DNA of 53,976 nt, from positions 1-53,976 of the IMG/VR virus record IMGVR_UViG_3300030329_005429. One strand, 5' to 3'. Below, piece after piece: positions 1 to 53,976 of the stretch. Made by a program: the position numbers and the translations under genes. The DNA is from a virus. The stretch's first letter is position 1. Every line of letters begins with the position of its first letter. Under the pieces are notes generated by a model. That model was not told the DNA's origin and did no database searches. It worked only from the letters and a program-made list of their open reading frames with translations.

Positions 1-98
1 ACTATCATTTATCCCATTTACCTTTTTTTGCAATGTTTTAAATTTCAAAACAGGAACATCCATTGTTACAACTGCTCCAGCAGGCAAAGATAGAGAGT
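1..98. repeat. Terminal direct repeat, left copy
   Basis: Bases 1-98 are identical to 53877-53974; base 99 then differs (g here, t at 53975). One open reading frame continues smoothly when position 1 is joined to 53876, so the repeat reflects a circular or terminally redundant genome of about 53,876 bp. The abrupt single mismatch close to the contig end looks like an assembly edge. Whether the real virion DNA has a terminal repeat cannot be told from this. Confidence 0.95.
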
Positions 99-258
99 GT
101 GCATTGATTGGGTCTGCTGTACTATTATTAAATTCAAAATATACTGCATTTGAAGGCTTGATTGTTATTTTTCCTACTCCAGGAGTAAGAGCTTGACCAG
201 AAGTACCCCCAGAAACTAAACTTATTTTTAATCTTTTATTAAATCCGATTTTTGACAT
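1..258 (-). CDS. Virion-associated hypothetical protein, 5' part (gene crosses the circle join)
   Basis: The start codon is at 258. The frame leaves the window at base 1 and continues at 53876 down to a TAA at 53808-53810, giving 108 aa in total. It begins MSKIGFNKRLKISLVSGG and ends with an acidic/hydrophobic GEVILIEH tail. It is Gly/Ser/Thr- and beta-strand-rich with no catalytic motif. It lies in the head-gene run between the capsid gene and the neck genes, so a small head decoration or head-to-tail structural role is inferred. The sequence shows no family I can name. An UUCG hairpin lies just upstream (280-301). Confidence 0.8.
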   Translation of the reverse strand, partial: MSKIGFNKRLKISLVSGGTSGQALTPGVGKITIKPSNAVYFEFNNSTADPINAHSLSLPAGAVVTMDVPVLKFKTLQKKVNGINDS

Positions 259-279
259 TTCTTACCTCACTTTATAATA

Positions 280-301
280 TTGGGAGGCCGAAGCCCCCCA
301 A
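280..301 (-). terminator. UUCG-capped hairpin between head genes
   Basis: Read on the minus strand, TTGGGGGGC-TTCG-GCCTCCCAA folds into a stem of eight pairs with one A-C mismatch, closed by a C(UUCG)G tetraloop. There is no strong T run after it, so it is more likely a partial terminator or an RNA 3'-end stabiliser than a full stop. It follows the capsid gene and its 210-aa neighbour, where many phages lower downstream expression relative to capsid. Confidence 0.6.
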
Positions 302-329
302 CATTCATTCATCACACCACATCCACAAA

Positions 330-962
330 TTAAGACGGGTCAGGCCTTGTTATTGTTATAGGGTTCTCTAAGGTATCATTAATAGCACCATACATATCCT
401 TAGGAAATCTAATGTAAGTAGACACATTATTATTCAAAGAAGCAATAGCATCATTTTGAATACTTGCTGTTACTCCATTACCACCCGAATCTGTAATAGT
501 AAGCTTTAATCTTAGTTTACTACCTGTTCTAACAATATCAGCAAACTTAGTGTCGCCAGCATCAATAGTTTGGGGAGTTGAACTTGCGCTCTCAGTCCCA
601 AAATCGACCCATTCTCCACCAGTTTGAGCTCCTGTCCCATCAAAAGTAGTATCTTTAGAATCAAAATATTGCCAAGTAGTTACAATCTGAGCGTCTCCTG
701 AAGCACCATATTTTAGGATACTTCCTACTATATCTTTGCCTTTTACAGCTAATGCAGTAGTAAAAAGTTCTAAGGTTTCTCCATTTCCAACATCTTCAGT
801 AACTTCTTGTATTATTTTGTCAGTACTGGCATTTACTTGATGCCATCCCTCTGCATCTATATCTGAAATTTCCCAGCCATCCATCATATCACGACTGATA
901 AATTTAGCAGAAGGGTCCTGCTGATTCCTAAAGTTTATTTTATTTTGACCGACATTCGCCAT
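330..962 (-). CDS. Putative head structural protein, 210 aa
   Basis: This 210-aa protein is encoded immediately after the major capsid gene (12-bp gap) and has a strong GGAGG ribosome site. The sequence is rich in D, T, G and N, with alternating hydrophobic residues suggesting a beta-sandwich, and has no enzyme motif. The position directly downstream of the capsid gene fits a head decoration, capsid-cementing or minor head protein. This is inference from location only, as I do not recognise the family. A hairpin follows the gene at 280-301. Confidence 0.75.
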   Translation of the reverse strand: MANVGQNKINFRNQQDPSAKFISRDMMDGWEISDIDAEGWHQVNASTDKIIQEVTEDVGNGETLELFTTALAVKGKDIVGSILKYGASGDAQIVTTWQYFDSKDTTFDGTGAQTGGEWVDFGTESASSTPQTIDAGDTKFADIVRTGSKLRLKLTITDSGGNGVTASIQNDAIASLNNNVSTYIRFPKDMYGAINDTLENPITITRPDPS

Positions 963-973
963 CGTCTACCTCC

Positions 974-2368
974 TTAAGACCACTTCATCACAGCGTGAGT
1001 TTCAGGTAATGAAATCTCTAACCCTGCTTCAGTGATTATTTGGTCTCTTCTTCCATCTTCGTCATTAGCTTGAATATTAGTTTCTACGAAGGTGTCACGA
1101 TTAACGCCATTTCCAACCAACGGTCTATATGCAACATTTTTCATATCTACACATACAGCATAATCTTCCCAAGGACCTCTTAATAAAGGCTCAGCAACAA
1201 AATGCAAGTTACCATAGATAGTATTTATCTTAGTTACATTGTGACCAAATTGGCCTGGAATATTAGCAACATCTAAACGATACTGTGAAGAACCCACAGA
1301 ATTGTTCATAAAACTACCAGAACCTAATTTATTTAGGTAAGTGATAACTTTTCTTGAAGCTAATACTAATTTATTACCAGAATTTCCACCTTCAGGTGCA
1401 AAATAATCTTCCATTGCATCTAAGAAAGCATCGTATCCTGACGAAGCGTATGACATATCGTATACTTTACCATTGACTTCAGTATAAGGAACAATACCAT
1501 GAGTATAACGAGCATTTCCACCTGTTTCACTAGTAGCACCAGTATCACCTTCAGTACTATGTCCAGCTACTCCTCGGCCAAATAAGAACCCTTGCTCTAG
1601 GTCCATTTTATGTTCCATAAGCTTTTCAGTCCATACTCTTTTATATTCATCAGCTTTTCCACGATAGACAGTAGCTCTAGCAGTATTTGAGAAAAGATTC
1701 ATTGCAGTTTTAAAAATCTGACAATATCCTTCTCTATCAAATAAAGCATCTTCCCATCCCTGAGGAGCAGTAGAGCCTTCAGCCCATGCTGTGCCAATTA
1801 CTTGACCAGCAGCGTTTGTTTGTATATCCTCAGTACCTGTCATATCCTTACCGACTACTATAATATCTTCACCAGCAATAGTTGTTGAGCTAGCACCATG
1901 AACTATCTCACCTTCAGTACCAGCTGAGCTACCAATCTTTGCTGAAGCTTTTATTTTTACTACTACAACACCTTCACTTGTTTTAATTGCTAATGTTTGA
2001 CCACCTACAATAAAATTACAAGGTTGGCTTGCCTCTGTTATACCTTGTGAATTATAACCACATGATAAAACGAGGTCATTGTTTGAGCCAAATGCTGCAC
2101 CTGCGGTTTTACCTAGGTCGTCCAAATTAGTATCTACATTAAAATTCCTTCTTTGCCATTGATGTCTCTGTTCCATAAATTTGAATACAGGGTCATTAGT
2201 AGGCTTTTTAGCAACTTTAGAAAGGTAAACAAAAAATGGAGATTGTTGCGGAGCTAACTCAGCTACCCTCTCTCCGAAGTTAAAAGTTCTTCGGTTATTA
2301 TCAATGCTTATCCCTTGAACACCAGTGCCAAAAGAAGGATTAAATTTATCTTGACTTGTTGTTGCCAT
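974..2368 (-). CDS. Major capsid protein
   Basis: This 464-aa protein follows portal and scaffold genes in the usual head-gene order. Its N-terminal region contains a stretch around residues 28-62 (FNFGERVAELAPQQSPFFVYL) typical of HK97-fold phage capsid proteins, where the helical N-arm leads into the shell. The middle (about 100-190) is Gly/Ala/Thr-rich and may be an inserted surface domain. The C-terminal half holds the longer conserved helices. The length is usual for a podovirus capsid with an insertion, and the AGGAG site 8 bases before ATG supports the start. The call rests on gene order and composition, as no homology search was possible. Confidence 0.85.
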   Translation of the reverse strand: MATTSQDKFNPSFGTGVQGISIDNNRRTFNFGERVAELAPQQSPFFVYLSKVAKKPTNDPVFKFMEQRHQWQRRNFNVDTNLDDLGKTAGAAFGSNNDLVLSCGYNSQGITEASQPCNFIVGGQTLAIKTSEGVVVVKIKASAKIGSSAGTEGEIVHGASSTTIAGEDIIVVGKDMTGTEDIQTNAAGQVIGTAWAEGSTAPQGWEDALFDREGYCQIFKTAMNLFSNTARATVYRGKADEYKRVWTEKLMEHKMDLEQGFLFGRGVAGHSTEGDTGATSETGGNARYTHGIVPYTEVNGKVYDMSYASSGYDAFLDAMEDYFAPEGGNSGNKLVLASRKVITYLNKLGSGSFMNNSVGSSQYRLDVANIPGQFGHNVTKINTIYGNLHFVAEPLLRGPWEDYAVCVDMKNVAYRPLVGNGVNRDTFVETNIQANDEDGRRDQIITEAGLEISLPETHAVMKWS

Positions 2369-2395
2369 TTCAATTTCTCCTATCTATTTTTTTTA

Positions 2396-3367
2396 TTAAC
2401 TCCAAGGATTCTTGGAATTGTAATCGCTAACTAAATCGTCCATTATACTATCAGAATCAGTTCTTTGCTGTGGTGCAGCAGCTGCAGGCATAACCCCCAT
2501 TGAATTAGGGATTTGCTGAGCAGCTTGTGTTTGCTGAAATTGAGGAGAAGGTTCAGCTACAGGAGCTTGTCCTGGTGACTGATTTATCCCTTTTTTCATT
2601 AAAAACAATTGCCACAAATTATCCATAGATACAGACTCAGGAGCAGACATTTCCTTAACAAATTCAGCGGCTAGATTTTCATCAGCTCCGAAATTTGCAA
2701 CAGCATATTTTTGGATTTCACTAGCTTGTTGAGCTTGAGATGCTTGCTGTATTCTAGCTTGTTCAGCATTAGCTTCTCTTTCTCTTTGAGCTTTAAAGCT
2801 TTCCTCTATCTTTGCTGTTTGATACTGAGTGAATAATCTATTATATTCATCAGTCTTATCTCTCCATTCATCCATTTCATCCATATATCTAGCAGAGTCA
2901 CTAGTTGTATCTGATATGGCTTCTTCACGACTAAAATTGCGAGGTCTTTCTGGCTTAACAGGAGCTTCTGGAAAGTCTTCTTTTATAACTTCTTCAGGTT
3001 GCCCTTGATTATTCATAATTCCTTGCTCGACATTTTGAATCACATAAGGATTAGCTTTTATATAGTCCACAAGTGGAGCTATTTGTTCGTATTCCTTTAA
3101 TTGATTATTTGCCTTAGCCGCTTGAGATTGCCAATACTCATAACGAACCTCGTCATTATTTTTAGGAGGTGTTGCCTCCTGCCCTGGTTGAGGCTCTGCA
3201 ACTTGAGAGGGTGTTCCTTCTGGAGTCGGAGCAGTAGGCTTAAAAGCATCTGCTGGTGACATAGAAGGAGCCTCTTGCTGAGGTGTCTCAACATCTTGGC
3301 TTACTGGGTTTTCAAATACTTGGTCAACTACTGAGCCATTATTTTGGGTATCAATATTTTGTTCCAC
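2396..3367 (-). CDS. Putative scaffolding protein
   Basis: This 323-aa protein lies between portal and capsid genes, the standard place for the internal scaffold. It starts with GTG (3365-3367) after GGGAG. The N-terminal 90 residues are rich in P, Q, E and T and look disordered. A long helical, charged and Q-rich stretch with coiled-coil character spans about residues 90-230, and a Q/A/P-rich tail ends in a short charged segment (DLVSDYNSKNPWS) that could bind capsid. Low complexity, acidity and location all fit a scaffold. No protease motif is visible here, so removal or cleavage of the scaffold is not explained. Confidence 0.75.
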   Translation of the reverse strand: MEQNIDTQNNGSVVDQVFENPVSQDVETPQQEAPSMSPADAFKPTAPTPEGTPSQVAEPQPGQEATPPKNNDEVRYEYWQSQAAKANNQLKEYEQIAPLVDYIKANPYVIQNVEQGIMNNQGQPEEVIKEDFPEAPVKPERPRNFSREEAISDTTSDSARYMDEMDEWRDKTDEYNRLFTQYQTAKIEESFKAQREREANAEQARIQQASQAQQASEIQKYAVANFGADENLAAEFVKEMSAPESVSMDNLWQLFLMKKGINQSPGQAPVAEPSPQFQQTQAAQQIPNSMGVMPAAAAPQQRTDSDSIMDDLVSDYNSKNPWS

Positions 3368-3381
3368 TTTTGTTTACTCCC

Positions 3382-5457
3382 TTACTTTTTAGGACTGCTC
3401 TTTTTAGAGGTTGAGTCCTTTTTGCTTTCTTGTATCTCTTTAGAAATACTACCAATGGCATCATTTAACCTTTTTTCAAAGACAGTGCCTGAGGCCTGTG
3501 CTTTGTTTTTTACTTGGTCTAAATTAGCCTTAAATTTCTCAACTTCAACCTTCTTACGCAAATTGACAGATTCTCTGTCCCTCGTTTGAAGGTCTCCCCT
3601 GAGCTTTTTCAATTCTTCTTGTTGTTGCTTTATCTGATTTTCCATTTTAGATATAATATCCGTTCTCTGCATAACACCTTCCATATCGAAAACCTCTGTT
3701 TTCTTTAGAACTTCTTGTCTATCTATAATTCCATTCTTATAAGCATCTGTATATAATTCTAATTGAGCATATCTATTTGAAGGTAATGTAGAACCAGTAA
3801 CAACTGTTATGTCATACTTACCAACAGAGATATCATTGAATACTTTTATCTCTCCAGTTTTTTCATCATACAATCTTTTATTTATAACATATTCACTCAT
3901 TGAATTATTAGGATTCGTAATCCTCATAACCTTTTCGGTTTTATACAATTGCTGCATTAAAGGAATAGCTACCATAGCCATCCTCTCTAAACCAGCTTCA
4001 ATATCTGCTTGTTTGGATTTGATTTTTCTTTGTCCAAATTCATCTATAGCAATAGTGGCTTTATATGTCTGAGGAGCTGCTCCAGAATTACCCATCATTA
4101 ATTCATATAACCCAAGTTGATGGTCTATATCAGCCTTAGCATCTGCTTCATTCTTATATAATTCGTTAGGAAGAGGTGTGGGTTGAACTGTTACAGGTTG
4201 TCCTTCTGAAAAGTCTATAGCAATTCCAACACCTGGCTGCGCCCATTTCTCTTCAAATTCTTTCATATCAACAGAACCCTCAGGAATAAGAACCTTTGCA
4301 TTCGTTGATGTTGTAGCATGTGCAATTACTAGTGACCTTATTTTATTTATATATTCTTGCAGCCCTTTAACCAATCTAACATCACTCATAGGATAAGGAG
4401 TTCTTGTATGTAAGTTCATAAATGGAATTATAGGGTAATGCTCTACAGGCAATTCTCTTGAATATAAATATTTATCACCCATAATAACGCATTGTATTAC
4501 CCTAGGAATCCTTACTTGGACAACCTCTATTAATTGTTTTTGAAGTAACTCTCCCATATTTGACTCTTGAACCATCATACCTCTAGAAGTCATTTTCTGA
4601 ACTATTTCTTCTTCGAGGACTGGTTTATCATTCATCATCCAAACAGGTCTATTCATATAAGATTCAAACTGTTTGTCACTAAATATATACTCTTTACCAG
4701 AAAACTTTTCGAATACTCTAAACTTATCTACAATCTCTTTGTAATATCTTTCATATCCTCTTATATAATCAGTAGATTCCCTGGTTTCGATTTCTTCTGG
4801 GAAAGCTGTTTCGCCATCATCTGCTCTATCAGTAGTAGGTCTGTCAGATAATTGTGAAGATGATGCATTTTGAATGGCTTTTTCGTACATTGGATGCATT
4901 TTCTTAGCTTGTTCTCTCGTAAAGAGTCTAGATATTATAATATTCTCAGCATCATCAAACATTCTATTTCTAGAATTTGGGTCGATATATACATCTAGTG
5001 GGTCTATATCCTTTATACAAACCTCACCCTTACCATCGTCCATTATAGGACTTTGATAGACTAATCCATACCCAACTCCACATACATAATAATCATCTAC
5101 TATTTGTCTCAAAACAGTAGTTCCTTCAGAAATATGCCATATATATTCAAGCATACCATTAAATACTTGAGCCACTTTATTATCAGAGTCTTCTCTAGGA
5201 GACACTCTAAAGCCAGGTTTATTTGCAGTCAACAAGGCTTTTGCTGTTTCAACAGCAGGATGCACTCTATTAACAACAATTGGAGCTTGTCCCCTAGATT
5301 CCAATGTATTTCTTTGTTCAGTCGTCCATTGCTTGCCTAATCTAAATTCTTGGTCTTCTTGGGCGTGTTCAGCCCAGACTCTTCTCTTTTCGGAATATTC
5401 GTCAAAAAGTCGGTGGGTTTCGTCTACTTTTTTCTTGTTATTATTATACTTCGCCAT
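3382..5457 (-). CDS. Portal protein, P22-like
   Basis: This 691-aa protein would form the dodecameric ring at the capsid vertex through which DNA enters and leaves. Its length matches the long portals of P22-like podoviruses rather than the 400-550 aa portals of most siphoviruses. It carries the expected pattern: a polar N-terminus, GKQWTTEQ and VNRVHPAVETAKALL near residues 40-90, IDPLDVYIDP near 155, and a long helical C-terminal segment (about 600-691) rich in K, E and Q that could be the barrel. It sits directly downstream of the large terminase gene. No clear ribosome site is seen, so translation may depend on the upstream gene. Confidence 0.9.
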   Translation of the reverse strand: MAKYNNNKKKVDETHRLFDEYSEKRRVWAEHAQEDQEFRLGKQWTTEQRNTLESRGQAPIVVNRVHPAVETAKALLTANKPGFRVSPREDSDNKVAQVFNGMLEYIWHISEGTTVLRQIVDDYYVCGVGYGLVYQSPIMDDGKGEVCIKDIDPLDVYIDPNSRNRMFDDAENIIISRLFTREQAKKMHPMYEKAIQNASSSQLSDRPTTDRADDGETAFPEEIETRESTDYIRGYERYYKEIVDKFRVFEKFSGKEYIFSDKQFESYMNRPVWMMNDKPVLEEEIVQKMTSRGMMVQESNMGELLQKQLIEVVQVRIPRVIQCVIMGDKYLYSRELPVEHYPIIPFMNLHTRTPYPMSDVRLVKGLQEYINKIRSLVIAHATTSTNAKVLIPEGSVDMKEFEEKWAQPGVGIAIDFSEGQPVTVQPTPLPNELYKNEADAKADIDHQLGLYELMMGNSGAAPQTYKATIAIDEFGQRKIKSKQADIEAGLERMAMVAIPLMQQLYKTEKVMRITNPNNSMSEYVINKRLYDEKTGEIKVFNDISVGKYDITVVTGSTLPSNRYAQLELYTDAYKNGIIDRQEVLKKTEVFDMEGVMQRTDIISKMENQIKQQQEELKKLRGDLQTRDRESVNLRKKVEVEKFKANLDQVKNKAQASGTVFEKRLNDAIGSISKEIQESKKDSTSKKSSPKK

Positions 5458-5482
5458 ATTTGGTGGATAATATACAACAGAA

Positions 5483-6973
5483 TTACATTGTCATCCAATC
5501 AAGTTTTTTAATTTTCTTCTTTATTTTATTTCCTAAATCTATAAAGTGTTTTTTTCTACAAGGATGATGATTTTCTAAAGCTGTCCAAATAGCATCCATA
5601 ATATCGTCATTCTTACCTCTTGGATAAGATAAAAACTCTTCTTGAGCAATTACATCTTCTTTCCTAAAAAAGAACTCTCCTTTAGCAAACATAGGCACTA
5701 ATGATATCAATCTTTCTGATTTACGAGTCCTTGGTTTCACTCCCTTTTCTAAACCAGGTATAAATAGATTTTGTTCATTCATTGCCTTTCTAACAGCGCT
5801 TCTTAAAGCCTCTTGATACGCTACGGTCTCTATTCTTACTCTTCTAGGTTTGAATTTTTTATATATTTCAATAATTTTATCTGGTTGAATTGCTGGGTCT
5901 ATCCTTTTTCTAAATATATCTACGACATATTTATTATTATCGCTATCTACCCCAATAGTAGCTATTACAAAGAAGTCAGCTCTTATAGATAAAGATGATG
6001 CGGGGTCAATTCCGCAATAAATATCTATCGGAATTTTATCCCCATTCTTTTTTTCCAAAAAATTTTGTCCATTTTCCCTTTTGTATATCATATCATAAGT
6101 TTTGATATACACAGGTTTGAACGGAGCATCATCTGGTGCCTGAGCTACATTCATATATTCCTGATAGAATCCTGTTAAATTACCGACTGAAGCATATTCC
6201 TGTTTTATTGACTCAACTCTACTTAATGGAAATCTTTCAGGCCATATAGGGTTCCCTTCTTCATCTATTATAGAAAACCATAGAGTATGCCAAGCTGGGG
6301 AATCTTTAGCCCAATATAAAAAGCAGTCTTCTGATATTACAGTTCCTATCATTATAATCCTACCATCATCTGATAAAGAGGGTATAACAGCCTCTGTCAT
6401 CCAATCTCTATTCTTCTTCCTAGCTTCAAAGGTCAATGCATTATGCTCTGATTCAAAATCATCTACAATAATATGAGTGGGACGAGTATCTCCCTCAATA
6501 AAACCCCTAACTCTCTGTCCTGTACCAACAGCAACTATCCTGGTTCCATTTGACAATACAACATCAGTTGTTGTCCATCTCCTGGCAGTTGTTGGGCCCA
6601 TATCACCAAATATACGCTTGAAATTAGAAGAATATGTTAGATGGTATTTTATACGAGATAGAAAGTTTATAGACTGAGCTTGAGACTCAGATATAATTAC
6701 TATAAATTTATCCTCTTTAGCTGTTTTAAAAGCAGCTTGAAATAATGGCAATACAAGAGTTGATACTGTTGATTTAGCAGACCCCCTAGGAGCTGCTACT
6801 AAGACTCTTTTCTTATTGTCATTAACCAATGCTTTATAGATATGACTATGAAATGGAGGTGTAGCCTTTTGAAATGCAGAAGGAAAACAAATCTTACCAA
6901 ATAATGCCATATTTTTCTTTAATTTACGGAGAGTGCGCATTTTTGCGTAATTAGCTTCGTAATTAATACTCAT
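5483..6973 (-). CDS. terL: Terminase large subunit
   Basis: This 496-aa protein is the DNA-packaging motor. ATPase domain: Walker A AAPRGSAKST near residues 60-69, Walker B IIVDDFE near 168-174, and coupling motif IMIGTV near 207-212. C-terminal RNase H-like nuclease domain: acidic residues in GIDPASS (D323), RIETVAYQ (E382) and DDIMDAIW (D456/D457/D460). All active-site motifs are intact, so it should cut and package DNA. It is followed by the portal gene and preceded by a putative small subunit. A search with this protein would be the best way to place the phage and predict its packaging type. Confidence 0.96.
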   Translation of the reverse strand: MSINYEANYAKMRTLRKLKKNMALFGKICFPSAFQKATPPFHSHIYKALVNDNKKRVLVAAPRGSAKSTVSTLVLPLFQAAFKTAKEDKFIVIISESQAQSINFLSRIKYHLTYSSNFKRIFGDMGPTTARRWTTTDVVLSNGTRIVAVGTGQRVRGFIEGDTRPTHIIVDDFESEHNALTFEARKKNRDWMTEAVIPSLSDDGRIIMIGTVISEDCFLYWAKDSPAWHTLWFSIIDEEGNPIWPERFPLSRVESIKQEYASVGNLTGFYQEYMNVAQAPDDAPFKPVYIKTYDMIYKRENGQNFLEKKNGDKIPIDIYCGIDPASSLSIRADFFVIATIGVDSDNNKYVVDIFRKRIDPAIQPDKIIEIYKKFKPRRVRIETVAYQEALRSAVRKAMNEQNLFIPGLEKGVKPRTRKSERLISLVPMFAKGEFFFRKEDVIAQEEFLSYPRGKNDDIMDAIWTALENHHPCRKKHFIDLGNKIKKKIKKLDWMTM

Positions 6974-7008
6974 ATTCTACCCAATCCTTATGTTTGTATT
7001 TCTTAGGC

Positions 7009-7821
7009 TTAGCTCGCTTCGGCTTCTTTAGCTTCTTCGAGCTCTTTTGATATTTGACTCGCTGATATCCCATGCACCTCTTTTGTTTGAGTTATATTCA
7101 ATCTTCTTTCTTCTTCTTCTAAAGATTCTAGCATTTTATGAGTTTCTGACGCTTCGATTGACTCAGTAGTCTTAATAGTCGATTTATCCTTCATACCATG
7201 CATCTCTTGAAGATTATCTACTGCTTTTAGCATATTAGATACATCCTTCTTGTCTTCTGCTATGGTAATAGCCTTTTTTAAAAGCTCCATAGTAAAGTCT
7301 TCAGTCATATCATGCTTTTGAAGTAGTTTTTGCTGTTCCTCTCTTACCATGTCAGTAAATACCTCCGATTTCATCCATCTTTTATATTTCCTTTTATTTG
7401 AATCATTTATATCTTCACCGTGAACTAAATTAATAGCTTGTTCCATCTTTACCCTATTAGAACCCTTGGCTTGAGCATATACCATAGCCATATCCCCTAA
7501 TAGCTGCTTCTTATGAACCTTTAGCCAGGGTTTTCCAGAGAATGTATATTTAGACTCTCTATTTTCAGCTAATAATTTAAAACTTTTATTTACATCTTTA
7601 CAAATGCAGTATCCCCAAGGGAATCTAAAATAAGTGGAACCATTCTTGTATGATGTGCGTTTAATGAGTTTTGATACTATATTATCATCGGATACAGCAT
7701 AATCACCTGAATTAGCTTCTCTCCAGTATTTAAAGTCAATCTTCTCGTCTTGAGCTTCTTCTGATGTTAAAATATTATAGGTTACAGGATTATCCCTGTG
7801 ATTAATTGTTATAGTATACAT
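7009..7821 (-). CDS. Putative terminase small subunit
   Basis: This 270-aa protein is encoded directly before the large terminase gene and translationally coupled to the metalloprotease gene (TAATG overlap at 7821). The N-terminal 95 residues include aromatic- and basic-rich strands. Residues about 100-220 are helical and charged (MKSEVFTDMVREEQQKLL, LLKKAITIAEDKKD), resembling the oligomerisation helices of small terminases, and the tail is an acidic coiled coil. No classical helix-turn-helix is obvious. The role of DNA recognition for packaging is inferred mainly from position, and it could instead be another head-assembly factor. Confidence 0.55.
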   Translation of the reverse strand: MYTITINHRDNPVTYNILTSEEAQDEKIDFKYWREANSGDYAVSDDNIVSKLIKRTSYKNGSTYFRFPWGYCICKDVNKSFKLLAENRESKYTFSGKPWLKVHKKQLLGDMAMVYAQAKGSNRVKMEQAINLVHGEDINDSNKRKYKRWMKSEVFTDMVREEQQKLLQKHDMTEDFTMELLKKAITIAEDKKDVSNMLKAVDNLQEMHGMKDKSTIKTTESIEASETHKMLESLEEEERRLNITQTKEVHGISASQISKELEEAKEAEAS

Positions 7822-8690
7822 TAAAGGTCTGAAGAATAAAGCCTATCATCCCATGTGAATGTTTTTTGATTATCCGCCCTTGCCTTGGCGTATGCAGACC
7901 TAAAATCAGCTGCTTTATTGGATAGTTTGTCGTATACCTGGTAATCTCCTTGCGCTAAATCTGCATAGGGAGCTTCAGAATATGTACCGCCACCCTCTAA
8001 AGGGACATTACCCGTAGTCAGCCTTCTCTTTTGTATAGGAGTCAAAGCTTTTTCAAACGCCTCACCCAACATATCAAACTGATGTTCTCCATAATGAGGG
8101 TCGTAACCAGCCTCATCCCATAACTCTCTTTTATTAGCTTTTTGGAAAGGCCTAACCCCATGCTTAGAAAATGAAGGTAACCAACCTTTTAAGAATCTAT
8201 CAGCTTTTTGGTATAAATTTAAATCAGGTATCTTGCCACCCTCTTCGCCTAGAGCATGACCACCAGGTCTATGGCCTGCGAAACCATGTCCAAACTCATG
8301 TCCTACTGTTTCTGGCCAAGATTCATAGCTTTTTGGGTTTAATACCATAACATCCCTGTCTCCACCACTCAATCTACCTTGAGTATAGCTACCACCTGCG
8401 TCTCCACCTAAATGTTGATGCTGTATATTCTGAACTCTACCTTCTACACCACCTCTACCAACAAAATCACTATAATCACCTATATCAGAGCTGGAAACAC
8501 CCTTGCTCTTAGCAAATTCCCTTATTGGAGATGCGCCTGTATTATATAAAGCCTCCATAAACCACGGAGCTATCTGCTTATAATCACCAACAGCCTCTCC
8601 ATGGCTATGAGTAGAATGATTATGCCCATGTTCATCTTGAACATCTTCATTCATATACTTTTTTTGGATATCATAGATATTATTTGACAT
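7821..8690 (-). CDS. Zinc metalloprotease-like protein (HExxH)
   Basis: This 289-aa protein has HEFGHGFAGH at residues 131-140, the zincin motif HExxH followed by another His. E210 in DMLGEAFEKAL is a possible third ligand or structural Glu. The N-terminus is His-rich (HGHNHSTHSHGE, about 21-32), which could hold or buffer metal. No signal peptide is seen, so it should act in the cytoplasm or inside the virion. It lies just before the terminase genes. It may process a virion protein or act on the host. Metzincins need Gly at the eighth motif position, but here it is Ala, so subfamily assignment is open. Confidence 0.7.
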   Translation of the reverse strand: MSNNIYDIQKKYMNEDVQDEHGHNHSTHSHGEAVGDYKQIAPWFMEALYNTGASPIREFAKSKGVSSSDIGDYSDFVGRGGVEGRVQNIQHQHLGGDAGGSYTQGRLSGGDRDVMVLNPKSYESWPETVGHEFGHGFAGHRPGGHALGEEGGKIPDLNLYQKADRFLKGWLPSFSKHGVRPFQKANKRELWDEAGYDPHYGEHQFDMLGEAFEKALTPIQKRRLTTGNVPLEGGGTYSEAPYADLAQGDYQVYDKLSNKAADFRSAYAKARADNQKTFTWDDRLYSSDL

Positions 8691-8700
8691 AATTATAAAT

Positions 8701-8775
8701 TACAGCAACTGCTAATAGCAACCAGCTAACTCTGAATCCTGTTTTTATAATCAAGTGTATAGTGCAACTGCTGTA
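8701..8775 (-). other. Closed-stem RNA-like element between two late genes
   Basis: The 117-bp space between the 84-aa gene and the metalloprotease gene is non-coding. TACAGCA (8701-8707) pairs with TGCTGTA (8769-8775), followed inward by an AC/AC internal loop and TGC/GCA, giving a 75-nt closed element. Its size and design match the structured elements of the early region. Strand is assigned from the surrounding transcription unit. It may control readthrough to the metalloprotease and terminase genes. Confidence 0.4.
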
Positions 8776-8806
8776 TTGGAAATTTATTATAGGTTACCCC
8801 TAAAAA

Positions 8807-9061
8807 TCAAGTCTTTTTTGAAGAAATAATATATGAAGCATTACTTTCCTCGCTTGTAAAGCTCGTCATTCTCTTATTACCAGGATATTCTTTAAAGATA
8901 CCACCCTCCTCAACTACTATAATACGCATCCCATCAGAATCTTCTGTAATAGGGTACTTTTTACCCATTAAAACTAGGCTTTTATTGTCGTATATAGCCT
9001 TATGACCCATTTTCAATACTTCGGATAATTTTCCAAATTTAGAAATTTTCAATTCTGTCAT
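8807..9061 (-). CDS. Small hypothetical protein, first gene of the leftward unit
   Basis: This 84-aa protein starts at the ATG at 9061, which has AGGGGGG at good spacing; an in-frame ATG 18 bases upstream (9079) lacks such a site. It contains KKYPITEDSDGMRII near the middle. The same pattern (hydrophobic, P, DSDG, [LM], [KR], II) occurs in the early protein at 10141-10413, so the two are probably distant paralogues on opposite strands. No DNA-binding motif is evident. As the first gene of the late unit it could be regulatory, but nothing in the sequence proves that. Confidence 0.7.
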   Translation of the reverse strand: MTELKISKFGKLSEVLKMGHKAIYDNKSLVLMGKKYPITEDSDGMRIIVVEEGGIFKEYPGNKRMTSFTSEESNASYIISSKKT

Positions 9062-9128
9062 AATAGGCCCCCCTTTCATACCATAATTTACGAAGAATTA
9101 GGTTGAAAAACCCGATTTTAAAAAATTG

Positions 9129-9245
9129 CTGTAGAATCTGAGTGGTAGATATGCTACACACCTACCGCCTTGAAATTCAGGTCTATGGGTACAGGTTTCT
9201 GCTGAATTTTGCGGCTGTAGATGTGCATGCCCCCTCTGATTACAG
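9129..9245 (+). ncRNA. Structured leader RNA of the rightward unit (three-way junction)
   Basis: The 224-bp divergent spacer holds a 117-nt foldable RNA ahead of the first rightward gene. P1 pairs CTGTA/ATC/GAG (from 9129) with CTC/GAT/TACAG (ending 9245). A second hairpin is GTGGTAG/CTACAC (9142-9159), which can alternatively pair with CTACCGC (9162-9168). A third is CCGC plus AAATTCAG (9165-9180) with CTGAATTT and GCGG (9202-9214). The two competing pairings suggest a switch or attenuator. I do not recognise a known riboswitch class. A GGTT-GAAA-AACC mini hairpin at 9101-9112 lies just upstream. No convincing -35/-10 pair was found in the spacer. Confidence 0.55.
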
Positions 9246-9285
9246 TAGTAAATAAATTAATTAACTAATAAATAAAGGAAATAAT

Positions 9286-9543
9286 ATGAAGAAATTATAT
9301 AGATTTATTGTAGAAACATTTGGAGTCGCACCTTACGGTGGAATAGGTCCAAATGGTGGAAAGTGGGTCAAAATAGAGACCGCTTTCAATGATAAGGCAC
9401 AACAACTCATTAACAAGTGTAATGAGATAGCGGGAATATCCGCTAAGTTTATGCCACAAACTCCTCAGTATCCTTCGGGAGTTATGATTAATGTTGCATC
9501 TACGATGTCTGAAGACGATTTCGTTTCTCACTTGAGCTCGTAA
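9286..9543 (+). CDS. Small hypothetical early protein, 85 aa
   Basis: This is the first protein of the rightward unit and begins after AAAGGAAATAAT. It has a basic N-terminus (MKKLYRFIVETFG), a Gly-rich turn (YGGIGPNGG) and alternating strands, and reads like a compact alpha/beta domain with no Cys or catalytic motif. Immediate-early position suggests a host-takeover protein, which is inference only. Two hairpins follow (9558-9579 and 9596-9630), so many transcripts may end after this gene. Confidence 0.75.
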   Translation: MKKLYRFIVETFGVAPYGGIGPNGGKWVKIETAFNDKAQQLINKCNEIAGISAKFMPQTPQYPSGVMINVASTMSEDDFVSHLSS

Positions 9544-9557
9544 GAAATAGCAACTAA

Positions 9558-9579
9558 AGGACTATCTATGGATAGTTCT
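9558..9579 (+). terminator. Short hairpin after the first early gene
   Basis: AGGACTATC (9558-9566) pairs with GATAGTTCT (9571-9579) with one G-U pair around a four-base loop, followed by TTTAT. It is a modest intrinsic terminator or attenuator 15 bases after the stop codon of the 85-aa gene. Confidence 0.45.
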
Positions 9580-9583
9580 TTAT

Positions 9584-9653
9584 AACACATTTAATGAGGT
9601 GGCTATAATCTTGTAGTCACCTCTTTCTTTAAAAATAACACATTAAATGAGGT
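9584..9653 (+). repeat. Near-identical 17-bp direct repeat pair
   Basis: AACACATTTAATGAGGT at 9584-9600 recurs as AACACATTAAATGAGGT at 9637-9653, one base different, 53 bp apart. In the first copy GAGGT is the left arm of a terminator-like hairpin. In the second copy GAGG is the ribosome site of the next gene. This suggests a local duplication in which one Shine-Dalgarno was captured into a hairpin. Confidence 0.8.
9596..9630 (+). terminator. Rho-independent terminator-like hairpin
   Basis: GAGGTGGCT (9596-9604) pairs with AGTCACCTC (9615-9623) including one G-U pair, with a 10-base loop, followed by TTTCTTT. It sits between the first and second early genes and probably reduces readthrough. 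Confidence 0.6.
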
Positions 9654-9657
9654 ATCT

Positions 9658-9816
9658 ATGGACACACCTAGGAATAAGTATGAACTAGTTAAATGGGCTA
9701 AAAGTATTAATCTAAAAGATGCCAGTATAATGAGTAAAAGTCAACTGTATTGGTATTGGTATAACATAAAGTTGATTAAGAATGATGGAACTATAATAAC
9801 TAAAAAGGAGAATTAA
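9658..9816 (+). CDS. Small hypothetical protein, 52 aa
   Basis: An ATG at 9658 with GAGG seven bases upstream opens a 52-codon frame ending TAA at 9814-9816. The next gene's ATG starts at the next base. The peptide is basic and aromatic, with SQLYWYWYNIKLIK near its end, and reads as an alpha-helical SAP-like or helix-loop-helix segment (YELVKWAKSINLKD). Tight packing with the next gene and a good ribosome site support it being real. Function is unknown. Confidence 0.65.
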   Translation: MDTPRNKYELVKWAKSINLKDASIMSKSQLYWYWYNIKLIKNDGTIITKKEN

Positions 9817-10011
9817 ATGCCATTCACTAAAGTTGAACCAATTTATTTAAGTAAGTGTTGTAATAAGCCAAGAGATACTTGTTATGACCCAAAAGATAAT
9901 GTTTGCTCTCATTGCTTAAATAAAGCTAATTTTGAAAAGGTTAATAAAGAATATGCTAAGAAAGTTCGTGAAATAGAGTATTGTGAATGGTTACTTAATA
10001 ATAAGATATGA
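9817..10011 (+). CDS. Small zinc-ribbon-like protein, 64 aa
   Basis: The ATG follows the previous stop directly and uses AAGGAG inside that gene's end. The 64-aa protein has CC near residues 14-15, then C22 and CSHC at about 30-33, a plausible single zinc-binding knuckle, followed by a basic helix. It overlaps the next gene by the ATGA at 10008-10011. Such short zinc proteins are common early phage products that bind nucleic acid or host enzymes. The specific role is unknown. Confidence 0.7.
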   Translation: MPFTKVEPIYLSKCCNKPRDTCYDPKDNVCSHCLNKANFEKVNKEYAKKVREIEYCEWLLNNKI

Positions 10012-10169
10012 AGATATTATGTTTAAATAATGATTGTGGTTTATGGATGAGACCTCAGGATATAGTTTGGTTAAAGCATCCATTTGTATGTAGTTCTTGT
10101 AATAAACCAATTAATATAGTACATAACTATGAGGAGGAAGATGTCAAAGAGCAAGAAAAAAGAAAGTAG
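10008..10169 (+). CDS. Small zinc-ribbon-like protein, 53 aa
   Basis: The frame starts at the ATG overlapping the previous stop (ATGA) and ends TAG at 10167-10169. It has C5-x4-C10 and later C28-x2-C31, separated by an 18-residue strand segment, which fits a zinc ribbon. The C-terminus is highly charged (EEEDVKEQEKRK) and overlaps the next gene in another frame. It was found by reading the sequence directly, and translational coupling on both sides supports it. Confidence 0.65.
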   Translation: MKILCLNNDCGLWMRPQDIVWLKHPFVCSSCNKPINIVHNYEEEDVKEQEKRK

Positions 10170-10413
10170 TATAGATTATAATATGTTAGCACACAATACG
10201 TTGCATCATCATGTAGATAAGAAATATATAGATATAAATGGAGCTATGTTTCCAGTAGAATTAGATTCAGATGGATTAAAGATAATACATATACCAGGCA
10301 TTGGTGTATGGAAGAAAGTTTTAGATGATAAAGATAACCAGATAACTCATTGCTTGAAATTGGGTGAAAGGCAAAGGATTATCATAAACGGAGAATACAA
10401 AGATGCCAAATAA
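10141..10413 (+). CDS. Small hypothetical protein, paralogue of the 8807-9061 product
   Basis: The ATG at 10141 has GAGGAGGA just upstream, which is better than the in-frame ATG at 10129. The 90-aa protein has a Lys/Ser-rich start, then LHHHVDKKYIDI and FPVELDSDGLKII. The latter pattern matches YPITEDSDGMRII in the leftward protein at 8807-9061, suggesting ancient duplication with one copy in each transcription unit. Function is unknown. It overlaps the next gene by 11 bp. Confidence 0.75.
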   Translation: MSKSKKKESSIDYNMLAHNTLHHHVDKKYIDINGAMFPVELDSDGLKIIHIPGIGVWKKVLDDKDNQITHCLKLGERQRIIINGEYKDAK

Positions 10414-10606
10414 AAGTGCAAAAGCAAGAAAGCAAAAGAAAGTTGCTTTAACAAGTGATATAGCCAAGAAGAAGAAACTTGCTCGTAAAGCTAATCAAAA
10501 GCTACGAAAGAGTCTTGAAAAGAAGGGTTATACTAATATAAAAATAGTAAATGGTAAAGCAATTCGCTATCAAAATGAAAAGGGGGAAGTAATTGAAGAT
10601 AAATAG
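10403..10606 (+). CDS. Small very basic protein, 67 aa
   Basis: This 67-aa protein is extremely rich in Lys and Arg in its first 50 residues (SAKARKQKKVALTS, AKKKKLARKANQKLRK) and ends with an acidic tail. Charge and size suggest nucleic-acid or ribosome binding, for example a small DNA-condensing or transcription-modulating protein. This is inferred from composition alone. Both ends overlap neighbouring genes. Confidence 0.7.
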   Translation: MPNKSAKARKQKKVALTSDIAKKKKLARKANQKLRKSLEKKGYTNIKIVNGKAIRYQNEKGEVIEDK

Positions 10607-10940
10607 CCTCCGAATTATAATAGCTTGTGTTACATTAGTATTATTGTCAAGCGTAATAGTTGCTTATAATACATATGATTATGAAACAGCAGCTTATCTT
10701 TCTATTATTATATTTATTAATCTATTGCTATTAGTAGGAATGGGTCAATTAAATTCAAATAAGGATGATTTTTCATTCGTAGTAATAATAGAACAAAAGT
10801 GGGAGAAAAGCTCTCCTTATGTAGCTTATTCTTATAAATCACGCAGTGCAGCAGAGAAAAGAGCTAAGGAAGAGAGAGCCATGTCGGTTAATACCAAAGC
10901 AGAGGTTATGATGTATGAATCTAGAGTTATGGATTGGTAA
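10593..10940 (+). CDS. Small membrane protein, two predicted helices
   Basis: A TTG start at 10593 follows AAAGGGGGAAG and overlaps the preceding gene by 14 bp. The 115-aa protein has two hydrophobic segments (about residues 5-25 and 33-52) and then a soluble basic domain of about 60 residues. The N-terminal pair of helices suggests anchoring in the host inner membrane, with the charged tail in the cytoplasm. A role in superinfection exclusion or host-membrane modification is possible but not shown. Confidence 0.65.
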   Translation: MKINSLRIIIACVTLVLLSSVIVAYNTYDYETAAYLSIIIFINLLLLVGMGQLNSNKDDFSFVVIIEQKWEKSSPYVAYSYKSRSAAEKRAKEERAMSVNTKAEVMMYESRVMDW

Positions 10941-10957
10941 TAACTATTCTTGTGGAG

Positions 10958-10993
10958 TAAAGGGCTTGAGTTGTAATGTGCTTGAGCCCTTTA
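10958..10993 (+). other. Hairpin between early genes
   Basis: TAAAGGGCT (10958-10966) pairs with AGCCCTTTA (10985-10993) around an 18-base loop. No T run follows, so it is more likely an RNA processing or stability element than a terminator. The remaining 50 bases before the next ATG hold only a GAGAGG ribosome site. Confidence 0.45.
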
Positions 10994-11042
10994 AGAAGAA
11001 GATACACAAGATACACCAGGATACTATATTAGAGAGGTATAA

Positions 11043-11237
11043 ATGAAAAGGCCAGTAGTTAAAAAAATAAGGAAATATGTCCCAGATGTTAAAATGATAA
11101 TAACAAAAGATTTGCAAATATGTGCTCTTGTAGGTAAAAAAGAAATACCTTGGGATGAGTATCAAATAAGAAAGAATATGGGTAGAAACGAACCTTGTTA
11201 TTGTAATAGTAATAAGAAATATAAAAAGTGTTGTTAG
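11043..11237 (+). CDS. Small protein with C-terminal SEC-C zinc motif
   Basis: This 64-aa protein ends MGRNEPCYCNSNKKYKKCC, which matches the SEC-C signature (GRNxPCPCGSGKKYKxCC) found at the C-terminus of SecA and in many standalone proteins. The Cys residues should bind one zinc. The basic N-terminal 40 residues form a small domain of unknown type. SEC-C peptides bind ribosomes or proteins, so a host-translation or secretion target is conceivable but unproven. It ends just before the next gene's ribosome site. Confidence 0.75.
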   Translation: MKRPVVKKIRKYVPDVKMIITKDLQICALVGKKEIPWDEYQIRKNMGRNEPCYCNSNKKYKKCC

Positions 11238-11257
11238 TTAAAATATTAAGGAGTATA

Positions 11258-11638
11258 ATGAAATTATTTACTATAATAGTAGAAAGAATAGATTCAAGTT
11301 TTGAACCAAAAAAAGATATAATAATGGGTGATAGAGATGTTATGTATTTCGGAACATTTACAAGCTATAAAAAGGCATTAAAAGGTTTTAGACAGGTATA
11401 TAGGCATGTTTTGAAGTATCATGAAATAAGTCCTTTAAAAGTAACAAAGAAATTTAAAGATTTATTTGAACAAGATACATTATGTTGGAATAAAATAACA
11501 CCTAAATTTTACACTTCTAAGGCAGCTTTATCAGGAGATTGGGATAGAAAAGATGTGAATGAGTATTATTTTAGATTTACAATTAATAAATTAGACCATT
11601 ATATAGATGATAATGGACAATTGAAAATAGTCAAATAA
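11258..11638 (+). CDS. Hypothetical early protein, 126 aa
   Basis: The ATG at 11258 is preceded by AAGGAG and is preferred over an upstream alternative start at 11228. The 126-aa protein begins MKLFTIIVERIDSSF and has a mixed alpha/beta pattern with many aromatic residues and basic patches. There are no Cys pairs or catalytic motifs. I do not recognise it. It is part of the early accessory block. Confidence 0.7.
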   Translation: MKLFTIIVERIDSSFEPKKDIIMGDRDVMYFGTFTSYKKALKGFRQVYRHVLKYHEISPLKVTKKFKDLFEQDTLCWNKITPKFYTSKAALSGDWDRKDVNEYYFRFTINKLDHYIDDNGQLKIVK

Positions 11639-11642
11639 TAAA

Positions 11643-11900
11643 ATGAGATATAAAGACAAAGACGGATATCAATATAATTTTAAATGCAGATATGTTAACA
11701 ATTCTAATACTTGTAGTTATTGCGAACCAGCCTATGAAGTTCCAATGACTTTAGAGTTAAGAAAGTTATTAACAGCTTTAGATGGTAGAGGTTCATTATA
11801 TGAAAAGCCTTATATTAACCTAGACAAAGGAGAGCTGTCATATGATGAATTTGAAAGAATAAAAGATATTACTGAAATAAAAACAAAAAAAGGAGAATAA
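11643..11900 (+). CDS. Small hypothetical protein, 85 aa
   Basis: The frame starts four bases after the previous stop. The 85-aa protein carries C15, C24 and C27 (NTCSYC) in its N-terminal third, possibly half of a metal site, followed by a helical C-terminal half (LELRKLLTALDG, DEFERIKD). Function is unknown. Close spacing indicates co-translation with its neighbours. Confidence 0.65.
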   Translation: MRYKDKDGYQYNFKCRYVNNSNTCSYCEPAYEVPMTLELRKLLTALDGRGSLYEKPYINLDKGELSYDEFERIKDITEIKTKKGE

Positions 11901-11916
11901 AAGGAGGTAATAATAA

Positions 11917-12213
11917 ATGACATCAATGGATGAAATGATGCAAAAAATAAGTATAGGAACACAAGTATTTTGTGATTTTTGTAATGGCGGAGCAGATACC
12001 AAGGGAGGAGTTATGCTTGGAAGCTACGCTGTATGTGGTAATTGTTGCGAAAGAAATGGTTATTACGACACAAAAAGCGATGAAATAGATGAAGTATTTG
12101 ATAAAAATAAAACATTCAAAGTAAATGTTCTTGATAGAAGAAAAAGAACAACTGGTAGTAGCGAAGGAATTATAACTATTACTAAATTTCCTAATATAAC
12201 AGAAGAATCATAA
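11917..12213 (+). CDS. Small zinc-ribbon protein, 98 aa
   Basis: A GGAGG site lies upstream of the ATG at 11917. CDFC near residues 19-22 and CGNC near 40-43 form a four-Cys zinc ribbon, followed by an acidic linker and a basic strand-rich tail (FKVNVLDRRKR). It is the last gene before the 580-bp structured non-coding block. Nucleic-acid or protein binding is likely from the fold; the target is unknown. Confidence 0.75.
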   Translation: MTSMDEMMQKISIGTQVFCDFCNGGADTKGGVMLGSYAVCGNCCERNGYYDTKSDEIDEVFDKNKTFKVNVLDRRKRTTGSSEGIITITKFPNITEES

Positions 12214-12278
12214 GTTTTTTGGATTAAGAGGCTTAAGATGTTATGTTCTGACAAAACAGAGGTTAATTAGGAATCTAA

Positions 12279-12365
12279 AAGCACTCAGTAGCCAAGTTGT
12301 TGTATAAATAGATATCGGAGTGTCTATAAGTACAATTGTGCAACAAAGCCGAGACCTGAGTGCTT
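12279..12365 (+). ncRNA. Structured RNA element 1 of a five-element array
   Basis: A 10-bp closing stem joins AAGCACTCAG (12279-12288) to CTGAGTGCTT (12356-12365). Inside, GUUG, UUGUA and AUAGA on the left pair in order with UCUAU, UACAA and CAAC on the right, giving one long interrupted hairpin. Its apical loop contains UCGG, complementary to CCGA near 12349-12353, so a pseudoknot is possible. No tRNA T-loop or anticodon arm is present. It shares AGCCAAGT after the left arm with element 2. Confidence 0.6.
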
Positions 12366-12371
12366 ATTATT

Positions 12372-12445
12372 TATGAGAGCCAATAAGCCAAGTGATGCTA
12401 TTCTTGTGGAAGGGTTATAGTAGAGACATCGGTGAGGCTCTCATA
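12372..12445 (+). ncRNA. Structured RNA element 2 of the array
   Basis: A 10-bp stem joins TATGAGAGCC (12372-12381) to GGCTCTCATA (12436-12445). Inner helices GATG/CATC and UGCUAU/AUAGUA are compatible, and CUUG in the apical part can pair with CAAG near the 5' side, suggesting a pseudoknot. The left arm is followed by AATAA and the right arm is preceded by TGA. It shares GAGAGCCAATAA and GTGAGGCTCTC with element 3, so the two are related by descent or recombination. Confidence 0.6.
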
Positions 12446-12467
12446 TATTTAAAAGATTTTATAAATT

Positions 12468-12567
12468 AAAAGAGAGCCAATAACTGGTCCTGTAAGTCCC
12501 TTTTTAGTAGTACCTCTCAAAAACTACTCCTTTTTTTAGGGCAAAGGAATATGTGAGGCTCTCTTTT
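12468..12567 (+). ncRNA. Structured RNA element 3 of the array
   Basis: An 11-bp stem joins AAAAGAGAGCC (12468-12478) to GGCTCTCTTTT (12557-12567). Inside are UCCU/AGGA, CCC/GGG and the hairpin AGUAGU/ACUACU. The U-rich right end means it could also end transcription, but the loop of nearly 80 bases is far longer than in intrinsic terminators. It has AATAA after the left arm and TGA before the right arm, as in element 2. Confidence 0.6.
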
Positions 12568-12575
12568 TATGATTT

Positions 12576-12693
12576 AAAAGCTAAGTAAAGAGCTGTAACC
12601 GTGAGGCCAGCCAGGGAGAAGTTAATGCGTTCAACAACTATAGTTTTTCTTGCTAGACTATAGTATCCTTTCCCGACTTGATACTTAGCTTTT
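12576..12693 (+). ncRNA. Structured RNA element 4 of the array
   Basis: A 12-bp stem joins AAAAGCTAAGTA (12576-12587) to TACTTAGCTTTT (12682-12693). The interior of about 94 bases contains two copies of ACTATAG that can pair with each other and a GGGA/TCCC match. TGA precedes the right arm, as in elements 2, 3 and 5. The T-rich 3' end again could act as a processing or termination point. No open reading frame of note lies inside. Confidence 0.6.
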
Positions 12694-12699
12694 TATTTA

Positions 12700-12769
12700 T
12701 TGGGAATCAATAATGTTATAATTATGTCCTCGCCACGGTGCCTGGGGCAGATGCGCATGAGATTCCCAA
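12700..12769 (+). ncRNA. Structured RNA element 5 of the array
   Basis: A 9-bp stem joins TTGGGAATC (12700-12708) to GATTCCCAA (12761-12769). The left arm is followed by AATAA and the right arm preceded by TGA, matching elements 2 and 3. The interior includes a GC-rich stretch (CTCGCCACGGTGCCTGGGGC) that stands out in this AT-rich genome and is likely to be selected for structure. The element ends 26 bases before the next gene, leaving room only for its GGAG ribosome site. Confidence 0.6.
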
Positions 12770-12795
12770 ATAATTAAGTGAAAAAGGAGAAGTAA

Positions 12796-13218
12796 ATGCA
12801 AGTAAACCCACAAGTAGTAGACGAGACTAACCATGGTAAATTGTATGATGATAAGTTATGGAAGGTCTTACAAATAAAAAAATACATAAAACCCACTTTA
12901 TCTAGTCAAGATTGCCCTAAAAGGTATAAAATATATTATCTTGCAAAGAAAAAAGTATTAAGGATATTCGGTGAATCTATATCTCTAAAAGGATTAGTAA
13001 GGATACCGAGTTATGTTATGTATGTAAATACAGATAGCTATAAAAATGGAGAAGTAGTGAAGAAGACACAGATAGACCATATTAGTGAGTTTGTATTTAA
13101 AACCAGCTATTTTATGGCTAAAAGGGCAAAGGTATATCGTAAATCAGTTTGCGGTGTATGCCCAAAAATAGAATGTTCTTTCAATAGTAAATACAAAGGA
13201 GAAGTAAATGGCAAATAA
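12796..13218 (+). CDS. Hypothetical protein upstream of the ubiquitin-like gene, 140 aa
   Basis: This 140-aa basic protein overlaps the ubiquitin-like gene by 11 bp, so the two are co-translated. The N-terminal 110 residues look alpha/beta (YKIYYLAKKKVLRIFGE, LVRIPSYVMYVN). The C-terminus has CGVCPKIEC near residues 119-127, a possible zinc knuckle. I do not recognise a family. Its position makes it a candidate fifth member of the conjugation cassette, for example a substrate adaptor or the modified target, but it may be only an operon neighbour. Confidence 0.7.
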   Translation: MQVNPQVVDETNHGKLYDDKLWKVLQIKKYIKPTLSSQDCPKRYKIYYLAKKKVLRIFGESISLKGLVRIPSYVMYVNTDSYKNGEVVKKTQIDHISEFVFKTSYFMAKRAKVYRKSVCGVCPKIECSFNSKYKGEVNGK

Positions 13219-13441
13219 TAATAAAGCAAGCGTATTCTTAAATGATTATGACCACGGTCATAAGCCAAGAAAAGTAGAATATGAAACTTTAGGTGATTTA
13301 GCATCAGGTGAGAATCTTACAACTGATAAAAAAGAAGTAACCATAATGATTAATGGTGCACCTGAAGATGATTTAGGAAAAGCTTTAAGAGATAATGATA
13401 CTGTAACATTTTCTAGAGTTCATCACAAATCAGGAAAATAG
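13208..13441 (+). CDS. Ubiquitin-like beta-grasp protein
   Basis: This 77-aa protein has an AGGAG site and an ATG inside the preceding gene. The C-terminal half reads VTIMINGAPEDDLGKALRDN then DTVTFSRVHHKSGK. It matches the ThiS/MoaD/ubiquitin pattern: a strand ending in NG, an acidic turn, L-[RK]-D-[GN]-D-x-V, a last strand and a Gly near the C-terminus. The end is SGK, so removing one Lys would expose a terminal Gly for adenylation. Size equals ubiquitin. Together with the following E2-, JAB- and E1-like genes this makes a conjugation system likely. A sulphur-carrier role as for MoaD/ThiS is the main alternative. Confidence 0.75.
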   Translation: MANNNKASVFLNDYDHGHKPRKVEYETLGDLASGENLTTDKKEVTIMINGAPEDDLGKALRDNDTVTFSRVHHKSGK

Positions 13442-13456
13442 TTAGTATTTAAAAAT

Positions 13457-13525
13457 TAGAAGGGGTCAAGATAAGTTCAAATCGAAGATGGCAGTGTCTT
13501 TAATTTTGCTTTGAGACTCCTTCTA
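13457..13525 (+). ncRNA. Structured RNA element between the ubiquitin-like and E2-like genes
   Basis: TAGAAGGGGTC (13457-13467) pairs with GACTCCTTCTA (13515-13525), 11 bp with one G-U, enclosing 47 bases. A TGA precedes the right arm, as in array elements 2-5. The ribosome site GGAGA (13532-13536) and ATG (13541) of the E2-like gene follow immediately, so folding could adjust the ratio of ubiquitin-like protein to E2-like protein. Confidence 0.55.
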
Positions 13526-13540
13526 TTATTTGGAGAAAAT

Positions 13541-14785
13541 ATGACAAGAAAAGTAGAGAAGTTAGTAAACCTTGTAGAAAGCAATGTTAATCATTCTAAT
13601 CTATATCCAACAAGAGTTATTGCAAAATGGGAAGAAATAAAGGAATTATTCATATTACAAGCTGAATTAGTAGAAAAGAACTTCGAATTACTTGTTACTG
13701 CAAGAAAAAATCCTGAATTTAAAGTGATTTTAAGAGATATTCAAGTGAATACTGATGAAGGTGTTGTTAATATGGGTAATTATATATTGCATTTTAAATT
13801 AAATGTATGGGCTATGAAATGGAGTATTAGCTTTAATCAAGCAATAACTACTGTTTATGGAAGAAAGAAAATAATCCATGGATATCATCCTCATTTAAGT
13901 GGTGGAAGACCTTGTTTAGGAGATTTTAGAGATGAATATAATAATATGCTGGAAAATTTTACAATAATGGACGCAGTTTCTAAATGTAAATCTTTTCTAG
14001 AATGTTATAATAGATTAAATCCTTACCATGATATAGCATATTATATTAAAATAGAAGCAGAAATACCAGGTACTGATGATATAATGGTATGGGAGGGACT
14101 TACTAAAGCCTATACAATGTTTAGAGTAAATGACATTTATGTACCAGGAATGGATAGTTTGGTATTAGGGTCGAGAGATTGGGGAAAATTCAGTAAAATA
14201 ATAGCATCTATAATAGAAAGATATCAATGTAGCCAGCAAAGAGCTGTTGCTATATTTATAAGACACGCAAGATGCTTCTTTTATTTTATAAATAGAAAAT
14301 TAAGCGAATTTTCAGGAATGATTCCAAATTCTGAACTAAATAAATGTGGCTGGTTCTTAGCACATAATGGAAGATACTATCATATAAGAGATTATCCTAT
14401 ATATCTTGATTCAGAAACAACTAGAAAATTAAGAGCATATGATAGAGTTAGATATTTAGATACTTATATGGAAAGATTACATGAAATATTGGACTTAGAA
14501 ATGTCATTTGTTGATGATTTGACAAAATGGGAACATAGAAGTCTAGGATTGTATTCTGAAACATTTAATGGTATATCTATATATCAGGAATTAGGTGATA
14601 GAATAATAAATGAAGGATTTGAAAATCAGAAAGGTGTCCATGAGACATTAGTAGAAGCAGGATATTACATAAGAAGAAAATATCTTGAATATTTAAACTT
14701 AGAAAAACAAAGGATAGAAAATGAAATTATCAATTTCAATGAAGATGGAAAACAAAATAACTTATTTGCTCAACCATTATCTTAA
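13541..14785 (+). CDS. E2-like ubiquitin-conjugating protein (predicted)
   Basis: This 414-aa protein starts at the ATG at 13541 with GGAGA upstream; a TTG 30 bases earlier falls inside a stem and is rejected. Around residues 116-129 it has HPH, six residues, then CLGDF. This mirrors the E2 core HPN-x7-C-L-D, with C125 as the predicted thioester cysteine, and is followed by helices ending near LNPYHD, like the E2 segment LL..PN..d. Flanking regions of about 110 and 270 residues are helical and unlike classical E2s, so it may carry a substrate- or E1-binding domain. Its neighbours (Ubl, JAB, E1) strongly support the call. Activity is untested. Confidence 0.72.
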   Translation: MTRKVEKLVNLVESNVNHSNLYPTRVIAKWEEIKELFILQAELVEKNFELLVTARKNPEFKVILRDIQVNTDEGVVNMGNYILHFKLNVWAMKWSISFNQAITTVYGRKKIIHGYHPHLSGGRPCLGDFRDEYNNMLENFTIMDAVSKCKSFLECYNRLNPYHDIAYYIKIEAEIPGTDDIMVWEGLTKAYTMFRVNDIYVPGMDSLVLGSRDWGKFSKIIASIIERYQCSQQRAVAIFIRHARCFFYFINRKLSEFSGMIPNSELNKCGWFLAHNGRYYHIRDYPIYLDSETTRKLRAYDRVRYLDTYMERLHEILDLEMSFVDDLTKWEHRSLGLYSETFNGISIYQELGDRIINEGFENQKGVHETLVEAGYYIRRKYLEYLNLEKQRIENEIINFNEDGKQNNLFAQPLS

Positions 14786-15524
14786 TATTGAATGGAGTGG
14801 TCCATGTTGGTATTCATACAAAAAGGATGAAGATGGATTTCCAACAGAGTTCAAATTAGAACATTTTGTATTATTAGATAAAGGAACAGCATCAGCAACT
14901 GATTGGTCAGGAGAACAGTTCGGTAAAATCTTTCCAATTATCATGAAGAAATACCCAAAACTAAAAAAATGTGTTGTAGGAAATATACATTCACACCATA
15001 CTATGGGAGCATTCTTTAGTGGAACAGATATAGAGCATCTGGAAGAAAATGCAAATAAAGACTTTTATCCAAGCCTTGTAGTAGCAAGGTCAGGAAAAGC
15101 ATTAAAAGCATTTGCATTTAGCTATAAAGACCAATACAATAACATTCATAGATATGAAGTTGATGAAGATGATATAGCAGTAAAGATTCCTAAACCAGAA
15201 AAAGAATGGTTAAGAGAAATAAAAGAAGCAGAAAAAGTATCAAAACCTGAAGCAATAACATTAGCTAGTAATAATAGAGGGTATTATAATGCTTTTAATC
15301 GAAACCACAATCAATCCTATTTATTCAATTATCATCAAAATGGATGGGGAGAAAAGGTATTAGATGAAACAGACCCAAAAACTTGGACGGATGAAGAGAA
15401 GATAGAAGCCTGGCAAGAAGTAATGGATGATATAGAAATGGGGTTTCAAGATACAATAGAAGCTAAAAAAAGGCTAAAGGAAATAGGTGTTAGCTGGGAA
15501 GGAGTAATAGTTGGAAATAAATAG
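14721..15524 (+). CDS. JAB/JAMM metallopeptidase (deubiquitinase-like)
   Basis: This 267-aa protein has the exact JAMM zinc motif H90-S-H92-x7-S100-x2-D103 (HSHHTMGAFFSGTD), preceded by strands (KKCVVGNI) and followed by YPSLVVARSGKALKAFAF, all usual for the JAB/MPN fold. The catalytic Glu expected upstream may be in FKLEHFVLL. It has a roughly 150-aa C-terminal extension ending in an acidic helix-turn-helix-like tail. The gene overlaps the E2-like gene by 65 bp and the E1-like gene by 14 bp. Likely roles are trimming the C-terminal Lys of the ubiquitin-like protein and removing it from targets. Phage tail-tip JAB proteins exist, but this gene is in the replication unit. Confidence 0.85.
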   Translation: MKLSISMKMENKITYLLNHYLNIEWSGPCWYSYKKDEDGFPTEFKLEHFVLLDKGTASATDWSGEQFGKIFPIIMKKYPKLKKCVVGNIHSHHTMGAFFSGTDIEHLEENANKDFYPSLVVARSGKALKAFAFSYKDQYNNIHRYEVDEDDIAVKIPKPEKEWLREIKEAEKVSKPEAITLASNNRGYYNAFNRNHNQSYLFNYHQNGWGEKVLDETDPKTWTDEEKIEAWQEVMDDIEMGFQDTIEAKKRLKEIGVSWEGVIVGNK

Positions 15525-16191
15525 TTCTAGGTTTTTAAGAAATAAAGATTTAATAGACCAAAAGAACTTAAAAGGAAAAGTAACTTTAATAGGAGCAGGC
15601 GGAATTGGGTCTGCTCTTATTCAGTTATTAGCAATAATGGGATGGAAAGATGTAATGGTATGGGATGATGATGTATTAGCTCCTCATAACTTATCAACTA
15701 CAACTTATCAACCTAAATACCTTGGAAAAGATAAATCTTTAGTAGCAATGGAAACATTCAATTCATTTTCAGATAAATCTCAAAAAATAAATCATAAACC
15801 ATTTAGATGGTATTCAGATAGTAAGATAAGCCCTAGAGTATTCTTAGGCCCTGACAATATGGATACCAGGAAAGAGGTTTATGAGAAATGGGCTTCATTA
15901 AGCAATAGGGAATTTCTTATAGATATGAGAATGGGTGCATTAGGAATGGAAATAATAACAGCAACAAAAGAAAGCGATAATTATATGGATACTTGGATGG
16001 ATGGTAATTCCATAAAAGACGAAGCTTGTACTATGAAACATACTATATTCACAGCTAATATAGTAGCTGGTTTTGGTATAAATCAGGCATTTTGCGTATT
16101 GCAAGGAATACCATATTATTCGTATATTAACATCAGTTTAACTCCCCTTATCTGTAGGAAAGAGGGGTTTACTGTCTCTAGAACATTATAA
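15511..16191 (+). CDS. ThiF/E1-like activating enzyme
   Basis: This 226-aa protein starts at a TTG at 15511 after GAAGGAG. It has the Rossmann nucleotide loop GAGGIGS (28-34), the acidic strand end VWDDD (50-54), N60-L61, and lysines at 73-75, all as in the adenylating domain of ThiF/MoeB/E1. C173 in EACTMKH, followed by helix NIVAGFGINQAF, is placed like the E1 catalytic or sulphur-transfer cysteine. The Arg of the usual NLNRQ is replaced (NLSTTTY), and there is no CxxC zinc pair. It should adenylate the ubiquitin-like protein's C-terminus and pass it to the E2-like C125. It is shorter than most ThiF proteins. Confidence 0.82.
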   Translation: MEINSSRFLRNKDLIDQKNLKGKVTLIGAGGIGSALIQLLAIMGWKDVMVWDDDVLAPHNLSTTTYQPKYLGKDKSLVAMETFNSFSDKSQKINHKPFRWYSDSKISPRVFLGPDNMDTRKEVYEKWASLSNREFLIDMRMGALGMEIITATKESDNYMDTWMDGNSIKDEACTMKHTIFTANIVAGFGINQAFCVLQGIPYYSYINISLTPLICRKEGFTVSRTL

Positions 16192-16203
16192 AATAGGAGA
16201 AAT

Positions 16204-17070
16204 ATGGACATTCAAATAAGAAAAGTAAAGAATGATTGGAAAGAGATGCCTAATGGTATTACCTATTATTTTATTGGTCAACCTAAGACTGGTAAAACAA
16301 CCGCAGCTTCTAAATGGAGTAGCAAAGGTAGTGAAGGCGTTCTTCTAATTGATACTGATTTAGGTAGTGATTTTGTTGAAAATGCAAACACTATAACTGT
16401 ATCATCATTAAATGAACCTATAAGAGAAAAAATGAGTGAAGATGGTAGAAAAATAGTAAATAAAAAAGGTCAACGGGAGGTAGAAATAGTTCCTCCAGAA
16501 GAAAGAGGATTTTATTATCGTTCAGGTGATAATAAAGGAAAGCCTATGCCTGTTTATTCTATGAGTGAAGTATTGCAATGGATTAAATCCAATTGGAATA
16601 AAGTTCCTTATGATACTATAGTAATAGATACAATTGACCAGGTAAATAGATGGATTGAAGAAAAAGTTACAAGAGAACTTAATATAAGAGCAATGGGTGA
16701 AGGACAATGGGGTGCTGACTGGGGTATGGCAAGAAGAAATAATGTCGATATCATAGTTAGATTCCAAAAACTAATGAAGCAGCTTGGGGGGAATTTAGTG
16801 TTGATAAGTCATAGTAAAACTACTACTATAACAGATGGAAAAGCACAATTGTCCCCTGAATTACCAAGAGGATTAGCATATAGCATAACAGCTAAAGCGG
16901 ATGTAATTGGATATTCTACAGTAGATAAAGAATCAGGAGATTATAAAATATCATTTGAATCTTATGATGAAAGAACTGTAGGAAGTCGATTAAAGCCTTT
17001 AGCTCAAAAAAGCTTGCTATTCGATTATAAAACAATATTAAATGAAATCTTAACTTATAAGGAGAAGTAA
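16204..17070 (+). CDS. RecA-like AAA ATPase (Sak4/AAA_24-type)
   Basis: This 288-aa protein has Walker A GQPKTGKT at residues 25-32, a strand ending VLLIDTD near 46-52, Walker B-like DTIVIDTID near 136-144, and LVLISHSKTT, where His could be the gamma-phosphate sensor. Length and order match phage AAA_24 nucleotide-binding proteins and Sak4 recombinases, which load on ssDNA bound by a phage SSB. The next gene encodes a probable SSB, so recombination-dependent replication is a likely role. It has an AGGAG site and starts 12 bp after the E1-like gene. Confidence 0.85.
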   Translation: MDIQIRKVKNDWKEMPNGITYYFIGQPKTGKTTAASKWSSKGSEGVLLIDTDLGSDFVENANTITVSSLNEPIREKMSEDGRKIVNKKGQREVEIVPPEERGFYYRSGDNKGKPMPVYSMSEVLQWIKSNWNKVPYDTIVIDTIDQVNRWIEEKVTRELNIRAMGEGQWGADWGMARRNNVDIIVRFQKLMKQLGGNLVLISHSKTTTITDGKAQLSPELPRGLAYSITAKADVIGYSTVDKESGDYKISFESYDERTVGSRLKPLAQKSLLFDYKTILNEILTYKEK

Positions 17071-17073
17071 AAT

Positions 17074-17691
17074 ATGTCAGGTATAGTTAGACCACAAAAA
17101 TCTGGTTCAGGAGGAGGAAGTTTTCTAGGATTTAAAGAGCTTGGAATAGTAAGCTTTGAAGATAAATCAAATAACTTCGATTGGGCAGATGTATATCTTA
17201 AAGTAGAAATGAAAGTAGAGGGAAGTCAGTATACAAGAAATTTATTTGTATCTGGCTCGCATGAAAAAGATGATAGTGGAAATATAATTGACAGTTCTTT
17301 ACTTAAAAGAATATATTACTTATTTGATGCAATTGGATTTCAAGGTGGATTAAACCTGAAAGGTCAATTTGTAGATGAAAAAGAAAATATAATCCCAGAT
17401 ATAGCAGGTTATCTAAATGATAACTTCGCTCCTAATCCTATAGAAGACCCATCAATGAGTCTTGTAGGCTATCTGTATAAAGAAGCTCCAAGAAAGAATG
17501 GAGATGGAAAAGTGTATAGTCGTATACATAACTTTCTTCAACCTAATACAGCAAAAGGCTTAGAGGTATTGAAAGATAGAATCCAGTTCCTAAAATCAAA
17601 GAACTTTATAAAAGAAGCTGATGAAACAACAATAAATGGAGTTCTACCAAAGAATGTAGAGATAGAAGGTGCTATAACAGAGCAGCTATAA
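17074..17691 (+). CDS. Putative single-stranded DNA-binding protein
   Basis: This 205-aa protein follows the RecA-like ATPase by three bases and abuts the primase-helicase gene. It has a Gly/Ser-rich N-terminus, then beta-strands (ADVYLKVEMKVEG, YTRNLFVSG) suggesting an OB fold, and an acidic, hydrophobic C-terminus ending EGAITEQL, as often seen in SSBs for protein contacts. Gene order ATPase-SSB-helicase is common in phages. No diagnostic motif proves ssDNA binding. Confidence 0.6.
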   Translation: MSGIVRPQKSGSGGGSFLGFKELGIVSFEDKSNNFDWADVYLKVEMKVEGSQYTRNLFVSGSHEKDDSGNIIDSSLLKRIYYLFDAIGFQGGLNLKGQFVDEKENIIPDIAGYLNDNFAPNPIEDPSMSLVGYLYKEAPRKNGDGKVYSRIHNFLQPNTAKGLEVLKDRIQFLKSKNFIKEADETTINGVLPKNVEIEGAITEQL

Positions 17692-19494
17692 ATGGAAAGG
17701 TTAATAGAAGTAGCGTATGGGCATCCCTCATCAAGAGGGGTGCTTGTACCAATAACTCAATTGCAATCCTATTTAAAACAAGCAATGGATGAGAATAAAT
17801 CTTTATATAGAAGTGTTTATCTATATGATGAAAATGTCTTAGAGCATATGCAGAAAGTAGGTAGTGTTAGAAAATATATGGGCCAAAGATATATTGACAA
17901 TGTTATAGTTGATATAGATAAAAAGGATAATTCAAATAATCAAACATTAAAAAATGCTAGAAATATCTTTTATAAAATAGTCAAAGCTGGCGCTCCATAT
18001 GATGCTATACTCCCTTTATTTAGTGGCTCTGGATATCATCTTTTATTATCAGGAAAGTTGTTTAGTTTTAAAGACTCTAAAGACCTACCTTATGTAGTGA
18101 AAAGTACAATGAACTCTTTATTAGGTAAAGATGTAGACCCTTCAGTTTATACAAGGACAGCTATATATAGAGTGTCACATACAATAAATAATAAAACTGG
18201 GTTATATAAAATACCTTTAAAGCATGAAGAGTTCTTAAATTCTGATGCCGATAGAATATTAGAGTTAGCAAAGACACCAAGAATAGAATTTAAATCAAAG
18301 AAATTAACATCAAAAGGCCAACTATTAACATTCGTTACAAAGAATGAAGATATCCCAAGTCTTAAATCATTTACAAATATAAGAGAACCTAAAAATATAG
18401 TTCCTTGTGTACAAACCCTTTACAATAAAGGACCAGAAGAAGGCAATAGAAATATGACAGCTATGCGTATAGCAAGCCATTTTAAAAGAAATGGAATACC
18501 GTCAGAAGCAACAAAAGCCGCTCTTATGCATTGGAATAAAGATTCATTAGAAAATGATTTCCTGATGGAAAGAGTGGAATCTGTATATAATAATGGTTAT
18601 AGATATGGATGTAATGATTCAATTTTAAAAGATAATTGCAATACAAGATGCATACATTTTAAAAGGAGGGACTATTTGGTGGATGTTAAAAACTCAAATC
18701 AATTACAAGAAGAGCTGCATAAACGAATGACAACTGATTTTACAGGAAGAGTAATAAAGCTGAGTAAATTATTAGGACTTCCTGATAAAGAAATAACAAT
18801 ATATCCAGGTGAATTAGTCACAATATTTGGACCAACAGGATGTAATAAAACAACCTTTGCCCAAAATCTTATATTAGGATATGATATGTTAAATGATAAA
18901 ATAATAGACGATAAAGTTCCAACTTTATTTTTATCTCTTGAATTATCAGATTGGTATATGCATAGAAGAAACCTGCAAATAGTAGCAAATAGAACAAAGC
19001 AACAAATAGATAGTAATTATGAGAAAATCTATAATGATAATAAGGATAAACTTGAACATGTAATGATTCAAACTGTATCTCCTACAATAGAACAAATTAA
19101 GGAGAAAATACGGGAATTAAATCCACTTTGTGTTGTTATTGATTATATAGACTTATTAGGCACTCCTGTCGGATATAAGGGCGAATATGAACAAATTAGA
19201 TACATATCGCATTCATTAAGTAATATGGCAGTGAACCTTGATATAATAATCATACAAATATCACAAGTATCAAGAGATTATTCAAGAAATGAAGTTTTAG
19301 ACCTTTATGCAGGAAAAGGCTCTGGAGCTATAGAAAATGCCTCAAGAAAAGTTATAGGCATTAATGGTAAGGCAAATTCAAATCAGAAAACAGTAGAAAT
19401 GTTTAAAAATAGTGATGGGGATTTGTTTAATGATGTTAAACTAGAATGGCTTCCGTCATTCAGATTAAGGAGGGTTAGTGAAAGTAACGATTGA
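17692..19494 (+). CDS. Primase-polymerase/DnaB-type helicase fusion
   Basis: This 600-aa protein joins two enzymes. N-terminal archaeo-eukaryotic primase: DID at 74-76 (VIVDIDKKD), SGSGYH at 111-116 and R160 in AIYRVSH are the three catalytic motifs. The middle has a PriCT-like helical segment (about 245-290) and Cys residues 307, 316 and 320 that may bind a metal or iron-sulphur cluster. C-terminal RecA-fold helicase: Walker A GPTGCNKTT at 380-388, Walker B VVIDYIDLL at 481-489, ISQVSR near 517. It would prime and unwind at the fork. No phage DNA polymerase is present, so it must hand over to the host replisome unless the primase domain also extends DNA. Confidence 0.92.
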   Translation: MERLIEVAYGHPSSRGVLVPITQLQSYLKQAMDENKSLYRSVYLYDENVLEHMQKVGSVRKYMGQRYIDNVIVDIDKKDNSNNQTLKNARNIFYKIVKAGAPYDAILPLFSGSGYHLLLSGKLFSFKDSKDLPYVVKSTMNSLLGKDVDPSVYTRTAIYRVSHTINNKTGLYKIPLKHEEFLNSDADRILELAKTPRIEFKSKKLTSKGQLLTFVTKNEDIPSLKSFTNIREPKNIVPCVQTLYNKGPEEGNRNMTAMRIASHFKRNGIPSEATKAALMHWNKDSLENDFLMERVESVYNNGYRYGCNDSILKDNCNTRCIHFKRRDYLVDVKNSNQLQEELHKRMTTDFTGRVIKLSKLLGLPDKEITIYPGELVTIFGPTGCNKTTFAQNLILGYDMLNDKIIDDKVPTLFLSLELSDWYMHRRNLQIVANRTKQQIDSNYEKIYNDNKDKLEHVMIQTVSPTIEQIKEKIRELNPLCVVIDYIDLLGTPVGYKGEYEQIRYISHSLSNMAVNLDIIIIQISQVSRDYSRNEVLDLYAGKGSGAIENASRKVIGINGKANSNQKTVEMFKNSDGDLFNDVKLEWLPSFRLRRVSESND

Positions 19495-19714
19495 TTTGCC
19501 AGATGAAGACTACCTATTATTGAAAACAAGAGCAGCAAAAGAAATGCGTTCAATAAGAGCTCAGGTAGCTTATGATATAAGAGAAGCTGTAAATAAAGAT
19601 ATTTCAGATAGGAAAGAATGGCGAAAAATGAATAATGAAGCAGCTAAATTTGCTAAAAAGACTCTTTTGGATACAATGACACAAGAATCTGTCGGTCCTA
19701 TGGAGAAATTATGA
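19478..19714 (+). CDS. Ribbon-helix-helix DNA-binding protein
   Basis: This 78-aa protein starts at a GTG at 19478 after AAGGAGGG, overlapping the helicase gene by 17 bp. The first 45 residues (MKVTIDLPDEDYLLLKTRAA and the helix SIRAQVAYDIREAV) match the Arc/CopG ribbon-helix-helix fold: one beta-strand then two helices. RHH proteins bind operators as dimers, so it may autoregulate the early unit. The C-terminal 30 residues are helical and charged. Confidence 0.75.
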   Translation: MKVTIDLPDEDYLLLKTRAAKEMRSIRAQVAYDIREAVNKDISDRKEWRKMNNEAAKFAKKTLLDTMTQESVGPMEKL

Positions 19715-20244
19715 GCACAACAAAGGAACTAGTAGGCGAATACATCGATATAGAAATAAGAAAGGAGTACGCAGAAAGTCTTCAAGAAAGAAACGAATGC
19801 GATAATGCTCTCCAGGTAATACAAACAAAGCTAAAGAAGAAGGTTAAAGGTATAGACCATATAGTTATGGAAATGGATAAGAAATTAGCACTTGTAGTTG
19901 CTGAAGAAGATATTATATCCAAAGAAATAGCCAGATTAAAGAGAAGAAAAAATGCTATAAAAAGAAGTAAAGGATATTTCAATGAGGTTCTTTTACCAAT
20001 AGTAATAAAAGAAGTAGGTCAAAATGGAGTATTCGAAACTGAAACAGCAAAATATAAGTTATATGAAACATATGGAAAAGTAGATGTTAATGAAATAGAA
20101 TGTCCTAAAGACTATCTAAAAATCAGGATGGTTGAAGATATAGATAGAAAGAAAGCCAGAGCTGATGCCATAACAGCTCATAAAGAAGGCAAAGAGATAC
20201 CTGGTGTTAAAATAGCACTAGTAGAAAGAGTTAGAAGAACTTGA
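19711..20244 (+). CDS. Gp157-family protein
   Basis: This 177-aa protein has a long charged coiled coil (about 15-90) then a strand-rich end with FETETAKYKLYETYGKV, CPKDYL, DRKKARADAI and GKEIPGVKIALVERVR. This order, including the closing KxGxxIPGxxL segment, is that of Siphovirus Gp157, a family often encoded beside recombination or ssDNA-annealing genes. Its molecular activity is not well established; a role in replication or recombination is inferred. The ATG overlaps the previous stop. Confidence 0.8.
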   Translation: MSTTKELVGEYIDIEIRKEYAESLQERNECDNALQVIQTKLKKKVKGIDHIVMEMDKKLALVVAEEDIISKEIARLKRRKNAIKRSKGYFNEVLLPIVIKEVGQNGVFETETAKYKLYETYGKVDVNEIECPKDYLKIRMVEDIDRKKARADAITAHKEGKEIPGVKIALVERVRRT

Positions 20245-20435
20245 TAAAAACATATAATAAAGATGGATGTAGTTATATATGTTTATTCAATTCATTAATA
20301 ATAGGATGTGCAAGGCAAGTAGATATTAATATTGGTAAAACAATACTTATTAATGTCTCATTATGGCAATTAGGCTTTAGCATATCATTTCATAAGTACG
20401 AAGAAAACGGAGGTAAAGTGTATGGCGAATCGTAG
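20241..20435 (+). CDS. Small hypothetical protein, 64 aa
   Basis: A TTG start overlaps the previous stop (TTGA at 20241-20244), so translation is probably coupled. The 64-aa product has Cys near residues 10, 14 and 23 and a strand-rich centre (KTILINVSLWQLGFSISF). No motif is recognised. It overlaps the winged-helix gene by 14 bp. The weak start lowers confidence. Confidence 0.5.
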   Translation: MIKTYNKDGCSYICLFNSLIIGCARQVDINIGKTILINVSLWQLGFSISFHKYEENGGKVYGES

Positions 20436-20637
20436 AAAATCTCAGCTAAAAAAGATACTAAATCATTTGCAAAAAGTAGGATATATAAATCCACTTCAAG
20501 CATTGAATAAGTATGGATGCTTTAGATTATCTGCTGTAATATACTCATTAAGAGAAGCAGGGCATAATATTATTACCAAAAATATGAAAAATAAGCATGG
20601 TAATAATTATGCAAGATATGAGTATGATGCAAGTTAA
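20422..20637 (+). CDS. Winged-helix DNA-binding protein
   Basis: This 71-aa protein reads LKKILNHLQKVGYINPLQAL, NKYGCFRLSAVIYSLREAGH, NI. It closely follows the phage winged-helix domain type (HTH_39): ILxxLxxxGxxxxxxALxxYGxxRLxxxIxxLRxxGHxI. The recognition helix is RLSAVIYSLREAG and the wing follows. It probably regulates phage transcription or helps replication. It starts after GGAGG. Confidence 0.8.
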   Translation: MANRRKSQLKKILNHLQKVGYINPLQALNKYGCFRLSAVIYSLREAGHNIITKNMKNKHGNNYARYEYDAS

Positions 20638-20675
20638 CCTTGCTTTGAATGCGTATTAAATCGTAAAATATAAAT

Positions 20676-20739
20676 GGAGAGACTGCTAGTTTATTTACTA
20701 TTGTTCATTAATAATACCTTTATATAGAGCAGTCTCTTC
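20676..20739 (+). ncRNA. Closed-stem RNA element before the HNH gene
   Basis: GGAGAGACTGCT (20676-20687) pairs with AGCAGTCTCTTC (20728-20739), 12 bp with one G-U. Inside, TATTGTT and AATAATA form a 7-bp hairpin with a CATT loop. It fills most of the 107-bp gap between the winged-helix and HNH genes and ends five bases before the HNH start codon, leaving no space for a ribosome site. It may control HNH expression or belong to the same RNA family as the 12.3-12.8 kb array. Confidence 0.55.
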
Positions 20740-20744
20740 TATTT

Positions 20745-21203
20745 ATGAGACAAAAAAGAATACTACATTGGGAAAAGAAATTTCAAAGAAAATTAAAAAG
20801 ATTTCATAAAAACTTTTGGAAAAGAGCTTTTGGAAAAATCATCAAAAAAAGCTCTAACCTTAGAACATCATTAAAGAGGAGAAGTCGTGAGTATAATACG
20901 CTTTTTAAAATCAGCCTTGAGGAAATCCGTGAAATTATATATAAATACTACGGTAAAGGCTGTAATTATTGTGGGTGCACTCTTACCGTGGCTAATATTG
21001 TTTGCGACCATATACAGCCTATATCTAATGGCGGAGACAGCACTCCAAGTAATCTTCAAATAATATGTAGAAGATGTAATATCAGGAAAGGTAATTTATC
21101 CCATAAAGACTTTAAAAGAGTATTGAAGTGGATAAATAAACAACCAGAAGATGTAAAAAAGTATATTTTAAGAAAACTATCGAAAGGAGATAACTTCAGA
21201 TAA
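20745..21203 (+). CDS. HNH endonuclease
   Basis: This 152-aa protein has a very basic N-terminus (about 1-45), then CNYCG near 73-77, CDHIQPISNGGDS near 91-103, NLQIICRRCNIRKG near 107-120. That is the HNH core with two CxxC zinc pairs and the catalytic DH and N. It is the size of phage free-standing HNH nucleases, which may be homing enzymes or packaging helpers. No recognisable ribosome site precedes the ATG; a stable stem (20676-20739) does. Confidence 0.88.
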   Translation: MRQKRILHWEKKFQRKLKRFHKNFWKRAFGKIIKKSSNLRTSLKRRSREYNTLFKISLEEIREIIYKYYGKGCNYCGCTLTVANIVCDHIQPISNGGDSTPSNLQIICRRCNIRKGNLSHKDFKRVLKWINKQPEDVKKYILRKLSKGDNFR

Positions 21204-21316
21204 TGAGTGATTTAGATAAATTCAAAAAAATAGTTGAAAAACTAATAGGACCTCTGGGATTAACAACTTCAAAGAAAGTTAAAAAGAAAAGAGGAAGACC
21301 AAGGAAGAAAAAATGA
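21203..21316 (+). CDS. AT-hook-like micropeptide, 37 aa
   Basis: An ATG at 21203 overlaps the HNH gene's end, and the frame stops at TGA 21314-21316, overlapping the next ATG. The 37-aa product has a short helix (DLDKFKKIVEKLIG) and ends KKVKKKRGRPRKKK. RGRP flanked by Lys is the AT-hook that binds the minor groove of AT-rich DNA. A DNA-binding accessory role is likely from the motif. Overlaps on both sides support expression. Confidence 0.65.
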   Translation: MSDLDKFKKIVEKLIGPLGLTTSKKVKKKRGRPRKKK

Positions 21317-21531
21317 ATTATTTTAAAAATACTAATTACTTTAACAATTCAACAAAAAAGAAAAGCTATAAAAGAGAACTTATATACACTCCAGAATATA
21401 GCACTTTCACAACACATCAAAGACATAACGCTTGTGCAGAGAAAGCATCAGGAAAAGGTACAGATGGTTATTGTTGGTGGATAGAAAAATGGTTGAAAAT
21501 GTATCCGACAGAGAATGCATTTAAGGTATAA
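21313..21531 (+). CDS. Small hypothetical protein, 72 aa
   Basis: This 72-aa basic protein starts within the ATGA overlap with the AT-hook gene. It is rich in Asn, Lys, Tyr and Thr at the N-terminus and has ACAEKASGKGTDGYCWWIEKW in the second half, with two Cys and a Trp pair. Function is unknown. Confidence 0.6.
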   Translation: MNYFKNTNYFNNSTKKKSYKRELIYTPEYSTFTTHQRHNACAEKASGKGTDGYCWWIEKWLKMYPTENAFKV

Positions 21532-21724
21532 AGGAAAAGGTTATTTAGATTGCAATGTATGTGGAAAACAAACAAATCAAATATATGGCTATAAACCACA
21601 CAAAGCAATTATAAACCTATTGAATGAATCAGAACAAAAAGAAAAAGATATATGTGAACTATGCGCAAGAAGAGAAATTGGGCCCAAAAATAAAGCTTGG
21701 CCTGATATAAAAAGAAAAATATAA
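21515..21724 (+). CDS. Small zinc-ribbon protein, last early gene
   Basis: This 69-aa protein has CNVC near residues 13-16 and CELC near 47-50, a four-Cys zinc ribbon separated by a helix-containing loop. It overlaps the previous gene by 17 bp. The first residues come from ATGCATTTAAGG without a clear ribosome site, so translation may be coupled. It is the last gene of the rightward unit, followed by a closed-stem element. Confidence 0.65.
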   Translation: MHLRYKGKGYLDCNVCGKQTNQIYGYKPHKAIINLLNESEQKEKDICELCARREIGPKNKAWPDIKRKI

Positions 21725-21729
21725 AAAAA

Positions 21730-21815
21730 TTGAGCAGGTACGCTTCTTATAACACTTAAAAAACGCACAATAAGTATAGCAACTTTCAACCTTATCCGAC
21801 TAGCTACCTGCTCAA
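21730..21815 (+). ncRNA. Closed-stem RNA element at the end of the early unit
   Basis: TTGAGCAGGTA (21730-21740) pairs perfectly with TACCTGCTCAA (21805-21815), 11 bp, around 64 bases that include CTTAT/ATAAG. It lies in the 158-bp convergent gap between the last rightward gene and the last leftward gene. It could protect the 3' end of the early transcript or be an independent RNA. The rest of the gap contains an AT-only hairpin (21850-21866) that on the minus strand is followed by T residues and may end the late unit. Confidence 0.55.
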
Positions 21816-21849
21816 CTGCCAATAAAGACAGCAAAGAACAACAGCTAAA

Positions 21850-21866
21850 AAATATTAAAAATATTT
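21850..21866 (-). terminator. Weak AT hairpin after the last leftward gene
   Basis: AAATATT and AATATTT flank three bases; on the minus strand a T-rich run follows. This is the only terminator-like structure after the stop at 21883, but a pure A/T stem is weak. Confidence 0.3.
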
Positions 21867-21882
21867 ATACAGGGAGGCAAAA

Positions 21883-22215
21883 TTAGTCTCTAATTCCCCT
21901 TTTTACAGGTTTTGCGAATGCTGCTTTATGGATAGCTTTATAAAGAGAGGATTGCAAATCGTCTTTTCCTTTTGTCATTTTAAAAACAATAGTTCTAAGC
22001 CTATCAACATTATCTCTATTCATAGTAGCTCTAGCTGTTCTTATAACACCACTTATATCCGTTCCCTCTCTATTTGCTTTGCCTTGCAAGAATCTCCTTG
22101 CTTTATCGGTAAATTGAGCGCTTAATGGTATTATAGGCCTACCAGCTCTATCAGTTCTATAAGTAACACCCTTTTTTAAGGCGTTTAATACTAATCGTGC
22201 AGTACTTAATTTCAT
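21883..22215 (-). CDS. Hypothetical protein ending the late unit, 110 aa
   Basis: This 110-aa, very basic protein (many Arg/Lys, MKLSTARLVLNALKKG, RAGRPIIPLS, KRGIRD) has helical segments with no Cys and no catalytic motif. It follows the 52-aa membrane peptide with an ATGA overlap. Such basic late proteins may be packaged with DNA or the giant virion protein, but this is inference. It is the last gene of the leftward unit. Confidence 0.65.
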   Translation of the reverse strand: MKLSTARLVLNALKKGVTYRTDRAGRPIIPLSAQFTDKARRFLQGKANREGTDISGVIRTARATMNRDNVDRLRTIVFKMTKGKDDLQSSLYKAIHKAAFAKPVKRGIRD

Positions 22216-22370
22216 AATTTACTCCAAATAATTTTTATAATAAATAAGAAAATAACAGCTCCTAATACAGAAAAAACATCAACAATATGATTTCCACTAT
22301 CACTAGATATTGTTCCTACAGGAGTTTCTATAGTAAATTCCCTATCTTCTGTAAATTCTTTATTTACCAT
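22212..22370 (-). CDS. Small single-helix membrane peptide, 52 aa
   Basis: This frame starts at the ATG sharing a base with the stop of the giant gene (TAATG at 22370) and ends TGA, overlapping the next ATG. The first 28 residues are acidic and polar; the last 22 are a hydrophobic helix (VFSVLGAVIFLFIIKIIWSKL). It may be a tail-anchored membrane peptide involved in DNA ejection or lysis. Overlaps on both sides support it. Confidence 0.6.
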   Translation of the reverse strand: MVNKEFTEDREFTIETPVGTISSDSGNHIVDVFSVLGAVIFLFIIKIIWSKL

Positions 22371-25300
22371 TATTCTTCCTCTCTTTGCTCTTTTACAAAT
22401 TTATGCATTTTAATATATGGGAAGCCAGTCATTCTTTCTACAGTTTGTATAGGATTTTCAGCAGCTATTTTAACATCTCTTGCAAACCTACCAAAAGGCA
22501 ACATTGTCATTGCATAGTAATCTCCCATCCTACTCCAATCGTCATCTAATAAGGCTTTAAATGTAGGAGGCAATAATCTTAAAGCTGGAGGTGTTACCAT
22601 CTGTAAAGGAGCTATTGCTTTAGGGTATGCTCCAAAGAAAGCCCTGTCCCTCTCTTTTTCATCTCCAAATATCCAATCAGAAAAATCTTGAAACCAATTT
22701 AAAGGAGCAGGAAGAGTATTCTCAAAGATACTATATGTAAATACATTAGCCAAAGCAAACAACATCATATCTGTAGACATTACTCTTTTAAATCTTTCAA
22801 ATTCCATTGTTCCTTTTTGATACCCTCTTTCAGCCGCTTCTTTATATACCATATTCCTAAAAGCAACCGAGTTCCAGGCCCATAATTGAAACCTAGAAAC
22901 TATTTTACCTAAAGAAGTAGCAGCAAAAGCAGGCCTATTGGCTGCATTGTATAAAAATTGAGTATCTTTTACACCTCTTTTTGCCCACCATATTAAAAAT
23001 GGATGTTCAGCTGAATCTACAGCCCCTTTAAACATATCTTTAGCTTGTATATAATGAGCTAAGAAAGAGTCTCTTCTTAATCTTCTTTCTGAAACTCTCA
23101 TAAAGTAAGCTGCTTTATTAAATAATGAATCAGACAACCCAGAACGCTTCCAAACCTCTTTTAAAGTTTTGTCTTTAACAGATGGGTCTTTCTTTATCTT
23201 TTTAACTAACATTTCAAGGCCTTCTTTTACCTTTTTATCTTTAGCGTAATCAGATAATCCAATTTCTTTCCTTAAAAACTCTTCAATAATACCTAAACTT
23301 TCAACCCATTTATAAGTATCCTCTAAAGATTTCCATTTTGTATTTATATTATCGCTTAACCATTTTATATCTCTTGTTTTATTCCAATGTCTTAATCCAA
23401 CAGATTGAACTGTCATTGTAGTACCACCAAATATATTAGCAATAGCAGTTTTAGGATGAGCTAATAATGTTGCCAATTGATATTTAGCTTCTAAATTAGA
23501 CCAATGTTTTAACTTGTCATAAGTCATAATATCTTGTAACTCAGGAGGTAAATCTTTATTACCTAATCCCATTTTCTTTGCTATTTTGTTTATTCTATTT
23601 TTAACAGTAGAATCAGCAAACCAATAGTAAGGTGTTCCCTTTAATGCCATTTTAGGATTATTTACCATATAATCAGGAAGAATATCAGGAAAACCCATTG
23701 ACCTATTAACAAAAAGCTTATAATGATTAGTCCAGGCATCTATATTATCCCAAGCACTCTTATCTGTTATTTTTCCATTTTTATCTGTATATTTCATTTT
23801 ACCTGATTTTTCAAAATTATCAACTATCATCCTTGATAATATCTGAGATGCATTTTTATAATAAGCATCCATAACATTATTCGCATATTTCTCAATAGCA
23901 GCAGGACTCCTATCATAACCAGGTATATGCAATTCTCTTGCCATTTGATGTCCTGATTTCACTACAGATTTATCATAATCAATAATATCAGCAGTTTTAT
24001 CTTTTATTTTTTGAACTATATCATCATATATTCCCCATTGCTTCCAAGTTTCAAGACTAAAATCATCTGTAATATTTCTCATCTTAAGAGATAAAGCAGC
24101 AGCTTTAGAGATTAAACCTTCTTTAGTTGTTTTAGTATAATTCTTATTAGCCAAATCATCCATAGCAGATTGAAGTGCTTTCTCAATATGCTTTCCTTCA
24201 AAATTTACATGAGGAAAGAAATCTTTTCTATATTTAGTTCCCATTTCCTCTAATCTTCTTCTTAATGCAGATTGTAATTTAGGATTCCTAGTCATCTTTA
24301 ATTGTAAGTGAGTTCCAATCCTGTTCATACCATCAACACCAATATCTAATACTTTATCTATTGCTATATTCTCTTTTATAGCGTCCATCATATCTTTAGT
24401 GAATAATTCTAATCTAGCTTGTTCAATACCATTTTCATCTCTATATATATATTTAGATAAAGTTTTAGGATTACCTCTTAACCATTTATTGTAAATATTA
24501 TCAGTAGTTTTTGAATAAAGTTTGTTAATTTCATCCATAATCTGCTGACCAGTCATTTCTTTTGTTTTACTACCAAACCTTACATTGAATACTTTCTTAT
24601 CTACTGCAGCTATCCTTTTTAAAATCTTATCCTGTAACTTTCCATCTTTAACTCCATAAGTCCTTGCTTTTGCATTCATAGATAAATCAGAAGCTTTAAA
24701 AGCATCTAATTTCAATCCAACAGGAAGTTCTCTTTGATATGCTGCTAATTCAGCTAATTCCTGACCTTCTGTTATTGCATTTAAAAATTGGAGTTTATCT
24801 CTAAAAATATCTTCTTGCCTTCTTTTTTCATGCATAGCAAAATCACCTAAATTAGTGATAGCATAGTTTAATTGTCCCATAGCATGAGCAGGTTCATATA
24901 TAATACCTGTTTCAGCCTTTCTATCTAATGGATTCCAAAACATTCCAATTCTTTCTACTAGCTTAAAATCCTTTCTTAACCAGGCTTTATCAGAAGTCAT
25001 TGGAAATGTATTATAAAAATATTTACTTAAAATAGGGTCACCTTTAGTCCATTTTACAAATTGCTTTCCAAGCCAACCTAAATGCTGTCCTGAACGCCTT
25101 GAACCTAATAAATGATTAAAAGCTCTCATATCCTCAATAGTCATTGCATCAGGAGATTTTAAGAATAAATTCTTCATATAACCTTCAACTTTAAGCCCAA
25201 TACTCGGCCCGTAAAAATCTAAATGGTCTAATATTTCATTATATAATCTTTGATTCTCGCTAGATAACGGGACTCTTTTTTGATTTTTATTCTCAGCAAC

Positions 25301-28300
25301 TCTTCTAAATGCTGGTATCTTATCTAAAGCTCTAAGAGTTTCTAATTTAGCCTCTCTCCCCTCACCTAAATCTGCCTTTACACTTGTATCTTCAACTTTA
25401 ACATCAACAGGCTCACTCATTCTTCTTGATATTTCTAATAAATCTTTCTTTAATGATTCTGATATAGGGTCTGTAGTCTCATTAAAAAGTTTTTTATAAT
25501 TATCCCAATATTCACTTACCATTCTATCTGATATAGACTTACTTGAAAAGCCCAATCTATTTACACCAGTAGCATTTATATTCTTTCCTGATGTTTCCAT
25601 AGCAATTTCTTCAATAAAGCTTTTATCTTTTTTATTTCTCAGTCCATAAAATGTCTTTAATTCGTTTGCATATGGTATTCTGAATCCACTTAATAATAAT
25701 GCATCAAAAGCATCCTGTTCTAAATCTGTTAAACTTTCTTTGTATTTACTAATAGCAGCATCTGTTTCTGCTTGATTAACTGACCTTGTTCTTTTAGGGA
25801 GTGGTGTTTCAGACTCTATAGTATATTCAATCTTTGCTTTATCTAAGGCTTCTTTTTGTGCTTGATTTATATTTGAAACCTCTCCTTTTTTATCCTTTAT
25901 AACATATTCATAAGAACCTTCACTTTCTCTATTTAGTAAATAACTATCTTTACTAATAGCATCTGCTTCTAATGCGAGTTCTTGAAGTTTTTCCTTTGGT
26001 AATTGTCTCCAATACTCTATCCCTGTTTTATAGCCTGTCATAACAGATAAATCATTACTAAAAAAATCTTCACCCTGTTTTAATTTATCACCCTCTAATC
26101 TTCCTTGTAAAAACCTAGCTATATTTTTATTAAAAGGAACTACAAATCCTCCCCTATAAAATGCATTAGCTATCTTTTTATTTTCAGGTCTTCTAACCTC
26201 TTCATTGTAATCAGTATAAAGTTGTTGAACAGAATCTAAATTTACCCTTTTTTGATAACCATCTTGCCAATCGACATCTTTCAAAGTATCTGCTTGTTTT
26301 GATATAAAAGATATTCTAGAATCAGCAGGAATATTGTTTATAAAACCAGCTTTTTCTTTTCTTTCATGATATCGCCATTGTCTGTTATTAGCTATGTCCT
26401 TACCATAGTATGCTGTATTTATGTTTGAATAATTTTGAACAGCTTTTCTCTTCATAAATGATGTAACTTTATCTGTTCGCATTTTACCTGTTTTATTTTT
26501 AGCAGATGTCACTTCAAAAAGAGAGTCAAACATTCTAGAGTAATATAACTCAGGATTTACTATACCTATTTCATCTAATGGGTCAGAAGGAAAAGCAATA
26601 GATGCTCTTAATTTTTCTAATGCTTTTTTCAAAGCAGTTTTTTCAGTCTTTAATTTTACAGTAAATGTCGTCTTATTCTTATCTCCAACATCTATATCAA
26701 AAGTCTTACTCTCAGAATCAGCTAATTCATTTATTTTGTCGGTATATAAAGCTATTAAATTTTGCTTCGCAACCACAGCAGGCCCCAATCTATTACGACC
26801 ATCTGCAGCTATATCAGATATAGTTTTTCTATGATTCATAGAATACATAAGAGAAGGGCTTCTTCTTAGATTTATATTTGAACCTGTAGTTACAGTAAAG
26901 TCTTTTCTGTAACCTTCCTTATTATCAGATACTCCTTCATACCAATCGTCTGGATTGATTTTTTTATCCTTAGAAAGTTGACTAAACTCTTCAGGAGTCA
27001 ATACATCTTTCTTGCCTTTTTGACCATATTGAGATTTCTTATAATATCTTAAAAACTCATCTTTATTTTGATTGTATACATCTTTATATTTACTCTTAAC
27101 ATCCATAAAGAGCCACATTTTATCACCATCAGCATCAGCTCCACCAAGCTTTCTCATTATCTCCCCATGTATCAATCCTCCAAAGCCTTTTCTACCAGTG
27201 AATCCACCAAATTTTAATGCAGCAGTTCCACTAATAGAATCAATAGGAACTCTTGTAGTTAAGGCTTCAAAGAATTTAGGTATTTCTTCTTTTAAAACAG
27301 GATTGGTAGTTTTATTGTATAAATCCCAAAGTTCACCTAGATTCCTTGTTCCCCTTATAGAATCTATTTGAGATTTTAAGATTCCAGAGGCCTCTAATGT
27401 TGCTATTAAATTATCATAATTATGCTTTTTATGCCTATGTCCATCATCTAGAAAGTAAATATCTTTTTCTGTTTGAAGTCTTTTTGTTAAGGGATTATCT
27501 TGAAATTCATAATCATATACACGCATTCTAGAAGCTACTGAATTAGGCACTTTAGGTCTAGTGACCTGATGAACTATATAATTCTTTAAAATAGCCTCTC
27601 TATAAGGATTGTTCATTTTATTTAAGAATACAGAGATATGGTCTCCAGCTAATGATAAATTTCTATCACTAACTGAAGTATACTCATTCATTTCTTTCAT
27701 TACATCAGTATATTCTCTTTCACTTTTTTCACCTTCCTCAATAGCCATAGATTCAGCATCTTTATTGATTCTTAGCATTTTTCTATATACTTCTACTTGA
27801 AAATCTCCAAATCCAGGCTCTGTTAATGCTTCTGCTAATTCTGAAGCCCCTATTTTTTCTATATTATCAATTAAAGGTTTCATTAATTTAGGGTCTTTAC
27901 TAGCAAGGTATTCTGAAAGCATTTTATTATACCTATCTTCTCCCTTAAAAGACTTCAAATTATAATCTGTGAAAAATTCATTTATAATTTCAGGTGTAAC
28001 GCCTGGAGAAATAGTCGATAAAGTAGAACCTATTTGCTTTGGCAATCTTTGGTCTTTATTCCCTGATTTTGAAGATACAACCTCTGATAATATAACTCTC
28101 AAATCTTTTGAATTAACTTGGAACATATAATCTCTCATAAGTTGTTCTTGTGAGACATCAAAACGCTTTCCTTTGGCATCATAATCCCAAAATTCAAATT
28201 TACCATCTTTCATTTTACCAAAAACACCTTTTCTACTTCCATATTGCTTAGCTGATGTGGTAGGTAGCATTTGATGCAACCCTAAAGATTCCATAGCTTT

Positions 28301-31300
28301 AGATTGTCTAGGGCCCGCATCAAAATGCATATGCTTCCCTAGCAATGCTCCTGGACCATCTTCTGGTGCAGATATAATAAAGTTCTTGTTTTGACCACTT
28401 TCATTATCTGAAAAATGCAATCCTGCTTCTTTATTTATAGCTATCAAAACATCATCTCTAATAGGACTCCCCCCATCAAAATGCTCTATATTATCTGTAT
28501 TTTTCTTAATTTCCCAAGGCTTCTTTCTCAATCCAAAACCTTTAGGAATATCATCATTAGTTTTTAAGATGATAGTATTTAAGTTTCCATCAACAATATC
28601 AGGAATGTGTTTTAAATATTCAGGGTCAACAGAATGCCCATTAGTAAACCATACTTGCAATCTTTTATTTAATGATATAGGGTCATTTATAAAGCCTTCT
28701 CCAGCTATTTTCTTATAATTAGCAATATTAGGTTTTAATCCATTCATAGATAGATTATAAAATACATTAGAAACCATACCACGATTATATAGCTCATTAG
28801 CTTTTAAACTTCCACCTAAAAACTTGCTATATTTCATTCTAAAATCACGCATATCAGTATCTATATGATTTTTATCTAATTTCATAGATTTTATAATAAG
28901 GTCTTTATTATTATTTATTTCTTGATTAGTTAAAACCTCAGCTCTAGGATGCCATTTATTGTAAATCATAACCTCACTATCAGCTTTACCTCCAAAGTAA
29001 TACATTCCCTTGCCAAGCATTTCTTGATGCATATTACCAATTAATTCATTATAAGCTTTTTCAGCAGTTTCTCTGGCTTTTTTCTCTCCTATTTGAAATT
29101 TTAAATCATTATATATATTTTCTCTAAATTGTAATAATCCAACTTCTTTATTTACACCATTTCCACCTTTTTGAACTACTCCATCTACTCTAATAATAGG
29201 TCTTTGAGATGCATCAGTTATATCTACAGTGTTATTCATCTCTTTTCTATAAACTTCTTCAACATAGAAATTTACCATAGGAATACTTTTTCTATCTCCA
29301 GCCATATTCTGAGGACTTTCAGGGTCTAAATGGCTAATTTTAATATCTTTTATATCTTTAAAGGTAAAACTATCATTCTTTCCTTTTGTATAATTAAAGG
29401 TAACATATGGAGATGCTACAATCATATTCCTTTCGCCAATTCTTCTCTTTAGATAATTCCTGAAAAAGTTTCTTTCTGGGGCATTTTCATTAGACATATC
29501 AAATTTTTCACCATATCTATTTTTCATCCAATCAGAAAGTTCATTTATATCATCATTAAAGTTTTCAGCTTTTTCTAACAATTTTTGATGCAAGTCCTCT
29601 ATACTGACTTTTTTACGAGCAGCGTCTATACTACCATCTTTACGAATCCAAGAAAAGGAAAGATTATCTTCTGCCCAACTTTTAATACGAGGCATAGCAT
29701 CTATTTGAATCTGAACTCCAGTATCTTCTCTTTCAGCTATTGTCTCTAAAGCTTTTTCGACTTCTTCTCTAGCTTCCCCTAATTTAGGTTTATGAAGCTT
29801 TGCTATTTCATCTTGTAGAAATTTATAAGTTCTTGGCGCTCTTTGCGATAATTGAGACCTCTGAGTATTACCAAAGCCCTCAGTTGGAATTACAACAGGC
29901 TTATCTTTTGGTATTTTTTCTATAGCTTTTTGAATAACTCTTTTATTTAAAACAAAATCATCATCAGTAAAGAATGATTCATATCTTTCTCCTGGCAATC
30001 TTTTAGTAGGTATTCCGAAGGCATTTGGCTCATTTCTTACAGAAGCATTTCCTGATGAACCTCTCTTTAAAAAGTCATCTGCAAATATAAATACTTTATC
30101 CTTATTTTTCTGAACATACTCAGGAGTCATTTTGTCTATTGTGTAAAAATCTGGAGTTTTCTTAGAAAAAACTTTTGCCTCAGTTCTTTCTTCTAATATC
30201 TTAGAAACTTCTTCTTTTGATACAAAGCCTTTGTCTATAGCCTCTTTTAAGTAAGGATAGTCTTCTCCAAATCGCTTTATCATCTCTGTAACTTGAGTTT
30301 TTTGTATACTAGCTCTTGAATATTGTTCTACAACTTTTTTAGTTTCAGGAGACCAATCTTTTTGGAGCAAATCTTTTTCTAATTTTATAAGCATCTTATC
30401 AGCAGTTACCTCTTTTTGTAAATCCTGATATCTATATTTCATTGCAGTTCTTCTTGCAGAAGGAGATTCTTTAAATCCAAAATAAGCACCTAATAAGTAT
30501 TCATATATTTGCTCAGGAGCTGTAGCTCCTCTCATAGTAGAAGGAAGTCCTTGGAATAAAGCTCCAGCAATAGAGCCTAAGGCATTCTCTCCTAAAGCAT
30601 TTTCGCCTGGGATAGCAGATTTAAGAAGATTACCAATTCCCCTAAAAGCTCCCCCTGCTACTCCACCATGTATGAATGAATCAACCATAACATCCACACC
30701 TTTTGTCCAAGAAGAAACAGCGGATGCTGTACCTAAATGAAAAGCTCCTTCAGCCATATCTCTTGCAGTATCGTTATATAATAATTTAGATACAGTAGAA
30801 ACTGCTTCGCTTCTCTTTCCAATAGCAGTTGTAATAGCCTTAGCAGCATGTTTAGAAACAGGCTCTGTAACAGCTTTAGCAGCCATCATAGGTACTGACT
30901 TACCCTTTAAGTAAGAAAGTGCCCTTAAGACCCCTATACTGCTCTTAGCCGCTGCTCCTGGTATATAACCTACAAAACCACCAAGATGTCCTAAGCTACG
31001 AGCTATACCTTCCCATTGATTTTTAGGTTGCTCTCCTACTTCTAATGTAGTGAATCCTTCAATAAAACCAGAACCCGCTTGTTTTATCGATTCTAACATT
31101 TTAAATTCTTCATCGGAAGGGTCTCTATTGAACCACATACCATAATGATTTGCATGCTCTTCTATTTGAGAGACTAAATTTTCATTAAAATTCGAAGGTT
31201 TAGAATAATAATTCTTTATTAATCGCTTTGTTAAATCACGATTATATTGAGGTTTAAATTTGTATTCCTCTAGGTTATCCCCAGGTTGAATGTTTTCTGC

Positions 31301-31303
31301 CAT
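22370..31303 (-). CDS. Giant virion protein with RNA-polymerase-like DxDGD motif
   Basis: This 2977-aa protein occupies one sixth of the genome. Residues 1-300 include Gly/Ala-rich hydrophobic stretches typical of ejected internal virion proteins. Near 400-480 is NEPNAFGIPTKRLPGE, a pattern I recall from large phage multi-domain proteins. Near 1360-1400, VPIDSISGTAALKFGGF leads to GGADADGD (D1390, D1392, D1394), resembling the metal-binding DxDGD loop of two-barrel RNA polymerases. The last 350 residues have several hydrophobic helices. Its place after ejection proteins suggests entry into the cell with DNA. RNA polymerase activity is a hypothesis: the residue between the first two Asp is Ala rather than bulky. 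No tape-measure role is needed in a podovirus. Confidence 0.75.
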   Translation of the reverse strand: MAENIQPGDNLEEYKFKPQYNRDLTKRLIKNYYSKPSNFNENLVSQIEEHANHYGMWFNRDPSDEEFKMLESIKQAGSGFIEGFTTLEVGEQPKNQWEGIARSLGHLGGFVGYIPGAAAKSSIGVLRALSYLKGKSVPMMAAKAVTEPVSKHAAKAITTAIGKRSEAVSTVSKLLYNDTARDMAEGAFHLGTASAVSSWTKGVDVMVDSFIHGGVAGGAFRGIGNLLKSAIPGENALGENALGSIAGALFQGLPSTMRGATAPEQIYEYLLGAYFGFKESPSARRTAMKYRYQDLQKEVTADKMLIKLEKDLLQKDWSPETKKVVEQYSRASIQKTQVTEMIKRFGEDYPYLKEAIDKGFVSKEEVSKILEERTEAKVFSKKTPDFYTIDKMTPEYVQKNKDKVFIFADDFLKRGSSGNASVRNEPNAFGIPTKRLPGERYESFFTDDDFVLNKRVIQKAIEKIPKDKPVVIPTEGFGNTQRSQLSQRAPRTYKFLQDEIAKLHKPKLGEAREEVEKALETIAEREDTGVQIQIDAMPRIKSWAEDNLSFSWIRKDGSIDAARKKVSIEDLHQKLLEKAENFNDDINELSDWMKNRYGEKFDMSNENAPERNFFRNYLKRRIGERNMIVASPYVTFNYTKGKNDSFTFKDIKDIKISHLDPESPQNMAGDRKSIPMVNFYVEEVYRKEMNNTVDITDASQRPIIRVDGVVQKGGNGVNKEVGLLQFRENIYNDLKFQIGEKKARETAEKAYNELIGNMHQEMLGKGMYYFGGKADSEVMIYNKWHPRAEVLTNQEINNNKDLIIKSMKLDKNHIDTDMRDFRMKYSKFLGGSLKANELYNRGMVSNVFYNLSMNGLKPNIANYKKIAGEGFINDPISLNKRLQVWFTNGHSVDPEYLKHIPDIVDGNLNTIILKTNDDIPKGFGLRKKPWEIKKNTDNIEHFDGGSPIRDDVLIAINKEAGLHFSDNESGQNKNFIISAPEDGPGALLGKHMHFDAGPRQSKAMESLGLHQMLPTTSAKQYGSRKGVFGKMKDGKFEFWDYDAKGKRFDVSQEQLMRDYMFQVNSKDLRVILSEVVSSKSGNKDQRLPKQIGSTLSTISPGVTPEIINEFFTDYNLKSFKGEDRYNKMLSEYLASKDPKLMKPLIDNIEKIGASELAEALTEPGFGDFQVEVYRKMLRINKDAESMAIEEGEKSEREYTDVMKEMNEYTSVSDRNLSLAGDHISVFLNKMNNPYREAILKNYIVHQVTRPKVPNSVASRMRVYDYEFQDNPLTKRLQTEKDIYFLDDGHRHKKHNYDNLIATLEASGILKSQIDSIRGTRNLGELWDLYNKTTNPVLKEEIPKFFEALTTRVPIDSISGTAALKFGGFTGRKGFGGLIHGEIMRKLGGADADGDKMWLFMDVKSKYKDVYNQNKDEFLRYYKKSQYGQKGKKDVLTPEEFSQLSKDKKINPDDWYEGVSDNKEGYRKDFTVTTGSNINLRRSPSLMYSMNHRKTISDIAADGRNRLGPAVVAKQNLIALYTDKINELADSESKTFDIDVGDKNKTTFTVKLKTEKTALKKALEKLRASIAFPSDPLDEIGIVNPELYYSRMFDSLFEVTSAKNKTGKMRTDKVTSFMKRKAVQNYSNINTAYYGKDIANNRQWRYHERKEKAGFINNIPADSRISFISKQADTLKDVDWQDGYQKRVNLDSVQQLYTDYNEEVRRPENKKIANAFYRGGFVVPFNKNIARFLQGRLEGDKLKQGEDFFSNDLSVMTGYKTGIEYWRQLPKEKLQELALEADAISKDSYLLNRESEGSYEYVIKDKKGEVSNINQAQKEALDKAKIEYTIESETPLPKRTRSVNQAETDAAISKYKESLTDLEQDAFDALLLSGFRIPYANELKTFYGLRNKKDKSFIEEIAMETSGKNINATGVNRLGFSSKSISDRMVSEYWDNYKKLFNETTDPISESLKKDLLEISRRMSEPVDVKVEDTSVKADLGEGREAKLETLRALDKIPAFRRVAENKNQKRVPLSSENQRLYNEILDHLDFYGPSIGLKVEGYMKNLFLKSPDAMTIEDMRAFNHLLGSRRSGQHLGWLGKQFVKWTKGDPILSKYFYNTFPMTSDKAWLRKDFKLVERIGMFWNPLDRKAETGIIYEPAHAMGQLNYAITNLGDFAMHEKRRQEDIFRDKLQFLNAITEGQELAELAAYQRELPVGLKLDAFKASDLSMNAKARTYGVKDGKLQDKILKRIAAVDKKVFNVRFGSKTKEMTGQQIMDEINKLYSKTTDNIYNKWLRGNPKTLSKYIYRDENGIEQARLELFTKDMMDAIKENIAIDKVLDIGVDGMNRIGTHLQLKMTRNPKLQSALRRRLEEMGTKYRKDFFPHVNFEGKHIEKALQSAMDDLANKNYTKTTKEGLISKAAALSLKMRNITDDFSLETWKQWGIYDDIVQKIKDKTADIIDYDKSVVKSGHQMARELHIPGYDRSPAAIEKYANNVMDAYYKNASQILSRMIVDNFEKSGKMKYTDKNGKITDKSAWDNIDAWTNHYKLFVNRSMGFPDILPDYMVNNPKMALKGTPYYWFADSTVKNRINKIAKKMGLGNKDLPPELQDIMTYDKLKHWSNLEAKYQLATLLAHPKTAIANIFGGTTMTVQSVGLRHWNKTRDIKWLSDNINTKWKSLEDTYKWVESLGIIEEFLRKEIGLSDYAKDKKVKEGLEMLVKKIKKDPSVKDKTLKEVWKRSGLSDSLFNKAAYFMRVSERRLRRDSFLAHYIQAKDMFKGAVDSAEHPFLIWWAKRGVKDTQFLYNAANRPAFAATSLGKIVSRFQLWAWNSVAFRNMVYKEAAERGYQKGTMEFERFKRVMSTDMMLFALANVFTYSIFENTLPAPLNWFQDFSDWIFGDEKERDRAFFGAYPKAIAPLQMVTPPALRLLPPTFKALLDDDWSRMGDYYAMTMLPFGRFARDVKIAAENPIQTVERMTGFPYIKMHKFVKEQREEE

Positions 31304-31306
31304 TCA

Positions 31307-32326
31307 TTAAAAGCCTGGTAACATTTGTTGAGAAACTCCTTGAAATAATCCACCCATACCACCACCGCCTTGGGCCATGCCACCTTGAGCATTGATAGCA
31401 GCTGTTTGAGGATTAGCAAGTCCTCCTGGGAATTGTACTCTACTAGGAATAGACGGAATAGGAGTTCCTTGTGCTAATCCCATAGGAGTTCCTTGTCCTA
31501 ATTGCAATACACTTCTAACAGGTCTAATAGTTTGAGTTTTCAAAAACTCTTCCATGCCTCTTATAAAATTCTTTTTAGGTATTTCTTTTACACCTGCTAT
31601 TCCTGAATGTTTATGGAACCAATGAGCAATTATTTTTTCATTACTAGCTTTGCTTCCATGTTGTCTTTGTTTTCTTATAAATTCATTCATAGATTTCATA
31701 GCATTAGGGTCTTTAGACATCCATCTCCAAGCTATTCCTGCCTCTTCTGGAGCTATGCCTATGCCAGGTTTCTTGCTAAATACTTTACCAGCACCTTTAA
31801 CATTAAAAGGCCATCCAAAGCTCTGTCTGAAAGCATTCCAAGCTGGAGATTTACTTGGAGCATTAAGAAGCCCACTAAAACCCTTACCAGCACCTTTTAT
31901 TCCAGCAGCACCAAAAGCAGCGCCTCCCAATCCTCTCATTAATTTCATAGGACCACCAAAAGGAACAGCCAGACCAGCTAATCCACCAATTCCTGTTGCA
32001 ACTCTTTCAGCTTGATTTAATGGAGTATATAATTCATTTGGCAATAATCCGAACATAGCAGTATCAGCAGCTGAAGCTAATCCTTTACCTACAGCTTTAG
32101 CCATATTTGTTTCAGTATCAGGCATTGGTAGTCCTGCTTCCATTGCTTGTTGTTCAAGCCACATTCTTTGGTCTCTACCATATTTACCAGGATTAATTCT
32201 ATAATCCCTTAATTTAGCTGATAATTTAGCTTTTTTCTTGGCATTAGCTTGTAATTGCATGTATAGCATTCTTTCTTGAGGGTCAGATGCCATCATTGGT
32301 ACATTTGCTATTGTTTCGTATGCCAT
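31307..32326 (-). CDS. Putative internal virion (ejection) protein, 339 aa
   Basis: This 339-aa protein has a basic helical N-terminus (residues 25-65), a Gly/Ala-rich hydrophobic centre (about 75-150, VATGIGGLAGLAVPFGGP), a mixed middle and a Gly/Gln/Met-rich tail. It lies between a peptidoglycan-binding virion protein and the giant protein. Low-complexity hydrophobic stretches are usual in podovirus ejection proteins that form a channel across the envelope. It starts after AGGAG. Confidence 0.6.
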   Translation of the reverse strand: MAYETIANVPMMASDPQERMLYMQLQANAKKKAKLSAKLRDYRINPGKYGRDQRMWLEQQAMEAGLPMPDTETNMAKAVGKGLASAADTAMFGLLPNELYTPLNQAERVATGIGGLAGLAVPFGGPMKLMRGLGGAAFGAAGIKGAGKGFSGLLNAPSKSPAWNAFRQSFGWPFNVKGAGKVFSKKPGIGIAPEEAGIAWRWMSKDPNAMKSMNEFIRKQRQHGSKASNEKIIAHWFHKHSGIAGVKEIPKKNFIRGMEEFLKTQTIRPVRSVLQLGQGTPMGLAQGTPIPSIPSRVQFPGGLANPQTAAINAQGGMAQGGGGMGGLFQGVSQQMLPGF

Positions 32327-32336
32327 ATCCTACTCC

Positions 32337-33257
32337 TTATTTATATATATCATCAAATAAATCCATATCTGAAACTCCTAAATTATACTTTAAATCAGGA
32401 GCGTGGCCTAAATTCTTAGAATAAGGACCTAATTGATTTACTATTTTCATTAATCCACTATCAATCATAAATTTCCTATAATCATCGGGAGTTTCAAAGT
32501 CAACCCCTCTTAATTCATCCATAACTTTTTCAGATATTCTTTTTTGATGTGGCTCTATTTTATTTAAAAAGGCTGTTCTTCCAAACAAACCACTTTCATT
32601 AACTCTTCTTTGTGCTTCTCCAGGAGTTAATCCAAACTTTTGTTGATATCTATCAGCAATCATCTTCTGATACATATCTTCATTTAAAGGTATATTCCCA
32701 CCTTCAACTCTATATTGAGGAGTAGGAGCTTCTGTAGGAGCTTGTGATGCTAAACTATTTGCCAATGATTGCTCTACAGTAGTCTTTTTATTATACGGGT
32801 TAGCATCTGGGTCACCAGCCATAGCATAAGCATATGCAGAACTAGCTTGATTTAGCTTGTTTTGAGGCAAACTTGAAGTATTAGTAATAGGAGCATTATT
32901 AGGAGTTACAAAATTTTGATTTTGAGATACCCAATCATTATAAGCTTTTTGAGTCTCTGGTCCATAAATACCATCAGCAGATACTCCTAATTTCATTTGC
33001 AGATTGCTTAAATCTGATGGGCTAATTTTACTCAAATCTAAACCAGGTTGTATTCCAGTATATGGAGTAGGCTGTATATTCTTGGTATCTTCAATTTGAT
33101 TAAAAACAGGGTCTTCAAAGGTTATATCAGATGATATATTCCTTAACTCTTCCCCTATATCCTGCCTCATATTAGATTGAAATCTATCCTGCAATTCAGG
33201 GATTCTATTTGCAGCTTGATTTAAATAGCCGAATAATGTATCACTAGTTATAGCCAT
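32337..33257 (-). CDS. Virion protein with peptidoglycan-binding motif
   Basis: This 306-aa protein has LQMKLGVSADGIYGPETQKA near residues 86-105, the core of the PG_binding_1 domain (LQxxLGxxxDGxxGxxTxxA). The remainder is helical and polar, with QKMIADRYQQKFGLTPGEAQ near 200. It is encoded among ejection proteins, so it may anchor the injection apparatus to the host cell wall. No lytic catalytic motif is seen. It abuts the next gene by one base. Confidence 0.7.
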   Translation of the reverse strand: MAITSDTLFGYLNQAANRIPELQDRFQSNMRQDIGEELRNISSDITFEDPVFNQIEDTKNIQPTPYTGIQPGLDLSKISPSDLSNLQMKLGVSADGIYGPETQKAYNDWVSQNQNFVTPNNAPITNTSSLPQNKLNQASSAYAYAMAGDPDANPYNKKTTVEQSLANSLASQAPTEAPTPQYRVEGGNIPLNEDMYQKMIADRYQQKFGLTPGEAQRRVNESGLFGRTAFLNKIEPHQKRISEKVMDELRGVDFETPDDYRKFMIDSGLMKIVNQLGPYSKNLGHAPDLKYNLGVSDMDLFDDIYK

Positions 33258-33893
33258 TTAAACTCCTTTTTTAGGTTGAGGCCTATAGCCATATTTAAAT
33301 GCATCCCACATACCCATAGGATTATCTTCTGTAAATTCACCAAATCCTTTAGCGCCTGTAAATCCTAACATTCCTGTTAGACCAGGCATTAACATATTAG
33401 CTCCCAATCCTAATACAGACTGATTCATTTGAGCTCTAGCAGCATCATTTTGAGATTTTGTATTTAAATAAGCTTCATTTGCCTGATTATATAATCCTGC
33501 AGCTCTATCTCCAGCTCCCATTGATAGTTTTTGCCCTTGCATCCACATATCCATAAGAGACTTATCTGTCTGTCCCATAGCTGAATCTAAGGCTCTTCTT
33601 CTAGAGGCTTCATTTTGAGCAAATCCAATACCTTGACTAGCTCCTGTCTGAGCAATACCTCTATTATTCATATTCATTGAAGTAGCTAAGTTATCTTGAG
33701 CTTGACGATTATATATATCAGAAAAGAAACTTCGACCCTGTTTATAATAATCAGAGTTAAAATCAGCATAATCCTCGGCTTGCTCATTCCATTTATCAAG
33801 GTACGGATTGCTTAATATTTTATTTTGTGCTGCAGAAGGGCTTTGAGTCGCTAAAAGATTCTTATTTGCCCATCTAGAAATGAAATTTCCCAT
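33258..33893 (-). CDS. Putative internal virion protein, 211 aa
   Basis: This 211-aa protein is Gln-, Asn-, Ala- and Met-rich with long helices (FSDIYNRQAQDNLATS, EASRRRALDSAMGQTDKSL) and a Gly/Met/Leu hydrophobic patch (LGLGANMLMPGLTGMLGF). This is the composition of small DNA-ejection proteins of podoviruses. It leads the group 33893-22370 (ejection proteins plus giant protein). Confidence 0.6.
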   Translation of the reverse strand: MGNFISRWANKNLLATQSPSAAQNKILSNPYLDKWNEQAEDYADFNSDYYKQGRSFFSDIYNRQAQDNLATSMNMNNRGIAQTGASQGIGFAQNEASRRRALDSAMGQTDKSLMDMWMQGQKLSMGAGDRAAGLYNQANEAYLNTKSQNDAARAQMNQSVLGLGANMLMPGLTGMLGFTGAKGFGEFTEDNPMGMWDAFKYGYRPQPKKGV

Positions 33894-33923
33894 ATATTTT
33901 CCTTAAATCTCCTCGTAATGTAA

Positions 33924-34085
33924 TTAAACTTTTACATCATTTGCAACAGTATTTTCAGAATAATCCAACTGATTATCAGAACCCTCATCTCAGTTAGCTG
34001 CAAAGCCACAATTTCTACATTGATAATGGCAATTATGGACATGTACTACTTCAGCACATACCATGCATTTACTTTCTACTGCCAT
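33924..34085 (-). pseudogene. Small zinc-ribbon gene with in-frame TGA
   Basis: From the ATG at 34085 the frame reads 31 codons with CMVC and CRNC zinc pairs, reaches TGA at 33992-33990, then stays open for 21 more codons (DEGSDNQLDYSENTVANDVKV) to TAA at 33924. The acidic tail reads like a natural continuation of CRNCGFAAN, and a Trp at the TGA (TGG changed to TGA) would restore it. Either the 31-aa ribbon is the product, or the gene is recently truncated, or UGA is read through. Elsewhere TGA is used as a normal stop. Confidence 0.5.
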
Positions 34086-34099
34086 TTAATATACATCCT

Positions 34100-36919
34100 T
34101 TATGTTGATGAATCCCATTTAAATACTATTGAAGTATTAGTATCACCTGGCCAAACTGGAGTAGTTACTTTCAAAGCTATTATCTCACCTTTAGTTATAG
34201 AATTAGAACCAGTAACTCCTGATGTAAAATCCTCATGATGAGTTATATCATCAGCTATATCTACTGTGCTATCTTTTGCCATATATACTACGCCTGGAAC
34301 CTCAGTTTGGTCTGCTGATTTATATAATTTCCATTCTATATCTCCATCCATTGCAACTTCAGAACGAAATGAAGCTTTTATTATTTCTCCGTCATATGGA
34401 GCTACCATAGCTATATATTCATTTTGACCAGTCGTAGAAGTCCTCTCTATTACATACCCAGGTAATGGTACAAAGTTCCCAGTAGAAGTTGAATAGAAGT
34501 TACAAACTCTTATTTCATGAAATTCAGAGCTTGCTCCACCACCAGATAATGAATCTCCACTTGTAATTTGAATATCTTGACCACTCTCATTAGTATAATA
34601 CAAATCAGGTGTTACATTATTCTTTACCCATAATTGACCATAATTAGTTACTGAAGTAACAGCAGCAGCTGATTGTGCTATAAATAAGGGAACTTGAGTT
34701 TCTAATTTATCATCTTTAAATGCAAATATATCACTATCATCTCTACATACTAATATACCATTAGCATCATTGTAAATCTTATCATTATCTAATCTATCTC
34801 CAAATGCAATACCACCTTGTCCTAAAACTTCTAAAGAATCTTCTACGGTAACATATGAAGAATCAGAATCTAAAGTTAGCATAGATGCTCCACCAACAGC
34901 TATTGTTAATTGGTCTTGTTGGTCGTTTACAATGTAAATACCACCAGTTCCAAATACTCCATCAAAGCATAATTTTGAGGTGGCATTTATACCTATATTT
35001 AAATTACCATTCATAGCCATAAGCCTAGTAAAATTATTTAAATCGCTACCAGAACTTCCAGACGGAGTAACATTAAAGACAATATTACCACCCTCCGATG
35101 AACCTGTACTAGCACCACCGTAAAGTTGCAATCTATATCCACTTAAATTAGGGCCAGACCTTGGAGCAGCTTGTATTATACTATGCACTCCAGCAGAGCC
35201 AACTTCTAAAGTATCTCCTGCTAATTTAACCTCTAGGGAATGATGATTACCTATAGTAATATTTGAATCAATATTAGCTAATTCACCCTCTAATTCAGTA
35301 GTGCTTTTTATAAGGATTTGGTCAGTATGAGCTAGAGTCCCTGTATAATCAGGAAGAGTTAATGTTCTATCATCTGTATGATTAGATACTAATGTTAAAG
35401 TTTTGTCACTAGTAGCTCCATCAAAATCAAATGTTATATCACGATTTCCATTAGTTCTAAGTATGATAGGATTAGTAGCAGATTGAACGATTGCATTGCC
35501 ATTAAGTTGTAAATTACCACCTAATGTGGGAGAAGTATCATCTTGTATATTTAAATTAGAATCTAATACTATTTCTCCAGTAGTATCAGGAAAGGTTATA
35601 CTTCTATTGTCAGTTACATTAGATATTAAAGTCAACCTTTTGCCTGATGTAGTCCCATCAAAGTCTAACCAGAGCTCTCTATCGGTATTACATTTAAATT
35701 GTACTGCATCAGTGCCCTCTATATCTCCTATAGAATAGCTTCCTCCCCCAGGATTGGTTTTTAAATCTCCTCCTAATGAAGGGTCACTATCATCCCAAAT
35801 ACTAATAGTAGAATCTAAAACAACAGTCCCTGTACTATCTGGGAAGTTCCAAGTTCTATCTACAGTGGCACCAAATTCAAATGTTCCTTTCTTAGTATCT
35901 GTTATCCCAAGGAGATTAACTTTTAATTGTTTGCTACCCGTATTGAATGTAAATTGAGATTCGGGATGTTCAGTGCCTTTAGTGCCAAATTGTAAGCCTA
36001 TATCTGTATCGCTTCCTACAGCCTCTATCATAGGAGCGTATCCAGTAGCAGCATTTATTATTTCTATATGATTTACAGCACTAGCAGTAGCTTCAAATTC
36101 AATCAATTCATTATCATTAGAATCTAAAATAGGGCTACTTTCATCTATACTGGTTCCACCAGAAACTGTTTGCCAAGTTCCGTCTTTTCTTAAAAATTTA
36201 TTAGAATGAGTTGCTGACCCTGAAAGAACTAATCCAGCAGCATATGAATTACCTGAACCCATAGCTGAATATTGTGTATCAGTAGGAACAATCCAACTAC
36301 CATCCTGTCGTAAGAACTTTGTAGTCCCTGATTCACCAGGATTGGGTACTAATCCATCAGCGCTATTTCCAAAGGTCGAAGTAGTCGCTAACCCTGCTTC
36401 AGAAGCGCTTTGATTAATCCATTTACTTGAACTTGAATCGTATGCTAAAATATCATTATCAGCAATGTCTGTAATAGTTGTATCTGTTAAATCAGAAACT
36501 CCTGTCGAACCTGAGAAAAGAGTACTTAAAGTTGATTGCGCTACAGTTTTAGTAGATGTTTGAGCACCCCAAAAGAAACCTGTAGTATCAGTTCCATAAA
36601 AAGTATCTAGAAAGTAAAAATTGTCATCATCTATAACAATTACATTATGGTATCCATTGTACTGATTTTGTCCTGATTTTATGTAAACAGTTAGATTACT
36701 ATATGGTATCCCGTGGTCAGTTTTGGTTGCCTTTATAGCGCCAGTTACAGTAGCTCCATAGTCTGAAAAAGTTACTGATTGAGGTATCTCAACTACAAAT
36801 AAAGATTCCACAGGTACACTTGTAACCGTCTCTGCTTCAATTATATTTATATCTCTAGCATCGGCTAATTTAAATGCTCCACCGCCTGCTTGTATTAACT
36901 TACCAGCTATACTTGGCAT
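34100..36919 (-). CDS. Large tail-fibre/spike-type protein, 939 aa
   Basis: This 939-aa protein starts MPSIAGKLIQAGGGAFKL and RDINI, a head region related to the 221-aa protein at 39827-40492. Residues about 330-520 contain three repeats of roughly 75-80 residues, each ending FPDxTGxxVLDS (third copy LPDYTGTLAHTD); the first two are followed by IxDDxxPxLGG. The last 150 residues (from about 790) form a separate beta-rich domain (HEIRVCNF, YDGEIIKASF, WPGDTNTSIVFKW). N-terminal attachment, repeat shaft and distal domain fit a receptor-binding fibre. Confidence 0.7.
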   Translation of the reverse strand: MPSIAGKLIQAGGGAFKLADARDINIIEAETVTSVPVESLFVVEIPQSVTFSDYGATVTGAIKATKTDHGIPYSNLTVYIKSGQNQYNGYHNVIVIDDDNFYFLDTFYGTDTTGFFWGAQTSTKTVAQSTLSTLFSGSTGVSDLTDTTITDIADNDILAYDSSSSKWINQSASEAGLATTSTFGNSADGLVPNPGESGTTKFLRQDGSWIVPTDTQYSAMGSGNSYAAGLVLSGSATHSNKFLRKDGTWQTVSGGTSIDESSPILDSNDNELIEFEATASAVNHIEIINAATGYAPMIEAVGSDTDIGLQFGTKGTEHPESQFTFNTGSKQLKVNLLGITDTKKGTFEFGATVDRTWNFPDSTGTVVLDSTISIWDDSDPSLGGDLKTNPGGGSYSIGDIEGTDAVQFKCNTDRELWLDFDGTTSGKRLTLISNVTDNRSITFPDTTGEIVLDSNLNIQDDTSPTLGGNLQLNGNAIVQSATNPIILRTNGNRDITFDFDGATSDKTLTLVSNHTDDRTLTLPDYTGTLAHTDQILIKSTTELEGELANIDSNITIGNHHSLEVKLAGDTLEVGSAGVHSIIQAAPRSGPNLSGYRLQLYGGASTGSSEGGNIVFNVTPSGSSGSDLNNFTRLMAMNGNLNIGINATSKLCFDGVFGTGGIYIVNDQQDQLTIAVGGASMLTLDSDSSYVTVEDSLEVLGQGGIAFGDRLDNDKIYNDANGILVCRDDSDIFAFKDDKLETQVPLFIAQSAAAVTSVTNYGQLWVKNNVTPDLYYTNESGQDIQITSGDSLSGGGASSEFHEIRVCNFYSTSTGNFVPLPGYVIERTSTTGQNEYIAMVAPYDGEIIKASFRSEVAMDGDIEWKLYKSADQTEVPGVVYMAKDSTVDIADDITHHEDFTSGVTGSNSITKGEIIALKVTTPVWPGDTNTSIVFKWDSST

Positions 36920-36931
36920 TTAATCTCCTTG

Positions 36932-37282
36932 TTAAATAGGCGTTGTTCCATCAAGATACTTTCCAACAGCTGCTGATGCGGAAGTTCCTCCTGCAGCAGT
37001 GCTTGTATTTACTGGGAATAATTGCCTGTTTACATTGTTGGTTAAATGAGCTATTATATTAGCTCTTATAGTAGCTACATTATCACTAGTTTCTGTGTTA
37101 AAATCATTCCATTTATAAATAACTCCCAATTCATCTTGGACTTCTACTTTCCAATATGCAAAATCAGATATATCATTATCATTTATTCTTTCGAATTTTA
37201 ATACCTTACATCTATTAGCTTCTCCAGAAGTAAATTTTTTTAAAGATATTGAATCAGGAGCTGTTACTATATATTTACCCAT
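36932..37282 (-). CDS. Fibre-cassette small protein (copy 2), 116 aa
   Basis: This 116-aa protein shares YW-x-hydrophobic-x-D-x-x-G-x-x-Y-x-W-x-D and IR-x5-HL-x2-NV with the protein at 40508-40891, so they are paralogues. It sits between paralogues of the larger cassette members. It may be a trimeric adaptor or chaperone of the fibre. Its start overlaps the preceding gene by 8 bp. Confidence 0.65.
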   Translation of the reverse strand: MGKYIVTAPDSISLKKFTSGEANRCKVLKFERINDNDISDFAYWKVEVQDELGVIYKWNDFNTETSDNVATIRANIIAHLTNNVNRQLFPVNTSTAAGGTSASAAVGKYLDGTTPI

Positions 37283-38531
37283 TATCTTGCCAATCTATAT
37301 CAGTAAATGACAATGTTGTTGCATAATTAAATATTTCGTTACTATACATTACATAGTAATCTTCTGCAAAGCCATGTTCATTTTCAATATTTACAGTTCT
37401 AATAGTAAAATCATCCGCCATATTACCAGGCATCCCATCTGCTATCATATAGTTTATTTCTTTATTTGAATTATTCCAACTCGATTTAGGATATGCTAAT
37501 AAAGGCCATGAATAAGTAGGCATATCAATTACTAAAGGTGATTCTTCCATCCAAAAGTCATAGTGACCCATAATATCTCTAAATGTTTTATAATAAGCCA
37601 TTTCATGAGTATTTTGTCTATTAGCTTGGCAAGTATTTGTTATAGCCCATTGAATATCATCATCATTCGTTGGAAATGACTCCCCATTATCATTATATCT
37701 TAAATAACCATAATATACATTATTACGCCAACAAATACTTGGTAGAAAGCCATACCACGCCATTTGATGGTGTATTATTTCAACTTGAGTTCCTTGACCA
37801 TCGTCTTCTGTACAAACATATCCAGCACCAACTACATCTCCATCATTATCCATCTGACCTGCATTAATATGAAAAATAGCATTACTACCATTAGTTCCAG
37901 AGTGTTTAGTTGATTTTACATAATATTTAAATTCTAAATCTCTTCCATTATAATCATTGGTAGAACTTGGAGAAGCTAACTCTATATTTTCAGGGTCAAT
38001 ATCAGCTGTTATAGTTTCAGTATTTTGATTTTGATTTGGACCTAATATCCAAGTTCGACCATGTTGGGTTTTATTACCCGTTATATAATCTGTGTAATAA
38101 TGGTCTCTAAATTGACCATATGGAGTTCCAACATCAATACCACCAGTATCCATGTCTGTATAATAGAATTTCGCCTTTACGCCAGTGAGACCTCCATCTC
38201 CAATTAATCGCATCTGATTATGGTCTATTCTATTTGCACCAACATAATAACCATCAAAGTGCATCTGAGGTGCACCAGTAGGAAAGTAATTTACAACTTC
38301 TTGCCATACTAGGTCAGAATGAGATAACATATGAACTCTACCTGCATCTATTCTTTGATAAATAGAGGGATATAAAGAATCGTCATCAGTTGTTACTATA
38401 TATACATCCCCAATTTGAGGCATTAAAGTTGTATAATTATTTTCATCAGGAATATCAGTCCCTCTTTTTACATCGCTTAGAGAGTCTAAATTAAAGTCTC
38501 CTTCGGTAAGGAGTTTTTTCCAACCTGGCAT
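37275..38531 (-). CDS. Fibre-cassette large protein (copy 2), 418 aa
   Basis: This 418-aa protein has LMPQIGDVYIVTTDD, SLYPSIYQR and, at the C-terminus, ENEHGFAEDYYVMYSNEIFN. The same order occurs in the 630-aa protein at 40891-42783 (LMPNIGDIYVQDTGD, SYPKVHIR, NPHGAVEQYKIWYSNP). This copy lacks the first 300 residues of the other. It is Tyr-, Asn- and Asp-rich and is a probable receptor-binding or fibre-tip protein. It starts in a TAATG overlap with the 77-aa gene. Confidence 0.65.
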   Translation of the reverse strand: MPGWKKLLTEGDFNLDSLSDVKRGTDIPDENNYTTLMPQIGDVYIVTTDDDSLYPSIYQRIDAGRVHMLSHSDLVWQEVVNYFPTGAPQMHFDGYYVGANRIDHNQMRLIGDGGLTGVKAKFYYTDMDTGGIDVGTPYGQFRDHYYTDYITGNKTQHGRTWILGPNQNQNTETITADIDPENIELASPSSTNDYNGRDLEFKYYVKSTKHSGTNGSNAIFHINAGQMDNDGDVVGAGYVCTEDDGQGTQVEIIHHQMAWYGFLPSICWRNNVYYGYLRYNDNGESFPTNDDDIQWAITNTCQANRQNTHEMAYYKTFRDIMGHYDFWMEESPLVIDMPTYSWPLLAYPKSSWNNSNKEINYMIADGMPGNMADDFTIRTVNIENEHGFAEDYYVMYSNEIFNYATTLSFTDIDWQDNG

Positions 38532-38764
38532 TATTCTACCTCTTCAGTTGAATTAGATAGCCTTTCGTGTATCGCTCTTAACTTCGCTAGAGTAGAATGA
38601 GCCTGAGCTATATCTGACCCTATAATGTGAGTTTGAGATAAATACCTTATAATGAAATCTGTATCCCTTATATTTAGTCCTATTTTATCATATACAACCC
38701 TCTTTTGGGGATTCTTAGGATTATTAGGGCCCATTCTAGATGAGCCCTTTGTAATCAAAGCCAT
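38531..38764 (-). CDS. Small hypothetical protein in fibre region, 77 aa
   Basis: This 77-aa basic/helical protein (MALITKGSSRMGPNNPKNPQ, then a long helix RLSNSTEEVE at the end) lies between the two fibre cassettes and overlaps copy 2. It has a GGGG ribosome site. It might be a fibre chaperone or connector. No motif is recognised. Confidence 0.6.
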   Translation of the reverse strand: MALITKGSSRMGPNNPKNPQKRVVYDKIGLNIRDTDFIIRYLSQTHIIGSDIAQAHSTLAKLRAIHERLSNSTEEVE

Positions 38765-38779
38765 TTATTTCCCCTTATA

Positions 38780-39811
38780 TTACACTCCTGAATAGAAGTA
38801 CATATCTCCATCATTAGAGTTATAAGCAAAACCACCAGCTACATTATCAGCGCCAGATATAGCTCCTGGTGCAGCTTGAACTTGAATACCAGCTATCCCA
38901 ATAGGAGTCACATCATTTCTACTATACATAACCCATTCAAATGGAGATACAGCAGTATCATTCATCCAAAAAATACCTGCTTTTTTAGTAGTAGCTGCAG
39001 CATTGTCCACTGTAATACCTGTTAGATTCGCACCAGAATTATTTAAGCTTCCTTTTCCTAGAATAATCTCTTTATCTTCTACTTCTAATTCAGTAGTACT
39101 TATTGTAGTAGTGTCACCACTTACAGTTAAATTACCTGTTACAGTTAAATCACCACCTACAGATGTTGTTGACTCTGCATTACCTAAAGTAACACCATTT
39201 GCATTGCCTGTATTAAGAAGGATAGCTCCACCTGAATTAGAAAAACTCATTTGCGAACTTGCATTACAAGCCATAGTTGTACCATCAAATGCTATGGAAG
39301 TATCAACATCAAGAATATCAACATTTGTAGTACCACCTACATCTAAATTATCAGCGATAGTAACATTACCATCAGCAATATCAAGCGCAGTTTGAGCTGA
39401 TGTACCAGTGATTGTAAGCTTTTCTTCGCTTGAATCCCATACCATAGCATCACCAGCTGTGGCACTATGAAATGTCACATCTAATCCAGAACCATCCGTC
39501 CCTACAATTAAACCACCTGAAGCTATACTCAATCCAGTACCTGTAGTATAGCTTAAATTAGCTCCTTCATTCGTAAATGTAGAATCGTCATTTTTAAAAG
39601 TTATAACTCCATTATCAGTCAATGCTGAAACATCTCTAGCACTACCACCTGAATTGTCAGTTACGAATTGCCTAGTAGCTGCATCAGTACCAGTTGTTGG
39701 CGCTCCTAAATTTGTTATTTTTTGACTCCCCATAGAAAAAGCACTTGTTGGCGTTGCCAAATCTGATATAGTATTTTCACTATGGATTATCTTTCTCCAT
39801 CCTGCTGCCAT
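38780..39811 (-). CDS. Tail-fibre protein, 343 aa
   Basis: This 343-aa protein has an N-terminus MAAGWRKIIHSENTISDLAT, then short beta repeats (ITNLGAPTTGTDAATRQFV; LTVTGNLTVSGDTTTIS), and ELEVEDKEIILGKG near residue 255. The last motif is characteristic of fibre proteins of phages from aquatic bacteria. The C-terminal domain (FWMNDTAVSPFEWVMYSRND, GDMYFYSGV) is the likely tip. It has an AGGAG site. Confidence 0.75.
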   Translation of the reverse strand: MAAGWRKIIHSENTISDLATPTSAFSMGSQKITNLGAPTTGTDAATRQFVTDNSGGSARDVSALTDNGVITFKNDDSTFTNEGANLSYTTGTGLSIASGGLIVGTDGSGLDVTFHSATAGDAMVWDSSEEKLTITGTSAQTALDIADGNVTIADNLDVGGTTNVDILDVDTSIAFDGTTMACNASSQMSFSNSGGAILLNTGNANGVTLGNAESTTSVGGDLTVTGNLTVSGDTTTISTTELEVEDKEIILGKGSLNNSGANLTGITVDNAAATTKKAGIFWMNDTAVSPFEWVMYSRNDVTPIGIAGIQVQAAPGAISGADNVAGGFAYNSNDGDMYFYSGV

Positions 39812-39826
39812 ATTTATCTCCTTTTA

Positions 39827-40492
39827 TTAAACATCTATTCCTAAATAAAAATCTGTTCCATCAAAATATAAACCACCCAATTTTGCTGATGGTTCTGATG
39901 CCAAAGCTGGTAAGGTTAGGACTCCATCACTAGCTGAGATACTAAAAACCTCATCAGAACCGTTGTATAATTTAAAAACATTACCACTATTTTCAAACTT
40001 AAAAGAAAAATCATTATTAGTCCCAAATGTTAAACTTGTATCATCAGGATAATTTTTAGTTTGAGTATAAGATGCAATTGTTTGCGCTAATATATGTTTT
40101 GTTTTACTTTGGTCTCCTGTTGCGCCTATATCAACCAAAAAAGCATCGCCATCAGATAATGCTTCTGCTGGTGGAGGTGCTGCCCTATATCCTGCTGCAC
40201 TAGTTGATTGATATGATGTGTTTATAACAAAGAAATTACTAGAAACACTATCTATAGTTTGATTCCCAGTATAATAATCGTTATTACCTGAAAATTCAAC
40301 CATCTTAATTACATCTCCTGCTTCAAATCTATGGTCGGTAAGATTTACTTTTGTTTTCGAGCCGCCACTATCAGATTCAAATGAATCTATTTCATGTGAA
40401 GAAGGGATGCTTATATCCCTTCCTTTTACAAGTTGCCATCCAGTGTCACCTCCTCCACCTAATGGTTCTAAAAGTCCTGGATATGCAGGCAT
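39827..40492 (-). CDS. Fibre-cassette protein (copy 1), 221 aa
   Basis: This 221-aa protein starts MPAYPGLLEPLGGGGDTGW with RDISI following, matching the start of the 939-aa fibre (MP, Gly run, L, RDINI). The C-terminal half (SLTFGTNNDFSFKFENSG, LGGLYFDGTDFYLGIDV) is beta-rich like a fibre head. It probably attaches to the same site as the N-terminus of the 939-aa fibre. Confidence 0.65.
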   Translation of the reverse strand: MPAYPGLLEPLGGGGDTGWQLVKGRDISIPSSHEIDSFESDSGGSKTKVNLTDHRFEAGDVIKMVEFSGNNDYYTGNQTIDSVSSNFFVINTSYQSTSAAGYRAAPPPAEALSDGDAFLVDIGATGDQSKTKHILAQTIASYTQTKNYPDDTSLTFGTNNDFSFKFENSGNVFKLYNGSDEVFSISASDGVLTLPALASEPSAKLGGLYFDGTDFYLGIDV

Positions 40493-40507
40493 ATTATACT
40501 CCTTTCA

Positions 40508-40891
40508 TTATAATGTAGCATTATCTACCATTGTATTTCCGACCCCTTCAGTTGACCCACCTGGAACAACACTATTATTATAATCTTCTGATATTTCATT
40601 TAATTGTGAATAGGGCAATTTATCTACATTTTCTTGCAAATGAGTCATTACAGCACTTCTAATCTGAGTTTTATTAGCTAAAGAAGATAAAGAATGGTCT
40701 TTCCATTCATAGTAATTACCATCTGCATCTCTTATTTGAATAATCCAATATTGAAAAGTTGAAGAGCCATCTATTTTATGCCTATATTTATCAGCCTTTA
40801 CTAATACAGATTGATTTGCTTCTTCAAAGCTAAATTTTGAAAGGCCTGCATCAGGAACTGTAATTATTGATTTATTTATCAGGGCAGTCAT
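40508..40891 (-). CDS. Fibre-cassette small protein (copy 1), 127 aa
   Basis: The ATG at 40891 shares a base with the upstream stop (TAATG), so it is preferred over the longer start at 40906. The protein shares FQYWIIQIRDADGNYYEWKD and the HLQENV helix with the 116-aa product at 36932-37282. Role unknown; conserved linkage to the large fibre genes suggests an adaptor or assembly factor. Confidence 0.65.
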   Translation of the reverse strand: MTALINKSIITVPDAGLSKFSFEEANQSVLVKADKYRHKIDGSSTFQYWIIQIRDADGNYYEWKDHSLSSLANKTQIRSAVMTHLQENVDKLPYSQLNEISEDYNNSVVPGGSTEGVGNTMVDNATL

Positions 40892-42783
40892 TATGAGGTC
40901 CACCAATTTGTTGTATGAGGAGCTTGTGGGTTAGAATACCAAATTTTATATTGCTCTACAGCACCATGTGGATTTGTATAATTCAAAATAGTTACATTAA
41001 AATTACCAACAACATTATCGCCTGGACTATTTCCATTATCAGACCGTATTTCTGTTATATCAGGAGTTGTATGTGTTCCTGTTACTCCAATCGGTATTCC
41101 GAACCATATATACCCTAGATTTGGACAAGTAATAGCTTGTTGAGTCCATTGATTATAAATATTGCTTGTATTTAATGTTTCATTATTCAGGCTTTCATTA
41201 CTTATTATAACATCAGATGGAGGTTGGCTTGAAGCTCCACAAATTCTATAATTTCTAAAATAAATTTTTTTATGAGTAGCATCTGCATCTACGCTCCAAG
41301 ATTGGCCATCTATAGTTTCAAAGCATTCCGTCATAATATCTGATAATTCAGTATAACCATCTCTTAAACTAGGATTAGTATTTGAAGACGCTCCTACAGC
41401 GCTAGATGCATTAGAATGCAAATGATTCGATTCTGAACTTAAATCGATTTCTGCAGTACTATTTGTATTTGTATTAGCATTATAAGTTCTAAATCTAACT
41501 TTAGGAGTTCCAGAGTCAATTGTTCCTGTAACTTCTGAATATTGAACTTTAGCAAAAAGAGATTGAGATTGTCCTATTGCGATTTGTCCTGGGTCGTAAG
41601 AAGCTCCTCCTAGTGTTTGAGTGAAATAGACATGAGTGCATCTAGGGTCTGGGTCTGGGATTGGCTCTGAAGATTTTTGATAATTATTAGTCCTTATCAG
41701 GAAAGACCTATCAGTAGCTGTTCTTATATGAACCTTTGGGTAACTACTAGAGCCATCTCCTGTATCTTGAACATAAATATCACCTATATTAGGCATTAAT
41801 TCATCATTATTAGAATCCCAATATTGACTAACTGAATCTGTACCAAAATTAACTCTAGTGTTTATCTGTAATGTAGCTCCACCACCTGGGTTTGTTATTG
41901 CTGCATTTTCAAAATTAAATTGAGTTACATTAGAATAATCAGTACTATTATTTACATCTTGAACATCAGGAATGGTATCTGTAGAATTAAAAGTAATAGT
42001 CTCGTTATTAGTCGCAAATGACATTCCAGTACCAGCTGAAAATGTTAATGTATCTGCTGCTTCTTGAGCTGTTACTGTTGTCTGTCCTGCTATTTCTATA
42101 TGCTTAAAAGCATCTCCTCCACCAGCTCCACCAATAGCTGCTCCATTAAATTTTAAAGTTCCATTTTCATTATAAATTTTATTTGTAGTAACTCCTGGAG
42201 CATCCTCAGAAGGCAGTATAAGTCCTCCAGAAGCCTGTTCTACTGTAACTACAACATTACTACCTGAAGTACTAAAATCAACATCTCCTGTCACATTTTT
42301 AGTTCTCAATCTATTGATTGGCTCTTCATTTGTAGTACCAACTACTAAAACTCCTTTTCCTGAACCATTTTCACTAGGAGTCGCATCTATTATAACACCA
42401 GAACTACCTAATGCACTACTTGCAATAGCTGCTGTTCCTGGGCTACCAAATTCAATAGATAAAGCATTATCTGTATTTACCCATTCAAAAGTCTCACTAT
42501 CCTTATTATAAGCCATCATAGCATAATTGTCAGGGTTACGAGGCATTGTGACAGCTTTATCCCAACCTTCATCAGTTCTAAACTCTAATTTATGTTTTGT
42601 TGTAGAGTATTTTGAGCTAGAGTCTTGAATAACTCTAATATCACCTTCTTTTCCCTTGCCTTCTATAGATTGGCTTACATCTTGATTAACTGAATTAATT
42701 ATATCATTAATATCATCATAAATAGTTTGAATTGTTCTATTTAAATCACCTGTTCTTGGAGCTCTTTTATTTGATATAGACAT
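40891..42783 (-). CDS. Fibre-cassette large protein (copy 1), 630 aa
   Basis: This 630-aa protein has a helical start (NRTIQTIYDDINDIINSV) suitable for trimer anchoring and a Gly/Ser/Thr beta-rich shaft (about 60-300). The C-terminal third is shared with the 418-aa protein at 37275-38531. It starts in a TAATG overlap with the 1497-aa nozzle-like gene, so fibre and nozzle are made together. Confidence 0.65.
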   Translation of the reverse strand: MSISNKRAPRTGDLNRTIQTIYDDINDIINSVNQDVSQSIEGKGKEGDIRVIQDSSSKYSTTKHKLEFRTDEGWDKAVTMPRNPDNYAMMAYNKDSETFEWVNTDNALSIEFGSPGTAAIASSALGSSGVIIDATPSENGSGKGVLVVGTTNEEPINRLRTKNVTGDVDFSTSGSNVVVTVEQASGGLILPSEDAPGVTTNKIYNENGTLKFNGAAIGGAGGGDAFKHIEIAGQTTVTAQEAADTLTFSAGTGMSFATNNETITFNSTDTIPDVQDVNNSTDYSNVTQFNFENAAITNPGGGATLQINTRVNFGTDSVSQYWDSNNDELMPNIGDIYVQDTGDGSSSYPKVHIRTATDRSFLIRTNNYQKSSEPIPDPDPRCTHVYFTQTLGGASYDPGQIAIGQSQSLFAKVQYSEVTGTIDSGTPKVRFRTYNANTNTNSTAEIDLSSESNHLHSNASSAVGASSNTNPSLRDGYTELSDIMTECFETIDGQSWSVDADATHKKIYFRNYRICGASSQPPSDVIISNESLNNETLNTSNIYNQWTQQAITCPNLGYIWFGIPIGVTGTHTTPDITEIRSDNGNSPGDNVVGNFNVTILNYTNPHGAVEQYKIWYSNPQAPHTTNWWTS

Positions 42784-45700
42784 TATCTAGGACTCCTATC
42801 TCTATATAAAATTCCAATAGAATGAATAATAGAAGTTACTCCAGAAAATACCATCTGAATCCATTTAGCTTTTCTATTAGAGCCAGTTAAATTATACATA
42901 TTATTATCAGTCTCAGATGTTAAAGATTTTGAAACATCACCCTTTGAGCTTGTTACGGAAGTCATTTCTGTATTAGCAAGACTAGCTCCTGTTAACCTTA
43001 TTTTTTTAAAGAATTTATCTTGAGTATCTCTACCTAATGATAGTTTTTTACTATACCAAGTAAATTGACTCCTTGCGGTTTCATCTTTTCCAATATTTAT
43101 TAGTTTTGATGAGGTAGACAATAAAACTTCATTTTTAGGAGAAACAACAGCAGATAAACCATTGCTAAATGACCATAAATCCCATCTATTTTTAATTAAA
43201 TTATATACATATGCTTTATTGGCAGTCATAAATATCATAAAAGAATTTATTTTTGCATTATAAGTAACAATAGGCTTAAAAGTGTCTTCATCTAATAAAT
43301 CTTGATATCCTATACCAAAATTCCTATCTACAGATATAGGAGCTGAAATTATAGTTGGATATTCAGTTGTTTGTAAGTAAATATTAAACTTATCTGCAAA
43401 ACACATGCCTACATCAGATGCGAATACAGAGTCTTGGCTTAAACAACCTATTCCTTCATAAGTATCTTCTAATATTAAATTAGAATTAATTACATACATA
43501 TTACTTTCGTCCCAAGCATATACTCTGCCTCTAAAAGCTTTCATAGCCACAGGAATAGTTGGAAGTTTTAAATAATTAATAGACCAATCAAATTGACTAA
43601 AATTACCAGGATTTGATTTAAATATGTAAGCTGAAGCATCTGTTATATTTCTTTGACCACAATTACCAACAAAAAGGCATCCATCTAATACTGTTGAAAT
43701 CTTGTAATTTATAGTTGTATTTCTAATAGTTTCACTCATATTATTAATAGCTTCATATGTAGCTCCACTAACACCTTCATCAATTATAGTTTTTTCATAA
43801 ACACTTATACCTGCTGTAACTATACTACTCCAAGTACTATCCAATCTTACTGATTTAACCAGCCTATATAGTTTAGTTGGACTATCAGTTCTATATAGAT
43901 TTATATGTGTTATTCTTGAACTTATATTAGATACTTTTAATTTTAAAGATATATAACTATAATCATCACTTCCATCATCAACACTATAATTAACAGAATC
44001 ATATTCATTTGCATTAAATTTCCAATTACCCATAGTTAGAGGACTCTCTTGAAATCCATCATATAAAAAAGATATTTTATAATAATAATCTTGCTTACAT
44101 TTAAATATAGTTCCAGAGCCTGGGTCGTTAGGAGTAATTAATGATAAGAAAGAATCATTTGTGCCGAATTTATATTTATGAGGAGTCAATGCACGTCCAA
44201 AATGATTTAAAGTAAAATTTTCTGAGCCAGAATTTGTCTCTCCATCTATTGGAGATATATTATTTATAGTGCTTAATTCAGTATTTATATCTATATTTAT
44301 TAAGCCCATGCCACCATCTCTATCAAACATAATTAACCTGGCTGTAGGAGTAGTATTCATATCTACATCAGTGCTTTGATTAGGTAATCCTGAATCATTA
44401 TATTCTTCAAGTAGCATGATTGAATCCTGCATTCTAGGATGTTGATTGTCAACATCTGCATCTCCATTAGATTTTCCATCTCCATCAAAATTTATTTGAA
44501 AAGAAGTATCATTAAAATATCCCATTTCATCATCTCTATTTAAATCAGGGTCAGTATTACTAGCTCCATTAACTTGCCTTATATCTATTGCGAATAATGA
44601 ATTAAAATAAGGAACAACTCCATCACCATCATCATGACCTATATAATTATTAAAGGAATAAAATAATGTAGATTTACCACTATTTACAGTTGTATTTTCA
44701 TTGAGGCCCTGTAAATTAGTCTGCTTTGGCATCTGGGCTCCATTAAAATCCATAGCTTTTAGAGATGATGTTGTATCATCAAACCATCTTATTTGTCTTA
44801 CTCTATTATCAGGACTGGAAGACTGAAGAGATGAAAAATTATGAGAAGTTGTAGTATAATCACTATCTGAACCCAAACTTTTACCTGTTGTCCAATTTTC
44901 TGTATCATAAAAACCTAAAGCCCCATCATTTCCTACAAAGCTAGTAATATACATTACAACTTTATTTTCTAAATTTACCCTGTATTCATCGCTAGGGTTA
45001 CCACCAGAATAAGTATAGTTATTACTATCTACTGTATCTGCTATTAAAGAATGGAATTTATCTCCTTCTACATTAGTAACTGCATCTATTTTATTTATCA
45101 TCCATACACCATCAGAGCCAGATATCATATTACCATTGTAACTACTCCCGATTTTAGCCATACATCCAACTACAGCATTACCTTCCGCATTAGTATCGCA
45201 ATCAATTCCATACTCATCTGTTAAATCTACCAATGAATATTCTAATGGACATATATTAATACTATTATTTCTTACACCTGGTCCACCACCACTTTCAGCA
45301 GCGCTTGCTCTTTCTGTTCGTAATGAGCGGTATTTTGTTCCGCAATTATCACCTGTATAATTTCCAAAAACAGCATTCGTAAACATTCCAACATTTTTAG
45401 CAATAGTATAGACTCCAGTACCATCTGTTCCGCTATTCCCACCATCATCTAAATTATTTGCAGCGAATGATACATATTCATCAGATTGAGCGCTTTCATC
45501 GAATCTTGAACAAAATAAAGTCCCTGTATTAGTTGGACTTTCTACAGCATCTATTTTAAATCTCCAAGAATAAAGATATGATTCCCAATCATACCCATTT
45601 TGCGACTCAAAACCATAAGAATCACTAAGAGTAAGAGTCCCCATGTGTTGAGGAGTTTTATCGTACAATGTCAAAGTATCGGTTCCGCCACTTTCATCTA

Positions 45701-47276
45701 CATCTTGCATGTTTTTAGAAGCATATAGCCATCTATGAGTTCTATAGCTACCTACTGCATTATCATCAACCCAACTAGGATGCTCAGAATTAGCTGCATC
45801 ATCTGCTTTTTCTTCAGACATACTTGTAGTTCTAAACCAATGTGTTTTTTGTGCTTCTTCTGGGAAGGAAGGGGTTATTAGGAACCATAAAATAGACTTT
45901 GTAGAATTTCCAGTCTCTAATATATCTCCAAATTTAGCAAAGCCATTCCATTCGCCTTCATTAGTATCATGAGTCCAATTCATCCCTTTATATGTTTCCC
46001 AATCAAATTTATCTATTGTTTTTAATATAGATAAAGAAGGAGTCAAAGCCCAATCAATTGGGGAGGAAGAATCATTTACTTTTAATTTATATAATTTCCC
46101 TGTATTTATACTTCCATCTTGATAGTCAGAACTTTCGAAAGAATTATAATCAGAATCTAATGGATTACCTGGGCCACTATAAGCCCATATATATGAATTA
46201 GTACCTCCTACAGAAACACATTCACAAATAAGGTCGACATTGAAGGGTAATTTAGCACAAATATAAGCTTTACCTAAATTTGTAGAAGCATTAGTATTAT
46301 AATCTATTCTCCAAATAAAAGGTTGTCCTTTAGTACAAGCATAAATAGCATTGTCTTCTTGTGATATTTTTATCATCTTAGTAAATTGTGCTAAAGGCTG
46401 TGCTTTGTCAGGTGGTTTTAATTCATTGTCACCTAAAAAATATCCCTCATTTGCATCTGAAAATGCTACTGAATCTAAATAACCAGCATATAAAGAACTT
46501 TGATTTTTCCCTCTGCCTATAACTGCACTTCTACCTCTTTTAGCAAAATCAATTTTATCTGTATGTATTTTACTTCCTAATACCTTATCATTAGAACCCT
46601 CAAAGTCACTAATTCTATTTAATCTATTTGAATTACTATCAACATATAGCAAGTCTTTTTGAGTGCCTTTTGAAATAAAAGCCATTGACTTACTGCTTAT
46701 ATTGTGATTTACTCCGTCAGTAGTAACTGATATTGTGAATCCAGAGTCAGCAACTGTAGGAGGTTGTAATACAATTCCTTTTATATCGCAAGTAACCTCT
46801 AGTATAGCGCCATTTCTAGTTACTGTAAAATCCTCTCCGCCATTTATATAATTCATAACAGTCATTGTTGCCAAAGCAACGCTAGAATCACCTAAATTAC
46901 CATCTCCAGAAGCAACTCCAATTCTAACAGCTTCTTCGTTTTCTAGTAAATCAGGAGCTGAACCTGTATGATTAAAATCATAATAAATTTTATAAACTTG
47001 ACTTGGAGTTGATATTGAGAAGTACTTACTATTCAAACTACTTTCAACAGAAGCAACACAAGTAATACTTGTAACCTCTCCTACACTAGTAATATTATCA
47101 TTCCATCCATCAGCTTGCAGATTTTTATCGGCATATCTACCTACAAGCATCCCATCGCCATTGTCAGCAGAGACATCTAATGAGTAGGGAGTAGCATCTT
47201 CAGGTAAATCTGTTTGGTCAGGAGAGGTTATAATGCCAGCATTAAAGCCCTTTATTTCATGTAGCTTTTTAGGCAT
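42783..47276 (-). CDS. Tail nozzle/stabilisation-like protein, 1497 aa
   Basis: This 1497-aa protein begins HEIKGFNAGIITSPDQTDLP followed by DA and, near residue 45, LVGRYADKNL. This is the start pattern of podovirus tail stabilisation or nozzle proteins (F-x-GGI-x-TS-x-x-D-x-P, then a G-x-L-x-R-x-G strand). The body is beta-rich, Asn/Asp/Ser-heavy, like a beta-propeller, with a conserved-looking end (residues about 1190-1400: LYRTDSPTKLYRLVKS). Usual family lengths are 500-900 aa; the extra ~600 residues in the middle may be inserted receptor or glycan-binding domains. Confidence 0.7.
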   Translation of the reverse strand: MPKKLHEIKGFNAGIITSPDQTDLPEDATPYSLDVSADNGDGMLVGRYADKNLQADGWNDNITSVGEVTSITCVASVESSLNSKYFSISTPSQVYKIYYDFNHTGSAPDLLENEEAVRIGVASGDGNLGDSSVALATMTVMNYINGGEDFTVTRNGAILEVTCDIKGIVLQPPTVADSGFTISVTTDGVNHNISSKSMAFISKGTQKDLLYVDSNSNRLNRISDFEGSNDKVLGSKIHTDKIDFAKRGRSAVIGRGKNQSSLYAGYLDSVAFSDANEGYFLGDNELKPPDKAQPLAQFTKMIKISQEDNAIYACTKGQPFIWRIDYNTNASTNLGKAYICAKLPFNVDLICECVSVGGTNSYIWAYSGPGNPLDSDYNSFESSDYQDGSINTGKLYKLKVNDSSSPIDWALTPSLSILKTIDKFDWETYKGMNWTHDTNEGEWNGFAKFGDILETGNSTKSILWFLITPSFPEEAQKTHWFRTTSMSEEKADDAANSEHPSWVDDNAVGSYRTHRWLYASKNMQDVDESGGTDTLTLYDKTPQHMGTLTLSDSYGFESQNGYDWESYLYSWRFKIDAVESPTNTGTLFCSRFDESAQSDEYVSFAANNLDDGGNSGTDGTGVYTIAKNVGMFTNAVFGNYTGDNCGTKYRSLRTERASAAESGGGPGVRNNSINICPLEYSLVDLTDEYGIDCDTNAEGNAVVGCMAKIGSSYNGNMISGSDGVWMINKIDAVTNVEGDKFHSLIADTVDSNNYTYSGGNPSDEYRVNLENKVVMYITSFVGNDGALGFYDTENWTTGKSLGSDSDYTTTSHNFSSLQSSSPDNRVRQIRWFDDTTSSLKAMDFNGAQMPKQTNLQGLNENTTVNSGKSTLFYSFNNYIGHDDGDGVVPYFNSLFAIDIRQVNGASNTDPDLNRDDEMGYFNDTSFQINFDGDGKSNGDADVDNQHPRMQDSIMLLEEYNDSGLPNQSTDVDMNTTPTARLIMFDRDGGMGLINIDINTELSTINNISPIDGETNSGSENFTLNHFGRALTPHKYKFGTNDSFLSLITPNDPGSGTIFKCKQDYYYKISFLYDGFQESPLTMGNWKFNANEYDSVNYSVDDGSDDYSYISLKLKVSNISSRITHINLYRTDSPTKLYRLVKSVRLDSTWSSIVTAGISVYEKTIIDEGVSGATYEAINNMSETIRNTTINYKISTVLDGCLFVGNCGQRNITDASAYIFKSNPGNFSQFDWSINYLKLPTIPVAMKAFRGRVYAWDESNMYVINSNLILEDTYEGIGCLSQDSVFASDVGMCFADKFNIYLQTTEYPTIISAPISVDRNFGIGYQDLLDEDTFKPIVTYNAKINSFMIFMTANKAYVYNLIKNRWDLWSFSNGLSAVVSPKNEVLLSTSSKLINIGKDETARSQFTWYSKKLSLGRDTQDKFFKKIRLTGASLANTEMTSVTSSKGDVSKSLTSETDNNMYNLTGSNRKAKWIQMVFSGVTSIIHSIGILYRDRSPR

Positions 47277-47383
47277 TACTTTTCTTTAGTAAGAACTTTC
47301 TCTAATACTTCCATAAAAGCATCAAAAACAGATTCTATACAAGCTTGTTCTTTTTTCTCACTCACTAATGGTATGTTTATCAT
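47276..47383 (-). CDS. Micropeptide before the nozzle gene, 35 aa
   Basis: ATG at 47383 to TAA at 47276-47278, overlapping the nozzle gene's ATG by one base (TAATG). The 35-aa peptide is one amphipathic helix (ACIESVFDAFMEVLEKVLTK). The ribosome site is weak. Coupling with the nozzle gene is the main support. Confidence 0.45.
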   Translation of the reverse strand: MINIPLVSEKKEQACIESVFDAFMEVLEKVLTKEK

Positions 47384-47588
47384 TCCGTTTAGCTCTGTAC
47401 AGATGCTCTCTTTCTTTTCCTTTAGCATCGATATTATCATCATTCCTACCATCTTTTTTCTCCTTTGTTATATGTTCATGTTTTACCTTACAATATAAAG
47501 GGCATGTATAATCCCCTAAATTTTCGCTATATTCTATGCTATAATGTAACGATACTGCAAATATTATAATAATTAAATCTTCATGCAA
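47358..47588 (-). CDS. Small hypothetical protein, 76 aa
   Basis: A TTG start at 47588 opens a 76-aa frame with a short hydrophobic start (EDLIIIIFAVSLHYSIEY), two Cys (CPLYC) and a highly charged end (KEKKDGRNDDNIDAKGKERE). The start codon is weak and GGAGAG is rather far upstream, so it is only moderately supported. It is the first frame after the promoter candidate at 47635-47664. Confidence 0.4.
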   Translation of the reverse strand: MHEDLIIIIFAVSLHYSIEYSENLGDYTCPLYCKVKHEHITKEKKDGRNDDNIDAKGKEREHLYRAKRNDKHTISE

Positions 47589-47634
47589 TTCATTTTCTAC
47601 TCTCTCTCCACTCTCTCCATTTTATTTTGCATGC

Positions 47635-47664
47635 TATATACATAATGAATATAGGTATTGACAA
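47635..47664 (-). promoter_or_regulatory. Candidate sigma70-type promoter for tail/fibre genes
   Basis: On the minus strand TTGTCA (47664-47659) is followed after 18 bases by TATATA (47640-47635). It lies in the 121-bp gap between the genes at 47710 and 47588, a good place to restart transcription of the nozzle and fibre genes. It is a sequence match only and AT-rich DNA gives chance matches. Confidence 0.4.
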
Positions 47665-47709
47665 AAAAAATCCTTTAAAAATTGATGTAAATAAATGCCC
47701 CCAATCCAT

Positions 47710-47940
47710 CTATTTATTTTCCCAATATCTCTTACGAGCCTTTTCTTCAAAGCAATTATCAGTTGAATCTACAGGCAATAAATAATACTCATCATTAACC
47801 TTGTAAAAGTCATCTTCCTCCCAATTACACACATATCCTTCACTACTATAATCCTCTTCAACTCTTGGATATAAACAATTAAAATACTCTCCTACTCCCA
47901 ATCCTGTTATTATAATTATAAAATGTGTAAAAGTTAACAT
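47710..47940 (-). CDS. Small membrane-anchored protein, 76 aa
   Basis: This 76-aa protein has an N-terminal hydrophobic segment (FTHFIIIITGLGVGEYF) and an acidic, Tyr-rich domain with Cys at about 22, 38 and 63. It shares one base (TAATG) with the preceding gene. Location after a holin-like gene suggests a lysis or spanin-like role, but no lipobox is present. Function open. Confidence 0.6.
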   Translation of the reverse strand: MLTFTHFIIIITGLGVGEYFNCLYPRVEEDYSSEGYVCNWEEDDFYKVNDEYYLLPVDSTDNCFEEKARKRYWENK

Positions 47941-48392
47941 TATTTCTTACCTTTTTTCTTAGTCAAGGGAATATCATCTCCCCATACAGGGTCAGCGGGA
48001 GTTTTAGATTCCATTTTCATTCCATTCCCACCAATTTTAATTTCATTTCTATCCATCTTAACTTCTAAGTCTTTTTGATTATTGGCTTGGTCTTGCAAGT
48101 GATGAACTAAATCTTTAGCAACAGTCGCTAATGGGTCTTCAGGTGGAGGCGGAGCTACCATCGAAGTTAATACATTAATTAGTCCTAAAGTAATAGTCGA
48201 AATAAGACCAACAACAACTGCTAATTGTGATTCACCAAGATAATATGCAGCACCTATTAGCATACAAGCCATTACAAGTATAGTAGGTACACTAAATACT
48301 CCTACCCAAAATCTTAATTTATCTATCATAAGTCGTCTATCTGCAGCTCTTTTCTTTTTAATTGCTTCTATTTCTTGCTTAGACATTGCCAT
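47940..48392 (-). CDS. Holin-like membrane protein, 150 aa
   Basis: This 150-aa protein has a basic N-terminus, two hydrophobic helices (about 28-51 FWVGVFSVPTILVMACML, and 57-78 AVVVGLISTITLGLINVL), a PPPPE linker and a charged helical tail ending KKKGKK. Two-helix topology and the neighbouring M15 endolysin fit a holin or other lysis membrane protein. It overlaps the phosphoesterase gene by 14 bp. Confidence 0.5.
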   Translation of the reverse strand: MAMSKQEIEAIKKKRAADRRLMIDKLRFWVGVFSVPTILVMACMLIGAAYYLGESQLAVVVGLISTITLGLINVLTSMVAPPPPEDPLATVAKDLVHHLQDQANNQKDLEVKMDRNEIKIGGNGMKMESKTPADPVWGDDIPLTKKKGKK

Positions 48393-49167
48393 CTATAAGT
48401 TCCCCCCATAAGCTAGTTTTTCCATTTATTATCTGAACCATATGAACCGTAAATTGACCTCCATGATAAAAATCAACTATTGCAAATGCATGAGCCCAAT
48501 TAGTAGCTCTATTTTGTAACCATTCATTAGCCTCATCAGACATATCCTTTAAACACCCTATAGACCAGGCAGATTTAGGACCATCTACATGAGTAACGCT
48601 CATCTGCTGTAAATCGTGCCAATGTCCATACATAATATTACATCCAAGCTTTCTTAGATGATTAGAAGTATGATACTGTCCACCAAATTGATTTCCATGA
48701 TAAAAGAATAATTTGCCTATTTTAAGCTTCTTTCCCATAGGATAGTATATGTACCCCCTATCCTTTAAATTTACTGCGTTTTTAAACCTATATTGGCTTA
48801 AATAAGGATATTCATCAACAAACATATTTAACCAATTATCATGGTTGCCTTCAGTTATGTATCTCTGCTTACATCCAGCTTTATCTAAGGACTTGTCTAT
48901 TAAATCCATCCCTTTATTAACATCTTTTACATCTGTATCTAATAAGGGTATTATATGTTCCAAAGGAGGCTTCTTTTTGCGTTTATACTTCCAAGCGCTA
49001 AACTCACTCCATTCTCCTACATCCCCTAAATCGATATAAATATCAGGACGGATTAATTCTATAGCTTTACAAAGAACTTTTATAGAGGGCTTATGATGAA
49101 GCGGAAAATGCTTATCAGGTGTTACTATAGCCCTCTTGACTACAGCCTTCTTCTTGCGTCTAAACAT
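48379..49167 (-). CDS. Calcineurin-like metallophosphoesterase
   Basis: This 262-aa protein has all core motifs of the family: D18-K-H20, GD at 48-49 (DLGDVGEW), GNHD at 107-110, H157 in YHGNQ and GHWH at 181-184. These bind two metals and hydrolyse phosphoesters. A basic N-terminus (MFRRKKKAVVKR) could bind nucleic acid. Its position in a late, lysis-linked block is unusual for a nuclease of replication. Substrates might be nucleic acid, cyclic nucleotide signals or phospholipid; none can be decided from sequence. Confidence 0.85.
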   Translation of the reverse strand: MFRRKKKAVVKRAIVTPDKHFPLHHKPSIKVLCKAIELIRPDIYIDLGDVGEWSEFSAWKYKRKKKPPLEHIIPLLDTDVKDVNKGMDLIDKSLDKAGCKQRYITEGNHDNWLNMFVDEYPYLSQYRFKNAVNLKDRGYIYYPMGKKLKIGKLFFYHGNQFGGQYHTSNHLRKLGCNIMYGHWHDLQQMSVTHVDGPKSAWSIGCLKDMSDEANEWLQNRATNWAHAFAIVDFYHGGQFTVHMVQIINGKTSLWGELIDGNV

Positions 49168-49176
49168 ACATGTCTC

Positions 49177-49512
49177 CTAATTGAAGTTTTCTTTTTTAAC
49201 CTCCCAATCACTAGGCACTGTAAATACTTTTGTCGCTTTAAGAAGACGTTTTTTTGTCGTATTAATGGTATATTTAAGTAATAATCCTTCACATTCCTCG
49301 CATGACCAGAATAATGGAGAATTTAGCCCTGAACCATAGACTTCAATGCCTATGATATCATTTCCACCACAATAAGGGCATCCATCAGGATGTTGTTTGA
49401 AGACTTTCTTACATGTAATCCCCAAATCTTTAACAATATTATCACCCTTCTCTAATGGAGGCTCTCTCCAGTACATTACTGATATATTTTCTTTTACTTT
49501 TGGAATAACCAT
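49177..49512 (-). CDS. Zinc-ribbon protein, 111 aa
   Basis: This 111-aa protein has CPYCGG near residues 45-50 and CEEC near 78-81, forming a four-Cys ribbon with strand-rich sequence between them (IIGIEVYGSG). The N-terminus (VMYWREPPLEKGD) and tail are polar. It lies between lysis-type genes and the phosphoesterase. Function unknown. Confidence 0.7.
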   Translation of the reverse strand: MVIPKVKENISVMYWREPPLEKGDNIVKDLGITCKKVFKQHPDGCPYCGGNDIIGIEVYGSGLNSPLFWSCEECEGLLLKYTINTTKKRLLKATKVFTVPSDWEVKKENFN

Positions 49513-49712
49513 CCTATAAATGCTATTATAACTGCTCCAAATCCTTTGAACCAGCTTATTGCATTTTCTGTTTTACGAACTCTACCGTTTATTTTAGATA
49601 CATCTTCTCTTAAATATCTTAATTGTTCTTTCGTCCAATCTCGATAAGATTCAGTTTCAGAATTATGACTAACCATTAAATCTTTCAATTCTTCATTGGT
49701 TGTTTTAGCCAT
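49494..49712 (-). CDS. XhlA-like lysis membrane protein
   Basis: This 72-aa protein has a charged coiled coil (about 5-48) and one C-terminal membrane helix (FKGFGAVIIAFIGWLFQ), the plan of XhlA and related phage lysis proteins. It overlaps the M15 endolysin gene by 8 bp, which supports a lysis role. Confidence 0.7.
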   Translation of the reverse strand: MAKTTNEELKDLMVSHNSETESYRDWTKEQLRYLREDVSKINGRVRKTENAISWFKGFGAVIIAFIGWLFQK

Positions 49713-50061
49713 AAACTCCTACTCCATTTTTAACATTACCTCGTCCAAGATGAATGAAAGTTTTACTAATAGCGATGTCTTTGAAGTATCCCAAGCTGAT
49801 AGCGTGCTGTAAAATTGAAAACCGCTTATATCTGTCGACACAGTGTACGTCACAGGCAGTTCCAAGGACATGGTCTCCTCTTGAATTTTTTGAGACTTTC
49901 TTATTATGCTCATCACATCTCCATCCTGAATTTATTTTGAAAGGGAAGTTACACAGAGTTCTAAGTTCTTGTAATTTAGAGATAAATTCTTTATCCATCT
50001 TTGTGTCTCCACAATGAGAACATTTAAATTCACTCGATTGAAAGTTCTTAGATAATCTCAT
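49705..50061 (-). CDS. M15-family peptidoglycan peptidase (endolysin)
   Basis: This 118-aa protein has NSGWRCDEHN near 44-53, GDHVLGTACDVH at 62-73 and FIHLG at 103-106. The zinc ligands of the M15/VanY-type fold are H64, D71 and H104. CSHCG at 14-18 is a common N-terminal feature of phage M15 proteins. It should cut peptide cross-links in the host wall at the end of infection. It has no signal peptide, so release needs the membrane proteins encoded next to it. Confidence 0.9.
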   Translation of the reverse strand: MRLSKNFQSSEFKCSHCGDTKMDKEFISKLQELRTLCNFPFKINSGWRCDEHNKKVSKNSRGDHVLGTACDVHCVDRYKRFSILQHAISLGYFKDIAISKTFIHLGRGNVKNGVGVYG

Positions 50062-50064
50062 ATT

Positions 50065-50247
50065 TTATTTACCTTTTTTATTTTTCTCTAGGCTTTCTTG
50101 TATTTCTTCTTCTAATAAAGCCTGACAGAACTCTATAGCTCCTTGAACCTTAGCGTAAGTAGTTTCTATTTGCTTTAACTGTGCTTTTAGGTTCTCTAGT
50201 TTTTCAGCAATACCACTTTCGGTTTGCTGTGTTTTTTCTTTTGCCAT
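50065..50247 (-). CDS. Small coiled-coil protein, 60 aa
   Basis: This 60-aa protein is almost one long helix with heptad-like spacing (AEKLENLKAQLKQIETTYAK). It has an AGGAG site and sits between a fibre protein and the endolysin. It could be an assembly chaperone or lysis accessory. Confidence 0.65.
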   Translation of the reverse strand: MAKEKTQQTESGIAEKLENLKAQLKQIETTYAKVQGAIEFCQALLEEEIQESLEKNKKGK

Positions 50248-50264
50248 TTGATACTATTCTCCTT

Positions 50265-51467
50265 TTATGTTGTTCCTGAAGTAACTCCTTCTACTCTCAA
50301 GTTACCTCCAAATGTTGTTATATAATAATCATCTCCTGCTCCACCTCCTAAGGTTATATCTGCAGTGCAAGTTTGACTAGCATAATTAGCTATAGTCCCA
50401 GCTGTCAGTAAAGATTGAGATGTACTTACTGAACCACCTGTAATTACTACTGAAAAAAGTCGTGCATAACCAGCTAAATTTGTAATTGCTACTAATGAAA
50501 ATCCTGTTTTTGTAGCATCTGGAGAGCCTCCTGTATGGTCATTAAATTGAATCTTTAATTTAGTATCTCCAGAAGTACTTGTGTGCTTATGAGTATTATA
50601 AGGAAGATAACTATTAAATGTAGAAAATCCTCTTCCATAATTACCTGCATTATTTATAGTTATACTTTGATTTAGAGTGCCTAAGGCATTAGCTGTATCT
50701 GCAGTGCCTGTTACATCACCTGTTAGTGGTCCTGAAAAAGCAGCAGCAGTACAAGTACCTTCAAAATTTGCATTTCCATTATTAAATATAAAACAATCCT
50801 CATCATTTGTATTATTATTTGCATCAAAAGTTAAAGTAGCTCTTTGGCTGGCTCCAGTAGTAGTAGTAATGTCAAATATAGTCCCACCAGTAAAAGTACC
50901 CGCACTTTGATTGAGAGTGAGAAATGCTGAATTTGAGCCACCATCTGGGCAAGATATTTTAAATCTATTAGCCAATCCACCTACTGCTAATTCCCATGTG
51001 TTTTGACTAAGACTTGCTTTTGAATTTATTTGAATACGACCAGTACCATTGTCTCCAGTATCATCTTCATTTTTAACTTGAAAACCTAAGCGTGCATCAA
51101 CAGTTAATGCTGTTAAAGTTCCAACTGAAGTAATATTTGGTTGAGCTGCTGCTGTAGCTGGTAATAAAAAAGTTCCAGTAGGAGCAGTATCAGGAGCGAG
51201 TCCAGCAATTGTAGATACTGTCCCAGCGCTACCTGAAACATTACCCGTTACATCACCAGTTAAATCTCCATTTACATTCCCAGTTAAATTTGCAGTTATA
51301 GTTTCAGATTCAATAGTACCATTTACAGTCAAAGCACCAGTAGCAAATGATAATAAATCAGTATCATCCTTATGCCCAATTGTTGTTCCATCTATTTTTA
51401 TACTATCAATAGACAAATCACCTGTTATTCCTATCGATTCCGTATAAGTATCTTCTGTAAATGCCAT
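50265..51467 (-). CDS. Tail-fibre/structural repeat protein, 400 aa
   Basis: This 400-aa protein has a short helical start (MAFTEDTYTESIGITGDLSI), then glycine/asparagine repeats LTGNVNGDLTGDVTGNVSG near 60-78 and again LTGDVTGTADTANAL near 250, typical of trimeric fibre shafts. The C-terminal 130 residues form a beta-rich globular part (LKIQFNDHTGG, YYITTFGGNLRVEGV). It lies between neck and lysis genes, so it may be the proximal fibre or a head fibre. Confidence 0.7.
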   Translation of the reverse strand: MAFTEDTYTESIGITGDLSIDSIKIDGTTIGHKDDTDLLSFATGALTVNGTIESETITANLTGNVNGDLTGDVTGNVSGSAGTVSTIAGLAPDTAPTGTFLLPATAAAQPNITSVGTLTALTVDARLGFQVKNEDDTGDNGTGRIQINSKASLSQNTWELAVGGLANRFKISCPDGGSNSAFLTLNQSAGTFTGGTIFDITTTTGASQRATLTFDANNNTNDEDCFIFNNGNANFEGTCTAAAFSGPLTGDVTGTADTANALGTLNQSITINNAGNYGRGFSTFNSYLPYNTHKHTSTSGDTKLKIQFNDHTGGSPDATKTGFSLVAITNLAGYARLFSVVITGGSVSTSQSLLTAGTIANYASQTCTADITLGGGAGDDYYITTFGGNLRVEGVTSGTT

Positions 51468-51475
51468 ATATACTC

Positions 51476-51856
51476 CTAAAAATCTACAGGCACAATTTTA
51501 CCACTATTACTATGATTCATTCGTGCCCATTTTTTTGCCCTTTTTTCAGTTTCTTGATATTCTTTTTCAAAAAAAGCAGCTAAATCTATATTTAAATTTC
51601 TAGGGTCTTTATATCCAAAGCTAATAGCCTTAGAAACTAACCCTTCATGAAATTGAGAAGGTATTTGACCATGCTCTGTAGAGCCTGGGATTGAATCCAT
51701 ATTTGCAGATGTTAAATTATCAGCCTTCTTAGAGCAAAAAACTCTTATAGTTTTTCCTGTTGATGTTATGCTCTTCCATTTATTAGAGTTGTCTTTTTCA
51801 ACAATTGCAATCTTGTTTCTACTTATATACCAGGCATATGTTTTATTTAAAGCCAT
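51476..51856 (-). CDS. Putative neck/connector protein, 126 aa
   Basis: This 126-aa protein has strands at the N-terminus (YAWYISRNKIAIVEKD), then FHEGLVSKAISFGYKDP and a charged helix. It is translationally coupled (TAATG) to the 94-aa gene. Proteins of this size after head genes in podoviruses form head-tail connections; family not recognised. Confidence 0.6.
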   Translation of the reverse strand: MALNKTYAWYISRNKIAIVEKDNSNKWKSITSTGKTIRVFCSKKADNLTSANMDSIPGSTEHGQIPSQFHEGLVSKAISFGYKDPRNLNIDLAAFFEKEYQETEKRAKKWARMNHSNSGKIVPVDF

Positions 51857-52140
51857 TATTCTAAATCCTTATCTTCTTCTTCGGGAATACCAGCGCCCCT
51901 TGGAATATAGAAAGAATCTCCATTGGCATCTGTAAGGGTTAGTCCTGATATTTTTAATATATTAGAATTTAATTCGTAATATCTTTGATTAGCAATTGTA
52001 CTATCTGTATAAGATGTCTTAATAATATCAGTTGATTCTGAAAGAACATCCATAGCCCTATTAAGAAGCTTTCTAATTTCAGTTTCACCCATATGAGGAT
52101 GGTGTTGTTGAACAAGTTCTATCATCTCCTTTTGCTTCAT
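51856..52140 (-). CDS. Putative virion structural protein, 94 aa
   Basis: This 94-aa protein has a helical half (MIELVQQHHPHMGETEIRKL and LNRAMDVLSEST) and a strand-rich half (YYELNSNILKISGLTLTDANG), with an acidic tail. It overlaps both neighbours by one base (TAATG). Probably a neck or adaptor component by location. Confidence 0.6.
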   Translation of the reverse strand: MKQKEMIELVQQHHPHMGETEIRKLLNRAMDVLSESTDIIKTSYTDSTIANQRYYELNSNILKISGLTLTDANGDSFYIPRGAGIPEEEDKDLE

Positions 52141-53186
52141 TACTCTGCCGCTCCTCCCCCAAGTCTATTCATTTCTTCTCTAAAAAGAACTCTAAGCTCT
52201 TCAAGTTGAGATTTTATCATTCTCATAACTTCATCATCTTCTTCGTCCTGAACTGCATTCGATAATTTAACCATCAATATATTTATAGAAGATTTTAATA
52301 TAACCGCATGTTCTGCAGTTTTAGGGAAATCTGATATCTCCTCATCCTCACTTAAATCTGCTGTTCTCCCTACTCTTTTTACACTTATATTATCTATAGT
52401 CCCCACAAAATCACTTTCAGGTATTATAGTAATTGCATTATTAACAGTACTCCCTGCTACTAAAGTTGTATCTCCAGAAGCTTTTTGTATAGCACTAGCT
52501 GTCCCATTTCCAACTTTAAATGAAACTCCCCCTCCACTATCGTGGGTTAAAGTCCATCTTACAATATAAGAAGCTCCATTTGCTATTGCTTTGGGATAGC
52601 CAGAATGAATAAAGGTCATATCTGCAGTATTACCTGTTGCATGTGATAAATTCTTATTTTCTGAACTCCAAGTCCAACCTGCTTGAGCATTTTGCCAATT
52701 ACTACTAGATATATCAACTTCAAAATCACCATCATATCGACCAGTATTGCTAAGTATTTGCTCGCCTTCTGTTAAGTAATTTATATAATATATACGACCA
52801 TTATTAGAATTTGAAGGCGCAGGCGACATTTTTAAAGTAGTAATTCCATCAGAAGTATCTAAAGCATATACTGGAGAGAAATCAGTTCTATAATAAATAC
52901 TATTAGAATCATTTGCTCTCGAATAATCAAGCAAAGTGACCTGAGTAGCTCTTCTTTCTACATTTTCATCTTCTCTTGAAACATCTAATATCTTGGAACC
53001 TTCAGGCATACTCCATGTTACACCTTGAGTGTCACTTAAAACAATAGGAGCAGGAGCATATTTCATTAATAAATCATTTGGAAGTAAATCCATAACTTCA
53101 TTAATAGCAGATTGATATAAATTATCTTCGCCAGTAAGCCCAGTAGCTCCTATAAGAGATTCAATTCTATCTTTGATAAGACCCAT
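52140..53186 (-). CDS. Putative head-to-tail adaptor protein, 348 aa
   Basis: This 348-aa protein has a helical N-terminus (DRIESLIGATGL, YQSAINEVMDLLPNDLLMKY), a first strand domain (VTWSMPEGSKILDVSREDEN), a carbohydrate-binding-like jelly-roll insert (about 145-270, NAQAGWTWSSENKNLSHATG) and a C-terminal helix pair (EHAVILKSSINILMVKLSNA). The outer parts resemble podovirus adaptors that dock under the portal; the insert may decorate the neck. Start shares a base with a 31-aa peptide's stop. Confidence 0.6.
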   Translation of the reverse strand: MGLIKDRIESLIGATGLTGEDNLYQSAINEVMDLLPNDLLMKYAPAPIVLSDTQGVTWSMPEGSKILDVSREDENVERRATQVTLLDYSRANDSNSIYYRTDFSPVYALDTSDGITTLKMSPAPSNSNNGRIYYINYLTEGEQILSNTGRYDGDFEVDISSSNWQNAQAGWTWSSENKNLSHATGNTADMTFIHSGYPKAIANGASYIVRWTLTHDSGGGVSFKVGNGTASAIQKASGDTTLVAGSTVNNAITIIPESDFVGTIDNISVKRVGRTADLSEDEEISDFPKTAEHAVILKSSINILMVKLSNAVQDEEDDEVMRMIKSQLEELRVLFREEMNRLGGGAAE

Positions 53187-53281
53187 TATTTACCTTTTCT
53201 TCTATTATCAGGCTTAATACCATTAACAGGAGTCCCTATATCGCTTGATTTTACCATCAGTTTAAGATTGTATGGATACAT
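53186..53281 (-). CDS. Micropeptide between neck genes, 31 aa
   Basis: ATG at 53281 to TAA at 53186-53188 encodes 31 aa (MYPYNLKLMVKSSDIGTPV and NGIKPDNRRKGK). It overlaps the previous gene by 20 bp and the next ATG by one base. A second ATG (53257) could be the true start. Coupling at both ends is the main support. Confidence 0.4.
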   Translation of the reverse strand: MYPYNLKLMVKSSDIGTPVNGIKPDNRRKGK

Positions 53282-53795
53282 TTTTATTTTTAGTAATTAC
53301 CATCCAAGCGCCATTTACAAATATAAGCCAACATTCTTGGTCTGCAGTATTAAATGTTAAACTAGTTCCATCATAAAAATTAGTTGGCTGGACAATAACA
53401 TCATTACCATTATCTGTTGTCATTCTTAAATATTTCAATTGACCTTCTTCTCCATCAGCAAACCCATGAGTAATATTAGCAGCCACAGCACTTACCATAT
53501 TTGTTATTGTAGATGTAGTATTTACATTACCCGCTAATGCAGCCATGTTTTGAACTGTAGTAGTACCTGTTGTAGTCACTGAAAATTGATTAGTCCCTTT
53601 AGTCAATGTGCCAGTAGATTCTACGCCAGCTGTAGAAATCTTAAGGGCAGATGAAGAATTAGACTTCGCTCCCTTAACTGCAGCTAAATTTCCATCTAAA
53701 TTAGCAGCTGTATGCAAGGATTCGTAATTAACTTCACCTTCTTCAACTTGTTCTCCCATAACTCCTGATGTTGTCATTATAACATTGTTCAACAT
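53262..53795 (-). CDS. Putative head/neck structural protein, 177 aa
   Basis: This 177-aa protein is Thr-, Ser-, Asn- and Gly-rich with few charged residues. It ends in a conserved-looking module GFADGEEGQLKYLRMTTD, then FYDGTSLTF and CWLIFVNGAWMVI. This type of module is known in virion proteins of aquatic phages. It starts after AGGAGAAG. It could be a decoration or neck-fibre protein. Confidence 0.65.
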   Translation of the reverse strand: MLNNVIMTTSGVMGEQVEEGEVNYESLHTAANLDGNLAAVKGAKSNSSSALKISTAGVESTGTLTKGTNQFSVTTTGTTTVQNMAALAGNVNTTSTITNMVSAVAANITHGFADGEEGQLKYLRMTTDNGNDVIVQPTNFYDGTSLTFNTADQECWLIFVNGAWMVITKNKNVSIQS

Positions 53796-53807
53796 AATTC
53801 TTCTCCT

Positions 53808-53976
53808 TTAATGCTCTATTAAAATAACTTCTCCACCATCATCATTTACAGCTTGTGCATGCACCCAAATATAATGACTATCATTTATCCCATTTACCTT
53901 TTTTTGCAATGTTTTAAATTTCAAAACAGGAACATCCATTGTTACAACTGCTCCAGCAGGCAAAGATAGAGAGTTT
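53808..53976 (-). CDS. Virion-associated hypothetical protein, 3' part (gene crosses the circle join)
   Basis: This is the C-terminal part of the 108-aa gene that starts at 258. Stop TAA is at 53808-53810; bases 53877-53976 repeat the window start apart from the mismatch at 53975. On the circle it ends 13 bp before the next gene, whose AGGAG site overlaps this end. See the entry at 1-258 for function. Confidence 0.8.
   Translation of the reverse strand, partial: NSLSLPAGAVVTMDVPVLKFKTLQKKVNGINDSHYIWVHAQAVNDDGGEVILIEH
53877..53974. repeat. Terminal direct repeat, right copy
   Basis: Identical to bases 1-98; see left copy. One mismatch occurs in the last two bases of the window (53975). Confidence 0.95.

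Follow-up and report, generated by a model that had tools for sequence, protein, structure and literature searches.

The window (the whole stretch of 53,976 nucleotides that was analysed) is a circularly complete marine phage genome: its ends are identical over 98 bp, and we found terminase, portal and major head genes. Four genes spanning 13208-16191, inside the DNA-replication operon, had been predicted to form a cassette of a ubiquitin-like modifier (Ubl), an E2-like protein, a JAB peptidase and an E1-like enzyme. We confirmed this prediction: the open reading frames match the description, and the gene order is fixed among relatives (Table 1). The claimed replication setting also stood for the RecA-like ATPase, which is Sak4-like, and for the primase-helicase. 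However, no family was matched for the protein between them, and "SSB-like" therefore stays a putative name.

Table 1. Positions of the cassette, its motifs and the genes that follow it.
Feature	Position	Strand	Basis
Ubl, 77 aa, beta-grasp, ends ..HHKSGK	13208..13441	+	AF2 pLDDT 81; Foldseek SUMO-2 E=6.5e-4
S75-G76-K77 codons, predicted JAB cut after Gly76	13430..13438	+	SG invariant in 47 relatives
E2-like conjugating enzyme, 414 aa from ATG	13541..14785	+	AF2 fold, HPH...C motif
HPHLSGGRPC, E2 active-site motif H116-P117-H118-x6-C125, then L-G	13886..13915	+	H/P/H/C invariant, 39 cores
QNNLF, sliding-clamp-binding-like motif, E2 C-terminal tail	14753..14767	+	QxxLF consensus
JAB/JAMM peptidase, 267 aa, E24, H90-S91-H92-x7-S100-x2-D103	14721..15524	+	Pfam Prok-JAB 4e-7, above cut-off
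ThiF/E1-like activating enzyme, 226 aa, GAGGIGS, DDD, C173	15511..16191	+	Pfam ThiF 3e-15, above cut-off
Sak4-like RecA-fold ATPase, gene after cassette	16204..17070	+	PHROG 124 E=4e-26; adjoins cassette in relatives too
Conserved replication-operon protein	17074..17691	+	Kept in relatives; no family match
Primase-helicase (PriCT_1 + DnaB_C)	17692..19494	+	PHROG 19 2e-32; Pfam DnaB_C 8e-16

Structure prediction, which had been proposed as a check of the Ubl and the E2-like protein, returned a beta-grasp fold for the former and an N-terminal UBC fold for the latter. Pfam has no family for the window Ubl, and further Foldseek matches of its model were Mth1743 and ISG15. Like known Ubl modifiers it combines a beta-grasp with a C-terminal glycine, here a single Gly that is usually followed by a trailer. 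D64, S75 and G76 are invariant in the 38 Ubls compared. What follows the Ser-Gly varies from 0 to 96 residues across 47 relatives: there are none in six loci, one (of many residue types) in others, or three, nine or 96, and the crAss-like Ubls and the Ubl of locus L059 have long extensions. So variable a trailer behind an invariant Ser-Gly marks a precursor whose end is cut off after Gly, with the JAB as the presumed peptidase. The predicted SUMO/ISG15-like fold upheld the original prediction. The SGK described there as the C terminus is most readily understood as the end of the precursor, with a mature form that would end at Gly76.

For the E2-like protein, an alternative TTG start at 13511 would give 424 aa. 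Its N-terminal 160 aa were modelled at a pLDDT of about 93, with a predicted alpha plus four-strand meander and a Cys after an HP(N)-type motif, as in UBC/E2 enzymes. All 13 top PDB folds found with this core were E2 enzymes, and the N-terminal domain has a UbcH5-like predicted fold, but the best Foldseek match (E 0.084, probability 0.94, TM to target about 0.5) falls short of 0.001. HPH and Cys are shared by all 39 cores, although these are just 14-51% identical to the window E2. That the protein would be unlike known E2s was borne out: no Pfam E2 family matched any of the 39 members, neither NCBIfam nor PADLOC models recognised the window protein, and an E2 profile gave only noise against PDB sequences. 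Scans for relatives with the E2 alone found nothing because the protein is too divergent, and an E1 query was needed instead. The E2 assignment is a prediction from modelled fold, motif and gene context, and HPH in place of HPN may alter the chemistry. As for the large helical additions attributed to this protein, they are of low confidence in the AF2 model and end in a clamp-binding-like tail.

The predicted JAMM peptidase and ThiF/E1-like enzyme were both recovered. The JAB gene shares 65 nt with the E2 gene, and its complete E..HxHx7Sx2D motif is invariant in 14 JABs. The E1 has the GxGGxGS, adenylation Asp and catalytic Cys of the E1/ThiF superfamily, with predicted adenylation residues N60, K75 and D115. 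C173 is invariant across 15 E1s and lies opposite C184 in an hhalign alignment to ThiF (E=2e-9). The enzyme is a single small domain and, as in ThiF/MoeB, has no additional domain for the catalytic cysteine.

Hundreds of marine phage contigs carry the same four-gene kit, which had gone unrecognised there. We found the order Ubl-E2-JAB-E1 in 90/90 non-redundant marine viral loci, with zero exceptions; 47 of these are complete. The Ubl is present in every locus whose E2 gene is complete and whose sequence continues for over 150 nt upstream of it, and the E2 and JAB genes overlap in all 80 of 80 loci. Pairwise identities correlate across the four proteins (r 0.83-0.89), as expected for a unit inherited jointly.

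Such sets had been taken to be cellular or plasmid-borne only, and this was wrong. Related sets are carried by phage crAss001 (gp79-gp76), other Steigviridae and Flavobacterium Fpv phages, and by jumbo Xanthomonas/Erwinia phages, whose sets lack a JAB; existing annotation calls their genes only "ThiF", "metalloprotease" or hypothetical. Like the window, crAss001 (gp79-gp78-gp77-gp76) and Fpv have the order, a Ubl with KSG, an E2-like protein with HxH...C, a JAMM and a ThiF, and their E1 and JAB are detectably homologous to the window's. [KS]SG is kept in 11 crAss-like/Fpv Ubls and HSH...C in their E2s, and profile alignment puts both in register with the marine motifs. A primase gene adjoins the cassette in crAss-like phages, a further likeness to the window operon. 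Unlike the window set, those of crAss001/Fpv have a Ubl extension past KSG, a longer JAB, HSH rather than HPH and an E2 tail with no clamp-like motif. Xanthomonas phage XbC2 gave a weak match, and we dropped it because the HPH...C motif is absent. A tblastn search of plasmids found no cassette relatives, and scans with JAB and E1 profiles found none in 84,980 species, and thus no provirus or cellular copy in the genomes scanned. Our literature search, which covered mainly open-access journal articles, returned no account of the crAss001/Fpv set as a Ubl system and no paper with crAss001 together with ThiF; two papers that mention both crAss-like phages and ubiquitin-like proteins seemed to concern other subjects.

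We consider it likely that the cassette encodes a ubiquitin-like conjugation pathway of the phage, probably acting at or near the replication machinery. The computed support consists of the four folds or families, the invariant catalytic residues, the strict gene order, the co-varying divergence and the Ubl Ser-Gly with its trailer. The JAB would trim the Ubl precursor after Gly76, which the E1 would adenylate with ATP and then hold on C173. The Ubl would be handed on to C125 of the E2-like protein and from there to a protein amino group, most likely in or close to the replisome, and the JAB could also take it off. We infer the chemical steps, the order of transfer and the substrate, as well as the replisome location, for which the basis is the gene neighbours and a short motif.

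That motif, QNNLF in the window E2 tail, fits the clamp-binding consensus QxxLF (PMC12309361). Among 36 non-redundant tails, 14 have strict QxxLF, where simulation with the JAB protein fixed predicts 3.9, and 21 have QxxLF or QLS[FLI], where it predicts 9.8; the 36 loci are mutually related, which overstates the probability attached to this excess. We considered whether the motif is a by-product of the overlapping JAB frame. In one register that frame does make Q and L more likely, but this does not account for the whole excess, and two distinct registers relative to the JAB each yield clamp-like peptides. QxxLF-bearing, putatively clamp-binding tails in many marine E2s, commoner than the overlapping gene explains, are new here. 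They suggest a sharper version of the conjugation pathway, not an exclusive rival to it, in which the E2 tail binds the host beta clamp and clamp or replisome proteins are tagged; we hold this version to be possible but tentative. Consistent with it, the tail is modelled with low confidence, the only other clamp-like match in the genome's open reading frames (QVTLL) is looser and internal, and the complete window genome has no recognisable DNA polymerase, whereas crAss001 has a polymerase and no motif in its E2 tail. Against it, the motif was chosen post hoc and is missing from 15/36 tails and from the crAss-like E2s. The functional parallel would be Rad6 at PCNA. Human UBE2W, which tags the N-termini of proteins, has an active site (HPHx7C-L) whose layout can be likened to the window's HPH...C, although a sequence relationship is not detectable. 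A specific but somewhat doubtful proposal is that the E2 attaches to the host clamp and, while viral DNA is being replicated, modifies the clamp itself or proteins bound to it, as a bacterial-virus counterpart of Rad6/PCNA and possibly with UBE2W-like chemistry that favours N-termini.

Could the cassette instead serve sulphur transfer, with the E1 making a Ubl thiocarboxylate for a modified base, tRNA or cofactor and the E2-like protein as a scaffold? ThiF and MoeB function in sulphur transfer, and the E1 is nearest to them in size and layout and in the alignment of C173; the Ubl profile also touches ThiS, and nucleotide-metabolism genes lie near the crAss001 clusters. However, the E2 has an invariant catalytic motif and a predicted E2 fold, the peptidase is retained in every marine locus that extends far enough to include it, and among the operon genes we identified no partner of the ThiG, MoaE or rhodanese type. 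We regard sulphur transfer as quite improbable. It is also unlikely that the cassette inactivates a host defence protein by tagging it, or that it is a competitor of Bil/CBASS conjugation in the host. This explanation draws on the cassette being phage-borne and on Bil and Cap2 turning the same chemistry on phages, as described in the literature (including PMC11354881). However, the cassette keeps a constant site among replication genes across very diverse marine phages, and the crAss-like cassettes adjoin replication/nucleotide genes. Counter-defence genes usually vary between relatives, and the fixed setting in marine and crAss-like phages suggests a core role. A Ubl that, once cleaved by the JAB, works as a free or fused regulator without conjugation would fit the long post-SG extensions of the crAss-like and L059 Ubls. 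Such a role would need neither an E1 nor a catalytic E2, yet both keep invariant active sites, and we give it very little credence.

To our knowledge, the bacterial Ubl-E1-E2-JAB systems described so far are cellular, plasmid-borne or in defence islands. Here the cassette belongs with the replication genes of a large group of marine phages; since cultured crAss-like phages of the gut have a related form, tests in a laboratory phage are possible straight away. If the conjugation pathway is real, phages use ubiquitin-like signalling to replicate themselves; a working clamp motif would mean that the link between a Ubl tag and the sliding clamp extends beyond eukaryotes.

Lambda/T1 tail genes I and K (TAPI/TAPK) also pair a phage Ubl with a JAB, for which a cut at the terminal Gly was proposed (PMC1779556); unlike the window cassette they lack E1 and E2, and their role is tail assembly, not replication. 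Bub/6e has a poly-Ubl protein, a catalytically dead E2 and a JAB-E1 fusion (PMC1779556), whereas the window Ubl is single, its E2 keeps the Cys, and its JAB and E1 are separate. In CBASS type II/6a-6b (Cap2), an E2-E1 fusion lies beside a nucleotidyltransferase or MBL; the window genes are separate and have no such neighbour. The closest known systems are PRTRC/6d and Bil, and the cassette fits the definition of neither. PRTRC (Iyer 2006 class 6d) likewise groups a Ubl with a C-terminal Gly, an E2-like protein, a JAB and a ThiF-like E1, but 6d E2s lack a histidine before the Cys and the operons add a helical protein (PMC1779556); the window has HPH before the Cys and no gene between Ubl and E2. 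PRTRC_ThiF (35.5 of 144.75 bits) and PRTRC_A (15.6 of 101.8) scored far under cut-off, the remaining PRTRC models did not match the cassette, and Prok-E2_D was absent. Bil (BilA-BilB-BilC-BilD), like the window, encodes Ubl, E2, JAB and E1 as four separate genes. BilA carries a pair of Ubl domains, and BilD combines an inactive and an active adenylation domain with a domain for the Cys (PMC11354881); the window has one Ubl domain in 77 aa and a single-domain E1 of 226 aa, which the BilD model matched over residues 17-123 only (17.5 bits). Bil is a bacterial defence system, whereas the window cassette is carried by a phage and is linked to replication.

The four-gene cassette is a real, conserved, phage-encoded, predicted ubiquitin-like (Ubl) conjugation set. 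The four open reading frames of the original prediction were borne out, with two refinements. The gene for the E2-like protein most likely starts at an ATG that gives a product of 414 aa, and its 3' end overlaps the start of the JAB gene by 65 nt. The window, a virus record, has the same 98 bases as a direct repeat at both ends and is therefore a phage genome that is complete and circularly assembled, at about 53.9 kb; it has terminase, portal, and major head genes. Several other features were seen in the window. One is a 64-aa protein whose end (GRNEPCYCNSNKKYKKCC) resembles a SEC-C zinc motif, and another, in the replication operon, is a Mu Gam-like or Sipho_Gp157-like protein. Two open reading frames are very large (2977 and 1497 aa), and the parts of them that were scanned had no match in Pfam or PHROG.

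Coordinates of features in the window and in related loci from other viruses
Feature	Sequence	Position
Direct repeat, first copy	Window	1-98
Direct repeat, second copy	Window	53877-53974
64-aa protein	Window	11043-11237
E2-like gene, start codon (most likely)	Window	13541
Gam-like or Gp157-like protein	Window	19711-20244
2977-aa open reading frame	Window	22370-31303
1497-aa open reading frame	Window	42783-47276
Protein 5' of Ubl	L010	1465-2328
Protein 5' of Ubl	L092	2030-2893
892-aa E2-like protein	L022 (PhiXhv-12)	2172-4850
892-aa E2-like protein	L108 (Ep032)	2172-4850
Split Ubl gene	L023 (cr106_1)	608-1811

A search of IMG/VR with E1 recovered 18 loci, and a search with an E1 profile gave at least 438 relatives, 80 of which were taken for comparison. 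Among the matches listed, we found the order Ubl-E2-JAB-E1 in 90 of 90 non-redundant loci (47 complete, 33 beginning in or at E2, and 10 cut further in). Wherever the E2 gene was full length and the contig extended 150 nt or more upstream of it, the Ubl was present. Downstream of E1, the 18 first relatives carry a Sak4-like ATPase, a conserved 205-aa protein, and a primase-helicase wherever these were matched and the contig was long enough; gene content 5' of the Ubl differs between loci. Pairwise identities of the four proteins correlate with one another at 0.83 to 0.89, although common descent alone would give similar values. Just 5' of the Ubl, two loci encode a protein with YRCSYCYMRR, which resembles a radical SAM/photolyase-like motif.

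All parts of the cassette except E2 are computationally secure. The AF2 model of the Ubl is a beta-grasp (pLDDT 81), and its best PDB matches are SUMO-2, Mth1743, SUMO1, and ISG15. Across 38 Ubl sequences, D64, S75, and G76 never vary. The Gly is followed by no residue (6 loci), by one of many kinds, by three (IVA), by nine, or, in the viral locus L059, by 96. Thus, the sequence is constant up to the Gly and variable beyond it, which is the pattern of a trimmed precursor. JAB would be the enzyme that matures this precursor; its JAMM residues E24, H90, H92, S100, and D103 are invariant in both marine and crAss-like members. In E1, C173, D115, K75, and N60 are invariant, and hhalign places C173 opposite C184 of ThiF. 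The phage E1 is without the CxxC pairs of ThiF and MoeB, and a rhodanese domain is absent from it.

Fold, motif, and gene context are the basis for assigning the fourth protein as an E2. Pairwise identity between the E2-like proteins is low (median, 16%), yet H116, P117, H118, and C125 are unchanged in 39 of 39 cores. AF2 confidence is about 93 pLDDT for residues 1 to 160 and mostly below 60 for the remainder. When the model was compared with the PDB, the 13 best structures were all E2 enzymes (UbcH5b/c, E2-25K, and Atg10 among them), with every E value at or above 0.001. The active site of UBE2W (HPHVYSNGHICLS) shares its layout with the string HPHINDNGKPCLG in the E2 of L028, another of the viral loci. 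UBE2W tags the N termini of proteins, and by analogy one might speculate that HPH is a sign of N-terminus tagging by the phage E2.

The E2 tails end in QNNLF, QGTLF, QASLF, QTDLF, QAELF, QSELF, QLSFETL, and similar strings. In bacteria, clamp-binding peptides follow the consensus QL[S/D]LF or QxxLF, in which positions 1, 4, and 5 are critical (PMC12309361). Because the codons for the E2 tail also encode the beginning of JAB in another frame, we simulated tails with the JAB peptide of each locus fixed, drawing synonymous codons from that locus's own usage and keeping the E2 frame open. Of the 36 observed tails, 14 have QxxLF and 21 have a motif of a broader set, whereas the simulation predicted 3.9 and 9.8, respectively. 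Given the relatedness of the loci and the choice of motif after the tails had been seen, the nominal probability of 2e-11 is not to be taken literally. QLS[FLI] occurs in seven tails in another register, where the expectation is just 2 to 9% each. A link between the cassette and the sliding clamp is possible. No DNA polymerase is recognizable in the window genome, which makes use of the host replisome plausible. In contrast, crAss001 has its own polymerase and no clamp-like E2 tail. The mechanism and substrate of the cassette are inferred.

tblastn searches with E1 and JAB led to gp79-gp76 of crAss001, other Steigviridae, and Flavobacterium phage Fpv3, where the order Ubl, E2-like, JAB, ThiF matches that of the window; in crAss-like phages a primase adjoins the set. 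All 11 Ubls of the crAss-like and Fpv phages have [KS]SG (or KSGG) at the domain end, and all 11 E2-like proteins keep HSH...CxG. Profile alignments of marine with crAss proteins put KSG on KSG in the Ubl (P = 4e-4) and HPH...C on HSH...C in E2 (P = 0.0035), in exact register and with modest statistics. The Ubl gene of crAssphage cr106_1 is interrupted directly after ..KKIKSGKF by a gene for an HNH endonuclease, so that the Ubl C-terminal domain is a separate open reading frame. Xanthomonas phage PhiXhv-12 and Erwinia phage Ep032 have a Ubl with a GG ending (..ASGG), an E2 (HPH...CLG), and an E1; no evident JAB was seen in either. Their E2-like protein, of 892 aa, carries a dense Cys-rich C-terminal region of about 60 residues that may be an integral zinc/E3-like module. 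No description of the cassette was found in the literature searched, coverage of which was incomplete. The kind of chemistry is already known, and what is new is the setting of the cassette and its E2 family.
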